Source: a virus
Length of the DNA: 58,837 nucleotides
Reading direction: 5' to 3' (one strand)
IMG/VR virus record: IMGVR_UViG_3300045119_000159
Coordinates: 1 to 58,837 of that record
In this document: one piece after another, positions 1 through 58,837 of the stretch
Layout: every line of letters begins with the position of its first letter
Position numbering within the stretch: the first letter of the stretch is position 1
Translations under genes and position numbers: made by a program
Notes under the pieces: model-generated
What the model saw: the letters and a program-made list of their open reading frames with translations, nothing else
Database searches by the model: none
Told to the model about the DNA's origin: nothing

Positions 1-127
1 CCGAAAAAACATTGCTCCTCCTCCATCCCCCGGTACTCGCTATGTCAGCCCCTTCTCCACGGCTAGCCATCGCGGCACCAGGACCGATGTCTCGTCATCG
101 GACAGTTCGACCTGCGACAACGGGAGC
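1..127. repeat. Terminal overlap, left copy (circular contig)
   Basis: These 127 bases are identical to 58711-58837. The minus-strand genes at both ends read through the join: the start codon of the 62-residue gene ending at 58534 lies at base 12 (equal to 58722), and its ribosome-binding site (GGAGGAGGAG) is inside the repeat. The simplest reading is a circular or circularly permuted genome of 58,710 bp with an assembly overlap. A real 127-bp direct terminal repeat cannot be excluded from sequence alone. Confidence 0.95.
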
Positions 128-234
128 CAGACCTCCTCGTCGGCTGCCTCGATGTAGAACAGGATGGCCTTCTCGGTTGTCCGGCGGACCTCGCCGTCGA
201 AGCCAAGATACTCGCGGTCGCTCACAGCTCTCAC
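40..234 (-). CDS. Hypothetical 64-residue acidic protein
   Basis: Small soluble acidic protein with alternating strand-like segments (REYLGFDGEVRR, AILFYIEAADEEVWLPLSQV), perhaps a small beta-barrel fold. I do not recognise a family. The GTG start at 234 overlaps the stop of the ATPase gene (GTGA), so it is translationally coupled to it. The next gene begins at base 12 across the circular join. Its place directly behind the RepA-like ATPase suggests an accessory role in replication or DNA binding, but nothing in the sequence proves this. Confidence 0.75.
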   Translation of the reverse strand: MRAVSDREYLGFDGEVRRTTEKAILFYIEAADEEVWLPLSQVELSDDETSVLVPRWLAVEKGLT

Positions 235-1091
235 GCTTCCTCCGCCCCATACCGCTTGAAAACCCCCGCCGCAGGCTCAACCCGAACAAAAACCCCAGCC
301 TCCCACATCAGCAGGATTTTCTGGTCAGATGGGCCGTAATTGCTTTTTTTGGTCTCGAACACCAAACCCATTTCCGCGTGGTGATACAGATACCAGCGAG
401 CCCTGACGCTGTTGTTCCACGCGACGTTGCCACTCTCCCCGGAACCGCTCGCGCGTCCCGCCAGCGACGGGTGCTTCGTCACAATCACCACACCCTGGAT
501 CAGCATCGCGAGCCGCCGCAACTCGCTGATGTACTGCATGACCTGACGTTCGTCGTTCTGATTGCCATCAAATGTCTGCGTCGCCGTGTCAACAATCAGA
601 TAACTCACCCCGCAATCCCGGCATTGGTCGCTCACCTCGCGCAGCAGCCGGGTCGGCTTCATCTGCCAAGTCACACGGTCCAAACGGCACAGCGCGTTAT
701 CCTGCCCGACACGAGGGCTCAACATCAGGCCACCCTCGGCAAAATCGTCCATCTCCATCCCAAGGTCCCGACCGATCGAGAATTGCCGCCGCCACAACTC
801 GTCGTAATCGTCCTCGCAGGCAATCATCAGCGCCCGGCCCGGCAAGACGCTCATCCCCAACCACGCCCGTCCTACCGCAGCGCTCGAACACAACTGCTGC
901 ATCAACAGGCTCTTGCCAATCCCGCCATCGCCCGATACCAGCGCCACCGTACCCCGCAGAAACGCATTCTCAACCATCCACTCCCGCCTTGGCGGCTGCT
1001 TCCCCTGCCACCTGGCCGGCGATACCGCCCTGAATATCCGATCATCAGCTACTAACCTTTCCGCCGGACGCCCCCGCGCCTCCGCTGTCAT
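231..1091 (-). CDS. RepA/DnaB-like AAA_25 ATPase
   Basis: RecA-fold ATPase of the type seen in RSF1010 RepA-like helicases (AAA_25). Visible are a Walker A motif (GDGGIGKS, about residues 54-61 from this start), an acidic ACEDD segment after the next strand, a Walker B-like strand (YLIVDTATQ), and a late basic segment, SVRARWYL, that suits an arginine-finger or hexamer contact. Family members are hexameric helicases or loaders that act on DNA. As the only replication-type ATPase in the genome, it probably helps the host replisome start on phage DNA (inference). ATG 1091 has a good ribosome-binding site (GGAAG, 6 nt upstream); a GTG at 1118 is the alternative. Either start overlaps the upstream gene by about 50-75 bp. 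Confidence 0.85.
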   Translation of the reverse strand: MTAEARGRPAERLVADDRIFRAVSPARWQGKQPPRREWMVENAFLRGTVALVSGDGGIGKSLLMQQLCSSAAVGRAWLGMSVLPGRALMIACEDDYDELWRRQFSIGRDLGMEMDDFAEGGLMLSPRVGQDNALCRLDRVTWQMKPTRLLREVSDQCRDCGVSYLIVDTATQTFDGNQNDERQVMQYISELRRLAMLIQGVVIVTKHPSLAGRASGSGESGNVAWNNSVRARWYLYHHAEMGLVFETKKSNYGPSDQKILLMWEAGVFVRVEPAAGVFKRYGAEEA

Positions 1092-1374
1092 CAGCCGCTT
1101 CCACTTCCTCGCGCTCACGGCTCAGCCAATCCTGAAAACCGTGTCCGTCCAGATCAGGCTGCAGACCAAGCCGCGCCCGCGATGCTTCTCCGATTTCATA
1201 AATCTCGTCAGGCGTCAGTAGCGGAAAAGGCTTAACCCTTTCCCCAGCACCATCAGCCTCGATGTCAGCCAGCAACCGCCAGAACACGGCACGCACGATG
1301 TAGAGGCGGGCAGCAGCCTCGCCCGTCATGTCGCACTTCCCCGAAACAGCCAGCTTGAATGCATCTTCCTTCAC
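1045..1374 (-). CDS. Hypothetical 109-residue protein upstream of the ATPase
   Basis: Predicted soluble, mostly helical protein with an acidic and then glycine-rich C-terminus (GGAGASGG). No family recognised. The GTG start at 1374 lies right after a GCGAGG sequence; an internal ATG about 15 codons in is the alternative. It overlaps the ATPase gene and presumably shares its mRNA, so a replication accessory role is plausible but unproven. Confidence 0.65.
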   Translation of the reverse strand: MKEDAFKLAVSGKCDMTGEAAARLYIVRAVFWRLLADIEADGAGERVKPFPLLTPDEIYEIGEASRARLGLQPDLDGHGFQDWLSREREEVEAADDSGGAGASGGKVSS

Positions 1375-1646
1375 CCTCGCTACGCTCAGGCCTCGCTACG
1401 CTCGATTGCGGCAACCTGTCCAAAAGAAGACACCTTCCCCCTTACCCCCTCCCTAGAAGAAAGGAGGAGGGCGGCCCTGACGGGTTAAACCCCGCCTAGG
1501 TCCGATCAGGCCCCGCACTATCTCAGCGGGCGATATCGGGTGCCGGTGTAGCAGTGGGGTAGAGGCCCCGTGCTGCGGCCGGCTGGGCAGAGCGGCTCGC
1601 TACGGCGAGCCTTCAATCGCCTCTGCCGGGCGTAACATTCGGTCGG
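1375..1646. other. Non-coding spacer with repeats and a hairpin
   Basis: About 270 bp without a convincing gene inside an otherwise tightly packed operon. It holds two direct copies of CTCGCTACGCTC (near 1377-1403), a purine/pyrimidine-rich run near 1434-1472, and a perfect hairpin (GGCTCGC-TACG-GCGAGCC, near 1593-1610) that reuses the CTCGCTACG core. No T-run follows the hairpin, so it is not a standard terminator. Lying just upstream of the ATPase operon, it is a candidate promoter, regulatory or replication-origin segment. Confidence 0.5.
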
Positions 1647-1889
1647 TTACGGCTTTAGTGCCGTATAGGTCTGCGACTCCTCAAACAGCCCCAGGCCGTC
1701 GCGCTGTGGCACTACCCAACGGTTGCGGATCAGAGCCTCGGCGCACCTGCCGGAGATCTCCCTCCCGTTCGCCAAACCCCACACGACTTTGCGATCTGGA
1801 GCGTAAGTTTTCATCAACGGCGATTGTGCTATCATCGCCAAGATTCTGGTCTGAAACATCGTCGGTTTAGGCGGCTTCTTGGCGCGCAT
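1647..1889 (-). CDS. Hypothetical 80-residue protein, possible small winged-helix type
   Basis: Basic N-terminus (MRAKKPPKP) followed by two helices and a segment (GREISGRCAEALIRNRWVVPQ) reminiscent of a small winged helix that reads a position in DNA. No firm family. It is the last gene before the 270-bp spacer, and its start overlaps the end of the 40-residue gene upstream. Confidence 0.65.
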   Translation of the reverse strand: MRAKKPPKPTMFQTRILAMIAQSPLMKTYAPDRKVVWGLANGREISGRCAEALIRNRWVVPQRDGLGLFEESQTYTALKP

Positions 1890-1989
1890 GCGTCACCTCC
1901 CTAGCTTCGGCTTCCTGCTTCATCAGCAGCGAGCCATAGATCATGCAGTCCCAATGGAATGACCACCACCAGCAGGGATCATATGTCAC
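1867..1989 (-). CDS. Hypothetical 40-residue tryptophan-rich peptide
   Basis: Starts with GTG at 1989, overlapping the TGA of the preceding gene (GTGA). The N-terminal part is rich in Cys and Trp (YDPCWWWSFHWDC), followed by a charged helix. The pattern of stop/start overlaps running through the whole operon is the main evidence that it is real. Function unknown; a membrane-interface or metal-binding peptide are possibilities. Confidence 0.5.
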   Translation of the reverse strand: MTYDPCWWWSFHWDCMIYGSLLMKQEAEAREVTHARQEAA

Positions 1990-2132
1990 GCCGCCAACCT
2001 CCGCTTGCGTGCTCGCCATTCCCGTCTAGTCCGATTAACCTGTTCCTTTCGTCGTGCCCATCTGTGGGGATCGGAGCGAACCTTTAGATAGAAAGCCCGG
2101 TCTCGGGCGCGCTGGCGCTCAGCGACGCTCAT
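1986..2132 (-). CDS. Hypothetical 48-residue arginine-rich protein
   Basis: Very basic peptide (MSVAERQRARDRAFYLKVR, then repeated Arg/Lys and Trp) of a kind often seen in phage early operons and likely to bind nucleic acid. ATG 2132 overlaps the TGA of the upstream gene (ATGA). No catalytic motif is visible. Confidence 0.6.
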   Translation of the reverse strand: MSVAERQRARDRAFYLKVRSDPHRWARRKEQVNRTRREWRARKRRLAA

Positions 2133-2311
2133 GCCGCCCCCTTGTCAGCATCGCTTACCGGAGGCGGCCAATATTTACGGCTGTACAGTTGCGAGAACCG
2201 TACAGCATTCTTGCCTGTGAGAGTGGCCATTGCATCAAGCCGCTCAAATTCCCACGCCTCTTTGAGGCTTAGGTGATCGAAGGGGAACGGATCGCGCACA
2301 GCCAGAGTCAT
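2129..2311 (-). CDS. Hypothetical 60-residue protein
   Basis: Small soluble protein. ATG 2311 was chosen because it overlaps the TGA of the RusA-like gene (ATGA), matching the coupling used along this operon; an upstream in-frame start at 2383 would overlap that gene by 76 bp. A helix (LKEAWEFERLDAMATLTG) is followed by a basic, Tyr-rich tail. No family recognised. Confidence 0.65.
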   Translation of the reverse strand: MTLAVRDPFPFDHLSLKEAWEFERLDAMATLTGKNAVRFSQLYSRKYWPPPVSDADKGAA

Positions 2312-2736
2312 GCCGCCCTCGCGATCGGCGTTACCGTCACCACGATTTTCGGCTGACCGCTGTAGACTTTTCGCAGTGTCCAATACTCGACTATCTGGCT
2401 GTCATCGCAATACACAACTCCGTTGAACGCATCTTCTACCTGCTTGACAATATTGGATAAATCCGGTTTCTTCGCCGGGCGAATTTCACCTAGAAGCGCC
2501 GCCGTTCGCTTAGCTCGCGAGTAAGATTTCGGGATTGCGAACTCAGCGGTCAGATTTACACCCACTGGACCGGCAAACGGCAATCGCCCGATCATTTCCT
2601 GATGCGCCAAAAGCTTTAGTGCGACGGCGTTGTTGCGTTGCCGCCTCGGCGTGAATAGGGAGCCCGTCTTGCTGATGCGCGTCCTCGCCCATGCTACAGG
2701 CTCGCCTAACAGGCAGACGGTGACGGGATCATTCAC
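2308..2736 (-). CDS. RusA-like Holliday junction resolvase
   Basis: 142 residues, normal for the RusA family of dimeric endonucleases that cut four-way DNA junctions during recombination, replication or packaging. Visible are the N-terminal strand (VTVCLLGEPVAWARTR), a conserved KPDLSNIVKQVEDAFNG segment carrying an acidic metal-binding residue and a DNA-contact lysine, and the following CDDSQIVE with the second acidic pair. The start at 2736 overlaps the upstream stop. It probably works with the YqaJ exonuclease and ERF annealase on the opposite strand to resolve branched replication products before packaging. Confidence 0.88.
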   Translation of the reverse strand: MNDPVTVCLLGEPVAWARTRISKTGSLFTPRRQRNNAVALKLLAHQEMIGRLPFAGPVGVNLTAEFAIPKSYSRAKRTAALLGEIRPAKKPDLSNIVKQVEDAFNGVVYCDDSQIVEYWTLRKVYSGQPKIVVTVTPIARAA

Positions 2737-3107
2737 GCTGGCCGCCCCCGCTTAAGAGCGCGTGCCGCTACCGTGCCAACCGTGTTAGCCTCATCGCTAG
2801 CCGCGACAGGATGTCGGCGAGCCACAGCACCAACCTTTTGTCTGGCCTTTTCTTCACTGGCGGCTCCCCCAGCCCATTGCTGCCGTATCGCGGCACTAAG
2901 CGCATCTCGTTCTTCCAATCTTGCGACGATCCGAGCGGCCAATTCCTCGCGGCGCGCTACAGGGAACCGGCCAGCTAGCCATAGCTTAGCCGTGTCAATC
3001 GAGACGCCCCATTCGCGCGCAATCTTCTTCCGTGCGCTCGGCTCATAGGCAAAGCGCAATGCTTCCGCCGCGCTCGTCACGGAACTACCCACCTTGGGTA
3101 ACGACAT
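2733..3107 (-). CDS. Helix-turn-helix-like hypothetical protein
   Basis: 124 residues. The N-terminal half contains an HTH-like segment (ARKKIAREWGVSIDTAKLWL) in which a scanning helix is followed by a possible recognition helix. The C-terminal half is Arg/Ala-rich and probably disordered. ATG 3107 has a clear GGAGG site. As the first well-supported gene behind the Cro-like gene, it may be a DNA-binding early regulator or replication accessory (inference). Confidence 0.72.
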   Translation of the reverse strand: MSLPKVGSSVTSAAEALRFAYEPSARKKIAREWGVSIDTAKLWLAGRFPVARREELAARIVARLEERDALSAAIRQQWAGGAASEEKARQKVGAVARRHPVAASDEANTVGTVAARALKRGRPA

Positions 3108-3424
3108 GCCTCCGCCTCGCGTGTAATTGTCGGGGCGTTGAGGCTACGAGGGCGAGGCCGGACAGGATTATGCGCGATAGTTCCCCCGCTATGGTGCCGA
3201 TCCTGTCCGGTCGAGATTGCGGACGCGCCTATTTCCGCCTTGGCGATCGTCCAATGTGGCGTGACGCGGGGAGGCGTCATGTGCGGAAACCGCCCCCAAG
3301 GGGAGAGGGGATCGTCACCTTGGGGATCTGAGTGCAAATGGGAAGCGAGCCACCACCCGCTCAGCGGCCCTATAACGCAGGCTAGGACAGTCCAGCTTAT
3401 GATGATGTAGAGGGCGGTTGCCAC
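3077..3424 (-). CDS. Possible small membrane protein (115 residues)
   Basis: GTG start 22 bp after the Cro-like gene and a stop 31 bp inside the next gene, so it fills a gap of about 340 bp in the operon. The N-terminus forms one hydrophobic helix (LYIIISWTVLACVIGPLSGW); the rest is Pro/Arg-rich low complexity. The ribosome-binding site is weak and the opposite strand is also open, so the reading frame may be fortuitous. If it is not coding, the stretch is an untranslated spacer between the Cro-like gene and the HTH-like gene. Confidence 0.38.
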   Translation of the reverse strand: MATALYIIISWTVLACVIGPLSGWWLASHLHSDPQGDDPLSPWGRFPHMTPPRVTPHWTIAKAEIGASAISTGQDRHHSGGTIAHNPVRPRPRSLNAPTITREAEACRYPRWVVP

Positions 3425-3445
3425 ATGGCTTGTCCCATAAGGGGT

Positions 3446-3697
3446 TTATTCAGCGGCGGCTTCAGGCGGGCGGCCGTTTAAGTGGCGCGGCTCAAATTCC
3501 CCGGTCTCGCGATAGCGGCGGATCTGCAATCGGGCGCGCTCGACAGTTGAGAGGCGGCAGTCGCGACCCGTCCGAATCCCAAACACAAACCCCGGATCGT
3601 TGAGCGCATCGCGCCCAAACGCCGTCGGGCTCATGCCGCTTTCGACAAGGAATTGCTCGATTTCCGAGGACAGAGGTGCGTGTGTGTTCGGGTCCAT
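3446..3697 (-). CDS. Cro-like small regulator, divergent from the repressor
   Basis: 83 residues of a type common in alphaproteobacterial phages and prophages: EIEQFLVESGMSPTAFGRDA (first helices and turn), then LNDPGFVFGIRTGRDCRLST and an RLQIRRYRE helix. It is the first gene of the minus-strand early operon. Promoter PL ends only a few bases before the ATG, so the mRNA is nearly leaderless. By position and size it should play a Cro-like role, opposing the plus-strand repressor gene. The family's DNA target is not known to me. Confidence 0.78.
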   Translation of the reverse strand: MDPNTHAPLSSEIEQFLVESGMSPTAFGRDALNDPGFVFGIRTGRDCRLSTVERARLQIRRYRETGEFEPRHLNGRPPEAAAE

Positions 3698-3706
3698 CGG
3701 AATAGG

Positions 3707-3735
3707 AGTTTAATAGGCTTTTTCCTATCAGTCAA
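3707..3735 (-). promoter_or_regulatory. Promoter PL with operator O1 in its spacer
   Basis: On the minus strand: -35 TTGACT (3735-3730), 17-bp spacer, -10 TAAACT (3712-3707). Operator O1 (AATAGG-N6-CCTATC on the plus strand, 3712-3729) fills the spacer, so a bound repressor would exclude RNA polymerase. The element matches PR at 4261-4289 almost base for base. Transcription would start about 3-6 nt before the Cro-like ATG at 3697. Confidence 0.8.
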
Positions 3736-3786
3736 GCGGATCATTCCTATTGGACTTTTTTTATAGGGCGCGCGAACAAGGTCAGC

Positions 3787-4188
3787 ATGCCCCGAAAGGC
3801 CAAAGACCCTATCCCGTATGATCCGCCGCGTAAGCACCTCTCGGATTTAATGCTACGGGAGGGGCTTGATTTTGCTTCCCTGTCTGCCATGATCGGGCGA
3901 AATGCATCGTACGTTCAGCAGTACATGAAATACGGCAAGCCTCGAAATTTGCCGGAACGGGAGCGGGAAGCCTTGGGACAGCTATTTAAGGTAGATCCAG
4001 ACATTTTTCGCCAAAACTATCGACCGAGGGACGCTCAGAGCGAGTTGCTGGCCCTCTATGAGAGAGTGCCGGAAGAGCGGCAAGACGAGTTTCTGGAACT
4101 GGTGCGCCAAGCCGCGCGGCTCGCCACACCCGAACGGGCGGTCCCTACACGGCCAGGGCACCCGCGCCGCGCGGGAGTCAAAAATTAA
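3787..4188 (+). CDS. CI-like repressor (HTH, no peptidase domain)
   Basis: 133 residues. A helix-turn-helix is visible at about residues 18-48 (HLSDLMLREGLDFASLSAMI, then GRNASYVQQYMKYG) with the pattern of phage repressors. The C-terminal half is a helical, probably dimerising domain (ELLALYERVPEERQDEFLEL). No LexA-like S24 Ser/Lys peptidase is present, so induction would not be by RecA self-cleavage. It is divergent from the Cro-like gene, and matching operators lie on both sides of it. A weak promoter (TTGGAC ... TATAGG, 3750-3777) with an overlapping CCTATT half-operator suggests autoregulation. Confidence 0.8.
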   Translation: MPRKAKDPIPYDPPRKHLSDLMLREGLDFASLSAMIGRNASYVQQYMKYGKPRNLPEREREALGQLFKVDPDIFRQNYRPRDAQSELLALYERVPEERQDEFLELVRQAARLATPERAVPTRPGHPRRAGVKN

Positions 4189-4244
4189 CCAATATTTTTG
4201 AACTGGCGCGTTTAGCGACCCGTTAGCCATAAATATTTTCAGCC

Positions 4245-4262
4245 GATAGGCGAAATCCTATT
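4245..4262. promoter_or_regulatory. Operator O2 (GATAGG-N6-CCTATT)
   Basis: An 18-bp palindromic site with 6-bp half-sites and a 6-bp spacer, identical in design to O1 and O3. Its start is 22 bp (about two helix turns) from that of O3, suitable for cooperative binding of two dimers just upstream of the PR -35 box. Confidence 0.75.
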
Positions 4263-4289
4263 GACCGATAGGAAATAGCCTATTAAGCT
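4261..4289 (+). promoter_or_regulatory. Promoter PR with operator O3 in its spacer
   Basis: -35 TTGACC (4261-4266), 17-bp spacer, -10 TAAGCT (4284-4289). Operator O3 (GATAGG-N6-CCTATT, 4267-4284) fills the spacer. It is nearly identical to PL read on the other strand, so one repressor can shut both early operons. The first gene of the plus-strand recombination operon starts at 4320. Confidence 0.8.
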
Positions 4290-4319
4290 CCCTCTCATCG
4301 AGACACAGAGAGGGGCGCG

Positions 4320-4622
4320 ATGCCGAGCACCGCCGCATCAGACGAAGCGCTGCAAGCCGCTGAAGAATTGCTCAGCGACGAGTGCGCGCCGGAATTGTCG
4401 AATGGCGAGCACGACTGGCTGAAGCACAACATCGCGCGGCTTTGCGACTGGTTTGCCGCTGAAACCCCGACCGAAGAGTTCGACCGCCTGCTCCGCGAAG
4501 CCGCCGAATACCGCGAGGGCATCTTCGCCACGCACCGCTGCTGGCGCTGCAATCACGGCGAGAAGGCGTGCGTCCAATTCGACCCGCATCGCTGCGACTA
4601 TCCCCGCGCACTTAATGATTGA
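4320..4622 (+). CDS. Hypothetical early protein with CxxC motif
   Basis: 100 residues, acidic and helical (ALQAAEELLSDECAPELS), with a C-terminal Cys/His cluster (CWRCNHGEKACVQF, then HRC) that could bind zinc. First gene after the repressor-controlled PR, with a purine-rich leader (AGAGAGGGGCG) before the ATG. Family not recognised. Confidence 0.72.
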   Translation: MPSTAASDEALQAAEELLSDECAPELSNGEHDWLKHNIARLCDWFAAETPTEEFDRLLREAAEYREGIFATHRCWRCNHGEKACVQFDPHRCDYPRALND

Positions 4623-4630
4623 GGTCACAG

Positions 4631-4963
4631 ATGGGCCGCTTGGGGTATTGGAACGCTCATTCTGACCGCGATTGGGAAGATCAATGCGGCATGTATGACG
4701 AACCCGAGCCAGAGGAGGAAGAGCCGATGGACGATGTTGTGATTGACGGTCGCCAGTCCGTAACACTGAAAGACGCGCTGGATCTATTCGGTGCGTTCGA
4801 GGCGGCGCTCGACAAACAAATCTACCCGCAGCAGGAAGCCCAAAACTACGAGCCACCCGATAGCTGGACATACACCATCAACCTAACCGCCGCGCAATGG
4901 CAGCAATACAGCGCGGCGATGGCTCTGCTGGAGAGGCTGTGCGGGACGGGAGTGACACCATGA
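4631..4963 (+). CDS. Hypothetical acidic early protein
   Basis: 110 residues. The N-terminus has a run of Asp/Glu (DEPEPEEEEPMDD), followed by a possible amphipathic region ending YSAAMALLERLCG. ATG 4631 is preceded by GAGG with 7-nt spacing; a TTG at 4619 is the alternative. The stop overlaps the next start (ATGA). Very acidic small early proteins of phages sometimes mimic DNA or inhibit host enzymes, but nothing here proves that. Confidence 0.68.
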   Translation: MGRLGYWNAHSDRDWEDQCGMYDEPEPEEEEPMDDVVIDGRQSVTLKDALDLFGAFEAALDKQIYPQQEAQNYEPPDSWTYTINLTAAQWQQYSAAMALLERLCGTGVTP

Positions 4964-5568
4964 GCGCAATCGATCTATCGCCTGCAATCGATCTAGCGCC
5001 TTTTTGCGGCACGGACAAAGAAAGAGGGCGGGGTGTTGCGAGTGAGGGCGGCCCCGGTACGATGGTCATATTTGGCCTTAAAAATCATGATCAACCATTC
5101 TCGCGCGGCGACTACACCTACGCGACGAACGGGCACGTTATCGTCAGAGTGCCCCGGCGAGATGAGGTGCCAGAACAGCCGAAAGCGCCCCTCACTGTTG
5201 GTGCGGTGTTTTATAAGATCGACGCCTCCTTGCCGTTCCGCAGAATCCCACGTTACGAAATCCCGGAAGCAAAGAAATCGCCGTGCATTCACTGCTTCGA
5301 CGGTTTTCAGCATGACTGTCCCAACTGCGAATGCGAATGTGAAGAATGCGACGGCACCGGCACTGAAATTGAACTGATATCGGTAGCTCTCGGCCCAGCG
5401 ATTTTGGCGGCTCAATACGTCAAACTGCTGCAAACACTGCCGGATATCAAGATTGCTGTTGGGTCTGATAGGAATAGACCAATGCACTTCACCTTTGATG
5501 GCGGTGACGGACTGCTAATGCCGATGTCGCGCCCTTATGATACGCACGTTAAGGAACCAACATCATGA
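4960..5568 (+). CDS. Hypothetical protein with DnaJ-like cysteine cluster
   Basis: 202 residues. A central cysteine-rich segment (CIHCFDGFQHDCPNCECECE, then CDGTG) has spaced CxxC pairs like the zinc fingers of DnaJ. The flanking parts look like alpha/beta domains (YTYATNGHVIVRVPR; ISVALGPAILAAQYVKLL). The start is set by the ATGA overlap at 4960. The context in front of an exonuclease and annealase suggests a DNA-metabolism accessory; the function is unknown. Confidence 0.75.
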   Translation: MSAIDLSPAIDLAPFCGTDKERGRGVASEGGPGTMVIFGLKNHDQPFSRGDYTYATNGHVIVRVPRRDEVPEQPKAPLTVGAVFYKIDASLPFRRIPRYEIPEAKKSPCIHCFDGFQHDCPNCECECEECDGTGTEIELISVALGPAILAAQYVKLLQTLPDIKIAVGSDRNRPMHFTFDGGDGLLMPMSRPYDTHVKEPTS

Positions 5569-5771
5569 GGACTCTCGACCAAGTATTTACTGCTGCCACC
5601 AGCAAAGAAACGGCGCTGCGCCAGTTGCGCGCCAGGCTCAGTGAACTCGATGCCGAGGCCGAGAAGCTGCGCCTGAAGCGGATGAAATTATACGATAACA
5701 TTCAGTTGTTCGCCCAAGGCCGAATCAGCTTTGAGGCCGCAACAAGATGCCTTAGTCGGATAGTGCGATGA
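5565..5771 (+). CDS. Small coiled-coil protein before the exonuclease
   Basis: 68 residues, almost entirely a charged heptad-type helix (LRQLRARLSELDAEAEKLRL). Start and stop overlap both neighbours (ATGA at each end), so it is tightly coupled to the YqaJ exonuclease. It may be a helper or inhibitor subunit, but I recognise no family. Confidence 0.7.
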   Translation: MRTLDQVFTAATSKETALRQLRARLSELDAEAEKLRLKRMKLYDNIQLFAQGRISFEAATRCLSRIVR

Positions 5772-6568
5772 AACTCGGCCTCACAGACGAGCAGCTCCAA
5801 GAAAGACGCCGTGGAATAGGTGGCAGTGACGCCGCGAAGATCATGGGCGGTATGTGGCATGAACTGTGGCTCGACAAAACGGGACGTTCCGAGCCAGAGG
5901 ATCTGTCGCGCGTCCTCGCCGTCCAGATGGGCTTGTTCACCGAACCGCTGAACATCTTCTGGTTCGAGCGCGAGACCGGCCATAAGGTTTTCGGGCGCGG
6001 CGAGGTCTACCGTCACCCGGATTACGATTTCATCCGATGCACCCTCGATGGGCTGACGCTTATCAAAAGCAGACCGGCGATCATCCAGGCGAAGCATGTA
6101 TCGGCGTTCTCTAAGATCGAGGAAATCGAGCAGCGCTACTATCCGCAAGTTGCACATGAAATGCTCGTCACGGGATCGTCCCTCGCGTTCCTCTCTGTTT
6201 TCCTTGGCACTCAGAAGTGGGAATGCGTTGAGATCCAAAGGGACCGAGAATATACTACGCGACTACTGGAATACGAACAGGAATTTTGGGGTTACGTGAC
6301 GCGCGATGAACCGCCGCCGCAACCCGAAGCGGTTCCGATACCGGCTCGTCCAGCAGTCTACCGAACGGTGGACATGAGCGGGTCGAACGTCTGGTGCGAT
6401 TTCGCGGTCGATTGGCTGGAGAACCAGGGTGCCGCGAAGAAGTATGACAAGGCGGCCAAGGAGTTGCGCGCGATGGTCGAGCCCGATGTCGGGCACGCCT
6501 TCGGCAAGGGCGTGGCGGTGAAGCGCAGTAAGGACGGAAAGCTGTTTATATCGGGGGCTGCAAAATGA
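5768..6568 (+). CDS. YqaJ-like (lambda Exo fold) recombination exonuclease
   Basis: 266 residues. Matches the YqaJ viral recombinase fold: GIGGSDAAKIMG at the N-terminus, GLFTEPLNIFWFERETGHKV with the conserved Glu, CTLDG with the metal-binding Asp, then IIQAKH, and YYPQVAHEMLVTG with the late Gln/His. Members digest one strand of double-stranded ends to make 3' tails for annealing. The usual Glu-x-Lys appears here as Gln-x-Lys. The gene overlaps the ERF annealase gene by 4 bp, forming the classic exonuclease-annealase pair. Confidence 0.9.
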   Translation: MKLGLTDEQLQERRRGIGGSDAAKIMGGMWHELWLDKTGRSEPEDLSRVLAVQMGLFTEPLNIFWFERETGHKVFGRGEVYRHPDYDFIRCTLDGLTLIKSRPAIIQAKHVSAFSKIEEIEQRYYPQVAHEMLVTGSSLAFLSVFLGTQKWECVEIQRDREYTTRLLEYEQEFWGYVTRDEPPPQPEAVPIPARPAVYRTVDMSGSNVWCDFAVDWLENQGAAKKYDKAAKELRAMVEPDVGHAFGKGVAVKRSKDGKLFISGAAK

Positions 6569-7290
6569 TCCAGACCAGCGAACAAATCGACGCTATCTCA
6601 GCCGCGCTAGTGAAGGCGCAAGCTGACATTGAGAACATCGCTAAGACCGGGAAAAATCCTCACTTCAAGTCGAGCTACGCCACCTTGGCGGACGTGCTCG
6701 ACGAACTGCGCCCGAAGTTTGCCAAGCACGGCATCTACATCATGCAGGCGGCCATCAACGGCGAGGGCGCGACCATCGGCGTCTCAACACGGCTTCTGCA
6801 TTCGTCAGGGCAGTGGATCGAGAGCACGCTGTACGTCGCGCCCATCAAATTCGACGCGCAAGGTGCTGGATCAACCGTAACTTATTTGCGTCGATATGGG
6901 CTCATGGCGATGGCTGGGGTTGGCGCAGAAGACGACGATGGCGAGGCTGCTGTCGGTCGCCCACAAGCCCCAGCGCGCACTAACGGCGCGACCCGCACCG
7001 CATCGGCCCCGCCGACGCCAGCGCCCCTGAACAAAGCCGCTCTGCCGCCGAGCCCCGAGGAAACCCCGGAGGTCACGGCGGCGCGCCAGCGCATCCGCAT
7101 GCTGATCAATAAGATTGACGCAATGATCAAATCCGCGCCGAACGATCACGTTCTGTCGGTCGGGATGGATGATGCTCTTGACGAATTCAAGGAGATCGAG
7201 GCGGCTGGCGAGAATGGCAAGAAAGCCGCTGACGAGCTGCGTGAGAGATACAATGAGCGCATGGCGACGCTCCGAGAGCAGGCAGCATGA
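6565..7290 (+). CDS. erf: ERF-family single-strand annealing protein
   Basis: 241 residues. The N-terminal 130 residues show the ERF core: AALVKAQADIENIAKTGKNP, FKSSYATLADVLDELRPKF, then YIMQAAINGEG and GSTVTYLRRYGLMAMAGV. This is followed by a Pro/Ala-rich linker and a helical tail. ERF proteins form rings that anneal complementary single strands, here probably those made by the adjacent YqaJ exonuclease. In a phage lacking its own polymerase, this pair can support recombination-dependent replication and genome circularisation. Confidence 0.92.
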   Translation: MIQTSEQIDAISAALVKAQADIENIAKTGKNPHFKSSYATLADVLDELRPKFAKHGIYIMQAAINGEGATIGVSTRLLHSSGQWIESTLYVAPIKFDAQGAGSTVTYLRRYGLMAMAGVGAEDDDGEAAVGRPQAPARTNGATRTASAPPTPAPLNKAALPPSPEETPEVTAARQRIRMLINKIDAMIKSAPNDHVLSVGMDDALDEFKEIEAAGENGKKAADELRERYNERMATLREQAA

Positions 7291-7790
7291 ACGCGCCATC
7301 GGTCCCTTGTGCTTGGGAGGGCGACTGCTTTCGCCCGTTGCCCCGATTTAGGAAACTCTGCGATCAAACATTCGTCGTTGGCGAGACTTACCGGCTCGAA
7401 ACGGTCGAGGAGAGATCAATGCTCTCACACCGTCACTATTTCTCCTGCATAGCGGAGGTTTGGCAAAATCTGCCGCCCGCCGCCGCCGAACGGTTTGCGT
7501 CCCCTGAGCATTTACGGAAATGGGCTCTCGTGAAGGCTGGCTTCCGTGACGAGCGCTCGTTCGTCTGCGCGTCGAAGGCGGAAGCATTGCGTCTCGCTGC
7601 CTTCCTGCGCCCGGTTGATGAGTTTGCTGTCGTCAGCGTCAACGGTGCTGCTGTGGTGATGCTGACGGCCAAGAGCCAGAATTTGCGCTCGATGGATCGG
7701 AAGACGTTCGGGGCCAGTAAGAACGCTGTCCTCGAGGTGCTCGCCGATCTGATCGGAGTGTCGCCTGCACAGCTTGGGAGAGCGGCATGA
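7287..7790 (+). CDS. Conserved phage protein of the recombination operon
   Basis: 167 residues. Recognisable as a common alphaproteobacterial phage protein by GETYRLETVEERS, HYFSCIAEVWQNLPP and SPEHLRKWALVKAGFRDERS, then SKAEALRLAAFLRP. The middle part resembles NinB/DUF1367-like recombination accessories in layout, but I do not claim membership. The start overlaps the ERF stop (ATGA). It probably acts in recombination or replication. Confidence 0.8.
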   Translation: MNAPSVPCAWEGDCFRPLPRFRKLCDQTFVVGETYRLETVEERSMLSHRHYFSCIAEVWQNLPPAAAERFASPEHLRKWALVKAGFRDERSFVCASKAEALRLAAFLRPVDEFAVVSVNGAAVVMLTAKSQNLRSMDRKTFGASKNAVLEVLADLIGVSPAQLGRAA

Positions 7791-7933
7791 GAGATCATGA
7801 GGCTGGCGCAATAGCTATGCTGGCTTGGATGGTAGCCGAGCTAACACAGAAGTATGGCGTCTCAATGAAGCGCTTCAGCGAGGTCGTGCGGGAAGCGAAG
7901 AAGATGCAGCGGGAGAAGGCTAAGCCGCGATGA
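7787..7933 (+). CDS. Hypothetical 48-residue helical protein
   Basis: Short gene with ATGA overlaps at both ends (ATG 7787; stop 7931-7933 overlaps the next ATG at 7930). The product is two helices (GAIAMLAWMVAELTQKYGVS, then a Lys/Arg-rich helix). Likely a small nucleic-acid or protein-binding accessory; no family recognised. Confidence 0.65.
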   Translation: MRDHEAGAIAMLAWMVAELTQKYGVSMKRFSEVVREAKKMQREKAKPR

Positions 7934-8190
7934 TACGGAAGCACCTACGCCAACAAGTTTTCGAGCGTGATGGCGGTGCGTGCCGGCGGTGTCGGCTTTA
8001 CGACTCTAAATGGGAGGCCGACCATATTGTTGAATTGTGGGAGGGCGGCAAGGATGTCCTCGACAATATGCAAACACTCTGCCGGCGGCATCATCGGGAC
8101 AAAACATCAGACGCCACGCCCGTCCGCGCTAAGACAGACAGGCTACGGGCAAGAGAAGATTTAACCAAAAAACGTCGGGAAATACGATGA
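7930..8190 (+). CDS. HNH endonuclease (small)
   Basis: 86 residues. Has the minimal HNH layout: CRRC zinc-type pair at about residues 18-21, then EADHIVELWEGGKDVLDNMQ (His of the active site and Asn), then LCRRHHRDKT (final His pair). Small HNH nucleases of this kind often sit in phage replication or packaging modules and can nick DNA. Here it is inside the recombination operon, coupled by ATGA overlaps, so it may process DNA together with the exonuclease and annealase. Confidence 0.85.
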   Translation: MIRKHLRQQVFERDGGACRRCRLYDSKWEADHIVELWEGGKDVLDNMQTLCRRHHRDKTSDATPVRAKTDRLRAREDLTKKRREIR

Positions 8191-8408
8191 TGGCTGACCG
8201 AGAAGAGATACTAACGGAAGCATTGCACAAAATCCTGCAATGGAGCGAAGCCTACCCGCTAGAGATTTTCCGCGAACCCGATTGGGCGAAGGCACGGGCA
8301 TTGCTCGCAGCGGGCGGCGTATCGCTCGATGCGGTCAGCGGCGCTTGCTGTCGGCGCGTTGTCGAAGGCATCGGCGACATCGCGCGCCAAGCATTGGAGG
8401 AATCATAA
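8187..8408 (+). CDS. Hypothetical 73-residue protein
   Basis: Soluble helical protein (EEILTEALHKILQWSEAYPL ... AKARALLAAGGVSLDAVSGA). The start overlaps the HNH stop and the stop meets the next ATG (TAATG). No recognised family; probably an early accessory. Confidence 0.65.
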   Translation: MMADREEILTEALHKILQWSEAYPLEIFREPDWAKARALLAAGGVSLDAVSGACCRRVVEGIGDIARQALEES

Positions 8409-8905
8409 TGGCGCTGCCGATAACGGCGAACATTCGGCAGTTCACGCAAATCTCGGGGCTAGGCAAAACCAGCATTTACGAGCTTATCAATTCCGGCCAG
8501 GTGGAATCCGAATTTGTGAGCGGGCGACGGCTAATCAAGGTCGCGTCCTACATGGAGTTAATTCGCGCATCTTTGGACAGCGTGACGCCGCCGCGCCTGC
8601 GAGCCGAAAAGAGCCGCAGGGTAAAAAAGAGCCGCAGAAAAATGACAACCCGAAACAGCTTTGTCTATTTCATGGGCGGAGATGATGGCTATGTAAAAAT
8701 CGGCTTTTCAAACAATCCCCATAAACGGTTGAGAGGCGTGCAAATAGGCTCCGCCTCGCCAGTGCGTCTACTCGCTATGCTTCGCGGCGACCGAAATGAC
8801 GAAGATAGCCTACATAAGCGATTTGCTGCTTACCGCGTTCGTGGCGAATGGTTTCGCTTTGAGGGAGAGTTCAAGGAATATGTGGAGGGCCTTCCCCATG
8901 AGTAA
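8408..8905 (+). CDS. HTH (AlpA/excisionase-like) fused to a GIY-YIG-type domain
   Basis: 165 residues. The N-terminal 55 residues form a MerR/AlpA-like winged helix (TQISGLGKTSIYELINSGQV, then SGRRLIKVASYMELI). After a basic linker (KSRRVKKSRRKM) comes a GIY-YIG-like T5orf172/MUG113 domain: FVYFMGGDDGYVKIGFSNNP, HKRLRGVQIGSA, then EDSLHKRFAAYRVRGEWFRF. The domain looks complete (FVYF and YVKIGFS as the core motif, the Arg, and the late EGEF Glu). ATG 8408 has a GGAGG site. A sequence-specific nickase or DNA-binding modifier is plausible. The next gene is a paralogue of the HTH part alone. Confidence 0.82.
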   Translation: MALPITANIRQFTQISGLGKTSIYELINSGQVESEFVSGRRLIKVASYMELIRASLDSVTPPRLRAEKSRRVKKSRRKMTTRNSFVYFMGGDDGYVKIGFSNNPHKRLRGVQIGSASPVRLLAMLRGDRNDEDSLHKRFAAYRVRGEWFRFEGEFKEYVEGLPHE

Positions 8906-9143
8906 TATGGAATTCGTACCCACCACCGTCACGGTTGAACAGTTCGGCAAAATCTCGCAACTCGGCAAAACAACGATCTATAAAATGATAAAGCGTGGCG
9001 ACCTTAACTCGGTCAGAGTCTATGGGCGTCGATTGATTGTCGTTCAATCATATTTTGATTTTGTAACTCGGGAGACAGCGGCGGAGATGCGGGCGCTGAC
9101 TTCCGCCACCGTTCGTGATCGTTCACGGCAAGCCGCTAAATAA
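8898..9143 (+). CDS. AlpA/excisionase-like HTH protein (paralogue of the upstream HTH)
   Basis: 81 residues. GKISQLGKTTIYKMIKRGDL and YGRRLIVVQSYFDFV align with the N-terminus of the preceding fusion protein, so the two are tandem paralogues. ATG 8898 has GGAGGG 8 nt upstream and overlaps the end of the previous gene. Excisionases and AlpA regulators share this fold, but no integrase is visible, so a regulatory role is more likely. Confidence 0.78.
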   Translation: MSNMEFVPTTVTVEQFGKISQLGKTTIYKMIKRGDLNSVRVYGRRLIVVQSYFDFVTRETAAEMRALTSATVRDRSRQAAK

Positions 9144-9371
9144 GGATGGGAGAAACGATGGGTGAAACGATATTTGGCCTCATAAGGCATTGTAATTTCT
9201 ATGATCGTCCCGGTCATCTTCTCCGGGAACCCTGGTCCGTAACCGACCGCAACAGACCACTTCGCTAGGGAAGCCGCTATAATCTTATCTTCCTATCGTT
9301 CGCATCAACCCGCAACAGCCCGCATCAAACCGCCTCCCAATGATGGGAGAAATGATGGGAGAGGACATCAG
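9144..9371. other. Intergenic region with direct repeats
   Basis: About 230 bp. It carries two copies of GATGGGAGAAAYGATGGG (9145-9162 and 9342-9359), two copies of CGCATCAA-CCGC-type sequence near 9301-9332, an inverted repeat (TCCCGG ... CCGGGA near 9207-9222), and a TATAAT box at 9278-9283 without a clear -35. A 40-codon frame (9146-9268) starts in the first repeat but has little support. Likely a regulatory gap before the last two genes of the plus-strand operon. Confidence 0.5.
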
Positions 9372-9617
9372 ATGAGAGAAACCTCAGGGACGCTCCTGAT
9401 CGACGGCAAGGAGGTTATATGGGACCGGATGTCGTCAACCGGACTTGCCATTCACCCGGGCAGCGGTGATGTCATCCATCTCGGCGGCGAACCGGACGAA
9501 GAACGCATCCGGTGCGCGCTTGCGGGCTGGAATCAAGGATATGCCGCCGGTAAGCAGGTCGGCCGCTCAACCCTGCAAAACGAGTTCCGCAACCTGATGG
9601 ACTGCCAGCCCCGCTAG
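9372..9617 (+). CDS. Hypothetical 81-residue protein
   Basis: Small soluble protein with a beta-rich N-terminus (GTLLIDGKEVIWDRMSSTGL) and a Gly/Ala helix (IRCALAGWNQGYAAGKQVG). It follows the repeat-containing gap and precedes the PEP-CTERM gene, so it may be expressed separately from the recombination operon. No family recognised. Confidence 0.68.
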   Translation: MRETSGTLLIDGKEVIWDRMSSTGLAIHPGSGDVIHLGGEPDEERIRCALAGWNQGYAAGKQVGRSTLQNEFRNLMDCQPR

Positions 9618-9664
9618 TCTGCCCATCCACGCCCATGATACCGAACCGCATTTGGAGAGTTCCA

Positions 9665-10261
9665 ATGATACGTCCCTTAATCGCCGCCCTCCTGCTAGGC
9701 AGCATCCTGACGCAGCCAGCCGCCGCGACCGTCACGTTCAGCTTCATGGAAACCGGAACCCTCAATGACTGCTTCATCGGCCCGTGTGGGCTTCAACTCC
9801 TGAGAACGCCGCGCGAACTCATGAGCATCACGCTATCCAGCGGCACAGAGACGGGCGAGGCCGAATCCAACGGGACCATGTTCGGCAACACCCCTCCACC
9901 CGTGGTCACAGACCCGAACTTCAGTTTCTTGGGTCCTGGTGGCGCTATCGAGGCGGGGATCGGCCCCGTACCTTTCTTCGAGTACGGGGTTTTCTACGAC
10001 ATGCACTGGGTTGCCGTCGCGGGGCAACTGACATACCTCTCCCTAATCTATGATAACTCGCTCAACGAATCGAGCTTCTCGAATTTCGGCCTCACCGGCG
10101 GTCTGGCTATCCGAGACCAGGGATGCGCCCTCACCCCGAACTGCCAGGTTACCGGGTTCTGGACCGACCCGCGATCGGACCCAATTCCCGAGCCAGGATC
10201 GCTAGCGCTTCTGCTGAGTGCGTTGCTGTTGGGTGGTGGAATTGTGTTTCGCCGGGCCTAA
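9665..10261 (+). CDS. Secreted PEP-CTERM protein (exosortase substrate)
   Basis: 198 residues. N-terminal Sec signal peptide (MIRPLIAALLLGSILTQPAAA), a mature domain of beta-rich type with two cysteine pairs (NDCFIGPCG; GCALTPNCQ), and a textbook PEP-CTERM tail in the last 25 or so residues: the PEP motif in PIPEPGSLALLLSALLLGGG, then the end of the membrane helix and terminal RRA. In hosts with exosortase, such tails are recognised, cleaved and the protein sorted to the envelope or extracellular matrix. ATG 9665 has a GGAGAG site. The gene ends 4 bp into the convergent lipoprotein gene. A host-surface role such as receptor masking, biofilm change or superinfection exclusion is inferred. Confidence 0.88.
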   Translation: MIRPLIAALLLGSILTQPAAATVTFSFMETGTLNDCFIGPCGLQLLRTPRELMSITLSSGTETGEAESNGTMFGNTPPPVVTDPNFSFLGPGGAIEAGIGPVPFFEYGVFYDMHWVAVAGQLTYLSLIYDNSLNESSFSNFGLTGGLAIRDQGCALTPNCQVTGFWTDPRSDPIPEPGSLALLLSALLLGGGIVFRRA

Positions 10262-10545
10262 ATCTTGACCCCTGCTCTGCGAGCAAGATCGACGAGTATC
10301 TGCTTCTGTTGCCCGATCCAGACCGCGCTCGCTGGATCAGCGGCTAGTCTGGCGATGCCCTCCGCCGAGAAGCATGCTACTTGAAGACCGATGGCTATAA
10401 CCCCTGCGGCTGGAATTGCCCCGGCGACCGCTAGGACAGGGCGGGCGTCCTCGCAAGCCACCGTGATGGCATCTGAGGATGCGGTAAGCTGAGCCGCCGA
10501 GCACGAACCCAGCAGCAAAGATGCAACTAGAGCCGTTGCTCGCAT
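10258..10545 (-). CDS. Small lipoprotein of the lysis region
   Basis: 95 residues. Signal with lipobox (MRATALVASLLLGSCSAAQ; Cys at about residue 15), then a short polar part, a Gly/Ala hydrophobic stretch (LAVAGAIPAAGVIAIGLQVA) and a basic end. ATG 10545 has AAAGAGGC upstream. Its place at the end of the lysis cassette makes an outer-membrane spanin-like role possible, but it lacks the Pro-rich, coiled-coil look of typical o-spanins. An envelope-modifying lipoprotein is equally possible. Confidence 0.72.
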   Translation of the reverse strand: MRATALVASLLLGSCSAAQLTASSDAITVACEDARPVLAVAGAIPAAGVIAIGLQVACFSAEGIARLAADPASAVWIGQQKQILVDLARRAGVKI

Positions 10546-10591
10546 AGGATTGCCTCTTTGTTTCGGGGGTGAAGTGGGGTAGGGTTTTTGC

Positions 10592-10738
10592 ATGCCTCAT
10601 TACGATCATTTCGCGCAAGACCTACAGTTCGTAGTTTGCCTCTTCGCCATTTATATCGGCGCTCTCTATGCCTGGATCAGACTGTGGGACTGGTGGCATC
10701 GCGAGAGCGACGAATTTGATGATCGCAGCACGATGTAA
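10592..10738 (+). CDS. Possible 48-residue single-pass membrane protein
   Basis: Plus-strand frame between two minus-strand genes. One membrane helix (FVVCLFAIYIGALYAWIRLW) is followed by an acidic tail (RESDEFDDRS). The upstream GGGGTAGGG could serve as a ribosome-binding site. Hydrophobic-then-charged design fits a small phage membrane peptide, but evidence is limited to the frame itself. Confidence 0.42.
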   Translation: MPHYDHFAQDLQFVVCLFAIYIGALYAWIRLWDWWHRESDEFDDRSTM

Positions 10739-10801
10739 ATCGCATTTCCGGGTAGGGCCGCGCGAGGCAGCCCTCCCATCCATGTGCTGTCCCCTTGGCG
10801 A

Positions 10802-11347
10802 TTACGGGCCGGGGTTGGTCGGAACCGGCTGCGTGGCCGAGGTGACGTTGGCGAGATCGAGGCCGATTGCCGTAGCTTTCGTATCCGAAACGATATCAAC
10901 CATTTCAGTGAACGCCTTCAGGCCAGCGCTGTCGGAGACCGTAAATGACAGCCCCGGCGATACCTGCACCAGAGCATTGAGCACCACGGCGGGATTGCCT
11001 CCCGCGTCCGTGCCCATGACGGCATTGAGGCTCGCGGGGTTGTTGCTGACAACGCTGAAGGTATCGGCGGGATCGGCCTTTTCCACGGTCCCAGCGTCAT
11101 CGAGCACGAGGATGGTGATGGTATCGACGGCATCGTTCATCAATTGTAGATTTGCCACTAGTTTGCCCTTTCGGTAGATGGTTGGTAGTGCCAAAGCGAT
11201 CCTTGTCGCCTTGCTTATCTGGGCGGGGGTGTTTGATTGGCACCACTGCCAGATGCGGTTAACCTCATCTAAGATCGCCTCGTCATTGGATTCGATACGG
11301 GAGAGCCACGGATAGAGACCGGAGATCCATCTCATGAGCCATTCCAT
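10802..11347 (-). CDS. Hypothetical protein with Ig-like/beta-sandwich C-terminal part
   Basis: 181 residues. The N-terminus has an amphipathic Trp-rich helix (MEWLMRWISGLYPWLSRIES). The C-terminal part (DTITILVLDDAGTVEKADPA, then VSPGLSFTVSDSAGL) looks like a beta-sandwich. ATG 11347 overlaps the stop of the holin-like gene. It sits in the lysis operon; I recognise no lysis family and its function is unknown. Confidence 0.68.
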   Translation of the reverse strand: MEWLMRWISGLYPWLSRIESNDEAILDEVNRIWQWCQSNTPAQISKATRIALALPTIYRKGKLVANLQLMNDAVDTITILVLDDAGTVEKADPADTFSVVSNNPASLNAVMGTDAGGNPAVVLNALVQVSPGLSFTVSDSAGLKAFTEMVDIVSDTKATAIGLDLANVTSATQPVPTNPGP

Positions 11348-11351
11348 AGGT

Positions 11352-11744
11352 TCACCGGGGATTTTTGACGATCGGGATTTCCGTGGTAGCGTCAACCGTG
11401 TGGATGTTGTCAGAGAGCGGCTGAACTATTGCCGTCTGCTGGAGTTCTATGGCAGCAGGCGTTGGTACGCTGACGACGCTGGCCCCCACCGGCACATCCA
11501 CGGGCGCGGGAACGCTGACCGGCCCTGTAATGCTAACAGGGCCTGTTGGAAACCACAGGCGCAACGCCACCGTCGCTATCGCATCAAGCGTGCCGATTAG
11601 CTGTTCTTGCTGACCCGGCGTATCGAGCAGATGCCATCCTGCCGCGCTCGCGATCATCGCCGCAAGCGTGACCATTTGCGTCCAGAAAATCTTGCTCGCA
11701 AACAGGCTCTTGACGAATTGAATCTTAGCGGGAGCGTCGTTCAT
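11352..11744 (-). CDS. Holin-like membrane protein
   Basis: 130 residues. N-terminal FASKIFWTQMVTLAAMIASA starts the first membrane helix; a polar turn (DTPGQQEQLIG) follows; then DAIATVALRLWFPTGPV, with the ALR-F-TGP pattern shared by many two-helix phage holins (SKxxW start, LRF-TGP end). A long Pro/Val-rich tail follows and is unusual. ATG 11744 overlaps the stop of the preceding 37-residue gene. It is in the same operon as the endolysin, so it probably forms the inner-membrane lesions that time lysis. Confidence 0.75.
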   Translation of the reverse strand: MNDAPAKIQFVKSLFASKIFWTQMVTLAAMIASAAGWHLLDTPGQQEQLIGTLDAIATVALRLWFPTGPVSITGPVSVPAPVDVPVGASVVSVPTPAAIELQQTAIVQPLSDNIHTVDATTEIPIVKNPR

Positions 11745-11854
11745 AGCAGATACCTGAGAGCCTTTCCTAGATCCCAGAGGGCTTCGCCGAAGAACCAGAC
11801 AAATGTGCCGCCCATTATGGCTCCAGCGGTCAAATATCCGGCGGCACGTCTCAC
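11741..11854 (-). CDS. Tiny membrane peptide between endolysin and holin-like gene
   Basis: 37 residues. GTG 11854 overlaps the endolysin stop (GTGA) and its own stop overlaps the next ATG (ATGA), so it is locked into the coupled lysis operon. It contains one hydrophobic helix (LTAGAIMGGTFVWFFGEALW) with a positive N-terminus and could be an antiholin or accessory holin subunit. Too short to classify. Confidence 0.6.
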   Translation of the reverse strand: MRRAAGYLTAGAIMGGTFVWFFGEALWDLGKALRYLL

Positions 11855-12507
11855 GCTGCCTTACCACTGAGGTCGGCGATCGTCCGCTCGATGTCTGCGG
11901 TATGGTCGCGCAATAGCTGCGCCACCAAGTCAGCGACAGGCTTTGTCATGGTTACAGTAACCATGCTGGTAGCTGGTACGGGCGTCGGCGTGACAACAGG
12001 CGTCGGGTCTGGCATGGGAACTCCGGGTTGTGGCGCAGCCTTGTATCCGGTGAGCGCGCGGTTTGCCCATTGCAGCCGCCGGTCATTGCCGGGCAGAAAC
12101 GTATCGGTGGTGCCGCCGGGAGCCTCGAACATGACGCCAAATGTGAACACGGCTGAATCGAGCGCCGTGGTCTTTTTCAGTTGCTCAAGGTCGTGCGCGT
12201 GGCTGGTGCGTAGTTCGTTTACGAGGTAGCCGTAATTTGCCTCGTCGGAACGCTGGTCGAGCTTCTGTGCGGCGCACCACGCCTCGAAGGCACGGCGGCG
12301 AGGACCGGTCCACTGAGCCCAACCCCACCCGCCTGATGGCGGCGTCTGCCCAACCTCTTGAAGCGTCTCGAAACCTGAACTCTCAAATCCGAGGTTGCCG
12401 ACGATGCCGGCGGCTTGCTCTGGCGTAAGACCAAACTCTTTGATCAGCGCGCCGACAACCCAGCCGCCACGCACCTCAAAGGAAGCGGGACGCGGCGGCA
12501 TATCCAT
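11851..12507 (-). CDS. Endolysin, phage tail lysozyme type
   Basis: 218 residues. The N-terminal 140 or so residues match the phage_tail_lysozyme fold: VVGALIKEFGLTPEQAAGIV, GNLGFESSGF with the likely catalytic Glu, PPSGGWGWAQWTGPRRRAFE, and later GVMFEAPGG. The C-terminal 60 residues are Pro/Val/Thr-rich and probably a linker plus a helix. ATG 12507 follows the LysM gene stop by 1 bp. No signal peptide is seen, so release should depend on the holin-like protein. It presumably cuts glycan strands of peptidoglycan. Confidence 0.85.
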   Translation of the reverse strand: MDMPPRPASFEVRGGWVVGALIKEFGLTPEQAAGIVGNLGFESSGFETLQEVGQTPPSGGWGWAQWTGPRRRAFEAWCAAQKLDQRSDEANYGYLVNELRTSHAHDLEQLKKTTALDSAVFTFGVMFEAPGGTTDTFLPGNDRRLQWANRALTGYKAAPQPGVPMPDPTPVVTPTPVPATSMVTVTMTKPVADLVAQLLRDHTADIERTIADLSGKAA

Positions 12508-12508
12508 C

Positions 12509-12751
12509 TCAGTAGACCCACTCCAAAGGAATCTTGACGATCTGCCCCACATAGATCCGGTCTTTGTCCTTGATGTCAGGATTCAGTTCCAGGATCTCAC
12601 CCACCCTGCTAGCCACCTCATCGGCAGGGCATTCAGTCATTCCCTGAGCGATTGCAGATAGCGTATCGCCCTTTCGGATGACCACAGTGGCAGCATCCTT
12701 GTCAGCGGCAATGATGTGCGCCCATTCGAGAACTTCGTGAAAGAAACTCAT
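12509..12751 (-). CDS. LysM-domain protein
   Basis: 80 residues with one LysM: VVIRKGDTLSAIAQGMTECP, then GEILELNPDIKDKDRIYVGQ and IVKIPLEW. LysM binds N-acetylglucosamine in peptidoglycan. ATG 12751 has a strong GGGAGG site. In many phages the LysM is fused to the endolysin; here it is a separate gene directly upstream of it, so it may act in trans as a wall-binding partner, or be a virion protein. Confidence 0.85.
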   Translation of the reverse strand: MSFFHEVLEWAHIIAADKDAATVVIRKGDTLSAIAQGMTECPADEVASRVGEILELNPDIKDKDRIYVGQIVKIPLEWVY

Positions 12752-12762
12752 GATTTGCCTCC

Positions 12763-12882
12763 CTACAGTGTCATTGACCAAGCGACACATGCCGCTAGGA
12801 TGATGACGGCCACAATCAATATCCAGCTGTGGCCGCGATTGATGATCCTCGCCGAGCGTGCCGCTCTGGTGCGGCGGCTCAC
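12763..12882 (-). CDS. Tiny single-pass membrane protein (39 residues)
   Basis: GTG 12882 overlaps the TGA of the preceding small gene (GTGA). A basic N-terminus (SRRTRAARSARIINRGH) is followed by one hydrophobic helix (WILIVAVIILAACVAW) reaching the C-terminus. The clear basic-inside signal and the coupling argue that it is real. Possibly a holin or antiholin component. Confidence 0.55.
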   Translation of the reverse strand: MSRRTRAARSARIINRGHSWILIVAVIILAACVAWSMTL

Positions 12883-13040
12883 CCGCGTAAGGCCGGCATG
12901 AAGATGTAGAGCCCGAGGAACAAGACCGCCAGCCACAGCAATCCGCCGTGTGCATACGGCCACTGTGAAGCGGGGCCATTCGGGAAGACCGTAATCAACG
13001 TGAGCAGCATGATGACTGCCCAAAGAACTTCAAGAATCAT
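12879..13040 (-). CDS. Two-helix small membrane protein, holin candidate
   Basis: 53 residues with two membrane segments (ILEVLWAVIMLLTLITVF and LLWLAVLFLGLYIFM) separated by a short polar loop (PNGPASQWPYAHGG). GGGAGG precedes the ATG at 13040, and the start overlaps the upstream stop (TGATG). The size and hairpin layout suit a holin, so together with the gene at 11352 the cassette has two holin-like candidates. Confidence 0.6.
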   Translation of the reverse strand: MILEVLWAVIMLLTLITVFPNGPASQWPYAHGGLLWLAVLFLGLYIFMPALRG

Positions 13041-13171
13041 CACAACCTCCCGTGGCCGAAAAACAGATAAAGAATCAGCAAGATGCCGCCGATGCCGATG
13101 CCCCCGCCGGTTCCCCAGCGGGAATACCCAAAGATCAGCAGCAGCACAATGACGAGGATGATGATGTCCAT
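13040..13171 (-). CDS. DUF3309-like small membrane protein
   Basis: 43 residues: hydrophobic helix (MDIIILVIVLLLIFGYSRWG), a glycine-rich loop (TGGGIGIGG) and a second hydrophobic helix (ILLILYLFFGHGR). This resembles the DUF3309 family widespread in Alphaproteobacteria, which supports the suggested host. AAAGGA lies upstream of the ATG at 13171 and the stop is coupled to the next gene. Function unknown. Confidence 0.6.
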   Translation of the reverse strand: MDIIILVIVLLLIFGYSRWGTGGGIGIGGILLILYLFFGHGRL

Positions 13172-13181
13172 CGCATTTCCT

Positions 13182-13841
13182 TTAGACGTGGACCCTACGC
13201 CTGAAAACGTTGGCAAACAATCCTACCAGCGCGATCAGCACCCCGATCGCGAGAACAACCCACCCGAACATTTCATTCTGTCCCACGCTCTTACCAGAGA
13301 GGTCAGCCCTCGACTGAACGAGGGTCTTGACATCCTGCAACAGCGCGGCCAGAGCCGGATCGGCGGCGCTAGAGCGGCCTCGCGTCTCATTGGCGTACTG
13401 CTCCAACTTGGTCACTCGTTCCGACATATCACGGGCGTTCTGGTCTATCTTCAGTCCAAGGTCCGTCTTCAGTTCTTTCAGTTGGCTCGCCAGCAGCAAT
13501 GTCGATGAATCCTGGTTCGCCCGAATGACACGGGCCAGTTCCAGGTCGAACGTCAGCTTCTGCGCCGCGAGTTGGTCGATGCGACGTGTCTCGGCGTCGC
13601 GCGCCGCGTTCTGGAACCTGGTATCAGCGTCTCTAATTTCTATGTATCGTTTGGTTACTTCGGCAGCGAGATCATCGATACGTTTGACTGCGGCGATGAC
13701 GAGATCGAGAACGTTCTTGGTCGGGTCGATGGTTTGGTTACCATGCGAATCGACAGGTATGCCGGGCGCTGGCTGGGGGTATTGCCCCCACGCGGGACCG
13801 ATCAGAAGCGCAAGGACAATGAGTATGCGGGCCAGCATCAT
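13182..13841 (-). CDS. Exported coiled-coil protein with C-terminal membrane anchor
   Basis: 219 residues. Signal-like N-terminus (MMLARILIVLALLIGPAWGQ), a long charged helical stretch with heptad character (VIAAVKRIDDLAAEVTKRYI ... DQLAAQKLTFDLELARVI ... MSERVTKLEQYANETRG), then a C-terminal membrane helix (FGWVVLAIGVLIALVGLFAN) and basic tail. The bulk of the chain would therefore lie in the periplasm with the C-terminus anchored in the inner membrane. First gene of the lysis cassette; a spanin-like or envelope-disrupting role is plausible, not proven. Confidence 0.7.
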   Translation of the reverse strand: MMLARILIVLALLIGPAWGQYPQPAPGIPVDSHGNQTIDPTKNVLDLVIAAVKRIDDLAAEVTKRYIEIRDADTRFQNAARDAETRRIDQLAAQKLTFDLELARVIRANQDSSTLLLASQLKELKTDLGLKIDQNARDMSERVTKLEQYANETRGRSSAADPALAALLQDVKTLVQSRADLSGKSVGQNEMFGWVVLAIGVLIALVGLFANVFRRRVHV

Positions 13842-13860
13842 TCGCCCCTCAAGCAGCCAA

Positions 13861-14112
13861 TCATTCCTTGTTGACCGCCTCGATCCGCTCCGCTTCAATC
13901 TCTTTTATGCGGTCGGAAATGGTGTCAGCATCATCAGCGGCCATCTCGCGCAGCTTTGGTTCAGGCTTCGGCTTTTCGTGATCGTGATCGTCGCGCTCAA
14001 CGCATTGACGCTCGCCAAAATCATTGCCATTGTTCGGCCCCGGTACAGCGCCGCAGTAAAGGCAGCGCCCTCCCGGACCACGCGCCTCGCTATGCTCACG
14101 CACCTTTGCCAT
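13861..14112 (-). CDS. Small zinc-ribbon-like protein
   Basis: 83 residues with one CLYCGAVPG knuckle and another Cys later (RQCVERDDHDHEKPK), then an acidic coiled-coil tail (DTISDRIKEIEAERIEAV). ATG 14112 has GGGAGGG upstream. It opens the lysis operon downstream of the signal-peptide cluster; no known function. Confidence 0.65.
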   Translation of the reverse strand: MAKVREHSEARGPGGRCLYCGAVPGPNNGNDFGERQCVERDDHDHEKPKPEPKLREMAADDADTISDRIKEIEAERIEAVNKE

Positions 14113-14140
14113 CCAACCCTCCCAACTGGAGAGAAGACCT

Positions 14141-14299
14141 ATGAATATCGATCTGACAAAAGAGGAACTAGAGCGCATCTGCAAGCGGGTCAGGCACCGG
14201 GCGCGCGACGAGTTGGACTACCGGATCATCTCCAGGCTTGAGGTGCGCCTTGAGAACTTCTCCGACACGGAAGACGCCGCCTCAATGCACCATCGCTGA
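14141..14299 (+). CDS. Possible 52-residue charged helical protein
   Basis: Plus-strand frame divergent from the zinc-ribbon gene and convergent with the 1672-residue gene. GGAGAG precedes ATG 14141. The product is a charged helix (TKEELERICKRVRHRARDEL ... ISRLEVRLENF). No family; evidence is the frame and the ribosome-binding site. Confidence 0.45.
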   Translation: MNIDLTKEELERICKRVRHRARDELDYRIISRLEVRLENFSDTEDAASMHHR

Positions 14300-17200
14300 G
14301 ATTGGCGCTGACGACGAGGGCGGCGGAGTACTGCACCCGCTGCCACCAAACGTCGTCTGAAAGGCATTTTTCGGACCAGCTTGGTAATACGCCCCAAGCG
14401 AGCTGTAACCAAAGTATGTTTGATAGTAATTCCACCTCGCATCAGCCTTCGCCATGACAGGTGCCATGCCGGTAACGCAACTAGCCAGCATTGCGTTCAT
14501 CGCGCCATGTCCGCTTGTGAGATATCCTTGTGGACCAGGATAATCAACCCAATACCCGATGGGCGCGTTGGCAGGCACGGAGTAGAAATCATAGATACCG
14601 GGGTGCGATGGATCTGACGTGTCAGTAGTATCGACGGCAGTTCCGCCACGCGTCGTCGCCAGATTGAACGAGTTGTAGTTCCCCTTGATCGAGGCAACAC
14701 CAGGATCAACGGCTATCGGGCAGGTAAAATGCGTTCCATCGGTAATGGTACAGGTGAGATTAACTCCTCCGATCCCGGCAGGGGAGCTACCGATGGCCGA
14801 ATTGCCGCTGATGCCGACCTTTCTGGTTCCGGACATGCCGTGCGCGGAACAGGTCTGAAACGTCTCCGTTCCTGATGACCAACTCATGCCGCAGATCGTG
14901 CCTGCGTGCATGTTGACGGCGTAGTACGCCTGGTGGACCTGCAATCCTCCCGGTGCCTTACTATTATTGAAACCTACAAAAGATACCCAATTGAACTTGT
15001 CGCCGTTGGCTGGGTTCCATGACTGGCCGCCAGGGGTTTGCCCCCCATACACGCTGTAGTCCGAGACCCCAAGAGCAAATGTTCCCGGCGAACCTGTCAA
15101 CCATTCTATCGGATGCGCTCCAACATCGGTCGCTATTCCACCATAGTAGTCGTCCGAGTCGATCGGGTTACTTATTATGTTAAATGAGCCGCTCGCCGGA
15201 CTAGCAGAGGCAACCTGCGGGAACGTAGCCGTAGTTGGACCCGTCCGCGTTAGAGTGACCGGCGTATTGGTATAGCCTGCTATTTGCGGTGTACCAGTCT
15301 CGCCCGTGAACATATTATCGCCACCGGTCTGTGTCAGGGTAGCTATGCCCCCAGCCCAAGTGGCGTTGACGCTTAAGAGACCGCCCCCAATGTTGTTGGT
15401 ATCGTAGGTTGATTCTCCGATAGCATACAGCGGATAATCAGTCCCAAACGTCGAGACGATATGCTGCCAGAACGTACTCTGACAGTTCATCAAAGTGAGA
15501 GCGTTGGCATCCTCATCATTGTTGTAGGCGTTCACCAGAACATTCATCATGTAGAACTGGTGGAACTGCCCACGATTGGTCCCGGTTGCCGTGTCCCATA
15601 AGCAGTTCGTGGCCGCGTAGCTATTTTGAAACGGGATGGCAGCGACAGGAAGAGCCGTGGATGCCTGCTGTTGGGCATGAAGATACGCCCCGATCTGTGT
15701 ACCTGCCGGATCGCTGTCAGGCCACCACGCATCGGCATCAGTGAGAGCGCGAAGGCTCCACGCCTGGAGCCGCATCCCCCAGCCGCTTATGTATGTGACG
15801 ACTCCGTAATAATCACTACCGTGAAACCCGATGGCGTTCCGATCTGTCGGGATCTGCCCAGAAATCGCATGGTTAGCGAACTCCATAGCCAGATCGAGAT
15901 ACTGCGGCTCACCTGTCATCAGATAAGCGCAGCTCGCGATGTCAGGCATATGTGAGAAGTCGGAGGTCCACGCATAGCGCGTTGCCAGACCGTGCGCGGG
16001 CGCGGTGAAACCCGACTGCCGCAGAACCTCGCCACCCCACTGAACCGTAGTTGCCGTTGAAGCTGGCATTCCGGTGTAAGAGTTGGCCGGATTACCAAGA
16101 TGAACTGGCCCGCGCGTCGCGAAGTCCCGCATATTAATCGAGAAGTTATTGGCCGATAGACCTATGCTCCGAATGGTCTTGTCATCGTTCAGGCTATGGT
16201 TATAGAAGGCCCGTGCACACCACGTAGTCCGGACCCCGATGCTGTCCCGCTCCCCCCCCTGGTTGAGTTGCTTTAGATATGGACCCTTCGACATATTGTT
16301 ATAGGCCAGGGTTCCGCCAGTGCCAGACCAAGTGCTGGGGTTTGGATCAGGAGGTGGCGATAGACTCATATTGTAGGGAGGCCAGACGTGTGTTGACTGG
16401 TCATAGGTAGGGTTGCCCTTGACGATGATCGGCGCGTCCGTCGCGGCTGTTCCCGGCACGTAGGCGTAGCGACCATCTGCCCCGGCAGTCCACAGCGTCC
16501 CAAAGTGCGGCAGCAACAACATCGGCTGAAAGGTAAAGGTGCCAGTCCCGCCATCGACGTTGCTTGGTAAATCACCCATATTACAAGTACTGAACTGCAT
16601 CCCCGTTGGGAAACTCTCGATGCAATAGACCGTGTTCGTCGAGAGGCCAGTGGGCAACGAGCCGCCGCCATTCGGGAACACATATCCCGTCAGCATGCAT
16701 TGCTGCGTGTCACCGCCACAATCGTTGTACGAGGCTGGTGTCGTTGTGGTCCAGGACCAACTGCCGATCCAGTTCGACGCAGTAATTGTCAGCGGGTTCG
16801 AGCCCTGTGGGAACGGCGGCGTAATCGTGGTCGGGCCAGCGCCATACTGGATGTTGAACGCCGAGAGACCGCGCCAATCCTTCGCTGGCGTGTCGTGGTT
16901 GTACCAAGGCTGCGTTAGGCGTCCGAGCACTCGATAGCCTGCCACACCACCACTCGCATCGAGAACCTGCTGGACGTACCAGTAGACTTCCATCTGCCCA
17001 TGTGCGGTGCCCGACTGCTCCACATGCGTCAGGATGCGATAGACCCTTCCACCCCCACCGTCGCCGTAATTGACCACCTCAACGTTGCGGGCATCGTTGG
17101 CGAGCTTCGCGTCCCAGCTTCCGGTCAGGCCGAAACTCGCTCCTTGACCTGTGATGTTCATCTGAATCAGCGCAGCGTAGAGCTGTGTCGGCGTTAGGCC

Positions 17201-19300
17201 CGAGGCCGCCGGGGCAGACCCGCCGTTGAACACGTTCGCGCTGACACACGCCACCGGAACCGCCTTCGGGAACGGCCCCGGCAGCACCCCCGCCATCTTC
17301 ATCGTGCCGTCAGACCAGTGCCGGATGTTGATAAAGGTCGCGGGCCACGGTGTCCCATCCAACGCCTGGAGTTGTGGGTACTGCCCCGCCGGGATGTCAC
17401 CCTTCTTGAACTCCAGCGGGAACATCGGCGGCGAGGGCGTGTTCGCCGTGACCGTGGAGCCGGAGGTCGAGCAGAGACTGATCGTGTTGACCACCGCTCC
17501 GGGTGCGCCAGCGCGGAACTGCGCCGGGCCAAGATCGAAGGTTGGAGAACGGGTTGACCCGAACATATCCTTCGTATTGTTTAAGTTCATTGAGGGGAAG
17601 CCGAATGCACTTTGCACATAACTAACCCCCAACCCACGTACAGGACTGCCCGCCACCAGCCGGGGATTGGTCGCCGCATCCACGAACGTCGCCGCCGCGC
17701 TCTGACTGAATAAGCTACTCGCTCCGCCAAATACCTGTCCAGTGAGGGCGACTGAAAGATATGGATCGGTGAAACTGGGGTTCGTGCTGGAGTTGGGCAG
17801 ATCGGTGGCGTTGTTGCTGGTCTGCCCCGTATTCCAGGTCGCAAAACAAGGAGTGTTTATGGCGACCTGATTTACCCAGCCGAAATACAGACTGTTGTTG
17901 AATGCCTTGGTAGCGCTGGACGTTCCCTGCACGTCGCCACACAGCGAAATATGCGCCGTTCTGTTGGCCCCGCTACCAAGCGAGATGTACGTCGTGTTGT
18001 AAACGAACCCGTTATATTTCCAGTAACTACCCGACGCGCCGACCGCATTGCTGCGATTGATGATGAGGTTGTTTCCGGATGTATTATATGCGTCCGCTCC
18101 GAAGGTGGTTGGACCGTCGCTGTCGAGGATCGAATTAGTCGCATTCTGTGAGTTATTGTGGCACCCCTCTAATCCACCGAAAGCAGGACTTGTCCCTCCT
18201 GTCGATTTGAGTTGCAGCCCGTCGAGCCAGACAAAGGTGTCGCAGCCAAAAACCGCGTCCTGGCCCACTCCGAGAATAGTGACTCCTTTGGTCTGATCTA
18301 TCGCGAGCGGATCGCTGGAGGCTAGATTATCCCGGAAGCTCTCACCCGCTGCCGGCACGATACGCACAGTCTGGTTGTCAAATCCAAACCCGCAGCCGGT
18401 CGTGTCCATCGTCTGACTGATAGTGCCAATGCAGAAGTTGGCATTGTCACCGACACGAGAGCTATGATAGTTGACACTTATCGGATTGGCCTCGTCTCCA
18501 ACACCGCCAGTATATGTTTGGGTGGCGAATCCTCCGTGCCAGGTCGTTATTGTCATCTGCACGTTTGAAACAATCTGCGCTCCTCGCCCAACAGACGGGT
18601 CACCGATAGTCGGATAGAGACTCTGTAGTTGATGTGGCAAGGCGCTGGCATGGGTGGCGTCCGAGGTATAGGGGATCTTGGCAACCGCGACCCAAGAACA
18701 ACCGCCGTCTGCCACAGATGAACCTGGAGTTGTCGGGCCAGGACCACTCGATGCCGCCACACATTTGAACGGTGCCGAGCCAGAATTAAACACATGCCCG
18801 CACACTCCGAAAACGTTGGTGTCCCAATAGCACTGCCGCCAAGCCCACCCGGCATTGACGACGATCTGCTCCTGCCAGTAGCACCCTGGCTGCGGGTTGC
18901 TGTCGTTCGTACAGGTGCCAACATTAGGTTGCCACTGTACTGGATCGTCCCACAGCGGCGAACTGAGCGTGATGTAATCGACCTTGACCAGACATTTCCA
19001 AGTTGCACCCCCATCAGTTATTCCGGTGCTCGGGCAGGACGAGATCGTCGGCTGGCTGCCGGCGCTGGTTCCTGCTGTCGTCAGTTCCAGCAGATATAAG
19101 GCCGAGCCATTGGTGTAGGCGGGAGTTCCACCCGGCGTCAGGCCCGGCCCAGCCAGTACGCGATCCCCTAGATGCCCGACATGGGTGTAGCTATGCGATG
19201 ACTGCCACGCAGGCGCGTTGGCGACGTTGAAGCTATAGGTGAAGGCGAGAGCCGGCGATGCACCGAGCGCGAACAGCAGTGCCAGGATGATACGCTTCAT
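14282..19300 (-). CDS. Giant secreted receptor-binding/depolymerase-like protein (1672 residues)
   Basis: Signal peptide MKRIILALLFALGASPALAF at the N-terminus. Residues of about 25-600 look like a beta-rich, possibly right-handed beta-helix region with many spaced cysteines (SSCPSTGITDGGATWKC; GTCTNDSNPQPGCYW). Residues of about 1090-1330 resemble the (alpha/alpha) toroid of polysaccharide lyases and related enzymes (SDFSHMPDIASCAYLMTGEP ... GWGMRLQAWSLRALTDAD). The C-terminus is variable and Gly/Ser/Pro-rich. It is the last gene of seven with signal peptides and is directly coupled to the previous one. It could be the main host-glycan-binding or -cleaving fibre, or a truly secreted depolymerase. 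No catalytic site can be assigned by eye. Confidence 0.75.
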   Translation of the reverse strand: MKRIILALLFALGASPALAFTYSFNVANAPAWQSSHSYTHVGHLGDRVLAGPGLTPGGTPAYTNGSALYLLELTTAGTSAGSQPTISSCPSTGITDGGATWKCLVKVDYITLSSPLWDDPVQWQPNVGTCTNDSNPQPGCYWQEQIVVNAGWAWRQCYWDTNVFGVCGHVFNSGSAPFKCVAASSGPGPTTPGSSVADGGCSWVAVAKIPYTSDATHASALPHQLQSLYPTIGDPSVGRGAQIVSNVQMTITTWHGGFATQTYTGGVGDEANPISVNYHSSRVGDNANFCIGTISQTMDTTGCGFGFDNQTVRIVPAAGESFRDNLASSDPLAIDQTKGVTILGVGQDAVFGCDTFVWLDGLQLKSTGGTSPAFGGLEGCHNNSQNATNSILDSDGPTTFGADAYNTSGNNLIINRSNAVGASGSYWKYNGFVYNTTYISLGSGANRTAHISLCGDVQGTSSATKAFNNSLYFGWVNQVAINTPCFATWNTGQTSNNATDLPNSSTNPSFTDPYLSVALTGQVFGGASSLFSQSAAATFVDAATNPRLVAGSPVRGLGVSYVQSAFGFPSMNLNNTKDMFGSTRSPTFDLGPAQFRAGAPGAVVNTISLCSTSGSTVTANTPSPPMFPLEFKKGDIPAGQYPQLQALDGTPWPATFINIRHWSDGTMKMAGVLPGPFPKAVPVACVSANVFNGGSAPAASGLTPTQLYAALIQMNITGQGASFGLTGSWDAKLANDARNVEVVNYGDGGGGRVYRILTHVEQSGTAHGQMEVYWYVQQVLDASGGVAGYRVLGRLTQPWYNHDTPAKDWRGLSAFNIQYGAGPTTITPPFPQGSNPLTITASNWIGSWSWTTTTPASYNDCGGDTQQCMLTGYVFPNGGGSLPTGLSTNTVYCIESFPTGMQFSTCNMGDLPSNVDGGTGTFTFQPMLLLPHFGTLWTAGADGRYAYVPGTAATDAPIIVKGNPTYDQSTHVWPPYNMSLSPPPDPNPSTWSGTGGTLAYNNMSKGPYLKQLNQGGERDSIGVRTTWCARAFYNHSLNDDKTIRSIGLSANNFSINMRDFATRGPVHLGNPANSYTGMPASTATTVQWGGEVLRQSGFTAPAHGLATRYAWTSDFSHMPDIASCAYLMTGEPQYLDLAMEFANHAISGQIPTDRNAIGFHGSDYYGVVTYISGWGMRLQAWSLRALTDADAWWPDSDPAGTQIGAYLHAQQQASTALPVAAIPFQNSYAATNCLWDTATGTNRGQFHQFYMMNVLVNAYNNDEDANALTLMNCQSTFWQHIVSTFGTDYPLYAIGESTYDTNNIGGGLLSVNATWAGGIATLTQTGGDNMFTGETGTPQIAGYTNTPVTLTRTGPTTATFPQVASASPASGSFNIISNPIDSDDYYGGIATDVGAHPIEWLTGSPGTFALGVSDYSVYGGQTPGGQSWNPANGDKFNWVSFVGFNNSKAPGGLQVHQAYYAVNMHAGTICGMSWSSGTETFQTCSAHGMSGTRKVGISGNSAIGSSPAGIGGVNLTCTITDGTHFTCPIAVDPGVASIKGNYNSFNLATTRGGTAVDTTDTSDPSHPGIYDFYSVPANAPIGYWVDYPGPQGYLTSGHGAMNAMLASCVTGMAPVMAKADARWNYYQTYFGYSSLGAYYQAGPKNAFQTTFGGSGCSTPPPSSSAPISAMVH

Positions 19301-19866
19301 TATTTGGTTCCCAAGACCGCAGTTGCGCTAGTGGTGCCGTTGGGGTTGGTACACGTCAGCTTGAACGACGTTATTCCGGGCGGGGGGGTAAACGATTGAA
19401 TGCCAAACTTGGAGCCGCCTGTAGTGAAATTATCCCCCGTGCAATTGTCGGCGTTATCAGTCATCCAGAATGCGGTTGCGGGTGGTGACTCTACTCTGAA
19501 CCCAAGGATGACGGGTAGCGGTGTCGGTGGAGACGAAAGCGGAGGCGGGTTCTGCAGCCCCGGATCGCTCGTCATAGCCCATGCAGCTCCGGTGAGCACC
19601 CACCACTGACTGTATGTGTTGAGGACGTACATCTTGCCGCCGTTGGCGACTTCGAGTTTAACGCCAGCCCCGCCCGCAGCAGGCAGCTGGTTATTGAGCA
19701 TGATGACGTTGCCGCCATTGGCGACGGCGGTGCCGAATGTCCAGGTTCCCGCCGCAGTAACGAGGTGGCCCCCACTAGCAACCGTGATGGTCGTGCCGTC
19801 AGGAGAGTTCTGTGCCCATGCCGAAACCGGCAGCAGCAGTAGTAAGGCTAAGAGTAGCTTTCTCAT
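19300..19866 (-). CDS. Secreted fibre-associated protein, signal peptide
   Basis: 188 residues: signal peptide MRKLLLALLLLLPVSAWAQ, then beta-rich repeats (GTTITVASGGHLVTAAGTWT; VANGGKMYVLNTYSQWWVL) and a C-terminal Ig-like segment with one Cys pair (DNCTGDN; KLTCTNPNG). The stop overlaps the start of the 1672-residue gene. Possibly a small fibre or adaptor; no enzyme motif. Confidence 0.72.
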   Translation of the reverse strand: MRKLLLALLLLLPVSAWAQNSPDGTTITVASGGHLVTAAGTWTFGTAVANGGNVIMLNNQLPAAGGAGVKLEVANGGKMYVLNTYSQWWVLTGAAWAMTSDPGLQNPPPLSSPPTPLPVILGFRVESPPATAFWMTDNADNCTGDNFTTGGSKFGIQSFTPPPGITSFKLTCTNPNGTTSATAVLGTK

Positions 19867-19876
19867 GTGGTGCATC

Positions 19877-20839
19877 CTAATACCCGCCATTCGTCCGCAT
19901 GTTGCTGGTGAGCGCCGCCCCGCTGGACGAGGTGTCGGCAGTGTAAACCGCCATTTGGAGAAAGCTGGCCGTCAGCGTTCGAGCGGAGGAGTCATTGCAT
20001 ATATTCAAACCTAAACTAGAGAAAGCAACATTTGTACCGACCGTCCCGGTGGCGGTTGATCCATTGATCGACATAGTGCCCGTCCCGCCACTCACTGGTT
20101 GAGTGCCGATCATCGAGTAGAACGTTCCGACACTGACGGCCGGTGGGGCGACGAGAGTCGTTCCGGCGTTGTAGATTGCGTCTATGGTGGCGTTGGAGAA
20201 GCCGAGAGTCGGACCTGGGGACGCCGCATCAAAGGCTGGCCCCGCACTCATCAATGGGCCGTAAACACCAGCAGTCGAAACATCGACCCTTACCGCTGCA
20301 AGCATCGAGGTGGGTTGGGCGTTGCCTGGAAAGTCACCGTTGGCTGTGTGTGTTGTTCCAGTACATTTGAGGGCGGGAATAGTCCCGATAGCATTGGGGA
20401 TAAAATAAAGATACTTGCCCGTGGCCGATACCATATTACAAAGAACTGTGCCGCCGCCACAGTAATTCCCCGCACTACCATCAGTATACGCGATATGAAC
20501 CAAGCAGGCATCCACCCCCGGCGTCGAACCGCAGGGATTGCCTCCTCGCGTCTGCGTGCTTGACACGATACCGGTCGTTGCGTCTGATACCGCGTCGGCG
20601 CAGTTGCCCTCGGCGGTATCGCACAGGTTGAGCATCGCCTGGCCGCGTGTGGCGGCGCTACAAGCAATCGTGCCCCAACAACCCTTGGCCCCAGGCAGCA
20701 CATCTAGGATGCCCTGGAAGCCACCACCGCCACCGCCACCGCCCTTGGTCCCCGGACCCGGCCACGGCATTCCAACTTGGGCCAGCGCGATCCCAATTGG
20801 CAATAAAACGGCAGCGATTGTGAGAAGTATTCTCCTCAT
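19877..20839 (-). CDS. Secreted cysteine-rich fibre-like protein
   Basis: 320 residues: signal peptide MRRILLTIAAVLLPIGIALA, a Gly-rich hinge (eight Gly in a row near residue 35), then a beta-rich domain with ten cysteines in close pairs (GCWGTIAC; NLCDTAEGNC; PCGSTPGVDAC), as in disulfide-bonded extracellular proteins. The ATG overlaps the preceding stop by 4 bp. The C-terminal half resembles phage fibre beta-sandwiches with no enzyme signature. Likely a receptor-binding or fibre-cap protein. Confidence 0.72.
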   Translation of the reverse strand: MRRILLTIAAVLLPIGIALAQVGMPWPGPGTKGGGGGGGGFQGILDVLPGAKGCWGTIACSAATRGQAMLNLCDTAEGNCADAVSDATTGIVSSTQTRGGNPCGSTPGVDACLVHIAYTDGSAGNYCGGGTVLCNMVSATGKYLYFIPNAIGTIPALKCTGTTHTANGDFPGNAQPTSMLAAVRVDVSTAGVYGPLMSAGPAFDAASPGPTLGFSNATIDAIYNAGTTLVAPPAVSVGTFYSMIGTQPVSGGTGTMSINGSTATGTVGTNVAFSSLGLNICNDSSARTLTASFLQMAVYTADTSSSGAALTSNMRTNGGY

Positions 20840-21564
20840 CGAACGACCCGCCAGTTAAGTGTGATAGCGCCAGGGGTCACTGAGGAACTCGTGTTGTTAC
20901 AAACCTTGAAATTTACGTTGTTTGAGGTCGGATAAGCGATGATGGTCAGCATCCCCGCTGTCGCTGGGATGTACCCGGTGACTCCTGTTGGATCGCCATT
21001 GAACGATGCCACGACAACATCGGTCGATGCAGCGCCAGTGGCCGACGTGGTGACGACCGTCGCGCAGGTGGCGGAGGTTATCGCGCCAGTGCCGAGAGCG
21101 GATGTCCCAGATGCTACTACCGCCGAACTAGGGGCACCCAAACTCAAATCTACCGTTACGGTGGAGCTGCCGGCAGCCGTCGCGAGCGCTCGCCCGATGA
21201 CCTGTGAAGAGGCGGGACGGGTTGCCCCCGCATCATGGCAGGCACCAGCAGTTGTGGCTGAATTGGTAACGTAATGCCCGGCTGTGATCGCCGTGGCATC
21301 GAAGACGCAGTTGACTTTACCAATCTTGGCAACCAGCGCATTGCCAGTCGTACCTGCGCCCGCATAGACGATCCCGGCAATATCATCAACATCCGTCGTG
21401 GCGGCGATAATCGCAGTAGAGGGGGCACCGGTCAGCTTCGCCAGCTTGTTGATAGTGGTGCCGGTGCCGGCCTCGTTAGCAATGTCAATAACAGCTTGCG
21501 CCATCGCCGGAGTGGCGGAAAGCAGCGCTCCAACCAGGAGCGCCCCGAGTAGTTTAATTTTCAT
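20836..21564 (-). CDS. Secreted fibre/decoration-like protein
   Basis: 242 residues: signal peptide MKIKLLGALLVGALLSATPA, then a beta-rich domain (KLTGAPSTAIIAATTDVDDI ... GNALVAKIGKVNC). The C-terminal part (ITLNWRVVR end) is Ser/Thr/Ala-rich. Four cysteines, two near each end. Overlaps both neighbours by 4 bp. The early part resembles capsid- or tail-decoration modules of phages, but here it is exported. Confidence 0.7.
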   Translation of the reverse strand: MKIKLLGALLVGALLSATPAMAQAVIDIANEAGTGTTINKLAKLTGAPSTAIIAATTDVDDIAGIVYAGAGTTGNALVAKIGKVNCVFDATAITAGHYVTNSATTAGACHDAGATRPASSQVIGRALATAAGSSTVTVDLSLGAPSSAVVASGTSALGTGAITSATCATVVTTSATGAASTDVVVASFNGDPTGVTGYIPATAGMLTIIAYPTSNNVNFKVCNNTSSSVTPGAITLNWRVVR

Positions 21565-21749
21565 AGGTTTGCTCCTAGATTAAGAACAACGACCGTCCCG
21601 CCGTTGACCACGATTAAACCGTTCGGAGTTGGCGCAACCGTTGGCGGACCACCTACAGCGCCCACATAAAAGTAAGTGAATTGCGCCCAAGCCTGCGGAG
21701 CAGCAGAAATAGCCACCATCATGATGAGCAAAGCGATGTATCTCATCAC
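21561..21749 (-). CDS. Small secreted protein in the fibre operon
   Basis: 62 residues: signal peptide MMRYIALLIMMVAISAAPQA, then a short beta-rich mature part (FTYFYVGAVGGPPTVAPTPN; GLIVVNGGTVVVLNLGANL). ATGA overlaps on both sides. Possibly a small fibre connector or an assembly factor. Confidence 0.65.
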   Translation of the reverse strand: MMRYIALLIMMVAISAAPQAWAQFTYFYVGAVGGPPTVAPTPNGLIVVNGGTVVVLNLGANL

Positions 21750-23443
21750 AACGCGCCCTTAACTGCCATTGCGCAGTTAATCGTTGTAGTCGTGTCAGCA
21801 AAGCAAGAGATCACATCTTTGGCATTTCCGTTTGTGCTAAGGCTCGGTGCCGTGCCCCCAGCCCATTTGTAATTTGCCTGCCATGTTACTGTCCGACTGC
21901 CAACCGAGTCCTGCGTCAGAGCTACCACATAGGACTGCCCAGCCTTGACGTTTGTAGGATTGGCGACTGTTAGATTTCCCGCGCCGAAAGTTGCCGTGAC
22001 GCTATTCGATGCGCTGAAATCGGGTGTCAGCGTGCCTCCTGGGCTCTGCGCTCCACTTGCTGTAGGCGTGATCGCCTGCCCCTTTGTCCACGCTTGGCTT
22101 ACATCGAGAAAAGCGGCATCGGCGGGGGCTTGCCCGGCAACCCACGACCCGCTCAGGCTTCCAAACCCAAGCTGGACACAATTAAGGTTGTTTATGTCGA
22201 GGGAATTGAAGACTTGATTTGTGGCGCAGGCTTTGGCCGCAAGCGCAGAACTGCTCTCGACCGTCCAAGTGTGTATACCAGAGACTCGGAACACAAGCCC
22301 GACGCCCTTATTGGTATAAGGCCCAACGCTCGCTACGTTGCCTCCGGTGCCAACGATCCCTCCTGCACTATCCGCCGCATTTACCGCTACCGTAAGAGTG
22401 GCGCTCCCGCCGACAAACCCACCATCGGCAATCGAGATTGCCGTATCCGTACTGACTGCCGTGATCGCCGGCAGCGTCAGCGTCCCGGTCGTCCACCCCG
22501 ACGCAACCTTGACTAATCGTGTGGCGTTGGCGATAGCCGCTGTGCCGGTGACGGCCTGTGGACTTGTCTGCCCGTCCACACCGAAACCTGGACCGCCGCC
22601 ACCACCTCCTGTCCCATTCGATGCGGCAGTGATGCGTCCTTTTTGATCGATGGTTGCATTGAGATTGGTATAGCTGCCAGGAGTGACTGCCGTGCTCGCA
22701 AGGCTCATCGGAGCCGTACCGCCACTGCCGTTCGTGGTAACGAGATCGGAACCGAGCAGGCTTAAGGTCGTTGTGCTAGTCTGGGTGCGCGTACCGTCCG
22801 TGACTGCGGCAATGCCCCCGACAATCAGTATATTAGCGCAGGTAGTCGCCCGTCCTTTTGCGTCATAGGTACATTGTGGGACATGAGTGGAATCGCCGTA
22901 GGTTCCTGGGGTGGCATTCGCCGCAGCCAATGACATTGGCGCGGTGCCACCAGAACCGTTTGTTGTGACAAAATCGGCCGCTGTCAGACTAAGGGTCGTT
23001 GCGCTAGTCTGGATGTGCGTTCCATCCGTGACTGCGGCAATGCCACCGCCGCCGGCACCTGAGATGAGGACATTTGTGCAGACGGTAGCGCGCCCTTTCG
23101 CATCAAACGTACACTGCGGAACATGGGTTGCATCGCCATAACTCCCGGCACCAACGCCGGATATCGAGAGCGTGAAAGGGGTCGAGCCGGTCCCGGCTGC
23201 CGTACCGTCCCCGGTCAGCGCAGTGATGCCACCACCGCCACCGCCACCACCCAGCGCCGACGCAAGGATATTGACCGTGGCACCGCCGCGTATCAGCATA
23301 ATCATATCGTTGGTCTGGGTACTTGAGACCACCGGTCGGCCCGCGAAATAACTAAGGAATTTCGACGTGAGCGTCGTCTGTGCATAAGCGACTGTTGACG
23401 CAATGAGCAACCCAGCGAAGACTGGCAGGATGAACCGCTTCAT
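21746..23443 (-). CDS. Secreted tail-fibre protein with repeated modules
   Basis: 565 residues: signal peptide MKRFILPVFAGLLIASTVAYA, then from about residue 70 repeats of the phage fibre type (GSYGDATHVPQCTFDAKGRA; GTYGDSTHVPQCTYDAKGRA; GSYTNLNATIDQKGRITAA). In the first two repeats the usual PQ-x-T-x-DA-x-GR hairpin carries two cysteines, eight to ten residues apart, placed to form a cross-strand disulfide. The C-terminal half is a beta-sandwich of fibre-knob type with further Cys. Eight cysteines in all. It is coupled to both neighbours. Very likely a host-recognition fibre; the signal peptide is the surprising part. Confidence 0.8.
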   Translation of the reverse strand: MKRFILPVFAGLLIASTVAYAQTTLTSKFLSYFAGRPVVSSTQTNDMIMLIRGGATVNILASALGGGGGGGGITALTGDGTAAGTGSTPFTLSISGVGAGSYGDATHVPQCTFDAKGRATVCTNVLISGAGGGGIAAVTDGTHIQTSATTLSLTAADFVTTNGSGGTAPMSLAAANATPGTYGDSTHVPQCTYDAKGRATTCANILIVGGIAAVTDGTRTQTSTTTLSLLGSDLVTTNGSGGTAPMSLASTAVTPGSYTNLNATIDQKGRITAASNGTGGGGGGPGFGVDGQTSPQAVTGTAAIANATRLVKVASGWTTGTLTLPAITAVSTDTAISIADGGFVGGSATLTVAVNAADSAGGIVGTGGNVASVGPYTNKGVGLVFRVSGIHTWTVESSSALAAKACATNQVFNSLDINNLNCVQLGFGSLSGSWVAGQAPADAAFLDVSQAWTKGQAITPTASGAQSPGGTLTPDFSASNSVTATFGAGNLTVANPTNVKAGQSYVVALTQDSVGSRTVTWQANYKWAGGTAPSLSTNGNAKDVISCFADTTTTINCAMAVKGAL

Positions 23444-23444
23444 A

Positions 23445-23795
23445 CTATTGGTTCCGAACCGGAATGCGGTTGATCACAACGTAAACCGCCGTTGCAGTGG
23501 TGATGGCGAGGCGATAGCGCCCCGAAGGCAGGTAGGCGGTTGAGTACCCGGCGGCGGTAATGGGCGCTGCGGCCTGCACATAGGTCGAGCTATCGCCCGC
23601 CAGCTTTTGCAACGTGATATTGCCGGCGCTGAAAGTCGCGACGGCATCGATCCCATACAACCCTCCCGACAGCCTGAACTCGGCAGTCGTGGCAGAAATG
23701 TTGGTCGCGACATATTCTTCATCTGCCCATGCCGGAACGGAGACGCTCAGCAGGACAATAAAAAAGACGGCCAAAAGCCGCCCGACATGAGGCAT
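23445..23795 (-). CDS. Secreted small virion-associated protein
   Basis: 116 residues: signal peptide MPHVGRLLAVFFIVLLSVSV-PAWA, then a beta-rich domain (EYVATNISATTAEFRLSGGL; FSAGNITLQKLAGDSSTYVQ; YLPSGRYRLAITTATAVYVV), the layout of small phage decoration or fibre-cap beta-barrels. First gene of the signal-peptide cluster, divergent from the plus-strand lipoprotein gene 30 bp away. Confidence 0.7.
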   Translation of the reverse strand: MPHVGRLLAVFFIVLLSVSVPAWADEEYVATNISATTAEFRLSGGLYGIDAVATFSAGNITLQKLAGDSSTYVQAAAPITAAGYSTAYLPSGRYRLAITTATAVYVVINRIPVRNQ

Positions 23796-23825
23796 GATGC
23801 GTTCCCCCGTTTGAAGAGGCGATCC

Positions 23826-24095
23826 GTGAAAGCGTTAGTAATGATCCTTAGCGTCGTCAGTTTGTTGACGGCTTGCGGCCACAAGAACGTCCTCTGGCAT
23901 CCGCCTGAAGGGACGGCTGGCCGGCAATACAATCAAGATCGGCTCGTCTGTCGTGGTGTCGCTGACTATCCGGCGAGTGCTGTCCCAGGCGGTGGATTAG
24001 GCGGCTTGCTGATGAATGCCGGCGCGGCTCAAGAGGCGCAGACCAGCTACATCAATTGCATGATGGCCGCCGGTTATACGCCGGAGTATCGCTAG
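23826..24095 (+). CDS. Small lipoprotein, probable moron gene
   Basis: 89 residues. GTG 23826 gives a perfect lipoprotein signal (MKALVMILSVVSLLTAC, lipobox LTAC), then a polar domain with CRGVADYPASAVPGGGLGG and a final CMMAAGYTPEYR that resembles small bacterial envelope lipoproteins. A GAGGCG site precedes it. It is a plus-strand gene inside the minus-strand virion operon, overlapping the stop of the 1623-residue gene by 4 bp, so it must use its own promoter. Such morons often alter receptors or exclude other phages; that role is inferred. Confidence 0.72.
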   Translation: MKALVMILSVVSLLTACGHKNVLWHPPEGTAGRQYNQDRLVCRGVADYPASAVPGGGLGGLLMNAGAAQEAQTSYINCMMAAGYTPEYR

Positions 24096-27000
24096 TGAGC
24101 CTTCAGCATTTCCAGCTTCTGCTTGTGGCTGGCACCCTCGCGGTAGGCTCGCTGCGCCGCGCGCGCGGCTTCGCCGATATCGAGGTTCTGGTGCAGGATC
24201 AGGGCGCGGGCCTGCTTGCGTGACGCTTCGATTGTCTTGGTAATCACGTCGCGCTGCGAGGCTTCCGGCAGGTTCGTGAAATTCGCGCCGCCGACGATGT
24301 TGTCGAGCCGCATCTTCATCAGTCGCCCGGCAGTCTGCGTCAGCTCGTAATATTGCTGGTCATTCAGCCCCACACCGTCGATCTTGCGGGTAATCGGCGC
24401 AACCGGGATGTCCAGCCGGATCAAAGCGTTTGTCACGGGATCGTTGACCACAGCCGAGGGGCCGACCATCGTGTGCTGGGTGATCGGCTCGCCATAGATG
24501 TCGTTGCGCGTTTCGAGGGTCTGTCGCAGAACCGGGATCTTGTTTTTGACCGCATCGGTAAAAGAATGAACTTCACGCTGGTAGGGGTCAATTAACTGCG
24601 CCATCTGCCCCATGCCGATCGCGAAGGGCACAAAATCCGCGCCTAGATTGCGTAGATAGCGTCCGCCATCCTTATCCCAATTGCGTGCGGCGTTGATGAA
24701 ATCCGACAGGCCGCGCAGCCAAGTCTCGTCAGCCACCACTTGCGAGAACCCGAAGATCGCAGCCGAAGCTGCCTGCGCATATTCGCCGGTTCCGGCGGTG
24801 TGCGCGACCTCATACATATTGGCAACGCCGCCAACCAGCGCACCGAGAGGGCCAATGAGCTTGCGGTAGGGATAATAGTGGTCGCCGATCCTGATGCTAT
24901 AGGGCTTCCAGCCAGTCAACTCCAAACGCATCCGTTCCCTCGGATCTGAGGGACCGCTGCCGGTCAGGATCTGTTCCGCCGTCAACCCAATCACGGCGGT
25001 GCTGAGCATAACGCCAGAGGCAATCTTGCCGTATTGCAGGCTCTGCGCGACGGTGCCGTTGCGGCCACGCAGGTAATCCAGCATGGGGGTAGCTAAGAGG
25101 TTATTGCGCGCCGCTGTCGAGGCAAAGGCCAGCGGAGTGTGCTGAACGAATGCTTGGTCGAGGATGTTCGCGCCGATCTGCATGAACGGCATGACCGTCT
25201 TCGCGACGACATTGTTGTTGACGGCGCGCTGGATATTGGACATCGCAGAATTGAAGGCCGGGCGCTTCATCAGCACCATCGCCAGCGCCTCGTTGTGCGC
25301 GTGCTCGATGGCTTCCATCGGTGGGTTCTGGGTGAACTCGGCAACGTGCGCGTTATACGCCTCGCCCGTCAACTTGTTACTGATGGCAGACCGCACCGCG
25401 AGACGGGCGATTTCCTGCTCATACCCCATCGAATAGAATAGCGTATGGATCGCCGTCACAGCCCGCGAGGGGGTTTCCAGTACATAGCCCACCCTGCCGG
25501 GGATCGCCTGCGGCCGGGAGATGGCCTGCGCCGCGTTGGGCAGTTCGACACCCTCGGCAGCCTTCGTGATCAGCTCGGCACCCTTCATGTACGGGACGCC
25601 GGTTTTCAGGGCTTCGCCAGCAGCGCCCCATCCATCGCGCCAACCGCGCACCGCGCCATAGAGCTGCGCTGGCACTTCGGCCCACTGGACCCGATTGTCG
25701 AGCGGTTTGCCAGCGATCATCTCGCGGAAGCTGTCGATCGCTGCGGACGCGCTGGTGTCCGCAACCGCCTTAAACAGCGCCAGGTTGGTATTGCCGACTG
25801 CGTAGCCGCCGTGCGTGATCGGCCCCGAAATCAAGTTGTTGATGAAATAAGAGAGGTAGGCGGCGCGAATCTTCTGCCAGCGGGTCGCCCGCGTTTCGCC
25901 GATAAAGTCGGCGCGGGCGTCAGCGCTCGGCAATGCCTGCGACAGGTCGCGTTCCTGGGTCAGTTGGTCGAGCGTGCGGCCAGTGATCTTCTTGACGTAA
26001 TCGGCGACCGACTGGCCGGCGGCGATCCGGTCGATACGCTGGAAGGCATGCCCGGCGCGGCCCCAGCCAGCCTTGATCTCGCTATATAGCTCAGCCGCCA
26101 TCAATAGCTGCTGGCTGGTGCGCGCGTAGGCTACGGCGTCCGCTTCCGAGCCGCTGTCCGCCCATTTGGTGCCGGCCTCGACGGTCGCCTGGGAAATATC
26201 CTCGACTAACAGTCGAGCGGCTCGGGCGTCGTGATAAAGCTGATAAGCGGCCTGACCGAAACGCGCATCGCGGAAATCCTGCGTCCGCGCCGACATTTCC
26301 AGAATGATGCTCTTGGCGTCCTGGGTCGTGTTGAGGCGGTGAATCCAGGCGGTGCGGACCTCGCCTACGCGGCTGGCGGCAGGTCCGGAGGTGTCTGGTC
26401 CTGCGTCGGCGCTTCGCCGCTGTTCAGATAGTCGATTGCCTTCTGCCGCAGCGTTACCTCCGCCCTCGCCGACCGAGCGAGGTTCCGATACCCGGCCCGC
26501 TGGTGCGGCATTAGGTTCTCCCGTAGGGCTGCTTGGTCCAGAAACGTTGCCTCCCGCTGCGCCTCCGCCATCCTCAGACGGTGCTCTGCCGCTGACTCGC
26601 TCATCTTCGATCTCCGGGTGTGCTGCTTCCCCTACGCTATCACGTTCCGTCCGCACCAGGGGCGCAATTTCTCCGGCTTGCGGAGGAGGCGTCGTTGCAG
26701 CGTCGGCTTCATGCAGATCGGCAAATGTGCCTGTCGGTTCCCGTTCCGGCGCGATGACGGGCCTTTCCTTGCCCGTCGATAACATCCGGTCGAACACGCC
26801 CCGGATATCGTCGTTGATTGGCGCGCGGAGGCGAGTAACAGTCTCGTATATCTTTGTCAGCCAGTCTTTGAACTGCTCGAAAACCCGCGCCAATCCGGTT
26901 GACGGAGCGTGACCCTCCATCATGTAGCGCTCAAACCCACGGGCGAATTTCTCGTGGGCACGAGTCGGGATGGCCTCGCCCTCGGCGACGCCAAGCCAAT

Positions 27001-28963
27001 TCCGCACGGTCGCCATGTCGGTTTTCAGATCCGGCGGAGCGCGCTCGTCAATGGCGTCCTTAGCCAACTCCTCAAGCCAAGCGTGACCCGTCTCATGGAT
27101 GAAGGTCGAGGCGTCAGCGTCTTTGAAAAGGGTGATTTCGGCCCTAGCGTCCTTCTCGGGATCAGCTAATCGGATTTTACCTCGTCGGGTTTGGGCGAAT
27201 TCTCGGGCTGGCTCTGCGGTTGCGGTGCCGCTGGCTTCTTCGATTTGGGCACGAACGCCACGCCCGGCGCGGATCGTTGGTGCCTCAGCTCGATAGAGAT
27301 CCTCTGCCGACCCCAGCGCACCGCCAAACCGCTCCGCCCGCGCCTCGTAATGCGCCTGGACAAGAGCGCCGGCAGCGTTCGCTTCCTCGACAGGACGGCC
27401 AGCCGCGACGAGTTGGCGGCTCACGTCGCCCGTAATGCCGCCTGGGATTGGCTCGGCTGGCGGCGTTGGTGCTGCGGCTTGGGCCTCCCTAAGAGCAATC
27501 CCCTCAAGTCGTCCCGCATTTTGGCCGACGCCCATATCGGCCCCTAATTCCGTCGCCCTTGTTTCGCTTAGGATTTTGCGCTCACGCTCATTGAGCAGCG
27601 CCAGCGCTTCTTCGCGTGTGTAGAATTTTCCGGTCTCGTCAGCAAATCCAGGCTCCCCGAATTGCTCTTTCGCAATTAGATCAGAATGCAACTCTCCAGG
27701 TTCGCCGATGTGAATTTTGCCAGTGCTGCTTATGTTTGCCACTCTAAGACGGGGAAGAGCAGGGACAGGCGGCGCTACAGGGGCCGGTTCAGGTGTCGGG
27801 GCTACCTCAGGTGCCGCCGGGGCTTCAGGGGCACCAGCGGGCTCCGCTGCGGCTTCCGGCAACTCTCCCGCTTCGGCTCGCCGATAGGCCGCCGATACCT
27901 CCGGCGCGAGGTCGCGCATCTGGTAGTCAAGTTCCTGTCGCGCCTGCCGAAGCCGGGCCATCTCCGGCGTGTCGCCTTCCTTCGGAAGCGCGTCGGCGAG
28001 AGAGGCCCGTTGCGTTTCCAGAGCCGTGATCTGGTTGGCTAGTCCCGCCCGATCGCCCCGCGCTGCCTCTAGCCTTTGGGCGCGCAATTGCTCGATCTGG
28101 CTGTCAAGCGCGGTAATTTCGGATGAGGTGCCCTTGTCGCGCTGCTCGGCGAGATCGTTGATGAAGCCGGTCAACGTTTGCTTATGGGCCGCCAGTTCGT
28201 CATAAACCGAAAACGTATCCGGCGCGATCTGGCGGGCGATGGCGTGAAGGTCTGGCGCGGGAGCAGAGCGCTCGGCAACCGCCGCCGCTCCAGTCGCCGC
28301 AATATCGGCATCACTCGTTGCCGCAGGCTCTGCGGTGCCTTCCCAATTCGGGTTAGCTGTCGGCGACACAACACGCTCGGTCGGCTCCTCGACCCCGGAA
28401 GGCGTCAATTCGAGACGGGCACGCGCGGATGCCGCAAGATCCTCTGCTGTAATTGGCACGGCCGCAGGCGGGGGTCTGACAGGGACGCGGGTCGGAAAGC
28501 CGGTCATATGCCCCGCCGGGAACGCTTCCATGCCCGCAGCAATCGGCCCGAGCACCGGAGCCTCGACGGCAGCCTCGTGAACAGCGCCCGGCAAGCGACT
28601 GAACAGGATATCGGCACCAGCTATGGCGGGGCGCAGCAACCCCTCGTTGAACCTCCGGATGATGCTGTTCTGGCCCTTCTCGTAATCGTTGAAGATGCCC
28701 CAATCCTTGAGGTTGCGCTCGGTTTCCGGGGATAATTCCGCCGAACCGCCCCAACCCTTGGGCAAGCCATAGCGCAACGCTGAACCGACCGAATCTGCGA
28801 AAGGCGGCTTGATCCACGAATTGCCAAGATCGTCGCCGGTCGGTCGCTTGTTCAGGATCTCGTCGAGTGTCGGCGGTTTTGGCGGCGCACCGAGGATCTG
28901 GTCGAGCGTCTGCGTCTGCGATGCTGTTGAGGGCGGTATCTCGCTATAAGGAATATCCGACAT
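24092..28963 (-). CDS. Giant internal ejection protein with HExxH motif (1623 residues)
   Basis: No signal peptide and no cysteine in 1623 residues. The first 600 residues are Ala/Pro/Glu-rich with coiled coils (SEITALDSQIEQLRAQRLEA). A zinc-peptidase-like HETGH lies at residues 623-627 (STFIHETGHAWLEELAKD), followed 60-70 residues later by FARGFERYMMEG, whose Glu could be the third ligand. The C-terminal half resembles LPD38-like polyvalent-protein modules (LSYFINNLISGPITHGGYAV), with helices that could line a membrane channel. The order with the 923-residue lytic protein matches podovirus internal virion proteins that are ejected to carry DNA across the envelope. Confidence 0.78.
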   Translation of the reverse strand: MSDIPYSEIPPSTASQTQTLDQILGAPPKPPTLDEILNKRPTGDDLGNSWIKPPFADSVGSALRYGLPKGWGGSAELSPETERNLKDWGIFNDYEKGQNSIIRRFNEGLLRPAIAGADILFSRLPGAVHEAAVEAPVLGPIAAGMEAFPAGHMTGFPTRVPVRPPPAAVPITAEDLAASARARLELTPSGVEEPTERVVSPTANPNWEGTAEPAATSDADIAATGAAAVAERSAPAPDLHAIARQIAPDTFSVYDELAAHKQTLTGFINDLAEQRDKGTSSEITALDSQIEQLRAQRLEAARGDRAGLANQITALETQRASLADALPKEGDTPEMARLRQARQELDYQMRDLAPEVSAAYRRAEAGELPEAAAEPAGAPEAPAAPEVAPTPEPAPVAPPVPALPRLRVANISSTGKIHIGEPGELHSDLIAKEQFGEPGFADETGKFYTREEALALLNERERKILSETRATELGADMGVGQNAGRLEGIALREAQAAAPTPPAEPIPGGITGDVSRQLVAAGRPVEEANAAGALVQAHYEARAERFGGALGSAEDLYRAEAPTIRAGRGVRAQIEEASGTATAEPAREFAQTRRGKIRLADPEKDARAEITLFKDADASTFIHETGHAWLEELAKDAIDERAPPDLKTDMATVRNWLGVAEGEAIPTRAHEKFARGFERYMMEGHAPSTGLARVFEQFKDWLTKIYETVTRLRAPINDDIRGVFDRMLSTGKERPVIAPEREPTGTFADLHEADAATTPPPQAGEIAPLVRTERDSVGEAAHPEIEDERVSGRAPSEDGGGAAGGNVSGPSSPTGEPNAAPAGRVSEPRSVGEGGGNAAAEGNRLSEQRRSADAGPDTSGPAASRVGEVRTAWIHRLNTTQDAKSIILEMSARTQDFRDARFGQAAYQLYHDARAARLLVEDISQATVEAGTKWADSGSEADAVAYARTSQQLLMAAELYSEIKAGWGRAGHAFQRIDRIAAGQSVADYVKKITGRTLDQLTQERDLSQALPSADARADFIGETRATRWQKIRAAYLSYFINNLISGPITHGGYAVGNTNLALFKAVADTSASAAIDSFREMIAGKPLDNRVQWAEVPAQLYGAVRGWRDGWGAAGEALKTGVPYMKGAELITKAAEGVELPNAAQAISRPQAIPGRVGYVLETPSRAVTAIHTLFYSMGYEQEIARLAVRSAISNKLTGEAYNAHVAEFTQNPPMEAIEHAHNEALAMVLMKRPAFNSAMSNIQRAVNNNVVAKTVMPFMQIGANILDQAFVQHTPLAFASTAARNNLLATPMLDYLRGRNGTVAQSLQYGKIASGVMLSTAVIGLTAEQILTGSGPSDPRERMRLELTGWKPYSIRIGDHYYPYRKLIGPLGALVGGVANMYEVAHTAGTGEYAQAASAAIFGFSQVVADETWLRGLSDFINAARNWDKDGGRYLRNLGADFVPFAIGMGQMAQLIDPYQREVHSFTDAVKNKIPVLRQTLETRNDIYGEPITQHTMVGPSAVVNDPVTNALIRLDIPVAPITRKIDGVGLNDQQYYELTQTAGRLMKMRLDNIVGGANFTNLPEASQRDVITKTIEASRKQARALILHQNLDIGEAARAAQRAYREGASHKQKLEMLKAH

Positions 28964-31734
28964 CAGGGTATCGCGATCGGCGCGACCGGGCCTGCCGGTG
29001 CGGGCTGTTGGTCAAGGAATTTGATCCCGAGGCGGGTTAACGCCTGGGCAGCCTGATCCCTGGTAATTTCCTTGGCCTGATATAGCGCGGCTATGCCCTC
29101 CTTTGTTTTCATTTCTGGCTTACCCTGGATCTTCTCGGCCATCTGCCGCGCGGCGATCTGATCCTGATAGGGCTTGCCGAGCCAATCTGGGCTCGATGGG
29201 TTGAACAGATCGTTGGGGTTTTGCTTCGCCGCATACTTTTGCGCGATATGCTGGTCGATGTCCCAACTCATGTTGTATCGCTGGGTGAGCGCCGCCTGAT
29301 CGTTGCGATCCATCGGCATGACGAGTTGCAGGAATTCCTTCTTGCGCTCAGCAAGTGCCGGATCGCGTTTCTTCAGCTCGTCGATGCTCTGCGTCAGTTT
29401 GGCGACGCCAGCCATACTGAGATCCTGGGTGCCGTCCGGTTTCGGCTGGGCCATCGCATAAACCTGCGAGGGGTCGCGGATCTTCGCGGGATCGCTCTCG
29501 TCAAGCGTGAGCCGTCCATAGGCCTCATAGAATTTCGGGCCGTAGGTTACGAGATCGCCTGCGGCGGTGTGCTTGGCGTGCTGCTCGACAAGACGGGAGA
29601 GATTTTCCAGGGTCGGCCCGTCAAGGCGTTTGTCGGCCAGCATCCTGTCGATGAGATCGGGCGGGGCTCCCCCTGGCTTCAGGGCCTCGCGCACATAGTC
29701 GGAACTCGCGGCGTTGCGCGCTTCCGTCAGGGCCTTCATCTGCCCGGTCAGCACCAGCGTCTTTCTGCGGTATTCGTTCTCTGCCAGCTTGGTGGCATGA
29801 TCAAAAGCGACCGGATTGGCGACAGCAGCCGGATCGGCACCGATCCGTTCGAGCTTCTGTGCGTACTGCTGGTCGGCGATTTGCTGCGCGGCGGCGATGT
29901 CGCTAACACCGGGCGCTGGGAGGCCGGGCGGCTGTGCCGCCGGAGCTGCCGGCGTTGCTCCTAGCTGGCCCGGCGCGGGGATCTGCTGATCGGCGCTCGG
30001 CAAACCCCCACCAGCAGGCGGTGCAGCAGGCATTGCTGCCTGCGCTTGCTGCAACACTGCCTTGGGATCGCTCGAATGGATGCCGTCAGACGCCACCTTC
30101 GCCAGCGGGCCGGCAAAGGTCGCTCCATTCTGAGTCGCGATCTGGGCGAGCTGGTCGTTTGCCCCCTTCAGCTTGTCGGCGGTCCCAACGCCCAATACCG
30201 TAACGCTCGCCGCCCCTCGGGATTTCAGAGTCTGGATCTGGCTGACTACCTGATCGATCTGACCGGGATTGTTCGAGACGCCGGTCGAGAGAACGACGTT
30301 GCGACCTTGAATGTTCTGGACTGGCGTCGAACTAATGACGCCAAGTACGTCGGTCGGGCCAAACCCGGAAACCGCCGTATCGCCGGGATTGAAGACGCCG
30401 ACTTTGCCGGATTCCTGCCCCGCCACTCCAGCTTTGCGGATCAGATGCGCGGTGATGCTGTCGCCGATCGCGACGGGCTCCGCGTTGGCAAGGCTGGCAG
30501 CCGATAGCTCTCCTGGCGCTTGGCTGCTGCTGCCCGCGCCTTGCGCCAATTTCGCCTGACCGAGACGGGTCAGGACATTCCTGACATAACCAGAAGTAGT
30601 TGATATGCCGTCTGTTTTATCGGAGATCCACGGCGTCGGGCTGCCTTCCGGGGCAACGTTACCGGGACCGGAGAAATAAGCGACCGCGACCCGCGCCGGA
30701 TCGCCGTTGTAGGTTTTTGTGTATTGGTCGATGAGCCTGTTGGCGACGTTCACTCGGTCGCTCTCATTCGCATAGCTTTCGCCTGCTTGTTTGTTCTCGT
30801 TGAAAGTGGATTCAATGATCTGCGCTCGCCCGCTCGCGCCCTTGTAGCTGACCGCGTTCGGGCCTGAACCTTCCGTGCCGAAGATCGCCGAGCCGATTGC
30901 CGACGATCCAGCGGCGCTGGATGTCTTGTCACCGGATTCCACGCCACCCGCACGCTGGAATATCTGCGCGCCGAGTTGCGCACTACCCGCGTTAGTGGCC
31001 CTGATCTGCAACCGCTCCAAAGCGACCGGATCGATCTTGTCCCGGTTCGCCTCCAGGAACGCGGTGGCCTCGCTACCCCTGCCTTGCTGAATCAAGCGAT
31101 CGGCGCGACCCTCGTAAAGCTGGTTCTGCGCCCCCTTCGTAAAGGCGTATTTCTCGGTTGGTTCCAGTGCGCCATAACCGCTCCCGTACTGCCCAAGCGT
31201 CTCGATCGCCATCTGCGCATTTGGCAAGGCCATCGGGTCGTCTGAGCCAACCGCGTTTCTTACCGCCGCATCTCTCTGCGCAAAAATATCGGCCTTCGCC
31301 TGATTGCGCCCGAGAATGGTGTTCTGCGTGTCGGCCGTAGTCTGGAGCCCAGCGATCGTCCTGGCGTGCGTCGCCATCCACATCTGCTTACGCAGCGGGT
31401 TGTCGATAGCGTTCGCAGACGACTCCAGCATCTTCTGCGCTTGCGCCCTCAGTTCAGCGACTCTGGCCGGGTCGGTTTCCTTCTTGATCTGCGCTTCTAA
31501 CGGCGTGATCCCATTGAACAGATTAACCGTCGCCATCGACTCGTTGAGCTTGTCCCGCGCGAGCGTCTGATAGAGATCGGCATCCGACGCAGCGATGCCC
31601 GCCTTCTGGATACCAGTCCCAAGTGCCGCTTCGCCCTCGGCGACGGGATCTTCCGGCCGGAATTGCGGCAGCCCACCCGTGTTGCGCGGATCGTCGAAGC
31701 CAAGCTGAGCGAAGTTCGGCAGGGTGATGCCCAT
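28963..31734 (-). CDS. Internal ejection protein: lytic transglycosylase plus SGNH hydrolase
   Basis: 923 residues, no cysteine. After a helical N-terminus comes a lytic-transglycosylase-like domain: Glu288 in GTEGSG, GASGRAQIIESTF, and VAVAYFSGPGNV. Next is an SGNH/GDSL-like hydrolase: GDSIT with Ser426, later STGVSNNP, and DGIHSSD with Asp550 and His553. A long helical C-terminal region follows. Ejection proteins of T7 (gp16) carry a transglycosylase to open peptidoglycan. The added SGNH domain could remove O-acetyl groups from glycan so that the transglycosylase can cut. That cooperation is inferred. Confidence 0.82.
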   Translation of the reverse strand: MGITLPNFAQLGFDDPRNTGGLPQFRPEDPVAEGEAALGTGIQKAGIAASDADLYQTLARDKLNESMATVNLFNGITPLEAQIKKETDPARVAELRAQAQKMLESSANAIDNPLRKQMWMATHARTIAGLQTTADTQNTILGRNQAKADIFAQRDAAVRNAVGSDDPMALPNAQMAIETLGQYGSGYGALEPTEKYAFTKGAQNQLYEGRADRLIQQGRGSEATAFLEANRDKIDPVALERLQIRATNAGSAQLGAQIFQRAGGVESGDKTSSAAGSSAIGSAIFGTEGSGPNAVSYKGASGRAQIIESTFNENKQAGESYANESDRVNVANRLIDQYTKTYNGDPARVAVAYFSGPGNVAPEGSPTPWISDKTDGISTTSGYVRNVLTRLGQAKLAQGAGSSSQAPGELSAASLANAEPVAIGDSITAHLIRKAGVAGQESGKVGVFNPGDTAVSGFGPTDVLGVISSTPVQNIQGRNVVLSTGVSNNPGQIDQVVSQIQTLKSRGAASVTVLGVGTADKLKGANDQLAQIATQNGATFAGPLAKVASDGIHSSDPKAVLQQAQAAMPAAPPAGGGLPSADQQIPAPGQLGATPAAPAAQPPGLPAPGVSDIAAAQQIADQQYAQKLERIGADPAAVANPVAFDHATKLAENEYRRKTLVLTGQMKALTEARNAASSDYVREALKPGGAPPDLIDRMLADKRLDGPTLENLSRLVEQHAKHTAAGDLVTYGPKFYEAYGRLTLDESDPAKIRDPSQVYAMAQPKPDGTQDLSMAGVAKLTQSIDELKKRDPALAERKKEFLQLVMPMDRNDQAALTQRYNMSWDIDQHIAQKYAAKQNPNDLFNPSSPDWLGKPYQDQIAARQMAEKIQGKPEMKTKEGIAALYQAKEITRDQAAQALTRLGIKFLDQQPAPAGPVAPIAIP

Positions 31735-32432
31735 CAGAACCCGCTATATCCGCCGCCGAGCGAATAGTATTTCAGCCTGGACCGATTGGTGGCGAAGCTC
31801 GATATGCCCGACAGCAGCGTCCCAGCAGCGGTCAAGGGTGCCGCCGACTCGATGCGGTTGGCATTGAACAGGTCGATGCTGGCCTGATACTGATCGGAAC
31901 GGGATTTCTGCTGCCCTTCATAAAAGGCCGATTGCGCATTGTAGGTTCCCTGCTGGGCGATCTGCCCCTCAGTGTTCAGTACGTCCGGGCTCGTTGCCTC
32001 GGTGCCAGATCCCGCCGCCAGTGCCCGGCTGCGAGACAGCGCCAGATCCGTCTGCCGACTGCGTGTGATCTGGGTGCGTTCCGCCGTCGCCGCATCTACG
32101 TTGGCCTGATCTTTCAGCGCTTGCGCATTGGCCCTCTGCACCGCTGCCGCGTAGGCGGCTTGATCCATGCCGGCATTGGCCGAGAGCAATGTGCCGCCAA
32201 GTGATGCCGCTGTGCCAACCTCGCCGAGACCAATGCCGGTCCCGAGAATGCCTGAGGAGGTGGTTGCCGCAGGCGCGAATGCACCAAACCCACCAAGGTC
32301 CAAAGCCGCCGGCAACGAAAACGCCGCCGCACTCTCCCCGCCAGCAAGTCCCGCTGCCGCCAACGCCTCGGTGACGCCAAAATCAATCTGGCACAGGCTC
32401 GGCGGCGTCCATTCCAGCCAGCGATCAAACAT
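31734..32432 (-). CDS. Internal virion/ejection protein, small
   Basis: 232 residues. An Ala/Gly-rich N-terminus is followed by a long helical region (DQAAYAAAVQRANAQALKDQ ... TERT-QITRSRQTDLALSRSR) and a C-terminal glycine-rich tail (YSLGGGYSGF). Its place directly before the two giant ejection proteins and its composition match T7 gp14-like core proteins. ATG 32432 overlaps the end of the GNAT-like gene. Confidence 0.7.
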   Translation of the reverse strand: MFDRWLEWTPPSLCQIDFGVTEALAAAGLAGGESAAAFSLPAALDLGGFGAFAPAATTSSGILGTGIGLGEVGTAASLGGTLLSANAGMDQAAYAAAVQRANAQALKDQANVDAATAERTQITRSRQTDLALSRSRALAAGSGTEATSPDVLNTEGQIAQQGTYNAQSAFYEGQQKSRSDQYQASIDLFNANRIESAAPLTAAGTLLSGISSFATNRSRLKYYSLGGGYSGF

Positions 32433-32835
32433 CGACCAGCCTTAACGACCAATGCCTGACATCGCCGTCGTTATAGAGCTCGGGATCGATCGAGAAGCCG
32501 AGCCGTCGCAGCCATTTCTCCGCCTTCGGCAGTTTCCGGTCGCACCCCACATACAGAACCGGCTCCCCAGCCACTCTCAGGGCCGCCAGCGTGCGTTTCG
32601 CGGTACGGTGCATCAACAGGGCCGGGAGGGGCTTCTTCGCGTCCAGCGAACCCCACGCCTCGGATCTGAAAGTCCCATCAGGAAGCCGGCGGACGACATG
32701 ATGCACGATCCCCATGCCGACAATCTCGCCATCTTCTTCGTAGGCCAGCCCGAACCATATTTCCGGCGGTTCGCGTCCGTAAAACCGGAGAAAATCATCC
32801 TTGCTGGCGAGGCGGGGTCGATTCGTTCGGCTCAT
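32425..32835 (-). CDS. GNAT-like virion-operon protein
   Basis: 136 residues with a GNAT-acetyltransferase-like fold pattern: EIWFGLAYEEDGEIVGMGIV (strands), then LLMHRTAKRTLAALRVAGEP (helix) and VLYVGCDRKLPKAEKWLRRLG followed by F. Similar small GNAT-like genes occur between nozzle and ejection protein genes in podoviruses. A substrate is not evident, and the acetyl-CoA P-loop is weak. ATG 32835 lies within the last 41 bp of the nozzle gene. Confidence 0.72.
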   Translation of the reverse strand: MSRTNRPRLASKDDFLRFYGREPPEIWFGLAYEEDGEIVGMGIVHHVVRRLPDGTFRSEAWGSLDAKKPLPALLMHRTAKRTLAALRVAGEPVLYVGCDRKLPKAEKWLRRLGFSIDPELYNDGDVRHWSLRLVDV

Positions 32836-35503
32836 TGGTTTCCATGTCGAGAACAAGCCCCTTGATCGTGCAGGGGTAAGGCGACTGCACCTGAAAGCAA
32901 ACCCGGCTGTCGGAATCCCACCCGCCATTGAACGAAGAAGGTATGTCGTCCCATTCGGTCAGAACTTCCGCCGCTCCCAGAGGGCGACCCTTGTAGGTGG
33001 GAGGAAGGCCGGTCATGTGAGCAAAATCCCGCCCAAAACTGAAGCCATGCCAAGCTACATCGGCGAGCATGAAGCCCACTCTGGCGACCCGCTTTGTCAT
33101 CGTCAGGGCGGTTCCGTGTTCTGCTCCGTAGGCCAGCTTCACGGTCTGCAATTGAGCGGTATACGGAAGACCTGAAACGATGTTCGAGGCGGCGGGGCCG
33201 GGGAGCACGGCAAAGCCCGTGCCATTGGTTGTAACCGGCGCATCCGGCGGGATACGCACTCCGCCATCAGCCCACGTGACAATCGGGGTATTAGGAAGAT
33301 GCGCGGCAGCTATCGTGTTGGTGGATGCGCCTGTTTGGACGACATGGCAATCCAGGGTCTTGTTCAGTATCCCTCCAACACATTCCGTCCGCTTCGCCAA
33401 TCGTTCGATAAAGCGCACGGTAGAACTATTGATCGTGCGGTTGACGATGAAATAGACCTCATCCTCGTCGGTGCCGGGAAGCACCGCGACATCCTCGAAC
33501 AGCCCCGGTGTCGTGACCGGCACCCACGCCGCGACATCATCCTCCTTCTCATAGGTCAGAACCGCGCACGTTCCGTCCTTCAGAACGAACCACACCCGCG
33601 TATCGGGCTGACGCTGCACCGCCACGGACTTAACCCCGGCCGCGCACATTTCCTGCTTGAGGCGGGTCAACTCGCGGCTTTTGTAGTCCCCGAGAGTAAA
33701 TTCGTAGGCGAGTTCAAAAACCCGTTGGTCGTTGCGCTCGACAAAGATGCCGTAGATGTCCACCTTCACCGCCCGCACTCTCGCCGCGCCTCTTGTCGAG
33801 CAAGTGCGGGCAACGAATTGCGTCGGGGTCAGCGGTTCATCGAAGGCCGAGGCTCTGATTGAGATTTCCTGTGCTGCCGTCCCCGCGATCAATCGTTGCA
33901 GCGATAGCAGCCATCGACCGCCATCCTGCCCGCCCGTAGCTATGGTGCGGCTGATCGGGGCGGAATCGCCGATTACCGTATCGTCGAATGAAGCGAAGGC
34001 ATCCGACACCGATCCGTCGATGTTTATGCCTGTCTGCCAGAACAGCCGCCCGTCATGCAACGCCACAGCCGAGGGAAAACCCCGGTAGAGCGACCACTTC
34101 CCTTCCGACCAATCATTTGTCGCCGTGGTCGCGCCGAATTGCACCAGCACATCGACGTTGGCGGTCTGATTATTGACAATATCCGTCACTCGGCAAATGC
34201 CGGCCTGCACCGAGCCCGCAAAACTTATCACGCAGTCTGCCGAACCGCTGACGTAATTACCGGTCTTGATGCCGAGCCGGTAGAAGACGATCTGGTTGTC
34301 GAGTCCGTCCTTGAACGTCTTCGATGTCGGAACGGTATAACTCTCGACATCCTGCCACGCACCGATTACCCCAAACGACCGTTGCAAGGTTACTGTCGCG
34401 TTGAACGTCCCGCCGACCGTGATGCTGAAAATACGCCCATCGGTTATTCCCGAAACACGAATTGCCCCGGTGAATGTGTTCTGCGCCGCCAAGGAAGCCG
34501 TTGCGGTCTGGCCGGAATGCGTCAGCCGGAACAGCGCGCCGACATGGCCGGATTTGAAATATGGCCGGGAAGCGATCAGCGTCGGATGCCCGACAACCCC
34601 AGATGGCGTCAGGCTGACATCGGTTATGTTGGCGAGGCGAAAAGGTCCATCGAGAGCGTAATACGCACCGACCCCCCAGCTATGGGAATCGGAACTCCTG
34701 CGCTCGATCCTGTATTGCCGGATCGTCTTGCCGCCCGCGACAAAGAGCACGTCGCTCGATTGGTCGTAGAAGATGTTAGCCAGATCGCCCGTGTTCCACG
34801 GCGTCGGGATCTCGACGATGCCGCTTGCCTCTATCGTAACCGAACTCAGATAGCAGCCGTAAGTCTGCTGCGCCCCGATCCTGATCCAGAAATTGCCCGA
34901 TGGCGTGAAGGAGAGGCTGTAAGCGCCCTCGGCTAGAAGCTGGGCATCGACGTAGGTATTATCGCCCTGCACCGTGCCGATCTGGACCCGTAGCGGACCT
35001 CTTGACGTGACGACCCTAACGCCATGCTCGACGCCCACATTGCCGCAGACGATCTGCTGATCGATCTGGGCGTAGTTCGTGCCCGTACCGATAAATTGAA
35101 CACTGCCGGCTGACGACCAAGTTGTAGCCGCGCCAGCCTCGTCCGAGATCGTCCAGCCAGCGATATTGGCCGGAAACGTGCCGTTGGTGACAGCCGCCGT
35201 AACTGCCGGGCGTGTCAGGTAGGCTCCGTTGATCATGATCCGCATGATGAGCGGCGTCAGGACTAGAAGCGCCTTGGTCACTTCGTCGAAATAAAATTCG
35301 ATGAACTTCCCAGCGAGGTCGGACTTGGTGTGGTCTAGGAATTGGGTTCCGGGTCTCATCTGACATGGACCCAAAACGTGCGGCAGAAAATTGGTCTGAA
35401 CTTGGGTCGCCACCCGCAGCTTCGCCAGATCGGCGCGAGCGAGAGCGAGTCGGGAGACCTCGCCACTATTCAACGAGGCGATAAGCGTATCTGTTGCGGC
35501 CAC
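32795..35503 (-). CDS. Tail nozzle protein (T7 gp12-like)
   Basis: 902 residues. The N-terminus (SLNSGEVSRLALARADLAKL ... TNFLPHVLGPCQMRPGTQFL) has the conserved SGE...R.DL...NF....G...RPGT signature of phage nozzle proteins. It is followed by beta-propeller-like blades (FYDQSSDVLFVAGGKTIRQY; IDGSVSDAFASFDDTVIGDS) and late beta-rich segments. It should close the tail tube below the adaptor. It ends 41 bp inside the GNAT-like gene and follows the adaptor gene by 1 bp. Confidence 0.85.
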   Translation of the reverse strand: MAATDTLIASLNSGEVSRLALARADLAKLRVATQVQTNFLPHVLGPCQMRPGTQFLDHTKSDLAGKFIEFYFDEVTKALLVLTPLIMRIMINGAYLTRPAVTAAVTNGTFPANIAGWTISDEAGAATTWSSAGSVQFIGTGTNYAQIDQQIVCGNVGVEHGVRVVTSRGPLRVQIGTVQGDNTYVDAQLLAEGAYSLSFTPSGNFWIRIGAQQTYGCYLSSVTIEASGIVEIPTPWNTGDLANIFYDQSSDVLFVAGGKTIRQYRIERRSSDSHSWGVGAYYALDGPFRLANITDVSLTPSGVVGHPTLIASRPYFKSGHVGALFRLTHSGQTATASLAAQNTFTGAIRVSGITDGRIFSITVGGTFNATVTLQRSFGVIGAWQDVESYTVPTSKTFKDGLDNQIVFYRLGIKTGNYVSGSADCVISFAGSVQAGICRVTDIVNNQTANVDVLVQFGATTATNDWSEGKWSLYRGFPSAVALHDGRLFWQTGINIDGSVSDAFASFDDTVIGDSAPISRTIATGGQDGGRWLLSLQRLIAGTAAQEISIRASAFDEPLTPTQFVARTCSTRGAARVRAVKVDIYGIFVERNDQRVFELAYEFTLGDYKSRELTRLKQEMCAAGVKSVAVQRQPDTRVWFVLKDGTCAVLTYEKEDDVAAWVPVTTPGLFEDVAVLPGTDEDEVYFIVNRTINSSTVRFIERLAKRTECVGGILNKTLDCHVVQTGASTNTIAAAHLPNTPIVTWADGGVRIPPDAPVTTNGTGFAVLPGPAASNIVSGLPYTAQLQTVKLAYGAEHGTALTMTKRVARVGFMLADVAWHGFSFGRDFAHMTGLPPTYKGRPLGAAEVLTEWDDIPSSFNGGWDSDSRVCFQVQSPYPCTIKGLVLDMETNEPNESTPPRQQG

Positions 35504-37225
35504 TTAGAACCCCGAATAAGGGGGCCATCCTTGCTTCCGGGAGAAATTTCCGCGCCCATATCGAGCACTTACAAAGCGCCCGCCCAGCACACGCGGCACG
35601 TCCCGCTCGTCATCGGTTATCTGCGCCTCGGCACTAGCTGCCTTGAACGCCTCGAATTTGGCCTTGGCAACACCGGCCATCTTCGGGTCCGCAGAGGCTT
35701 CGCTATACTGTAGCCATGCGAGGACGGCATCGCGGAAGTTAACCGGCCACCGGGTTGCGTCGAGGCCAATCCGCGAGACGTAGCGCAGCACAACTGGCGA
35801 GTAATTCAAATGGAAGGCGTCGAGTTCGTCCCGATAGTCGATCTCCGTCCATCGCGACAGAAGGCCGTCCGACCAGCTCTTGTAAATCTCAATGGTGCGG
35901 AACCAATCGTTTGGCTTAATCACGCGGTTGGAATAACCGGGAGAAACCGAGCCATCCGAGACGGAATTGGGCTCGCGATCAACTCCAGGCACACTGTCAT
36001 CGGTGGTGAGTATGGTAATCCCGTCATCGGCCGTCAGAGGATTTCCCTCATCATCGGTGAGGAAGGTAACACTTGCAGCACGGAACGGATCGGTCAAAAC
36101 GACAGTCTTGATCGCAAACCGCCAACGACCCTGTTCCAGAAGTTTGGTGACAGCCTGGATGTAGGCTCCTGACCATTGGAAACGCAGGAAGGGGTCGTCA
36201 GGGATATCGTATTGGTCCTTCGCGGTCTTCAGCGCAAGCTGATATTCGGTCCCTTCAACTTGCTCTTTCTGGGGCTTCCCCTTGTCGTCGCTGCCCTCCT
36301 CTTCGCCGCCCTCGCCCTCCCACTCCAGATAAGCCGCAACGGCCTTCGTGATGGCTTCCGGCCATATGGTCGAGTCCAACCCATCGGTTGACACATACGA
36401 AAGCGTGAAGGCCGGTGTGTTCGTGCTCCAGCCGTTCCCCGTCTCGCGAATATCGAAGGGACATTGAAGACCGCCAAAGTTGATCCACAGACCTTGCGTA
36501 TTGAGATAATCCGCAGGGGCTACGAAATGATAGGCCCAGCCAACATCGGGAGTACCTGACTGCTGCGATATGTCGTACTGGACGGTCTTCAGGCTGAAAT
36601 CGAAATTGGCCCCGGAAATGACGAACCGCGCCGCGCGTAGAAATTCGCCGTTGCGCTGGTAGGGCAGCCAGAAATCCGGCGACATCGCATCGCGCTCGAT
36701 AGCCTCCGGTAGCAAAGAGGCGAATAGTTGCGACATACGCCCGGTCGCGCTGTCGCCACCTGTAACCCGCCTCGCGACGAGAAAGGCAAGGTAGGCTGCA
36801 ACGGTTTGCGCAAAGTGCTCGGGCCAAGGATGCGCCGTATAAGCCGGATCGGCGTAGTTTGAAGAAACATAACGCAGCGTCGGGGCCACCGTGATGTTAT
36901 AATTGAAACCGACACCTTGATCGCGTAAATCGAATGGACACTCCCGCCCGTCTGAGGCCGCAATATAGATGGCGTGCGGCTGAAGACAGTCGGAGGGAAA
37001 CAGCGATGCGTTGACGTAACCTGGCATCCCACCCAGGACGCGCGGCAAAGTCGTCGTCACCAGCGCGAACCGCCACGGTGCCTGCTTCAGAACGAACGCA
37101 ACTCCTTCATCCCAAGCGTCATCAAGCGCATAACGAGCCGTGATGTCGTCCGTCAGCGTCGCAAGCCGCACATCGCCCAGCAACCGAAGAACGTCGTTAT
37201 AAAGTCTTAATTTTGTAGCGGTCAT
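35504..37225 (-). CDS. Adaptor (tail tubular A-like) protein, triplicated
   Basis: 573 residues, three times the usual length of the T7 gp11-type adaptor. Three copies of the same layout are visible: WRFALVTTTL / FDFSLKTVQYD / WRFAIKTVVLT (residues 51, 208, 368); FPSDCLQPHAIYI / APADYLNTQGLWI / KPNDWFRTIEIYK (about 76, 236, 437); and LRYVSSNYADP / LSYVSTDGLDS / LRYVSRIGLDA (about 117, 275, 480), each followed by a helix with W-P and AYLAF/AYLEW/AWLQY. Acidic linkers join copies 2 and 3. The adaptor ring normally has 12 separate subunits, so the fusion would change the ring's copy number or keep 12 modules from four chains. Confidence 0.8.
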   Translation of the reverse strand: MTATKLRLYNDVLRLLGDVRLATLTDDITARYALDDAWDEGVAFVLKQAPWRFALVTTTLPRVLGGMPGYVNASLFPSDCLQPHAIYIAASDGRECPFDLRDQGVGFNYNITVAPTLRYVSSNYADPAYTAHPWPEHFAQTVAAYLAFLVARRVTGGDSATGRMSQLFASLLPEAIERDAMSPDFWLPYQRNGEFLRAARFVISGANFDFSLKTVQYDISQQSGTPDVGWAYHFVAPADYLNTQGLWINFGGLQCPFDIRETGNGWSTNTPAFTLSYVSTDGLDSTIWPEAITKAVAAYLEWEGEGGEEEGSDDKGKPQKEQVEGTEYQLALKTAKDQYDIPDDPFLRFQWSGAYIQAVTKLLEQGRWRFAIKTVVLTDPFRAASVTFLTDDEGNPLTADDGITILTTDDSVPGVDREPNSVSDGSVSPGYSNRVIKPNDWFRTIEIYKSWSDGLLSRWTEIDYRDELDAFHLNYSPVVLRYVSRIGLDATRWPVNFRDAVLAWLQYSEASADPKMAGVAKAKFEAFKAASAEAQITDDERDVPRVLGGRFVSARYGRGNFSRKQGWPPYSGF

Positions 37226-37228
37226 CGG

Positions 37229-37408
37229 CTACCCTTTGCTGAGCAGGGTACGGCGTTTTTTCTTTGGTTTTCCCTCTGACAAGGCGATCGCAATCGCCTG
37301 CTTGCGATCCGTGACCAATGGGCCACCCTTGCCACTGTTGAGCGTGCCTGCCTTGAACTCGTCAAAAACTTGTTTCTTGCGCTGCGCTGGCGTTCCGAGA
37401 ATCGGCAT
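37229..37408 (-). CDS. Small basic protein, DUF6496-like motif
   Basis: 59 residues: KQVFDEFKAGTLNSGKGGP and DRKQAIAIALSEGKPKKK match a common phage/bacterial motif (FK.G.L.SG...GP....RKQAIAIALSEA). ATG 37408 overlaps the preceding stop (TGATG), and the stop is 3 bp before the adaptor start. Small basic proteins like this often accompany head or tail genes; function unknown. Confidence 0.75.
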   Translation of the reverse strand: MPILGTPAQRKKQVFDEFKAGTLNSGKGGPLVTDRKQAIAIALSEGKPKKKRRTLLSKG

Positions 37409-37899
37409 CAGGCCGCCATCTTCTCGCGCCGGATCTCGGCCAGCTTCTCGCGAGCCAGCGCCTTGGTCGCGATCCTCTCCTCCACCGCATTGCCGAAGCG
37501 GTCCTGGATCGTGAATTTGTGCGGCCCGTGGAAGGTGATCTTGTATCCGTCCTCGTGATCTTCGTCCGACAGATCGACTTCAGGCGCGTCGGGGAGGTCG
37601 CTTGGCAACGGAATGCCATCGGCACCACAGAACCGGATCGGTCGAACCCGCACCCACAATGGCGCTTCATGCGAGTCACGCGCTATGACACGCAGATCCA
37701 TCTCGAACGAGCCGTCTTCCGCGATAATCTCGATCACGTCATGGAGGCGGAATTTCGCGGCAAGATGCACCCAGAAATCGGGGTTGCGGCAGTGGGCAGG
37801 GGTGACGCCGGGCTTAACGGAAATATCATGCCGGGCGTGGGCATACTCGCTGCGCAAACTCCTTGTCGGCAACAACCTATTGTCGATATCCAAAGACAT
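37408..37899 (-). CDS. Hypothetical head-tail region protein
   Basis: 163 residues. Beta-rich middle (FRLHDVIEIIAEDGSFEMDL; PLWVRVRPIRFCGADGIPLP) and a C-terminal helix with basic residues (VEERIATKALAREKLAEIRR). Position between capsid and adaptor suggests a head-tail joining or completion factor; no family recognised. Confidence 0.7.
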   Translation of the reverse strand: MSLDIDNRLLPTRSLRSEYAHARHDISVKPGVTPAHCRNPDFWVHLAAKFRLHDVIEIIAEDGSFEMDLRVIARDSHEAPLWVRVRPIRFCGADGIPLPSDLPDAPEVDLSDEDHEDGYKITFHGPHKFTIQDRFGNAVEERIATKALAREKLAEIRREKMAA

Positions 37900-37960
37900 T
37901 GAGCACCTGTGAATTATGGAAAAAGGGGCGGCCAGTTTCCCAGCCGCCCAGGTCGGAGAG

Positions 37961-38227
37961 TTACTCGGCGATCACCACGCCGGTCTGCGAGATCGTGCAG
38001 GCAGGCGCGTTGGTGCAGGTCAGGACGTTCGCGAGTGTCGTGGCCGGCGTCGCGGTATCGACGATCCAGATGACATCGCGCACCTTGACGCCCATCGCGA
38101 AAGCGTTTGCGATGTAGTTGGCCGCCTTGACCGTCGCGAAACTATCGGCCGAGCGGTAAACCCACTCGTTCCAAGTGCCGTCAAAGAGACCATCGATCTT
38201 GCTGAGATTGTTCTGGTTGTAGGCCAT
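37961..38227 (-). CDS. Small protein downstream of the capsid gene
   Basis: 88 residues with an even mix of strands (VRDVIWIVDTATPATTLANV) and two cysteines close together (TCTNAPAC). It follows the capsid gene by 21 bp. Small genes here often encode capsid decoration or cement proteins; unproven in this case. Confidence 0.7.
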   Translation of the reverse strand: MAYNQNNLSKIDGLFDGTWNEWVYRSADSFATVKAANYIANAFAMGVKVRDVIWIVDTATPATTLANVLTCTNAPACTISQTGVVIAE

Positions 38228-38248
38228 CCGGCCCTCCTTTCAATTCGG

Positions 38249-39088
38249 TTACGAGGACAGGCCGGTGTCGTCGTGGGTGAACTTGACGATGCCGGAGTTT
38301 TGCAACTTCACCGCAGCGTGGAAGATGCTGGCCCGGCCCCAGGATGTGTCCTGCTTCTGGTCGTAACCAATCATCGCGTCGATGCCCCTGGTGGACATCG
38401 CATAGCCGGCGGCATTCTTGTGCCAGGCAAGGCAAGTGGAAGTCGTGCCGTTGCCGGTCAGGCCGGTATGCTCGGCCCAATTGATGCCCATCCAGTATTT
38501 CCACACCCCAAGACTCGGGATGCCCTCATCGACCTTCTGCGTCGCCGTGTATTGCGTGTTGGCGAACGAGGTGATGTCCGTCATGTACGCATAGGCAGCA
38601 GGAGACAGCGCGCAGTAGATGTTGCCGCTATCCACCTCGCCGACATTGGCGTTGCGCAGAATGACCGCGATCTTGTTGGCGATGGTCTTGTTCATCGTGC
38701 CGATCGCGCCGAGAGACACGGAGCCCGTTGCAAGAGCCGTCAGGATCACCGAGTCCTGCTGACGGTGGATGACCGCCATCGAGTTTTCGCGGATCAGCCT
38801 GATCTGATCGCCCTGCGACCTGAAGATGTCGAAATTGGTGTATTCCTTCAGGTCGTGCGCTTCAGTGAAGGTCAGCGTGACTTGGGTCTGGCTGTCGTCG
38901 GCCGGCGGGATTTCACCGTTGGAGCCGCGAGTTACCGCCGCGCGATTGCCGGAACCGGCGACGAGAAACACAAGCTGGCCGCCGCGATCCTGAGTATCGC
39001 TGCGAACGGTATCGACGAGAACCGCTTTGCGGCGCTCGAACGCTTCGATGTACTCTTCCTTGTAGCGGACTTGTTGGGCAACAGACAT
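38249..39088 (-). CDS. Major capsid protein
   Basis: 279 residues, similar in layout to podovirus/BPP-1-like capsid proteins: the N-arm (RYKEEYIEAFERRKAVLVDT), E-loop segment (VTRGSNGEIPPADDSQTQV), spine helix (DQIRLIRENSMAVIHRQQDS) and P-domain strands (SFANTQYTATQKVDEGIPSL; YAMSTRGIDAMIGYDQKQDT). It is preceded by a scaffolding-like gene and followed by a small head gene, as expected. The leader of 194 bp has no gene, which may allow strong separate expression. Confidence 0.88.
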   Translation of the reverse strand: MSVAQQVRYKEEYIEAFERRKAVLVDTVRSDTQDRGGQLVFLVAGSGNRAAVTRGSNGEIPPADDSQTQVTLTFTEAHDLKEYTNFDIFRSQGDQIRLIRENSMAVIHRQQDSVILTALATGSVSLGAIGTMNKTIANKIAVILRNANVGEVDSGNIYCALSPAAYAYMTDITSFANTQYTATQKVDEGIPSLGVWKYWMGINWAEHTGLTGNGTTSTCLAWHKNAAGYAMSTRGIDAMIGYDQKQDTSWGRASIFHAAVKLQNSGIVKFTHDDTGLSS

Positions 39089-39282
39089 GGCCCTTTGCTC
39101 CTGTAAACAGGGTTGCGTGGGGCCTTCGATCGGGTGTCCGTTTCATCGGGTTTGCGGGTGTCGGCAGAGCCGGGCCGCGCGCCGTTTCAGCGGGGCTTTT
39201 CGTAGGCGGTTTGTGGTAGGGTGAGGCTGAGCCTCGGAGATTGCCGGGGCCGCTATGCGGGTGTCCGGCGAATGAAAAAAGA
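39089..39282. other. 194-bp leader between scaffold and capsid genes
   Basis: No convincing coding frame. It holds three copies of CGGGTGTCSG (plus strand, near 39131, 39155 and 39258) and a small GAGGC-TCA-GCCTC hairpin near 39222-39234. GGAGC precedes the capsid ATG. It may contain a promoter or a regulatory leader for the capsid gene; I cannot assign -35 and -10 boxes with confidence. Confidence 0.45.
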
Positions 39283-40266
39283 CTAGGCTGCGCTGCGCCG
39301 CCCTTGGCGTTCCTCGCGGGCAGTTAGCGCTTCAAAGATTTGATTAAGGCGGGCATCCTCAGTCTTGCTGAGACCCTGCGTGACCGATTTCGTGACAAGT
39401 TCTTTCTTTTCCTCCTCAAGCGACTTGCCGCCGCCGGCACCGTCGCCGGCGACCAATGTTTCCTCATCGGCAAAAGCGCGGGCAAGTTTAGCCATCGCCC
39501 TAACGAAAGGCGCGTGATCTTTAAGCGCGACACCACTCGGCGACCGAAACGAGCGAACCATCTCTTCCGCTGTTTCGGGATCGAAAAACGGTTCGGGAAG
39601 AAGACGTGAGAACGCGCCCTCTGCGAAAAGAAACTCTTCGGCAAGCTTCAGATTTTTAGCATAATCTCGCCTCCCCCACTCAGTTTTGAGTGCGTCGATC
39701 TCGCCGTCCGTCGCTTCTTGAGCAACCGCAAATTGCGCTTCTTGATTGCTCCTCGCAGTTTCCAGATAGAATTCAAACGCCGCCTTGGCTGCGGCGGGAG
39801 TCACGTTGCGATCAAGCATCCGCTGCTGGAATGCCGACAAGATCTCCTTAGCCCCCTCGCTTGGGGTTATTCCCTCGGGATAGGCAATCCCGTAACCATC
39901 GGGCTTCTCGGGAATGCCGAGCGCCTTGCGGTGAGCGGCGACTTCTTCCGGGGTCGCGTCCTCGGGAAGCTCCGGGGCGCGAGCAGCCGAGAAATCCCGC
40001 CGCAGCCGAGGGATCGCCTTGTGGTAGTTTTCCTCGCTGGTGAAGCGGTTGAGCCATGCGCGGTATTTGGCGTCTTCGCCGACACCGGCTGCCTTGGCTA
40101 CCTTGTCCCGCCAATCCGGCTCTGCCGTGGTGTCCGGCGCTTCGGTATCGGCACCACCGCTCAGTAGCGCTGCCTTGTCGGCAACCTGCGTGGTCGTCTT
40201 TCCCGCTTCGGGCGCGGCTTCCTGATCGCCATCGACTTTCTCGATGACGGCTTGATCGTCAGCCAT
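39283..40266 (-). CDS. Scaffolding protein
   Basis: 327 residues, acidic N-terminus (EKVDGDQEAAPEAGKTTTQV), a central globular part (YRAWLNRFTSEENYHKAIPR; GIPEKPDGYGIAYPEGITPS), then helices and a basic C-terminus (LTAREERQGRRS). Acidic start, helical body and basic end directly upstream of the capsid gene are the usual signs of a phage scaffolding protein, which guides capsid assembly and then leaves. Confidence 0.85.
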   Translation of the reverse strand: MADDQAVIEKVDGDQEAAPEAGKTTTQVADKAALLSGGADTEAPDTTAEPDWRDKVAKAAGVGEDAKYRAWLNRFTSEENYHKAIPRLRRDFSAARAPELPEDATPEEVAAHRKALGIPEKPDGYGIAYPEGITPSEGAKEILSAFQQRMLDRNVTPAAAKAAFEFYLETARSNQEAQFAVAQEATDGEIDALKTEWGRRDYAKNLKLAEEFLFAEGAFSRLLPEPFFDPETAEEMVRSFRSPSGVALKDHAPFVRAMAKLARAFADEETLVAGDGAGGGKSLEEEKKELVTKSVTQGLSKTEDARLNQIFEALTAREERQGRRSAA

Positions 40267-40277
40267 AACTCAGCTCT

Positions 40278-40997
40278 CTAGCTTGTGAAGTACAAATCGT
40301 TGAAGTTTGATCGGCTCCCAAGGTCGAGCCGTATCCAAGCGTCCCCGCCACTGCCGGGCAGGGCAGCGGTGCCGCTGACTATCGCCGCTTGCGCAGCAAG
40401 CGCTCCCGTACCTGTCGAACCGCTTGTCCCCGTCGCCAGGATGGTCGAAATGCCATCAATCAAGCTTCCGATGCCGGTCGATGCGCTTATGCCGTTTGCA
40501 GCAAGCGTCGCGGCTGTCGCAACCACATTGCCGGTGCCGGTAGAAGCGGATATCCCCGTACCCGCCACTGTGGGTGACTGCGCGACAAGAGTGCCTGTGC
40601 CGGTAATACTCGGAAAACCAGCAGTGCCGCTTCCGGCAACTGTCGCGGCGCTATCAGCGAGCGCCCCAGTTCCAGTCGATACGCTGGCACCAGAACCAGC
40701 AAGAACCGCAGCGGTATCGGCTAGAGCGCCGGTTCCCGTCGATGCGGAAGTGCCAACCCCCGCCAGTACCGCAGCACCAGCAACCAGCGCCCCGGTGCCG
40801 GTACTCGATGATATTCCAGCCCCGGCAACCGCAGCGCCTTGGCTGGTTAGCGCTCCTGTGCCGGTAACACTCCCACCAAGATCGGCACCCAGCGGGTAGA
40901 GCCGTATATCGGCCGGGTTAGCGTCAATCTTTGCCCGAAGAAAGACATCCGCAGTCGCGGCGCTAGTTTGCCGACCTAACTGGAAATAAAATTGCAC
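40278..40997 (-). CDS. Virion protein with tandem GTGAL repeats
   Basis: 239 residues. After a short N-terminal part, about eight copies of a repeat of about 22 residues based on STGTGALxxxAAxxAGxG run from near residue 45 to 215. The final segment (DAWIRLDLGSRSNFNDLYFT) is unique. Such repeats form beta-solenoid-like or fibrous surfaces in phage decoration and fibre proteins. It lies between head accessory genes and the scaffold. At the DNA level this is a 66-bp imperfect tandem repeat open to copy-number change. Confidence 0.72.
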   Translation of the reverse strand: MQFYFQLGRQTSAATADVFLRAKIDANPADIRLYPLGADLGGSVTGTGALTSQGAAVAGAGISSSTGTGALVAGAAVLAGVGTSASTGTGALADTAAVLAGSGASVSTGTGALADSAATVAGSGTAGFPSITGTGTLVAQSPTVAGTGISASTGTGNVVATAATLAANGISASTGIGSLIDGISTILATGTSGSTGTGALAAQAAIVSGTAALPGSGGDAWIRLDLGSRSNFNDLYFTS

Positions 40998-41003
40998 AGG
41001 GTA

Positions 41004-41330
41004 TTACTGTTCCATCAATTTCCACGGGAAGGCGCGCCCCGTCCCGGTCAGTTGCTTTAACGTGACGTGCATCGACTGATCGCTGGGAAGGAACTCACTC
41101 TGCGCGATTTTACAAATGCTCGACCCGTCGAAAGTGCCTTTCCAGACCAGTCGTTCTGTTCCGCCATTCAGGATGGTCGAATAAAGACGCAATTCAACCT
41201 TCTCGGACACGTCTGCCAGCGCATTGATGTCAACCAGTAAGCTGAACGTCGCATTGCTTGTTCGCGTTGCCAGCGTATGCTCGGTGCTGATAACCGCTGT
41301 TTGCGTTCCTGAATTGACGGTCCAGGTCAC
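41004..41330 (-). CDS. Hypothetical virion accessory protein
   Basis: 108 residues, beta-rich (ATFSLLVDINALADVSEKVE; LRLYSTILNGGTERLVWKGT), with an end HVTLKQLTGTGRAFPWKL. Overlaps the previous gene by 4 bp. Likely a head decoration or neck protein; no family recognised. Confidence 0.7.
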   Translation of the reverse strand: MTWTVNSGTQTAVISTEHTLATRTSNATFSLLVDINALADVSEKVELRLYSTILNGGTERLVWKGTFDGSSICKIAQSEFLPSDQSMHVTLKQLTGTGRAFPWKLMEQ

Positions 41331-42151
41331 GCCCTGACACCATGAAGCACAATGCCTTGCGCTGTGGCGCTATCGGTGCAAACCCTAGCCGCGAGCCGCG
41401 ACCCAGCGGGGATGTTGACGGGGAAAAACGGACTCAATCCTGGCGAATAGATCGTTTCGGCCACCTCGGCGCGGATATAATAATTCGGAATGATGACCGC
41501 CTCGCTTCCCGCGCCGCCTACTGCGATATCCCAAAAATTATTGAATGTCGCGGTCGTGCCCGATCCGTCAAACTCGATCATCAGCCCAGCATAATCGACA
41601 GCGGTCGACGCGATCACCTGGGCATAAGATCCCTTGCTCCCGGATGTGCCAGCCGTGACGGACGTTGAAGCCGTAGTGGCTGCGGTAAAACCGAGCGCAT
41701 CAATCCCAGCCGCACCCGAGCTTTGCGTAAATCCTCCATCGAAGAGATCGGCCCCGAGGTAGACATTCATTCCCGTATTGTCACTTTGATAGCGCGCGGC
41801 AACCCGCGTTCCGGCGGGAATGTTGAGAGGAATCAACTGGCTTATTGTCGTATACGCAGCAGAACCATAATTCCCCGTCGAAAAGAACAGGTCGGCGACA
41901 ACAACCACTTCCGAACCGGCACCGCCAAATCCAATATCGATTGACACTCGATGCGCCACAGCGCCGCCCACGATGCCCTTTAGGTACAGCGCGCAGCAAT
42001 CACCCGCCGATGATGCGACAAACTGCGACCAGGCACTTTTTGTGTTTGTCGATCCCGGCGCAGTCAGTTGCGCGGGCAGGCAATTTAAAGCGTGGTCATT
42101 GATGCTGCTAGGATTGCTGAGCGCTCCTAGTAAAGGAAACCCACCGGTCAT
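41327..42151 (-). CDS. Virion protein with an internally duplicated jelly-roll
   Basis: 274 residues made of two related halves: IDIGFGGAGSEVVVVADLFF ... PLNIPAGTRVAARYQSD and IAVGGAGSEAVIIPNYYIRA ... PVNIPAGSRLAARVCTD. Each half looks like a beta-sandwich, suggesting an internal gene duplication. Overlaps both neighbours by 4 bp. Probably a capsid-decoration or fibre protein. Confidence 0.72.
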   Translation of the reverse strand: MTGGFPLLGALSNPSSINDHALNCLPAQLTAPGSTNTKSAWSQFVASSAGDCCALYLKGIVGGAVAHRVSIDIGFGGAGSEVVVVADLFFSTGNYGSAAYTTISQLIPLNIPAGTRVAARYQSDNTGMNVYLGADLFDGGFTQSSGAAGIDALGFTAATTASTSVTAGTSGSKGSYAQVIASTAVDYAGLMIEFDGSGTTATFNNFWDIAVGGAGSEAVIIPNYYIRAEVAETIYSPGLSPFFPVNIPAGSRLAARVCTDSATAQGIVLHGVRA

Positions 42152-42561
42152 GCGGTGATCGCCGCAGGACGCCCCGGCCCCAATAGGCCGATGGTCACGA
42201 GATAGGCCAGCCAGTTGTTCAGAGTCGTATCATTGAGATCAACCGTGATCGCGCATTGAATAGCGCGCAACGGACGAAGCGCCGTTGTGTCGGCTGTCGT
42301 GTAAATCGCCTGCAACTCAAGCCCGGTGAACCGCAGCAGAAAGGCGTAGGTGCTGAGCGAGCGCACCGTCGCCGGAGCAGCGGTGACGACCACCGAATGA
42401 GTCGGCGCGTCCCATTGATGCGTTGCATCAAGCGGCAATTGTCCGGTCAGCGCGGTTAAGCCATTCGCGGTCAGGGTCGCCGCATTCGCGACCGGATCGA
42501 CATCATTGGGATTGTAGGAATAGAGGACCCCGGTCGCGGTTCTGTAGATATAGATGGCCAC
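42148..42561 (-). CDS. Hypothetical virion accessory protein
   Basis: 137 residues. An N-terminal beta strand (MAIYIYRTATGVLYSYNPND) is followed by beta-rich segments (DAPTHSVVVTAAPATVRSLS) and a helix near the end (TTLNNWLAYLVTIGLLGPG). No family. Same strand and spacing as the other head accessory genes. Confidence 0.7.
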   Translation of the reverse strand: MAIYIYRTATGVLYSYNPNDVDPVANAATLTANGLTALTGQLPLDATHQWDAPTHSVVVTAAPATVRSLSTYAFLLRFTGLELQAIYTTADTTALRPLRAIQCAITVDLNDTTLNNWLAYLVTIGLLGPGRPAAITA

Positions 42562-42573
42562 AATACCCCTGCT

Positions 42574-42897
42574 CTAGTTTGGCGTACTCACCAGAGTATT
42601 GACCGTGGTGCCCTCGACATCCGTGCCGCCCGCCTTATAGGCGACGGCATAAAAAGTCAGGCCGGGAAGACCATTCACGCCCAGCGAATAATTGCCTCCC
42701 GCATCAGAAATCGTGGTGGCAAGAAGGGTGTTGCTTACCGTGTCGAAAACATTAACCACGCAAGTCTCGAGCGGCGTACCCGTCGAATTCCGCGTCACCC
42801 CGGAAATGATATATCGCTGTGGTGTCAGCCTGTTAGGCGCATTGACCCAGACGCTAACCGAACGAGGGCCGGGGCCGACGCAATAGCAAATCGGCAT
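42574..42897 (-). CDS. Carboxypeptidase-regulatory-like (Ig-fold) virion protein
   Basis: 107 residues. ISGVTRNSTGTPLETCVVNV, then DTVSNTLLATTISDAGGNYS and a final strand pattern match the small beta-sandwich found in CarboxypepD_reg/Ig-like phage surface modules. The start overlaps the upstream stop (TGATG). Such domains often decorate heads and bind host surfaces. Confidence 0.75.
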   Translation of the reverse strand: MPICYCVGPGPRSVSVWVNAPNRLTPQRYIISGVTRNSTGTPLETCVVNVFDTVSNTLLATTISDAGGNYSLGVNGLPGLTFYAVAYKAGGTDVEGTTVNTLVSTPN

Positions 42898-43448
42898 CAG
42901 TTACATGACTGGATGGCAGCGAATTGAGTCGTGATCGAACCTGCCGTGGTGCCCCAGATGATCGAGACCCCAATCCCTGTCGCAATCCCGACATCAACCG
43001 TAGCAACCGATGTGCCGCCCAACGCTAGCACAAACGGCGCTGAAGTCGTTGGCAGAAGGCCCTGCGTGATAAACTGCCCCCAGCCGATGAAGGTAGAATT
43101 TGCACCGCCCGCAGCCGCTACAGCGCGGCACAGCACATCAAGCTCTAGCCGCCAGGGCCGGTTTGTCGTCGCGCCCGGCGAGAACAGCGCTCCCGAGGCA
43201 CCCACGCTGGAAGATGTAACGAGAAGCCCGACACGCGGCGTCAGCGTGACGCTACCGGTGTTGGCGGGCAATGTGATAATTCCGCCCGCCGTGACCTTGT
43301 ACCATTTGCCGGGACGCGCATCGTTCGCATTGATCGGCGTATTTAAGGCAACCGGCCACAAGAGGGCTTCGGTCGTGACCGTCGAATATGTCAGGATGTC
43401 GGCAAGCACCGGCTCCTGAAGGACATCCATTACATATTGACGGCTCAA
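42897..43448 (-). CDS. Hypothetical virion decoration protein
   Basis: 183 residues, beta-rich (GIITLPANTGSVTLTPRVGL; PWRLELDVLCRAVAAAGGAN) with a C-terminal IIWGTTAGSITTQFAAIQSC. A TTG start at 43448 with GGAGGG about 8 nt upstream; an internal ATG 18 nt later is the alternative. Likely a head decoration or fibre protein. Confidence 0.7.
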   Translation of the reverse strand: MSRQYVMDVLQEPVLADILTYSTVTTEALLWPVALNTPINANDARPGKWYKVTAGGIITLPANTGSVTLTPRVGLLVTSSSVGASGALFSPGATTNRPWRLELDVLCRAVAAAGGANSTFIGWGQFITQGLLPTTSAPFVLALGGTSVATVDVGIATGIGVSIIWGTTAGSITTQFAAIQSCN

Positions 43449-43459
43449 ATCATGCCCTC

Positions 43460-43834
43460 CTAGTTCGGGGCCGTATAGGTCAGGCTCGTCAGCGCCACAG
43501 TCTGCCCGGCAGAAATGACCACCGAGGACAATTGGATATCGCCGCCACCACCCGTTGCCGTGACCGAACAGAGAATGATTGCCGTCCCTGCCGCGTTTCT
43601 CAGTTCCGCCTTGGCAATCGTGCCGCCAACCGCGTTCGTATCAGAGGTGATCGCCGCTGCGGTTGCGACGCCGGCAGAGGTCGTGAATGACGTGTTGGAA
43701 AAGGTCAGCGTCGCTACCGTCACTGAGCCCGCAGTCTGCATAATCAATTTGCCTGGAGGCGTCCCGCCATCGATCAGGGCCGTTACGGTGCTCGCAATCG
43801 TGGTGCGGACAGCCGTTGGGTGTGTAACCGCCAA
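43460..43834 (-). CDS. Decoration-type virion protein
   Basis: 124 residues. VTHPTAVRTTIASTVTALID, then KLIMQTAGSVTVATLTFSNT and SDTNAVGGTIAKAELRNAAG are typical of a small decoration protein family in alphaproteobacterial phages, which I recognise by pattern only. TTG start at 43834, GAGAG upstream. Confidence 0.75.
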   Translation of the reverse strand: MAVTHPTAVRTTIASTVTALIDGGTPPGKLIMQTAGSVTVATLTFSNTSFTTSAGVATAAAITSDTNAVGGTIAKAELRNAAGTAIILCSVTATGGGGDIQLSSVVISAGQTVALTSLTYTAPN

Positions 43835-43838
43835 TGCG

Positions 43839-44018
43839 CTACTCTCTGCCGGTCAGTTCGGCTCTCGGCTCTAGCCAAGGCGCAATCTTGCGCTCAGAAA
43901 GCCATTGCTGAACAAGCCTAAACATTTGCGCGGTAGAGTCCATCCTGTACGTCAGCCCGACGCAATACTGGCTCTTGGTTTCGTCCGACCAAAAATCCAC
44001 CAGTGCGGTAAACTGCAT
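43839..44018 (-). CDS. Hypothetical 59-residue protein
   Basis: Short gene filling the gap between two head accessory genes: FTALVDFWSDETKSQYCVGL and then DSTAQMFRLVQQWLSERKIA. GAGG lies upstream of the ATG at 44018. No family; a small assembly factor is possible. Confidence 0.65.
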   Translation of the reverse strand: MQFTALVDFWSDETKSQYCVGLTYRMDSTAQMFRLVQQWLSERKIAPWLEPRAELTGRE

Positions 44019-44025
44019 CAGTGCC

Positions 44026-44322
44026 TCACTGGATATAATGAACCGACACCGGCACGGCTATCGCACCATAGGCCGACACTTTGCCCTGCGGGACTTCCCC
44101 GTTGGCGAAATACAAATTCCTGCCGCCCGGCAGCAGAAGCCCTGTCGTTGCTGTCGCGTCCTGCCCGTCGAAGCGGACCCGGATCGCATTCGTCGGATCT
44201 TCATTGCTGACGATCAGCGCCTCAGTCGCGATACCGGCCGCGATCAGATCCGTGGCGCTGCCGGCGTTGGTGTTGAACACCGGACGGTGGTTCCAAGGAC
44301 GTGTCGCGTAATCGCCAGCCAC
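44026..44322 (-). CDS. Hypothetical virion accessory protein
   Basis: 98 residues, beta-rich (EALIVSNEDPTNAIRVRFDG; TTGLLLPGGRNLYFANGEVP), like a small beta-barrel decoration protein. Same strand and close spacing as the neighbouring head genes. Confidence 0.7.
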   Translation of the reverse strand: MAGDYATRPWNHRPVFNTNAGSATDLIAAGIATEALIVSNEDPTNAIRVRFDGQDATATTGLLLPGGRNLYFANGEVPQGKVSAYGAIAVPVSVHYIQ

Positions 44323-44325
44323 ACG

Positions 44326-44658
44326 CTAACCTTTCCCCCGCGCTCGCCGGGCTACTCTCTCGGTCATCGTGCGCGCTGGCGGCTCTACCCGTTGCGGTGC
44401 TTCCATCGGCGTTTCCGCGATGGTCTCTAGCTGCAAGCCAACAAATTGTCGCCCCTGACGCCACCACATGATTCCCGGTTCGTCAGGGATGGCGAAACTC
44501 AGCTTGCCTACTGCTGCGAGTTCCTTGACCACGAACTGCCATGCGAGTTGCTGTTCCGCTGGCCCCGCCGTGCCATTCTTCCACGCCTTGATCGCGCTGC
44601 CGACATCGCGCGGCACTCCTATCGTCGCGTCGGCTTCCAACTCGCGGAGAGAACGCAT
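44326..44658 (-). CDS. Hypothetical head region protein
   Basis: 110 residues: helical centre (AIKAWKNGTAGPAEQQLAWQ, then FVVKELAAVG) and a basic C-terminus (RTMTERVARRARGKG). The GRQFVGLQLE segment may be a strand. It follows the small gene at 44658-44849 with one base of overlap. No family recognised. Confidence 0.7.
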   Translation of the reverse strand: MRSLRELEADATIGVPRDVGSAIKAWKNGTAGPAEQQLAWQFVVKELAAVGKLSFAIPDEPGIMWWRQGRQFVGLQLETIAETPMEAPQRVEPPARTMTERVARRARGKG

Positions 44659-44849
44659 CAGCGTTTAACCGGCTTGCCGTCCTCGTCGAGCCACACGCAA
44701 TCACTCAGTTTCCACTTGAACCACGGCTGCCCCTGGGGCCGCAGCATCGCGGCACGGGCAGCCTGACGGCGGCGCTCACCTCTTTCGTCGTTGGCGTCTT
44801 GAATCTGATCGCCAAGCCACAGGAAGAACCGGCGCTTAAGTCGGCCCAT
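44658..44849 (-). CDS. Small protein sharing a peptide with the portal protein
   Basis: 63 residues, basic. The central segment ARAAMLRPQGQPWFKWK matches ARAAMLRPRGQQWFRLA near residue 70 of the portal protein next to it, though the codons differ at many places. The head of the gene lies 1 bp from the start of the plus-strand HNH gene. It may be a portal-derived fragment kept as a small gene or an independent protein with a shared DNA- or RNA-binding peptide. Confidence 0.65.
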   Translation of the reverse strand: MGRLKRRFFLWLGDQIQDANDERGERRRQAARAAMLRPQGQPWFKWKLSDCVWLDEDGKPVKR

Positions 44850-44868
44850 TGTGATACGCTCTGTTGCG

Positions 44869-45399
44869 ATGACATCCGAAGAATGGCGTCCCGTTGAAGG
44901 CTGGCCTTACGAGGTCAGCAACCTTGGTCGCGTGCGGCGAGCGGCTGATGCAGTTCTTTGGAACGGCGCAATCGCGTTTCCGAAAGGGTACGTGCTACGT
45001 CCGAGACCGCATAAGGCTGGATATCAGACAGTCAGCTTATGCGCTGGCGGTCGGCCGAAAGGATTCCTCATAAGTCGGCTAGTTTGCACTGCATTCAACG
45101 GTGCGCCGCCATCGGTCGAGCACGAAGCGGCCCATTGGGATGGTGACAAGACCAACAACCGTGCGACTAACCTGCGGTGGGCCACTGGCGTTGAAAACGC
45201 TGCGGACAAAATTCGCCATGATCGCGTGTCGCGAGGTAGCCGCCAGGGCCGCGCTAAACTCACCGAGTCAAATGTGATCGAGATCCGAGCCCTGATCGCC
45301 GCCGGCGTTCCGCAGCGACAGATCGCTAAACGCTTCGGCGTCACCAAATCGCCGATTAACGAAATCCACCGAGGACGCGCATGGTCCTGGCTCACGTAG
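44869..45399 (+). CDS. NUMOD4-HNH homing endonuclease
   Basis: 176 residues from ATG 44869 (GTG 44851 is the alternative). N-terminal NUMOD4-type module (EEWRPVEGWPYEVSNLGRVR), HNH motif with HEAAHWDGDKTNNRATNLRW, and a C-terminal HTH-like module (LTESNVIEIRALIAAGVPQR, then KRFGVTKSPINEIHRGRAW). These free-standing nucleases cut phage DNA at a specific site and spread their own gene. It is on the opposite strand to the packaging genes, and its end overlaps the portal gene stop by 8 bp, as expected for an insert placed between essential genes. Confidence 0.88.
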   Translation: MTSEEWRPVEGWPYEVSNLGRVRRAADAVLWNGAIAFPKGYVLRPRPHKAGYQTVSLCAGGRPKGFLISRLVCTAFNGAPPSVEHEAAHWDGDKTNNRATNLRWATGVENAADKIRHDRVSRGSRQGRAKLTESNVIEIRALIAAGVPQRQIAKRFGVTKSPINEIHRGRAWSWLT

Positions 45400-47080
45400 G
45401 CCCATAGACTGCCGAGCCGTCCGCTGCCGGTTGCGTGATGTTGTGTAGCTGAGCCGCCGCGTCCATGCCGGTTTTGGCAATGTTTGCAGCCTGCTCTGCC
45501 TGTTGCATCCCTTGTACGACGTTACCAGCCTGAGTGCTCGCCGCGACTTTCTGCGCAACTGTGTCTTCGTCAGGCAGCCATTCGGCAGGAGCACCAGATC
45601 CTCTCACCGCATCCTGTAATCCCCTAACCCAATCGACCGCATGGCCCGTATTTGGGTCAATTTTAACCGCGCCGGCCCCAAGCCCTAATGCATTCTGAAA
45701 TTGATTTACTTTATTTTTTTCAATTGCATCTTGTAATGGGTTGGAAAACTTGAACTCTAGATCCTGCCCCGACAAAACTTTGGGCCAGTCCTCCATCCCG
45801 CCAAACAAGCCGATGTCCTTCAGAACCTCGAATATCTCGGAGAGCGTCATGTCGATGCCGTTTTCCCACGGCTCGAACAACGGGATGTTCGCCCTAATAA
45901 ACTCTTCTACGAGCTGCGCGGTCTCGAATGCCGTCTTGGCCTGCTGCGGCAGGGTCAGCTTGGTCAGGTACCACGTATCCCTGAGAGCCAGAGTCGTGCG
46001 GTTGATCAGGTCGATGCCGATCGCCGGCTTGATATCGCCGGGCAACAGCGGCTCGATCGACGGCCCGGCGCGCTCGTCGTATTCCCTGTCAACCCAGGTA
46101 ATCTGCCCGGCCCCGAGGTTGACGGCCCCCTTGATCGCCGCCTGAGTCACCTTCATCGGCGGGTCCAATGTCTTCTCACCAGCTTCCAGCAACACCAGTG
46201 CCATCGTCTGCATGCCGCGCCCATCCGATAGCCCGGTCATCGCAGCAGGCGAATAACCGTACTGACTCCCCGATAATGTGGCCCAGCGGTCGATGATGTA
46301 GCGGAACCGATTGGATGGCCGTTCGCTCAACAGCATCTTATGTTCGCTATCGTAATAGACAGAAACATAAGTCAGCTTTTGCCCTGGTTGTTTTTTGTTA
46401 TATTCGTACTCATCCGCCAGCATCATCGTGTGGCAGAGCTTGAATTCCTTGTCTGGCTCTTTGTCTAACGCGGTGATTATGCTACTATGCAATGTGGCGT
46501 CGGGAAACTTCTTCTTGATATGCCGCGCCGACGCCTTGAACCGGCGGGACATGAAATCCTGGGCAATCCCATCCGCGTCATCGAGCCATGCGCAATCCCT
46601 GAGATGCCAGCAGCGCTCCATGAGCCGCTGTTTGCCGTCATTCCCTCGCGATGCCTCGATGGTCTTGACAGCGTTGCCGAACGTCACCTCATCGTGGTCG
46701 GCTTCCTTTTCTGCTCTGACAAACCCGGTTCTTGCCTGATACATCGCCGAGCGCATCAGGTTGTTGGCGTAATCGAGCGTCCGAGCGACCTGTTTGTCCT
46801 CGTTCACCCGGTCGTCCTGATGCGCCAGCCGGAACCATTGCTGGCCCCTCGGACGCAGCATCGCCGCCCTGGCATTCCCCAGATCGCGCCGGCATCTCAA
46901 GGGTTCGGAATCGAACAGGTCGATGGCGAACTCTTCACCAAGAGCGCGCTGAAGCGTGAAATCCGCCCGCTCGGGATAGAAATTGAGCGCGAGTTCCTGA
47001 TTCAGCGAGTCAAGATTGCCCTTGAGGCCAAACAGCTTCTCCTCGCGCTTGGCAAGTTCCCGCGCGTTGTCATCGGCCAT
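45392..47080 (-). CDS. Portal (head-to-tail connector, T7 gp8-like)
   Basis: 562 residues, normal for the podovirus head-to-tail connecting family. Visible are the N-terminal helices (REEKLFGLKGNLDSLNQELA), wing and stem signatures (ARAAMLRPRGQQWFRL; QYGYSPAAMTGLSDGRGMQT), the acidic EDWPKVLSGQDLEFKF segment and a Gln/Ala-rich C-terminal tail (QAGNVVQGMQQAEQAANIAK). It forms the 12-subunit ring through which DNA enters and leaves the head. It follows a proline-rich 176-residue protein and precedes the HNH insert. Confidence 0.92.
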   Translation of the reverse strand: MADDNARELAKREEKLFGLKGNLDSLNQELALNFYPERADFTLQRALGEEFAIDLFDSEPLRCRRDLGNARAAMLRPRGQQWFRLAHQDDRVNEDKQVARTLDYANNLMRSAMYQARTGFVRAEKEADHDEVTFGNAVKTIEASRGNDGKQRLMERCWHLRDCAWLDDADGIAQDFMSRRFKASARHIKKKFPDATLHSSIITALDKEPDKEFKLCHTMMLADEYEYNKKQPGQKLTYVSVYYDSEHKMLLSERPSNRFRYIIDRWATLSGSQYGYSPAAMTGLSDGRGMQTMALVLLEAGEKTLDPPMKVTQAAIKGAVNLGAGQITWVDREYDERAGPSIEPLLPGDIKPAIGIDLINRTTLALRDTWYLTKLTLPQQAKTAFETAQLVEEFIRANIPLFEPWENGIDMTLSEIFEVLKDIGLFGGMEDWPKVLSGQDLEFKFSNPLQDAIEKNKVNQFQNALGLGAGAVKIDPNTGHAVDWVRGLQDAVRGSGAPAEWLPDEDTVAQKVAASTQAGNVVQGMQQAEQAANIAKTGMDAAAQLHNITQPAADGSAVYGPT

Positions 47081-47104
47081 CCAAACGATGCCCTCGGAAC
47101 AGGG

Positions 47105-47635
47105 TCAGTCCATGACTGCGAGAACGCCAGCATCGTACAGCTTCAGTTCCTCGCAGGTGGACAGCGTGTCGCCGATTCGATCGCCAAACATGATCTTGGC
47201 GTCATCGCCCCAATGCGCGCCCTCGGTCATGGCGATGCGGCGAGCGTGCATGACATCCTCCGCCGCGACCAGCATCGTGTGCGCCATGTTGCTTTGGAAG
47301 AACGGCGGCTCATTCAAATCCCGCGCCTTCAGGATAAAAATCTTCAGTGCCGGGTTGATCTCGCGGGGAGGCACAACGACCGGGGCCGCGACATGCGCGT
47401 CACGCTCCGCCGTCAGCTTGTCCATTTCCTCCTGTTCCGCCGGGGTCGGCTCCGACATGCCGCGCAACTCGGCCAGCCGCTCGGCTTGCTCAGGGGTCAG
47501 CGGTTGCGCCGCAGGAACTGCCGCCGGTTCGACAGCAGCCGGAGCCGGATCATGTACCGGAGGAACCGGAGGAACAGTGCCGGGCATCGGCGGCGGGACG
47601 GGTGGGGTGCTGGTGGTGACGGCTGCATCAGACAT
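47105..47635 (-). CDS. Proline-rich protein upstream of the portal
   Basis: 176 residues. The first 60 are Pro/Ala/Val-rich (TTSTPPVPPPMPGTVPPVPP) and probably disordered. The C-terminal 100 are helical (KIFILKARDLNEPPFFQSNM; ARRIAMTEGAHWGDDAKIMF). Position just before the portal suggests a portal-assembly or virion accessory factor. ATG 47635 lies inside the end of the previous small gene. Confidence 0.72.
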   Translation of the reverse strand: MSDAAVTTSTPPVPPPMPGTVPPVPPVHDPAPAAVEPAAVPAAQPLTPEQAERLAELRGMSEPTPAEQEEMDKLTAERDAHVAAPVVVPPREINPALKIFILKARDLNEPPFFQSNMAHTMLVAAEDVMHARRIAMTEGAHWGDDAKIMFGDRIGDTLSTCEELKLYDAGVLAVMD

Positions 47636-47807
47636 GGCTAAATCCTCTCTCCTTGGCAAAATCCCGCCGCAACTCGGCGATATCCGCAGGCGTCATGCCT
47701 GCCTCAAGCATAATTCTCTCCGGGATCGGATCGCTGGCCCCGATGCCCTCATGATCACACAGAACCCCCAGCCGGCTTCGGATGGCCGACCACCGAGAGA
47801 ACCACAT
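47628..47807 (-). CDS. Hypothetical 59-residue packaging-region protein
   Basis: Short gene with a very good ribosome-binding site (AGGAGGG) at ATG 47807. The product is mixed charge and helical (MWFSRWSAIRSRLGVLCDHE; TPADIAELRRDFAKERGF). Its stop lies 8 bp into the next gene. Function unknown. Confidence 0.65.
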   Translation of the reverse strand: MWFSRWSAIRSRLGVLCDHEGIGASDPIPERIMLEAGMTPADIAELRRDFAKERGFSHV

Positions 47808-47817
47808 GATTTCCCTC

Positions 47818-48024
47818 CTACAAAGTACCGAGTTTTGTGCTGGAATAATCGTCGGTGCCGCCCGAGAGCAACGTCGATGCCCGTCCCGATCGGGCGGCGG
47901 CTTCCGTCTGGATCTTCCTCTTCGCCGCCAGAATGGCAGGGTCTTCAAGGTCAGGGATCGGGACGACCGGGGGCGGGGGCGGCAGCTTTGGTGCCGATGG
48001 ACCACCGCCAAACAAGGCACCCAT
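47818..48024 (-). CDS. Small proline-rich virion protein
   Basis: 68 residues: a short start (MGALFGGG) and a polyproline run (PKLPPPPPVVPIPDLEDPA), then a helix (AILAAKRKIQTEAAARSGRA) and STLLSGG. This form is common next to the portal in podoviruses and probably belongs to the connector or internal core. Confidence 0.78.
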   Translation of the reverse strand: MGALFGGGPSAPKLPPPPPVVPIPDLEDPAILAAKRKIQTEAAARSGRASTLLSGGTDDYSSTKLGTL

Positions 48025-48028
48025 CGGA

Positions 48029-48433
48029 TTATGGCCCGTAACTCGCCGTCGCGAGGGTGTTGACGACCATCGTCATGCCATCGAGCTTGACGCAGAGCTT
48101 GAAGGCAGTCTTCGCCGAGTCGGTGATCGACAAGGTGAAAACCCCAGCCGAATTGGTCTGTACCTCAAGCTTGAACTTGGCGAGATAGGTAAACAGAACA
48201 TTGCCGAGCGTGCTGGCCGTCTTGACGGTCACGGCACCCGATGCAGTCGTAGCGCTGTACCCGTTGCCGACCGCGCTGTCCGACAGGAAGAGGTCAAAGA
48301 TGGCGTTGGGAATCGGCGCACCGTTGGCGTTCCTCGCCGTCATCGTGATCTCGGAGACGGTGGCCGCACCCTGCGCCACGACCCCCGTCACATAGGCAAT
48401 CCTGTCGAATTGCCGCTGTACCACGTCAACCAT
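48029..48433 (-). CDS. Ig-like virion protein
   Basis: 134 residues, beta-rich (SEITMTARNANGAPIPNAIF; GVFTLSITDSAKTAFKLCVK), matching an Ig-like/Big domain of the kind that decorates phage heads or tails. It sits between the small helical gene and the proline-rich gene near the terminase. Confidence 0.72.
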   Translation of the reverse strand: MVDVVQRQFDRIAYVTGVVAQGAATVSEITMTARNANGAPIPNAIFDLFLSDSAVGNGYSATTASGAVTVKTASTLGNVLFTYLAKFKLEVQTNSAGVFTLSITDSAKTAFKLCVKLDGMTMVVNTLATASYGP

Positions 48434-48453
48434 TTGCTATCTCCTTGCCAGTC

Positions 48454-48726
48454 TCAGCCGCTTCGCCCGTCCCGTCGCAGTTTGGCGATGCCCTTCCCCG
48501 TCTTCACAAGCTGGGTTGCCGCAGAATAAATACTCTCATTCGCGTCCAGGGCTTCCTCGGCGTGGTTTTTGAACTCGCCCGCTAGCGTTTCCGCCTCTAT
48601 CAGCAGACCCCAAAGCTCTCGGGCGCAGTCTGCCGCATCTCCGTCGCCCAGCGACGACAACCGTTCATTCGCTGCGAGTTTGCGTGCAATATAGTCCTTC
48701 GGCCACGCTACATCGTTCCAATCCAT
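48454..48726 (-). CDS. Hypothetical protein next to the terminase
   Basis: 90 residues, helical (WPKDYIARKLAANERLSSLG; GLLIEAETLAGEFKNHAEEA), ending basic (GKGIAKLRRDGRS). ATG 48726 preceded by GGAAGGG. Position just after the terminase suggests a packaging accessory, but no family is recognised. Confidence 0.7.
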   Translation of the reverse strand: MDWNDVAWPKDYIARKLAANERLSSLGDGDAADCARELWGLLIEAETLAGEFKNHAEEALDANESIYSAATQLVKTGKGIAKLRRDGRSG

Positions 48727-48768
48727 TTGCTCGCCCTTCCGCGCTAATGCCCGGCAAAGCATAACAAA

Positions 48769-50427
48769 TCAGCGACGCCGTGCGTAACGTTTAGCGCGCT
48801 CGTATCCGAGATTCGCCATAACCTGAAATCTCTCGGGCATGTGCCGCTGTGCCGCTCTCTCATCCCCGTAAGCCCACGCCATGACTACCGCATCGGCCTT
48901 GTCCGGCGATCGTCCCAGGCGCTTCCGGATCTGCTCTTTCATCTCGATCTGGATGTCCCGCTTCTCGGGAATCCGGCGCGGCATTGCCAGTTCAGCCGCC
49001 AACTCAGGGTCAGGCGGTAACGCAATCCCGGCCCCCGTCTCCGGGTCCAACGCCTCACGAAACCGCCACCAAGCTTCCGCCCGCTTGTTGGCAAACCCCT
49101 CCAAACCGTTCGCGCTCTTCAGCATCGAGCCGCTGGAGCCGAGAAACCCGACTACCGCGTCGTCGGGGAGTTGGTGTCGAAGGTGGTCGTAAGCCGAACC
49201 ACCCCATCCTCCCCCCATGTCAACGACCACCGTACATCCGTCCCGCATTGCTCCGAATACCAGCGCAGCAACCGCAGGGCCGTTGCTGGTGTCAATACCT
49301 TCCACCGACTTGACCGGAGCAAACCATCGTCCATGCCGGGCGGCAAGCACGGTTCTATCCGGTCCACCTTGCGCAACATCCACTCCCATCGATGTCATCG
49401 GCACGTCACGCGGCGGCTCGCGGAACCACCTCTGACGAGCCTTCTGTATCCAATCGCTCGGGATCACCTGCCAGGCCGCGTCCTCACGACCAGCGAGGAA
49501 GTCGCCCTTCAAGAGCTGACTTCGCAGCGGCTCTGGCAGGTTCTCCAGTGTCGCCCGGTAATCCGTCCGAGCGAGATACGGGTTGTCGTTGAGCAACGCC
49601 GGCACAAACGTCCGCGATTTCGCGGTATACTCTTCGCCCTCAACCTCGTATCGCCCCGGCCCCTCAACCCACTGCGTCTTGTTCTTCGGGAAGATGAACC
49701 AGCGCAATTCACCCGGCACCGCAACCCCCGCAAAACTCGGGTCCAGCCACGGCGCAAACCATTCAACCAGCCACTGCCCTTCCGAGCCACGCGGCGGGTT
49801 GGATGCAAAAATCACCCGACAGCGCTGATCCACATCGGTCGATCGGCACCAGCCAATCAACGAAGCCGCCTGTTCCTCCAAAAACTCGCCAGCCTCGTCA
49901 AACGCCATCAGATCCCGCGCCCGACCGGCAAATCCCCGCCAATCGTCCGGCTCCTTCATGCCGCCCAGCTTGATCGAACGCCCGCCAGCATTGTGCTCGC
50001 CGCCATTCCCCTCGTACCGCCAGCCCTCGCGCCCGATCATCTCCCACAAGCCGTTGATCAACCCGTCCAACTCAGTCGATTGCCGCCTCAGGATAAGCGC
50101 TCTCTTATGATTGAGCGCGGCACACCCCAACAGCAGAGCGCTTTTGCCGCCACCCGCCGCACCACCGTACAGCAATTCGTCCGCCGCCGAATTCAGCGCC
50201 ATCGTCTGCGGCCCCGGCAACGCCACAAACGGCAGCCTCAAAACCCCCGCCAACGCCTTGACGATGCCCGCCCGCTGATCCTCCGGCAGCCTCGCCAGAT
50301 CACCCTCAATCGTCTTTAGCTGCTCCGTTATCGGGAGTGCCTTAAACTCTTGCAGCGCATCCAACCCCACCTCGTTCCTGTTTCGCGGCGACGGATCTAC
50401 CAGCGCCGCCAGCAGAGAGGTCAGCAC
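48769..50427 (-). CDS. terL: Terminase large subunit
   Basis: 552 residues. N-terminal ATPase with Walker A (GGAAGGGKS, residues 88-96), Walker B (LMAFDEA, 173-179) and a following motif III-like SNPPRG region; C-terminal nuclease with metal-binding Asp350 in MGVDVAQGGPDRT, VVDMGGGWGGSAYDHL and the late DKADAVVMAWAYGDERA. It powers DNA into the procapsid and cuts it. The GTG start at 50427 follows the spike gene end by 19 bp. The small subunit gene lies 3.6 kb upstream, separated by the spike gene. Confidence 0.95.
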   Translation of the reverse strand: MLTSLLAALVDPSPRNRNEVGLDALQEFKALPITEQLKTIEGDLARLPEDQRAGIVKALAGVLRLPFVALPGPQTMALNSAADELLYGGAAGGGKSALLLGCAALNHKRALILRRQSTELDGLINGLWEMIGREGWRYEGNGGEHNAGGRSIKLGGMKEPDDWRGFAGRARDLMAFDEAGEFLEEQAASLIGWCRSTDVDQRCRVIFASNPPRGSEGQWLVEWFAPWLDPSFAGVAVPGELRWFIFPKNKTQWVEGPGRYEVEGEEYTAKSRTFVPALLNDNPYLARTDYRATLENLPEPLRSQLLKGDFLAGREDAAWQVIPSDWIQKARQRWFREPPRDVPMTSMGVDVAQGGPDRTVLAARHGRWFAPVKSVEGIDTSNGPAVAALVFGAMRDGCTVVVDMGGGWGGSAYDHLRHQLPDDAVVGFLGSSGSMLKSANGLEGFANKRAEAWWRFREALDPETGAGIALPPDPELAAELAMPRRIPEKRDIQIEMKEQIRKRLGRSPDKADAVVMAWAYGDERAAQRHMPERFQVMANLGYERAKRYARRR

Positions 50428-50446
50428 TCAGGGTATCCCGATGTCA

Positions 50447-53239
50447 TCAGAACGTGTACCCGATGCTACAGACATGGGCAGCAGACGCCGCCCCAGCCGA
50501 CGTTTGTAGCTGAACACTTATAGCGTCTGTGGGAGCGACAGGGATGCCGGAGAGCGCCACAATCCAGATAGGTCCGGTGCTCTGACTAGCTCCGGTAATT
50601 ACTCCGCTAAGAGGTCGCGCGATCGAACTCTGGAAAATTGTGTAGGTGTAGGTTTCGCTCCCACTCGGTGCTGCCGAGCTTTGGCAGGTTAAATATTGGA
50701 TGAAGCCGACAAACGGAACCTCGAACGCCAGCGCCGTGCTGCTGCCGAGGGTCGATATACCGCTTGGCCCGAGATATACCGTCGTGGCTGCCGGGACTAA
50801 ATTAGGACCGCTCGACGCGCTGATTATCTGCGTCCCGTGCGGGACCGACATCCTGACGGGGCGGGTTGTTCCAGGGTTGGACCCGACCGCTACATCAAAC
50901 TCGTCTTGAAAACCTGGAATGCACGGCGTCACCGACGCGGTTGCCGGAGGCGGCGGCGCTATATAAGAACAAATTATTTGATTATTCGGGTCGTTGAAGT
51001 TTGTGACGCCCCTTAACTTGATAAGGTTGAAGCCGCCATCCCATGATTGATTGAGGTTGGGACCATTTATATCGGTGTAATAAGCGTCGATGACGGTCCC
51101 GGCCTCGGCGAACCCGTTGGGAGCATCGCCGATCTGGACGCCACCTTGCTCGAAGGCAGGGCCGACATTCCAATCTGCATAAGTTCCCGAACCCAAGATG
51201 GTGTCTATATTCGCGACCAACACGCCGGTAGAAACGTTATATGAAGTGACGACGCCGCTCATAAAATTGCCGCCGTTGGCTTGCTCCCGTAATTGCACGA
51301 AGCCGCCAGCCTTGAAGCCCATCCCGGTCGGCACGGTAAACGACTTGCTGCCAGTACCGACCGCCAGCGATGTTGAAGACGTTACATTTGGCAACACATA
51401 CATGATGGAGTTGTACAGCATCACGGCCTGACCGCCAGGGCCGCGGGAGAGAACCTGATAGGCGTCGCCGCCGGAGATCAGGGTGCCATGCCCAACAAAC
51501 CCCTGCCCGGCGAGACTCTCGCTGATCAGGCCGTATTTGGGCCAGAACACGTCAGAGCTGCCGACGTAGCCACCACCGAACAACTCGGCCTGGCTGAACT
51601 TAACGTTGCCGCTCGGGCCGACCTTGACGTTAGCTCCGGTTCCATTCGGTTGGGCCATCGTGATAGGCGGGCCGGGCCAGCCGATCAGCATGTCGCCCAA
51701 ACGGGAATCGGTTGGCCCATTAAAAAACAGACTGCCGCCGCCGATGCCGCCGGGCATGTCGGGATCGCCACGCTGGTTGCAACGGATCAGCTGCGTGCCG
51801 CCAAGATTGCGCACGATCCCATCGACGTCATTGGCAGCAACCAGCCAGCCAAAGGCATTGTGCTGCTCCCAGCACCAGCCCCGAGTATTAAAGATATCGA
51901 CATTCTGCAGCGTTATGCCTTGCGCGTAGCTGTAGAATCCCCGCCCGTTCGGGTTCGCCGTGTTGTTAGGCGCGTTGCCATCCAGGGTAATATCGCGCAG
52001 GCTGAGCCGCCACGGGCCACCGGCTGCCGTGCCGTCATTGACCCCAGTGTTGATCAACTGAGTGATATGCCAGTTGGCGAACGGCCCGGCCGCGCCCGAG
52101 CCGCGCAGAACGTTGACGACGAGCTGCTTCGTTCCGGCATTGTATGAAGTCACCGTGCCGGTCAGCCAATTGACCGCGCCGGCACCGCCATTGGACACGA
52201 CAGCCTGAATCCATGCTCCGGGGTTGAACGTGTTGACGGGTGCCGCTTCGAGTATGAAGACCACCGACAGAGGGCCGCCGGAAAGCGCCGGAGGCGCAGG
52301 AGGGCCGCTATAAACCGTCGCCGGGATCGAGACCGATGAGGTGCTGTCCGCCGCGACAACCAGGTTGGCGACACCATCGGTTCGCAACACATCTGTCGGC
52401 GAGTTGTTACACAATTTCAGCCGCGACACCTGTTTCGAGGTGCCCGCCAGCGTAACCAGATTCTTCAGCGTAATCCCCGTTGAACACCCAACGACCGAGG
52501 TTCCGACCAAACTGATCGTCGCCCCGCCGATGCTGCTCGCCCAGGCGATCGCCGCGTTCGTGCATGCCGTGTCGTCCGTCGCGCCATCAACCCGACAACC
52601 CCACATCCGGGTGTCGTAGATGCCATCGTGCGTCGGCTCCAACCGCCAGCGCCCGGTGCCCGGTGCGGCGTTCGGCACCACACAGGAACCCCCATCGTCT
52701 ACGCACGCCGAGGCACCGTCCCAGTAATATAGAGTCGCGGGTGAATCCCCTGCCGAGGTGTATGCAGTCCGCAACACTGCGGTATAAGCACCCGCCGCCA
52801 GAGCCTTCAGGGAAGCGTGGTTAGGTGTTGCCGGCATCCCGTTGACGGTGCCAGTCGGGATGTTGATGCCGTTTACCCGAAACAGGATCGTTCCGGCGTT
52901 GCTCGCCCCGCCGAAGCTGTCCAGCGAAAAAACCCCGTTGCCCGAGCCATCGTGCCCAAGGCAAAGCGCACTGTAAGGCCCCAATGTGCTGGCCGTGTTC
53001 GAGCATACGCCCGGCCCAAAATGATCGGTGATCCCAAACGGGCTCAGTCCCAAACCCGAGACCGAGTCGCCAAAAACCCCGTTCCTCGAAGCGTCCTGAA
53101 TCAGCCCGTTCGAGTCGAACCGGGGCACGTGGTAGGGAACCATCGTGCCAGACTGGAAAACAGGAATGCCCTGCCCGAATGCCAGCGACGGCAAGGCAAG
53201 CGCCAAGGCCGCCGACAGCGCATAGCGGTGCAGGGTCAT
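50447..53239 (-). CDS. Tailspike with signal peptide (930 residues)
   Basis: Signal peptide (MTLHRYALSAALALALPSLA, then FGQG), a short N-terminal domain, and from about residue 210 a pectate-lyase-like right-handed beta-helix entry (WGCRVDGATDDTACTNAAIA, the usual G-DG-TDDT-A signature). The C-terminal part is beta-rich with a jelly-roll-like end (GPIWIVALSGIPVAPTDAIS). Fourteen cysteines are seen. Tailspikes bind and often cleave host surface glycan. The signal peptide and even cysteine count set it apart from standard spikes. It lies between the small and large terminase genes. Confidence 0.8.
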   Translation of the reverse strand: MTLHRYALSAALALALPSLAFGQGIPVFQSGTMVPYHVPRFDSNGLIQDASRNGVFGDSVSGLGLSPFGITDHFGPGVCSNTASTLGPYSALCLGHDGSGNGVFSLDSFGGASNAGTILFRVNGINIPTGTVNGMPATPNHASLKALAAGAYTAVLRTAYTSAGDSPATLYYWDGASACVDDGGSCVVPNAAPGTGRWRLEPTHDGIYDTRMWGCRVDGATDDTACTNAAIAWASSIGGATISLVGTSVVGCSTGITLKNLVTLAGTSKQVSRLKLCNNSPTDVLRTDGVANLVVAADSTSSVSIPATVYSGPPAPPALSGGPLSVVFILEAAPVNTFNPGAWIQAVVSNGGAGAVNWLTGTVTSYNAGTKQLVVNVLRGSGAAGPFANWHITQLINTGVNDGTAAGGPWRLSLRDITLDGNAPNNTANPNGRGFYSYAQGITLQNVDIFNTRGWCWEQHNAFGWLVAANDVDGIVRNLGGTQLIRCNQRGDPDMPGGIGGGSLFFNGPTDSRLGDMLIGWPGPPITMAQPNGTGANVKVGPSGNVKFSQAELFGGGYVGSSDVFWPKYGLISESLAGQGFVGHGTLISGGDAYQVLSRGPGGQAVMLYNSIMYVLPNVTSSTSLAVGTGSKSFTVPTGMGFKAGGFVQLREQANGGNFMSGVVTSYNVSTGVLVANIDTILGSGTYADWNVGPAFEQGGVQIGDAPNGFAEAGTVIDAYYTDINGPNLNQSWDGGFNLIKLRGVTNFNDPNNQIICSYIAPPPPATASVTPCIPGFQDEFDVAVGSNPGTTRPVRMSVPHGTQIISASSGPNLVPAATTVYLGPSGISTLGSSTALAFEVPFVGFIQYLTCQSSAAPSGSETYTYTIFQSSIARPLSGVITGASQSTGPIWIVALSGIPVAPTDAISVQLQTSAGAASAAHVCSIGYTF

Positions 53240-53255
53240 TGAGCCTCGCGTGTGT

Positions 53256-53384
53256 CTACGTCATCACGAACAGCATGATCAGGAAATCGGCCAGGACCGC
53301 CAGCGCATGCGGCAGGGCAACCGATATCTCGGTAGCGCGCGGACCCTCACGGCGGATCGGGAAATAGGTGTCGGAGGCAGGCAT
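53256..53384 (-). CDS. Small membrane-anchored protein
   Basis: 42 residues from ATG 53384, with GAGG about 8 nt upstream. One C-terminal hydrophobic helix (ALPHALAVLADFLIMLFVM) follows a charged N-terminus. It lies just upstream of the spike gene in the same direction. Function unknown. Confidence 0.5.
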   Translation of the reverse strand: MPASDTYFPIRREGPRATEISVALPHALAVLADFLIMLFVMT

Positions 53385-53651
53385 TCGTGCGCCTCGCGTC
53401 TGGTAGGTGCGGCGGTCGGCATCGTTAACACACAATGCCTTTAGACGCCGCCGCTCGCCTTGTGAGGTGGGCTCCTGGAAATCGGATGGCGGATGTCCTA
53501 TCCGCCGCAAAACTCACGAAACGCAGCGCAAAGCCTAGCGATCCTGAAAGCTCGGTGTTCGCGACCCATCCTCTGGCCCATCCACCTGCTGCGGAAACAT
53601 GTTTTGGTTGATGTTAAGACTTGTAAAGTCTTGACGACTACTCACATTCAA
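53385..53651. promoter_or_regulatory. Divergent intergenic region with TAAGACTT inverted repeat
   Basis: 267 bp between the minus-strand small membrane gene and the plus-strand zinc-knuckle gene. It holds an inverted repeat at 53613-53635 with arms GTTAAGACTT and AAGTCTTGAC separated by 3 bp. The same TAAGACTT box recurs three times after the zinc-knuckle gene. On the minus strand, TTTACA-N17-AAACAT could be a weak promoter for the spike and terminase operon. No gene is seen inside. Confidence 0.55.
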
Positions 53652-54047
53652 ATGATGATCAGATGCGCCAAATGCGGGGAGGATCACCACCTTGCGTGGC
53701 AATGCCGTTATGCGCCCGAAATCGCCGCTCGTAAGCTCGCGCAGCTTCAAGGCAAGACGATGGTTCGAGAGCCGGCCGCTTCGTTACCCTCTCGTCGGAC
53801 AGAACCAGAGGCAGGAAAGCCCTCTGACTCCCGGCCAGTTGCGCAGAGGGCTCGAAGGGCTCAAAATGCTCGCCTTCAAGAGCCCGCCAACCAGCAAACC
53901 CTCTCTGCAGAGGGAGTGGCGTCTTTACGGGCCAACGTGGTTGAGACCAAGAGCGTGGGAGCATTTAATCGCGCGGCGTACCAAAAAGCCTACATGAAAA
54001 CGTACATGCCGAAATGGCGCGCCAGACAGAAGGCTGCTAAGACTTAG
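53652..54047 (+). CDS. Zinc-knuckle protein (CCHC) with basic tail
   Basis: 131 residues from ATG 53652 (or 53655). A classic CX2CX4HX4C zinc knuckle (CAKCGEDHHLAWQC) near the N-terminus is followed by Arg/Ala-rich helices, and the C-terminus is rich in Tyr/Lys/Arg (KAYMKTYMPKWRARQKAAK). Zinc knuckles bind single-stranded nucleic acid. It stands alone on the plus strand next to the terminase small subunit, flanked by TAAGACTT boxes, which suggests a regulator of packaging or late genes that controls itself; that is inference. Confidence 0.75.
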   Translation: MMIRCAKCGEDHHLAWQCRYAPEIAARKLAQLQGKTMVREPAASLPSRRTEPEAGKPSDSRPVAQRARRAQNARLQEPANQQTLSAEGVASLRANVVETKSVGAFNRAAYQKAYMKTYMPKWRARQKAAKT

Positions 54048-54088
54048 CAACGTGCTAAGACTTAACAGGATGCTAAGACTTATCCTTC
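54035..54088. repeat. Three 18-bp direct repeats with TGCTAAGACTTA cores
   Basis: TGCTAAGACTTA occurs at 54035, 54053 and 54071, an exact 18-bp period. The core GCTAAG-A-CTTAGC is palindromic in the first copy. The array spans the stop codons of the two convergent genes (plus-strand zinc-knuckle and minus-strand terminase small subunit), so the boxes also encode the protein ends. They match the boxes in the inverted repeat at 53613-53635. Likely binding sites for a regulator or replication-type protein. Confidence 0.7.
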
Positions 54089-54549
54089 CCCCCATGCAGC
54101 ACAGCCAGCAACGCTAGAGCCAGCTTAGAGCCGTCCGTTTCAGGGATCAGCTCCTTGCCGCCGGCTCCTACAAGCTCCGTGCGGTCGCCGTATTTCTTCG
54201 GCAACAGCTTAGATGCGACCCATTTCCGAGCGTCCACACGGAGCCGGGAGCGATTGATGTGCTCTTGATTGGCGACAACCACCGTATCGTCGCCCTGCTG
54301 CCGAAGCATCCAATCGTTCCGAGCATCGTCGGAAATCTCAATTATCTCAGCAGCATAACGCTCGGCCTGAACCTCACGCGCCTGCGCGTATTTCTCGCGG
54401 AACGCGTCATTTTTTGCAATCCAGCGATAAACCGTAGCCTCATCAGGGAATTCATCCTTATCGCAAAGCTCGCGTAATGAGAACCCTGCGATGAGCTTTT
54501 GGCAGATTTCCTCGGCAATCTCGTCTGAATATGAGCTGAAGCGACCCAT
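54073..54549 (-). CDS. terS: Terminase small subunit
   Basis: 158 residues from ATG 54549. An N-terminal HTH-like segment (EICQKLIAGFSLRELCDKDE, then FPDEATVYRWIAKNDAFREK) recognises packaging DNA, followed by AREVQAERYAAEIIEISDDA and a core segment (RLRVDARKWVASKLLPKKYG) typical of this family. The C-terminal tail would contact the large subunit. The start overlaps the stop of the DUF6582-like gene. The last codons lie inside the TAAGACTT repeat array. Confidence 0.9.
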   Translation of the reverse strand: MGRFSSYSDEIAEEICQKLIAGFSLRELCDKDEFPDEATVYRWIAKNDAFREKYAQAREVQAERYAAEIIEISDDARNDWMLRQQGDDTVVVANQEHINRSRLRVDARKWVASKLLPKKYGDRTELVGAGGKELIPETDGSKLALALLAVLHGGKDKS

Positions 54550-54734
54550 CAGCCCTTCCCGATGTTTGGATATCGCCGATGCACAGCGGCGCGGACCTTG
54601 GCTTTTTCCTCGGGAGTGCCATTTGCCGAGACTCTTGAGAGGGCGTCTCGGGCGTGAGCGGCGTCGTGGATCGGATATCTGCGCCCAGGCAAAGCAAAAG
54701 CGCTGGCGGGCAGATCCTTGCGCGTCGCACTCAT
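54549..54734 (-). CDS. DUF6582-like small protein
   Basis: 61 residues from ATG 54734 (another ATG at 54746). RRYPIHDAAHARDALSRVSA, then GTPEEKAKVRAAVHRRYPNI match the conserved pattern (PI-D-AHAR-A--RV----GTPEE---V---V---YP). The family is widespread in phages and as a domain of capsid proteases; its role is unknown. It directly precedes the terminase small subunit (TGATG). Confidence 0.78.
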   Translation of the reverse strand: MSATRKDLPASAFALPGRRYPIHDAAHARDALSRVSANGTPEEKAKVRAAVHRRYPNIGKG

Positions 54735-54760
54735 CAATACCGCCATTGCACCCCCAACGC

Positions 54761-54790
54761 AAAAGCGCGCCGAGATTGCTCTGGGCGCGC
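54761..54790 (-). terminator. Rho-independent terminator
   Basis: On the minus strand a stem GCGCGCC / GGCGCGC (7 bp, loop of 12 nt) is followed by TTTTGCG. It ends transcripts coming from the gene at 54844-55410 just before the DUF6582-like and terminase genes, so packaging genes may need their own or antiterminated transcription. Confidence 0.7.
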
Positions 54791-54843
54791 GTAGTTCTAA
54801 TCGCTAGGCGCTTGTGGCAGGTTTCGTGTGACGCGTCAAGCGG

Positions 54844-55410
54844 TTAAAAACCAAAATGGACTCTCAAGCTCCCTAGCGCTCCGATCAAAACACCCGCGGC
54901 CATTGTTGGGGGCATCGCTCGACCCCGGTAATCCTCCCGCGCCAGCCATCCTTTGATGCTCGTCTCGCAGCCGAAGACGTGCCATACCCCACACCCGGCA
55001 ACGCTTCCCATGCCTCCCAGCGCCGCCACGGCAGCGTGAACGGCTTCCCACGCCCCAACATGCCCAAAATGCTTTCCGGGTATAGGCGAGCCTCCTGTGC
55101 GGCCCATATCGGCTGCGCGGAGCGGCGACAAGCCGGCGCGCTGGAATAGCTCGTGGAACGTATCGGCAGCCATCCTTTCCTCCTTGGTGATGCGCCCGGC
55201 GCGTTCCCAGGTATCAAGCAATGCGTATCCTTGCCACGGATCGCCGATGCCTCCTTGGGAATCGACAATCTGATCGGGGAGACGCTTCACCTTGCCGTGC
55301 TGCTTGCGCCAGTCCGTAGGCTCGTTCGATACCGGCTCGTGATGCGGCAGCGGGGCTTCGATCCGTTCCCCGAAGTAGTCAACCGGCTTATTGCGCTGCT
55401 CAACCATCAT
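54844..55410 (-). CDS. Hypothetical protein, DUF6456-like pattern
   Basis: 188 residues. The C-terminal 110 residues (LDTWERAGRITKEERMAADT, then FHELFQRAGLSP ... AWEAVHAAVAALGGMGSVAG ... CETSIKGWLAREDYRGRAMP) resemble DUF6456-type phage proteins in layout (conserved helices and a late Cys-Gly). The N-terminus is polar. It is the last gene before the terminator at 54761-54790. A late-transcription or packaging regulator is possible. Confidence 0.65.
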   Translation of the reverse strand: MMVEQRNKPVDYFGERIEAPLPHHEPVSNEPTDWRKQHGKVKRLPDQIVDSQGGIGDPWQGYALLDTWERAGRITKEERMAADTFHELFQRAGLSPLRAADMGRTGGSPIPGKHFGHVGAWEAVHAAVAALGGMGSVAGCGVWHVFGCETSIKGWLAREDYRGRAMPPTMAAGVLIGALGSLRVHFGF

Positions 55411-55432
55411 GCATCTAGCCCCCGGAACTGCC

Positions 55433-55609
55433 CTAGTTTTTCACGACAATCCAGCCAATTCCTGGCTTGTAGGTCGCAGTTACGCTGTCTCGCGCCGTTA
55501 ACCCATTGGGCCAGGTGTTTGGCGCTGGTTGCTGCATCTCAGGAATTGACCACCAATGCCAAGCCAGGGCGATGGCGAGCAATACAGCGCAAACGTCAAA
55601 CCATCTCAT
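55433..55609 (-). CDS. Small membrane-anchored or exported peptide
   Basis: 58 residues with an N-terminal hydrophobic helix (MRWFDVCAVLLAIALAWHWW) and a short beta-rich tail (SVTATYKPGIGWIVVKN). The start lies 14 bp inside the end of the HTH gene upstream. Function unknown. Confidence 0.6.
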   Translation of the reverse strand: MRWFDVCAVLLAIALAWHWWSIPEMQQPAPNTWPNGLTARDSVTATYKPGIGWIVVKN

Positions 55610-55817
55610 CGCTGCGTTTCCCCCGTCTTAGCCTGATTGTCTCTGCCGCTGAGCGCAGCCCTCGAACCAATTGCCCGACACGCTGCGGGGTTATTTTGAA
55701 TGCCCGCGCTACCTCCCGGACCGTATGGCCGGCGAGGTAATAGGTGCGTACCGCCTCGTTGCGCTCGACCTTTGGCTTTCGCCCACGTGTTTCTGGCGTT
55801 ACGTTGACAGGTTCCAT
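55596..55817 (-). CDS. HTH regulator, possibly leaderless
   Basis: 73 residues: basic start (TPETRGRKPKVERNEAVRTY) and an HTH of sigma/resolvase type (HTVREVARAFKITPQRVGQL). The promoter TTGCAA-N17-TACATT on the minus strand would start transcription about one base before the ATG, so the mRNA is probably leaderless. It is divergent from the small accessory genes to the right and may regulate both directions. Confidence 0.72.
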   Translation of the reverse strand: MEPVNVTPETRGRKPKVERNEAVRTYYLAGHTVREVARAFKITPQRVGQLVRGLRSAAETIRLRRGKRSDEMV

Positions 55818-55824
55818 CTGCCAT

Positions 55825-55853
55825 AATGTAGGCCATCTGCAAAAAAATTGCAA
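55825..55853 (-). promoter_or_regulatory. Minus-strand promoter of the HTH gene
   Basis: -35 TTGCAA (55853-55848), 17-bp spacer, -10 TACATT (55830-55825). The expected start is next to the ATG at 55817. Confidence 0.65.
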
Positions 55854-55870
55854 TCCCTCGATTATTTTCC

Positions 55871-55899
55871 TTGACAGGCTGATTTGGCCGCTCTATGTT
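55871..55899 (+). promoter_or_regulatory. Plus-strand sigma70 promoter of the right-end operon
   Basis: -35 TTGACA (55871-55876), a perfect consensus, 17-bp spacer, -10 TATGTT (55894-55899). It reads toward the chain of small genes from 55937. It is back to back with the HTH promoter, 17 bp away. Confidence 0.78.
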
Positions 55900-55936
55900 C
55901 GTATTCATCAGAGCAGACAACACGGAGCGAAACCCA

Positions 55937-56137
55937 ATGAACCACCCAGATATCACCGTCTACCAGGATGCAACCGGCTGGGCATTTGTGCCGCATGGCG
56001 AAAAAGCGGACGCTTTTGTGTTTCATCAGTTTGCGTCTATCGGCGAGCGTGACCTTGAGCTTGCCGACGTGAACGAGATTTGCCATCGCGCCAAATGCCG
56101 TGGCTTTAAGGTTAACTTCGTACCGCAAGCGGCCTAA
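55937..56137 (+). CDS. Hypothetical 66-residue protein
   Basis: First gene of the right-end operon. Beta-rich start (HPDITVYQDATGWAFVPHGE), a middle helix (FASIGERDLELADVNEICHR) and a basic end. Two cysteines. No family. Confidence 0.7.
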   Translation: MNHPDITVYQDATGWAFVPHGEKADAFVFHQFASIGERDLELADVNEICHRAKCRGFKVNFVPQAA

Positions 56138-56180
56138 CAAGGCCTGTCGGCGCTGATGAGTTCCGAAAGGATGAAACCCG

Positions 56181-56537
56181 ATGACGATTTATAGCAATCC
56201 TCGTATGGAAGCGGTTATCGACGGCTGGCCAATCGGCTCGCAGCGGACTACCGCAACATTCGCAATCGAAACCGACCCGAAACGGGGTCAACGTGGAACG
56301 CGGTTCATTATTGACCCGAAGACCGGGAAGCCCAGCGCGACGAAGAAGCTCACCTTTGCGCGGCAAGCTCGGATCGTCGATGGCGACGACGGCCGCACCT
56401 ACATCATCGAGTTGACCATGTATGGTCATATCTCGGTTATGCGCGGCGATATGAAATATCAGGCCGAGGATGCCATTTTCGAGCGCGACCCGCGATACGC
56501 CGACATGCGCGCTCTGTTCAATGTGGCGGCGCTCTAA
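56181..56537 (+). CDS. Hypothetical 118-residue protein
   Basis: Beta-rich, with ATFAIETDPKRGQRGTRFII and DGDDGRTYIIELTMYGHISV suggesting a barrel-like fold, then a helix at the end. Preceded by an AAGGATGAAA leader. No family recognised. Confidence 0.7.
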   Translation: MTIYSNPRMEAVIDGWPIGSQRTTATFAIETDPKRGQRGTRFIIDPKTGKPSATKKLTFARQARIVDGDDGRTYIIELTMYGHISVMRGDMKYQAEDAIFERDPRYADMRALFNVAAL

Positions 56538-56585
56538 GCGCCGTCGCTTCCCCATACCAAACACGGCAGACAAAGAGGAATTGAG

Positions 56586-56813
56586 ATGATCGCGAAAATC
56601 ACCAAGGCTTACGTCCGGCACTACAGCGACAATGGCCAAACCAAGGCTTATGTCGAGTGGATCGACCACAAAGGGCAAGCCGGCCGCACCGAAGCCGACA
56701 TCACCAGCCGGCCAGAGGACGGCGTGATGTCTGAGGTTTACGGCGCTCATATGGGTGCGCTCATGGCGCGCGCTATCTGCACTGGCGTCACCATCGACCG
56801 CGAGACTTTGTAG
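56586..56813 (+). CDS. Hypothetical 75-residue protein
   Basis: Mixed alpha/beta (KITKAYVRHYSDNGQTKAYV, then EWIDHKGQAGRTEADITSRP). Preceded by a divergent copy of the repeated leader (ACACGGCAGACAAAGAGG). Possible small nucleic-acid-binding protein; no family. Confidence 0.68.
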   Translation: MIAKITKAYVRHYSDNGQTKAYVEWIDHKGQAGRTEADITSRPEDGVMSEVYGAHMGALMARAICTGVTIDRETL

Positions 56814-56849
56814 AGGCGTCCCCACCAACACGGCAGCAGGAGAAACCAG

Positions 56850-57065
56850 ATGACCATTACCAGCCAATTCGATCTCACCTTCGCCACCCAAGCCGAAGCG
56901 GCTGATTTCTTCGCCGCGCTCGACTATCGGCGGCTCCCCGTTCGCCAAGAAACCTATGCGGCGCAAGGCCGCAACGATGATGGTCTCGCCATCGTCACGT
57001 TCGCCCGCCGCAATCTCGTTGATGATGAAGGTCTGCATTTTCACTTTTCAGAAGTGAATCGCTGA
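56850..57065 (+). CDS. Hypothetical 71-residue protein
   Basis: Ferredoxin-like or small alpha/beta fold likely: FDLTFATQAEAADFFAALDY and DDGLAIVTFARRNLVDDEG. Preceded by a copy of the repeated leader (CCCACCAACACGGCAG). Confidence 0.68.
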   Translation: MTITSQFDLTFATQAEAADFFAALDYRRLPVRQETYAAQGRNDDGLAIVTFARRNLVDDEGLHFHFSEVNR

Positions 57066-57066
57066 G

Positions 57067-57258
57067 ATGGATAACACCGAAGGCTCTGACGCTCACCTGA
57101 TCGCCGCCGCGCCGGAGCTGTATGCGGCGCTGAAGTTCGTTTTCGAGCACATCGCCGACAAAGAGCGAGGACCGCGCGATCTTTATCCAGCTTTCGGCTT
57201 GGACGCACAGCGCGTAATCGAGATGGCGCGCGCCGCGCTCGCCAAAGCGCGAGGCTAG
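57067..57258 (+). CDS. Small DAHLIAAAPELY-type protein
   Basis: 63 residues: the start SDAHLIAAAPELYAALKFVF is a common phage motif, followed by a helix with GLDAQRVIEMARAALAKAR. It begins 1 bp after the previous gene. Role unknown. Confidence 0.7.
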   Translation: MDNTEGSDAHLIAAAPELYAALKFVFEHIADKERGPRDLYPAFGLDAQRVIEMARAALAKARG

Positions 57259-57292
57259 TCCCCACCAACACGGCAGCCCACGGAGAGATCAG

Positions 57293-57559
57293 ATGCGGAT
57301 GTTCGACGCGCTGAAAGCCGACGCCGAGAAGCTGCGCGCTCTGACCGGCGAAACGCAGTCGTTCATGATTTCCTGCGACGATTGCGGTGGTGAAGGCGGC
57401 TACGAAGTGGCTTACGCCGCGACCTCGAAATGGGGCGACCCAACGCCCGGCGGCGAATGGATCGAATGCCCCACCTGTCACGGCTCGGGCTGGCTCGACA
57501 ACCACGAACCAGAACCGCCCCTCGATCCCGACGAAATATTTCCGCCGTTCTCTGACTAG
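57293..57559 (+). CDS. Small DnaJ-like zinc-finger protein
   Basis: 88 residues with two CxxCxG motifs (CDDCGGEGG; CPTCHGSGW), as in the DnaJ cysteine-rich domain. Preceded by a full copy of the repeated leader. Perhaps a small chaperone-like or nucleic-acid-binding protein. Confidence 0.72.
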   Translation: MRMFDALKADAEKLRALTGETQSFMISCDDCGGEGGYEVAYAATSKWGDPTPGGEWIECPTCHGSGWLDNHEPEPPLDPDEIFPPFSD

Positions 57560-57592
57560 CCCCACCAACACAGCAACCCACGGAGAGATCAG

Positions 57593-57715
57593 ATGACCCG
57601 TTTCCGCATGGACAACACCAAAGGCTACAGCGCTGCCGAACTTTCCGAACTCAATGCAGCATGGGAGGAAATCATTGCGGCCGCCAATGTCGTCATCTCC
57701 AGATCACAAGGATGA
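57593..57715 (+). CDS. Hypothetical 40-residue protein
   Basis: Last plus-strand gene, preceded by a full copy of the repeated leader (CACCAACACAGCAACCCAC, then GGAGAGATCAG). Contains an amphipathic helix (YSAAELSELNAAWEEIIAAA). Convergent with the membrane protein gene on the other strand, overlapping it by 23 bp. Confidence 0.6.
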   Translation: MTRFRMDNTKGYSAAELSELNAAWEEIIAAANVVISRSQG

Positions 57716-57833
57716 GTTGAAGCGCGGCAAATGCACCAACAACCACCCACCTGATCGCAGCTTGTTCGATGGGGAAGACCCATGCCATTCCGACTCCGGA
57801 AACGAATCCCGCTATGAAATCTTCGGTGCTCAT
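57693..57833 (-). CDS. Two-helix small membrane protein
   Basis: 46 residues with two hydrophobic segments (FIAGFVSGVGMAWVFP and WVVVGAFAALQLILVIW) and no clear charged domain. ATG 57833 lies 11 nt after the stop of the HTH gene upstream. Candidate holin-like or superinfection-exclusion peptide; only the frame and topology support it. Confidence 0.52.
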   Translation of the reverse strand: MSTEDFIAGFVSGVGMAWVFPIEQAAIRWVVVGAFAALQLILVIWR

Positions 57834-57843
57834 TGGCCGGCGG

Positions 57844-58269
57844 CTAGAAACGCACCGCTGGGCATCCTAGGCCATGCTCAGGACGCCACTCTGTTTCCCT
57901 CAGTACCCGGTCCATATAGGCGTCCCAAGCGTCACAGCGGTCGAATGTGGTGCGCTGCCGCTCGCTTCCAAATCTCACCCAGCCCCGGCGTCTGGCAAGG
58001 CCGATAACGCCACACTTGGCAATTCCGTGCTTTGCGCCAATCTCGGAAGCTGTGCTCCGCGTCTCCTCCCACTCCTGCCGGATAGCCTCTTCCTCGCCAG
58101 GCGTCCGCTTCCTTGGAGGTTTCTGCGGATTGAACGAAACCCATCCCCGTCGCCTGAAGAGGCGATAAAGAGTATCCTCCGATACTCCGTAGTCGGCAGC
58201 TATTTGCCTTCGCGTCGTCGGCGTCTCTTCCCACAATACGCGAATGGCCTCTTCCTGTTCTGGACTCAC
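57844..58269 (-). CDS. Tandem HTH protein
   Basis: 141 residues with two HTH-like units: RQIAADYGVSEDTLYRLFRR and ASEIGAKHGIAKCGVIGLAR, each followed by a basic RRGW segment. GTG 58269 overlaps the upstream stop (GTGA) and has GGAGG upstream. A DNA-binding protein with two repeat units suits a replication or partition role, but no family is recognised. Confidence 0.72.
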   Translation of the reverse strand: MSPEQEEAIRVLWEETPTTRRQIAADYGVSEDTLYRLFRRRGWVSFNPQKPPRKRTPGEEEAIRQEWEETRSTASEIGAKHGIAKCGVIGLARRRGWVRFGSERQRTTFDRCDAWDAYMDRVLRETEWRPEHGLGCPAVRF

Positions 58270-58493
58270 GATATCCGCCCTCCGCAAGCCTCGATCTCAG
58301 CCCTTGATGGCTGGTTCTCATCTCCCCCACACTGCCCGCCACAGCCCTGACACTTGCCCTGCGCGCTGCTGAGCGTGGCCCCATATGGGTCTTTCACCCA
58401 GCACACGCCATGCTCGCCGAGGTGACACTGCGACGGGCGGCGAGCCATGCGAACCGGCTCCAGTCTCGCGATGTCTTCCGGCGAGGGACGCAT
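58266..58493 (-). CDS. Small cysteine-rich protein
   Basis: 75 residues from ATG 58493. Two clusters (QCHLGEHGVC; GKCQGCGGQCGG) could bind zinc. The rest is polar. It is coupled to the tandem HTH gene and follows the 62-residue gene. Function unknown. Confidence 0.65.
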   Translation of the reverse strand: MRPSPEDIARLEPVRMARRPSQCHLGEHGVCWVKDPYGATLSSAQGKCQGCGGQCGGDENQPSRAEIEACGGRIS

Positions 58494-58533
58494 CACACTC
58501 GCGCCTCTATCGCCGATCCGTCGTGACGGATGG

Positions 58534-58722
58534 TCATGCTTGCCATTCCCGACTGGTTCGCCGAACATAGGCGTTGAGCCAGCGCACATGCGCCCAGCCG
58601 TAAGGTCTCTCGCCGATTAGGTGACGCAGGCGGTACAGCGGAAAGCCAGACAACCACCAAAAGCGCTCAGCGAGCAGCCGCGACACGACCCCACTAGACC
58701 ACCCGAACCGCCGAAAAAACAT
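58534..58722 (-). CDS. Small basic protein across the circular join
   Basis: 62 residues. The start codon lies in the terminal overlap (58722 equals base 12) with a strong GGAGGAGGAG site. Aromatic and basic (MFFRRFGWSSG; ERFWWLSGFPLYRLRHLIGE). In the circular genome it directly follows the gene at 40-234. Function unknown, possibly membrane- or nucleic-acid-binding. Confidence 0.65.
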   Translation of the reverse strand: MFFRRFGWSSGVVSRLLAERFWWLSGFPLYRLRHLIGERPYGWAHVRWLNAYVRRTSREWQA

Positions 58723-58837
58723 TGCTCCTCCTCCATCCCCCGGTACTCGCTATGTCAGCCCCTTCTCCACGGCTAGCCATCGCGGCACCAGGACCGATGT
58801 CTCGTCATCGGACAGTTCGACCTGCGACAACGGGAGC
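58711..58837. repeat. Terminal overlap, right copy (circular contig)
   Basis: Exact copy of bases 1-127. It contains the start of the small gene ending at 58534 and the downstream end of the 64-residue gene that is complete only at 40-234. A gene count should treat the two copies as one locus. Confidence 0.95.

Follow-up and report, generated by a model that had tools for sequence, protein, structure and literature searches.

Do the two predicted early promoters of this virus, each with the same palindrome inside its spacer, form a bidirectional immunity switch together with the repressor-like gene located between them? This had been proposed in an earlier note on the same DNA. The window analysed here is a whole virus record of 58,837 bases, which also holds podovirus-like structural genes (terminase subunits, a major head protein and a head-tail connector with relatives in Pelagibacter, Bordetella and other phages).

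Predicted early promoters and their operators

Both predicted early promoters were found exactly where they had been placed before, and in both of them the 17-bp spacer holds the palindrome ATAGG-N6-CCTAT (Table 1). A further perfect copy is located 22 bp from the one in the rightward promoter, as had been claimed, and the repressor-like ORF indeed sits between the two promoter-operator regions. These three exact copies are the only ones in the window, compared with 0.003 copies expected by chance from a first-order Markov model of its sequence. When the local AT-rich stretch was simulated in 100,000 runs, 65 runs gave one exact copy and none gave more. Operators which are similar, repeated and overlap both early promoters are arranged as in a lambda-type region. 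A one-mismatch operator, ATAGGTTTGCTCCTAG, is found at 21563–21578 at the start codon of a minus-strand ORF (20836–21564) among the structural genes and could be a chance occurrence.

The two regions had also been called duplicated. The sequence 3705–3753 is an inverted copy of 4243–4291, with 39 of 49 nt identical, and this likeness extends past the operator and the hexamers, which fits duplication of a promoter-operator unit. Thus, the repeat itself is present, and the common descent of its two halves is plausible.

In a generic sigma-70 scan the Cro-side promoter alone was flagged, and this count of 1 is not above the 1.6 obtained in shuffled sequences; a generic terminator scan likewise did not exceed the shuffles. 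Therefore, the promoter calls rest on the register with the operators and on conservation. The same register of −35 element and operator is present at the Cro-side promoter of related loci (L093, L115, L139, L149, L151 and L157). The rightward arrangement recurs in L115 and L146/L347, where the tandem layout of operators and promoter is kept nearly base for base and the 16-mer O1' is identical and at the same place.

Several palindromes close to early genes can also be replication iterons, and one may think of sites for methylation or for a host regulator such as LexA, the position within promoters then being incidental. However, the palindromes stand in exact register with the −35 and −10 elements and are tightly associated with repressor and Cro genes (see below). 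Furthermore, the motif differs from the alphaproteobacterial LexA box GTTC-N7-GTTC, which does not occur in the region and has its sole match within the window at 9804, so that control of the window by LexA was rejected. We consider such an incidental origin extremely improbable and treat the palindromes as operators.

Table 1. Predicted genes, promoters and operators of the immunity region and its flanking operons.
Feature	Position	Strand	Remarks
AAA/primase-helicase-type ATPase	231–1118	-	leftward operon
RusA Holliday-junction resolvase	2308–2736	-	leftward operon
Small possible HTH protein	2733–3107	-	cII position of leftward operon; weak HTH_7 match (E 0.05)
Cro-like gene, 83 aa	3446–3697	-	small helical, HTH-like
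Early promoter toward Cro and replication genes	3707–3735	-	predicted; TTGACT (3735–3730)-17-TAAACT (3712–3707)
Operator O1, ATAGGCTTTTTCCTAT	3713–3728		predicted; fills the Cro-side promoter spacer
Operator O2, AGCGGATCATTCCTAT	3735–3750		predicted, imperfect; 22 bp from O1; overlaps the −35 by 1 base
Operator O3, ATTGG-N6-TTTAT	3749–3764		vestigial; ATTGG-N6-CCTAT in relatives
PRM-like repressor promoter	3750–3779	+	probable; TTGGAC (3750–3755)-18-GAACAA (3774–3779)
Repressor, 133 aa	3787–4188	+	lambda-repressor-type HTH, residues 13–74; C-terminal helices 83–113
Operator O2', ATAGGCGAAATCCTAT	4246–4261		predicted; last base overlaps the rightward −35
Early promoter toward recombination genes	4261–4289	+	predicted; TTGACC (4261–4266)-17-TAAGCT (4284–4289)
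Operator O1', ATAGGAAATAGCCTAT	4268–4283		predicted; fills the rightward promoter spacer
First ORF of rightward operon, 100 aa	4320–4622	+	no assigned function
YqaJ/RecE-like recombination exonuclease	5768–6568	+	rightward operon
Erf-like ssDNA annealing protein	6565–7290	+	rightward operon

An operator array and a probable repressor promoter on the Cro side

Judged from its sequence, each side is best described as an operator array, rather than as one site plus stray half-sites. Two half-sites had been noted before on the Cro side, and both exist. The one at 3702–3706 lies outside any operator of the array. The other (3746–3750) does not stand as a stray half-site, since it is the intact and conserved arm of an imperfect second operator, O2, with the sequence AGCGG-N6-CCTAT. 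The 22-bp distance of O2 to O1 mirrors the right side, and its form A[GC][CA]GG-N6-CCTAT is kept in L115, L345, L346, L347, L353 and L349. O1 and O2 are kept in the window, whereas the right arm of a third operator, O3, has decayed to TTTAT. In the closest relatives (L115, L345, L346, L347 and L353, of which L346 and L347 deviate in one arm) the array on the repressor strand reads TAATAGG-N6-CCTAT-N2-GTCAA-[GC][CA]GG-N6-CCTATTGG-N6-CCTAT. Here, the Cro promoter holds the first operator within its spacer, the left arm of the second is imperfect throughout, and ATTGG is common to the second and third operators.

For the repressor gene a separate plus-strand promoter is needed in the interval from the Cro-side promoter to the start codon; the earlier note had left it unplaced. 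The probable candidate is a PRM-like promoter 7 nt upstream of the start ATG at 3787. The relatives show the TTGG of the third operator (TTGGNN), followed after 18 bp by a GACAAT-like hexamer and after another 5–9 nt by the start codon. Hence the third operator, conserved in these relatives, would overlap the probable repressor promoter. In the window itself the −10 hexamer GAACAA is a poor match, so this placement is tentative. With such a start the repressor message would be near-leaderless, as is the message from PRM of lambda. The centre of O2 is at about −44 from the repressor start codon; in lambda, OR2 lies near −42.

The predicted repressor and the Cro-like protein

In the AlphaFold2 model (pLDDT 83.6) the 133-aa protein consists of a five-helix HTH domain and two further helices, which plausibly constitute a dimer interface. 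The modelled domain has the fold of a lambda-repressor-type HTH, and the fold search returned P22 c2 (Z 9.1) and the 434 repressor (Z 8.3–9.0). This HTH is homologous to that of S24-type CI repressors (phmmer to 1e-17), and searches of Pfam, NCBIfam and PHROGs gave no significant match. Neither an S24 domain nor a fragment of one was found in the protein or near its gene in any frame. The S24 autocleavage domain is present in 11 out of 15 relatives in the repressor alignment, and S24 proteins make up the majority of those relatives which have the same operator. Since the repressor of the window has no such domain, induction probably does not proceed by RecA-stimulated autocleavage. S24-less repressors with operators nearby are also present in L115, L106, L162 and L356, and the records of three of these, L115, L162 (= L349) and L356, contain an integrase match.

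For the 83-aa protein the AlphaFold2 model (pLDDT 78.9; helices 9–20, 24–32, 37–42 and 49–65) shows an HTH-like helix layout. Its fold matches are HTH controllers, but weak ones (best E 0.3); it has no match in Pfam or PHROGs, and its family was not found in the protein family libraries. Its designation as Cro is based mainly on position, size and association: in 17 out of 17 loci of the first set of related loci that hold both genes, the relatives of Cro and of the repressor are divergently oriented. Protein-only searches of viral contigs with the window proteins revealed no close relatives of either protein, and blastn and tblastn of the region and the repressor against named phages gave no match.

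Operator and proteins predict each other across viral contigs

The earlier note had suggested scanning related phages for the same operator. We scanned viral contigs with two DNA-only patterns combining the operator with TTGAC, without reference to proteins, and counted repressor or Cro relatives within 1.5 kb of a site. The pattern TTGAC-N2-operator occurs at 41 viral loci, of which 14 have a repressor relative, 12 a Cro relative and 11 both. Scrambled operators, in which the letters of the half-sites were rearranged, gave 94 loci without a single repressor or Cro relative (Fisher test, 9e-9 for the repressor and 2e-7 for Cro). For the looser pattern operator-TTGAC, which yielded at least 120 loci, repressor relatives appear in 11 and Cro relatives in 8 among the matches listed. 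The protein profiles were partly built from the same loci. When the test was repeated free of this circularity, with the window proteins alone as single phmmer queries, 14 of 41 loci were positive for the repressor, 13 of 41 for Cro and none in the control.

The reverse test started from 63 viral loci chosen by the repressor profile. Exact operators were found in 41 of them, with 82 sites in total, compared with an average of 0.2 sites for 29 permuted half-sites. Dropping contigs already seen and duplicate proteins left an independent set of 37 loci. With up to one mismatch allowed, an operator is located upstream of the repressor gene in 26 of these, downstream in 15 and on both sides in 13. 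A −35 element directly before the operator was seen on the Cro side in five, on the far side in eight and on both sides in three of the 37 loci. Thus, placement in the promoter spacer is one of several layouts in the family. The operator thus recurs beside repressor and Cro relatives, and operator sequence and repressor/Cro homology predict each other both ways. This mutual prediction, together with the clean controls, supports the reading of the region as a bidirectional immunity switch. We consider it highly probable that it is a lambda-type CI/Cro immunity region.

In lambda-type systems, CI and Cro usually act on common operators. Here, one protein alone might use the sites, for example the repressor all of them, with the 83-aa protein acting elsewhere or only at O3. 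For this there is a precedent in PY54, whose Cro binds OR3 only (PMC4488713), and for the 83-aa protein the databases gave no significant family and the fold search only weak matches. On the other hand, operator arrays are accompanied by Cro-like and repressor genes whether loci are selected by DNA or by protein. We regard such a division as rather unlikely and prefer the reading in which both proteins would act on the same sites.

Flanking operons and the virus record

The minus-strand promoter is followed by the 83-aa ORF, the small possible HTH protein, RusA and the primase/helicase-type AAA ATPase, and the plus-strand promoter by small ORFs, the RecE-like exonuclease and the Erf annealing protein. 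Recombination genes thus point one way and replication-type genes the other, as in lambda-type phages. For this reason the names PL and PR given to the two promoters hold as designations of early promoters, but the lambda roles are reversed: the former "PL" resembles PR of lambda and the former "PR" resembles PL.

The gap separating the Cro-like gene from the next gene leftward holds a perfect inverted repeat (CCGGACAGGAT...ATCCTGTCCGG, 3159–3212) at the position of tR1/nutR of lambda; its folding energy is ordinary when compared with shuffled sequences (z −1.15). Two 36-nt direct repeats (57260–57295 and 57560–57595), 94% identical and 300 bp apart, are found near the start of the minus-strand ORF 57041–57571. 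Rfam gave no match.

The record, which is unclosed and may be a fragment, yielded neither an integrase nor a serine recombinase, an rve transposase or ParA, so lysogeny is without independent support. A tyrosine integrase match is present in 9 out of 14 related records, in eight of them above the curated cut-off. A search of 396 genomes from the order to which Novosphingobium (G001) belongs revealed no copy of the tandem right-hand operator pattern.

These observations bear on the question whether the switch is a relic, its operators stemming from a temperate ancestor and its S24-less repressor, in a phage without integrase, no longer maintaining lysogeny. Such a reading would agree with the missing integrase, with the lack of any S24 fragment near the gene and with the poor state of O3 and of the repressor −10 hexamer. 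However, the repressor ORF is intact, its model shows a confident HTH fold followed by two C-terminal helices, operators without a use would be expected to lose their perfect form, and S24-less repressors accompany operators in the four other loci named above, three of them with an integrase match. A defective switch appears quite improbable to us, and a functional one is assumed in what follows.

Proposed mechanism and comparison with known systems

According to our model the repressor, presumably as a dimer, would bind ATAGG-N6-CCTAT within the spacers and just upstream of the −35 boxes and so block RNA polymerase at both outward-facing early promoters. Transcription of the Cro-like gene, the possible cII-like gene and the replication genes would start from the left promoter, that of the genes for the exonuclease and the annealing protein from the right one. 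The repressor itself would be made from the weak promoter overlapping O2 and O3 of the Cro-side array, on a near-leaderless message. When bound to O1 and O2 it would keep the early genes off and, given the position of O2, could help its own promoter. The Cro-like protein would act on these sites as well and so switch the repressor off.

As in lambda, the repressor gene lies between two operator clusters with a divergent Cro-like gene, the operators overlap the early promoters, recombination and replication-type operons are separated, and the repressor message is predicted to be near-leaderless. Unlike in lambda, the operator is ATAGG-N6-CCTAT, strong operators are fewer on each side, the repressor is devoid of an S24 domain, no equivalent of N, rex or cIII was identified, and an integrase was not found in the record. 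The telomere phages N15, PY54 and phiKO2 are plasmid prophages. Their immB regions also have divergent cI and cro genes with several operators or one between them, PY54 has leaderless cI and cro messages and its Cro acts on a single site (PMC4488713); the operators, however, are different from those in the window. Mycobacteriophage BPs has an equally short repressor, gp33 (136 aa; active form 103 aa), an operator at OR between the −10 and −35 of the early promoter, and divergent repressor and early promoters (PMC4557955). The likeness to BPs as compared here is one of layout. Its immunity is integration-dependent, which involves an attP within the repressor gene and an integrase next to it, and no integrase was found in the window record; the 12-bp palindrome of BPs forms one half of a larger, bipartite site. 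With S24-type CI repressors (phrog_4, phrog_6201; PF00717) the window protein has the N-terminal HTH in common, but not the C-terminal S24 domain or any remnant of it. Thus, the principle of placing an operator within a promoter spacer, next to a short divergent repressor gene, is known (BPs; arrays in lambda and N15). The open-access literature, to which our survey was confined, yielded no description of this operator motif or of S24/Cro switches in alphaproteobacterial phages.

Relatives in bacterial chromosomes and in a cyanophage

Divergent pairs of an S24 repressor and a Cro-like protein, homologous to the pair in the window, are encoded in chromosomes of Sphingomonadales (L265–L344; for instance L276, L265, L267 and L293). 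Their intergenic regions contain CTAGG/CCTAG-type palindromes with a TAGG core like that of the window's operator, which differ from it in the outer base and in spacing; the exact operator occurs in only 1 of 80 chromosomal relatives, chiefly from this order. A LexA-type GTTC-N7-GTTC box is located upstream in 35 out of 50 distinct pairs and in none of 50 control stretches. In contrast to the window, the neighbours at the loci examined are not recognisable phage genes. In two Erythrobacter loci (L265 and L276) the pair is flanked by an aldehyde dehydrogenase gene, in L276 also by an FMN oxidoreductase gene, and hence is not an evident prophage. Possibly, these pairs represent a domesticated, SOS-wired phage switch. 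In L267–L275 the DNA between repressor and Cro gene is nearly identical across Stakelama, Tsuneonella, Sphingopyxis, Sphingobium, Aurantiacibacter, Novosphingobium, Croceicoccus and Qipengyuania, a likeness that speaks for a recent horizontal transfer of the element carrying it.

A further case is Synechococcus phage MinM1 (L417; 21.1–22.1 kb of ON981384), in which an S24 repressor has as its neighbour a related Cro ORF, located on the strand without annotation. The layout is the same, but the repressor has a different recognition helix and the palindromes are of the type GGGATATTTCCC. That helix and palindromes differ together is as expected if the repressor reads the site.

Implications

With a single operator pattern, lysogeny switches can be located and oriented in many environmental phages, including some with a repressor or Cro protein that goes undetected or unnamed in the standard protein libraries. 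It helps in predicting which contigs are temperate and which may have immunity in common. The S24-less repressors of several phages share their type of site with cleavable cousins, which raises the question how such prophages are induced. Tentatively, and with chances that we put well below even, ATAGG-N6-CCTAT with its core TAGG...CCTA may be the operator code of a large unnamed CI/Cro family, found across phages that are otherwise unrelated and several of which have S24-less repressors, with cross-immunity among its members and a LexA-wired version in Sphingomonadales. If this were true, otherwise unrelated phages could repress each other, and hosts among the Sphingomonadales would have the same switch in a chromosomal form, connected to a LexA-type box.

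Follow-up and report, generated by a model that had tools for sequence, protein, structure and literature searches.

A coupled operon of phage fibre-type genes with predicted Sec signal peptides suggests that fibres may be exported and join the virion at lysis

In the textbook view, tailed phages assemble their virions in the cytoplasm. Among the closest described systems are the tail fibres and tailspikes of T7 gp17 type, one of which, the tailspike Dpo31, is attached to the tail via its N-terminal domain (PMC13317679). Export is described for WceF of Pantoea stewartii, a bacterial enzyme with a tailspike fold that carries a Tat signal (PMC7949094), and a signal-bearing phage protein, Lom, is encoded between the fibre genes of lambda (PMC12309495). 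No tailed phage described as exporting its fibres was found in the open-access full-text literature, and searches of annotated phages revealed no cultured phage with such a system. Within the limits of open-access papers, this is consistent with an earlier note on the DNA analysed here, according to which no described phage is known to export a whole fibre operon.

The window, that is, the whole stretch of DNA analysed, is an IMG/VR virus record of 58.8 kb. Matches to PHROG families show a structural block of T7-like podovirus type, in which terminase, connector, capsid, tail tubular proteins A and B and internal virion proteins are all held together, followed by a lysis region:

48769-50427, terminase, large subunit (PHROG)
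45392-47080, connector (PHROG)
39283-40266, scaffold-like protein (assigned by position)
38249-39088, capsid (PHROG)
35504-37225, tail tubular protein A (PHROG)
32795-35503, tail tubular protein B (PHROG)
31734-32432, internal virion protein (PHROG)
28963-31734, internal virion/ejection protein, 923 aa (position and weak matches)
24092-28963, minus strand, large ejection (internal virion) protein, 1623 aa, no cysteine (PHROG)
13182-13898, minus strand, lysis-region protein, 238 aa, adjoining the end of the operon described below (holin/spanin-like by architecture)
11851-12552, minus strand, putative cell-wall hydrolase/endolysin, neighbouring lysis cassette (weak PHROG matches)

Between the scaffold-like and connector genes lie seven small proteins in a row without signal peptides (40278-43834), which have a decoration- or fibre-type look and could represent an alternative adsorption apparatus. 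Elsewhere in the window, a 208-aa protein (9635-10261, plus strand) combines an N-terminal signal with a sorting motif of PEP-CTERM-like type at its C-terminus (PF07589, 18.9 bits, slightly below the cut-off of 20.7); this motif suggests a host with exosortase, of which the protein is possibly a phage-encoded substrate.

The gene for the last ejection protein is followed directly by an operon of seven genes, and then by the lysis region. These seven and a spike gene next to the terminase were all found as open reading frames on the minus strand at the coordinates stated in the earlier note, and the operon genes, which it had described as tightly coupled, abut or overlap (ends/starts 19300/19300, 19877/19890, 20836/20839, 21561/21564, 21746/21749 and 23443/23445). 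For gene 6, the length of 188 aa that it gave applies from an inner Met:

23445-23795, minus strand, gene 1, 116 aa, immediately following the gene of the large ejection protein; signal peptide 23724-23795, VPAWA/DE; mature part 92 aa, no cysteine
21746-23443, minus strand, gene 2, tail fibre, 565 aa, phrog_9017; signal 23381-23443, TVAYA/QT; eight mature cysteines, as four pairs
21561-21749, minus strand, gene 3, 62 aa, GTG start; signal 21684-21749, PQAWA/QF; no cysteine
20836-21564, minus strand, gene 4, 242 aa; signal 21499-21564, TPAMA/QA; four mature cysteines
19877-20839, minus strand, gene 5, 320 aa; signal 20780-20839, GIALA/QV; ten mature cysteines
19300-19890, minus strand, gene 6, 196 aa counted from the first ATG, 188 aa if the signal-adjacent Met at 19866 is the start; signal 19813-19866, VSAWA/QN; two mature cysteines
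14282-19300, minus strand, gene 7, 1672 aa, large putative spike/depolymerase by sequence reading, without family match; signal 19244-19300, SPALA/FT; 30 mature cysteines
50447-53239, minus strand, spike, 930 aa, adjoining the terminase large subunit; signal about 53174-53239, LPSLA/FG or AFG/QG; 14 mature cysteines

A profile search matched the 565-aa protein to the tail fibre family phrog_9017 (E=9.6e-7, residues 471-551), and by tblastn its C-terminal domain (residues 470-560) is common to annotated tail fibres, which bears out its earlier identification as a tail fibre. The pectate-lyase-type domain previously proposed for the 930-aa protein was not recovered by Pfam; this protein gave just a weak match to the tail protein family phrog_14442 (E=9e-4 over 47 residues, 204-250). 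For the other six operon proteins, neither PHROG nor Pfam gave a family with a credible E-value, and their placement among fibres and spikes is a tentative one, made from locus and composition. A gp17-type tail-attachment domain was not found in the window's own proteins by PHROG, Pfam or sequence searches. Apart from the 565-aa protein, the operon proteins had no tblastn match among 50,697 phage records; scans that used the 565-aa or the 930-aa protein as a single query returned no relatives, and PDB sequence searches were empty or at chance level. AlphaFold2 models built without alignment were unusable (pLDDT 35 for the 930-aa protein and 30 for the C-terminal part of the 1672-aa protein).

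Signal peptides were scored by a rule-based scan for a basic n-region, an h-region free of charged residues and an A-x-A-type c-region. All eight proteins were accepted, with scores of 7.6-11.7, and each has the uncharged hydrophobic core, the A-x-A-type site and the lack of a lipobox Cys at +1 that characterise Sec/SPase I substrates. Only two other open reading frames of the window fall in this range, namely the PEP-CTERM-like protein and the lysis-region protein at 13182-13898, which has an N-terminal signal/anchor (counted from an internal Met) and a C-terminal TM segment. A weak score (4.0) was obtained for 43460-43834, while the terminase, portal, capsid, scaffold, tail-tube and ejection proteins of the window were all negative. 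When the first 40 residues of each protein were shuffled, the rule was passed in 0.8-12% of trials, so the acceptance of eight out of eight is not due to chance; none of 53 proteins from structural and fibre regions of named phages passed. On these two controls, chance hits and mis-called starts were rejected. The Sec signals reported earlier for the seven operon genes and the spike thus stand, and by every test available the eight N-termini appear to be real, textbook Sec/SPase I signal peptides.

It is very improbable that they are non-functional, being misplaced starts, chance resemblances or uncleaved anchors on proteins that fold in the cytoplasm. The prediction is indeed rule-based, and N-terminal anchors exist on some phage proteins, but such a reading conflicts with the coupled gene starts and the controls, as well as with two observations presented below: predicted cut sites match a homologous mature N-terminus, and cysteine pairs occur only together with a signal.

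In proteins destined for the periplasm, cysteines should preferentially come in pairs. In a first set, the number of mature cysteines was even in 23 of 24 cysteine-containing signal-bearing proteins against 106 of 235 open reading frames without a signal from the same phages (Fisher 5e-7), and in an enlarged set in 47 of 49 signal-bearing proteins; these statistics cover related proteins, so that p-values overstate independence, and the signal-bearing set is partly curated while the comparison set takes in some spurious reading frames. The signal-bearing proteins contain 1.65 cysteines per 100 residues versus 0.81 in large reading frames without a signal. One of the two odd-count exceptions is an 803-aa protein from the contig of relative L017 (L025:10629-13040, minus strand), whose KR-type, Tat-like signal would imply folding ahead of export. 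In a fibre repeat defined by the regular expression 'NAVxFNGTxG..DxG', C/C pairs occur in three of six signal-bearing and none of four signal-less occurrences, numbers too small to carry weight. In almost every phage examined, the large ejection proteins (about 550-2000 aa each) are devoid of cysteine, a single one being present in one G005 protein (the set comprised 24092-28963 and 28963-31734 of the window and the proteins of G001-G005, L020, L021, G394 and G397-G400); such avoidance is consistent with their passage across an oxidising periplasm.

The 1623-aa ejection protein was used as the query for relatives and as the anchor of the locus. A scan of IMG/VR revealed five relatives, and GTDB genomes contained two more, located in bacterial MAG contigs. 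The arrangement reappears independently in other phages. In the nearest viral contigs by ejection-protein identity, L016 (50%) and L017 (49%), signal-bearing fibre genes lie downstream of the ejection protein, as in the window; L002, L018, L019 and L020 have a gp17-like fibre without a signal at the corresponding place, L018 carrying two signal-bearing fibre-type genes at other positions. The viral contigs are linear records and possibly fragments, and gene absences are therefore uninformative. A single origin of the signal-bearing phages was looked for in the ejection-protein tree and not found, since L020, which has no signal, groups with L016, which has one. This grouping implies that signals come and go with fibre modules, and the trait thus belongs to exchangeable fibre modules instead of being essential for the virion type. 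A signal-bearing fibre of the L016 contig (L024:16325-18121) has at its C-terminus an S74 intramolecular chaperone (PF13884, E=5e-12), which serves fibres and spikes as a self-trimerising element. Inside the fibre operon of L017, a signal-bearing protein of 249 aa (L017:18268-19017) without a Pfam match reads as a small outer-membrane beta-barrel.

The 828-aa signal-bearing fibre of L017 has a predicted cut after residue 26 (STQA/TV). In tblastn searches, tail fibres of Pelagibacter phages and the Cobetia tailspike Dpo31 align with it from residue 27 (residue 25 for one phage), and in HTVC010P and Lederberg, both Pelagibacter phages, and in Carin1, the source of Dpo31, the annotated protein enters the alignment at its residue 2. 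The predicted cut coincides exactly with Met1/Thr2 of the canonical gp17-type tail-attachment domain. Only in L017 was this domain found behind a signal. Together with the parity and pairing of cysteines, the position of this cut argues that the signals work.

These relatives also bear on whether the proteins are surface or lysogenic-conversion factors, displayed on the host or its outer membrane like lambda Lom and altering adhesion or blocking superinfection. The outer-membrane-like protein of the L017 operon, the precedent of Lom between fibre genes (PMC12309495), the integrase-like gene adjoining the fibre region of L018 and the two relatives in bacterial MAG contigs would all suit such a role. 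It is nevertheless improbable, given that the window proteins showed neither a lipobox nor an autotransporter or anchoring domain and that fibre repeats, the S74 chaperone and the attachment domain are features of virions.

The segment following the signal in the 930-aa spike resembles its counterpart in a signal-bearing L016 fibre, and this homology extends to a further set of fibres recognised by the motif PGHxxxWxxNGxxxDGG, which was used as a DNA pattern for the spike core. The motif was found in ten viral contigs, in every one of which a signal stands immediately ahead of it. The contig of L016 set aside, eight of the nine lack a homologue of the ejection protein, so that most of these contigs belong to other phages. 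Relaxing the pattern brought the number of occurrences to 40: in 16 a signal directly precedes the motif, and 24 are in proteins without a signal that start within 25 residues of it; in five contigs (G394, G396, G397, G399 and L099) a short signal-less paralogue is the adjoining gene. The domain after the motif has exactly two cysteines in 12 of 12 signal-bearing versions, in the same two alignment columns in ten of them, and none in any of the six signal-less versions (p=5e-5, computed over related sequences). The N-terminal domain of the spike had no match among named phage records, and its profile (A4) was too thin for genome searches. The motif was also absent from 385 alphaproteobacterial genomes sampled evenly over the class, a weak test; on this ground, and from the location of the genes in phage structural blocks, an origin as host cargo was rejected. 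In most of the contigs G394, G396, G397, G399 and G400, the region just upstream of the signal-bearing fibres, between them and the ejection proteins, encodes a small protein that is holin-like and has hydrophobic segments at its C-terminus, which means that lysis-type and putatively exported fibre genes adjoin in a second phage group too.

Export, cleavage and oxidative folding are very probable and provide the simplest account of these sequences. Fibres, spikes and fibre accessories would be made as preproteins, exported by Sec and cut by signal peptidase I, the mature protein beginning at its functional N-terminus; they would then fold and oligomerise in the oxidising periplasm, where paired cysteines become disulfides. 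Both steps are strongly supported. In a third step, capsids with short tails and ejection proteins would be assembled in the cytoplasm minus these fibres, and once holin, endolysin and spanin open the cell, the exiting virions may acquire mature fibres in the periplasm through the N-terminal tail-attachment segments of the latter, any surplus being released as free depolymerase. A tailed virion would thus be built in two compartments, yielding disulfide-hardened adhesins and enzymes for soil. The earlier proposal of exported fibres that fold in the periplasm and either become part of virions at or after lysis or act as separate depolymerases is accordingly borne out by the graft, cysteine parity and recurrence as regards export and folding, while for the joining we rely on inference.

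Attachment to fibre-less virions during lysis is favoured on account of L017's attachment domain, the S74 chaperone, the gene position and the N-terminal motif shared with signal-less paralogues; the location of lysis genes directly after the operon was also counted in its favour. Some observations count against it. Phages with signal-bearing fibres also encode candidate structural proteins without signals (40278-43834 and the motif paralogues), which could be used for adsorption; the gp17-type domain behind a signal is confined to L017 and missing from the window proteins; and signal status switches inside the ejection-protein tree. For the whole mechanism, including attachment at lysis, a probability of roughly 0.6 is estimated.

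The main rival to virion attachment is that the proteins are secreted tools: after export and disulfide formation they would leave the cell before or during lysis and act as free depolymerases, adhesins or decoys on exopolysaccharide or neighbouring cells, with adsorption left to proteins without signals. The evidence for export and from cysteines applies equally to this reading, signal-less structural proteins are present in the same phages, the 1672-aa protein and the 803-aa protein with the Tat-like signal look enzymatic by sequence reading, and bacteria do export tailspike-fold enzymes such as WceF by a Tat signal (PMC7949094). Left unexplained, however, are the signal placed exactly ahead of a tail-attachment domain, the position of the fibre locus after the ejection proteins and the N-terminal motif shared with signal-less neighbours, and as a general account it is rather unlikely, though it could be true for some members, for example the 1672-aa protein, while others join virions.

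If the fibres are indeed completed in the periplasm and added as virions leave the cell, uncultured soil-type phages provide exceptions to the rule of cytoplasmic assembly, the Sec system, signal peptidase and Dsb enzymes of the host become phage assembly factors, and it would be understandable how phages can possess disulfide-stabilised adhesins and polysaccharide-degrading spikes; a signal combined with even cysteines would be a simple sequence sign for finding such fibres. The balance tips slightly towards a widespread, undescribed strategy, in which a set of fibres and spikes is Sec-exported, cleaved, disulfide-bonded and fitted onto the tail in the collapsing envelope, and modules toggle between cytoplasmic (Cys-poor) and exported (Cys-paired) forms via gain or loss of a signal at Met1. 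Should the proteins turn out to be free, secreted enzymes, an operon of seven coupled phage genes for putatively exported proteins of fibre type would still be new to the open-access literature searched.

Compared with known systems, the tail fibres of phrog_9017 type from Caulobacter phage S2B and the cyanophages SS120-1 and PSS2 share the C-terminal domain of the 565-aa protein, but the homologues whose N-termini were read (S2B, SS120-1, BDU-MI-1 and MEP301) have no signal. With WceF, the resemblance lies in the export of a tailspike-fold protein; it differs in being a single bacterial protein from an exopolysaccharide cluster that uses the Tat route and lies outside any phage operon. Lambda Lom, spanins and SP/SAR endolysins are likewise signal-bearing phage products, in some cases encoded next to fibre or lysis genes, and Lom has a position amid fibre genes similar to that of the outer-membrane-like protein of L017, but their roles are in the outer membrane, lysis or conversion and they are not fibres or spikes. 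The gp17-type fibres and tailspikes, such as the HTVC010P fibre and Dpo31 of Carin1, have the same N-terminal attachment domain and type of locus as the signal-bearing fibre of L017; the known members start at Met1 without a signal and their assembly is taken as cytoplasmic, whereas in L017 a predicted cleavable signal replaces Met1.
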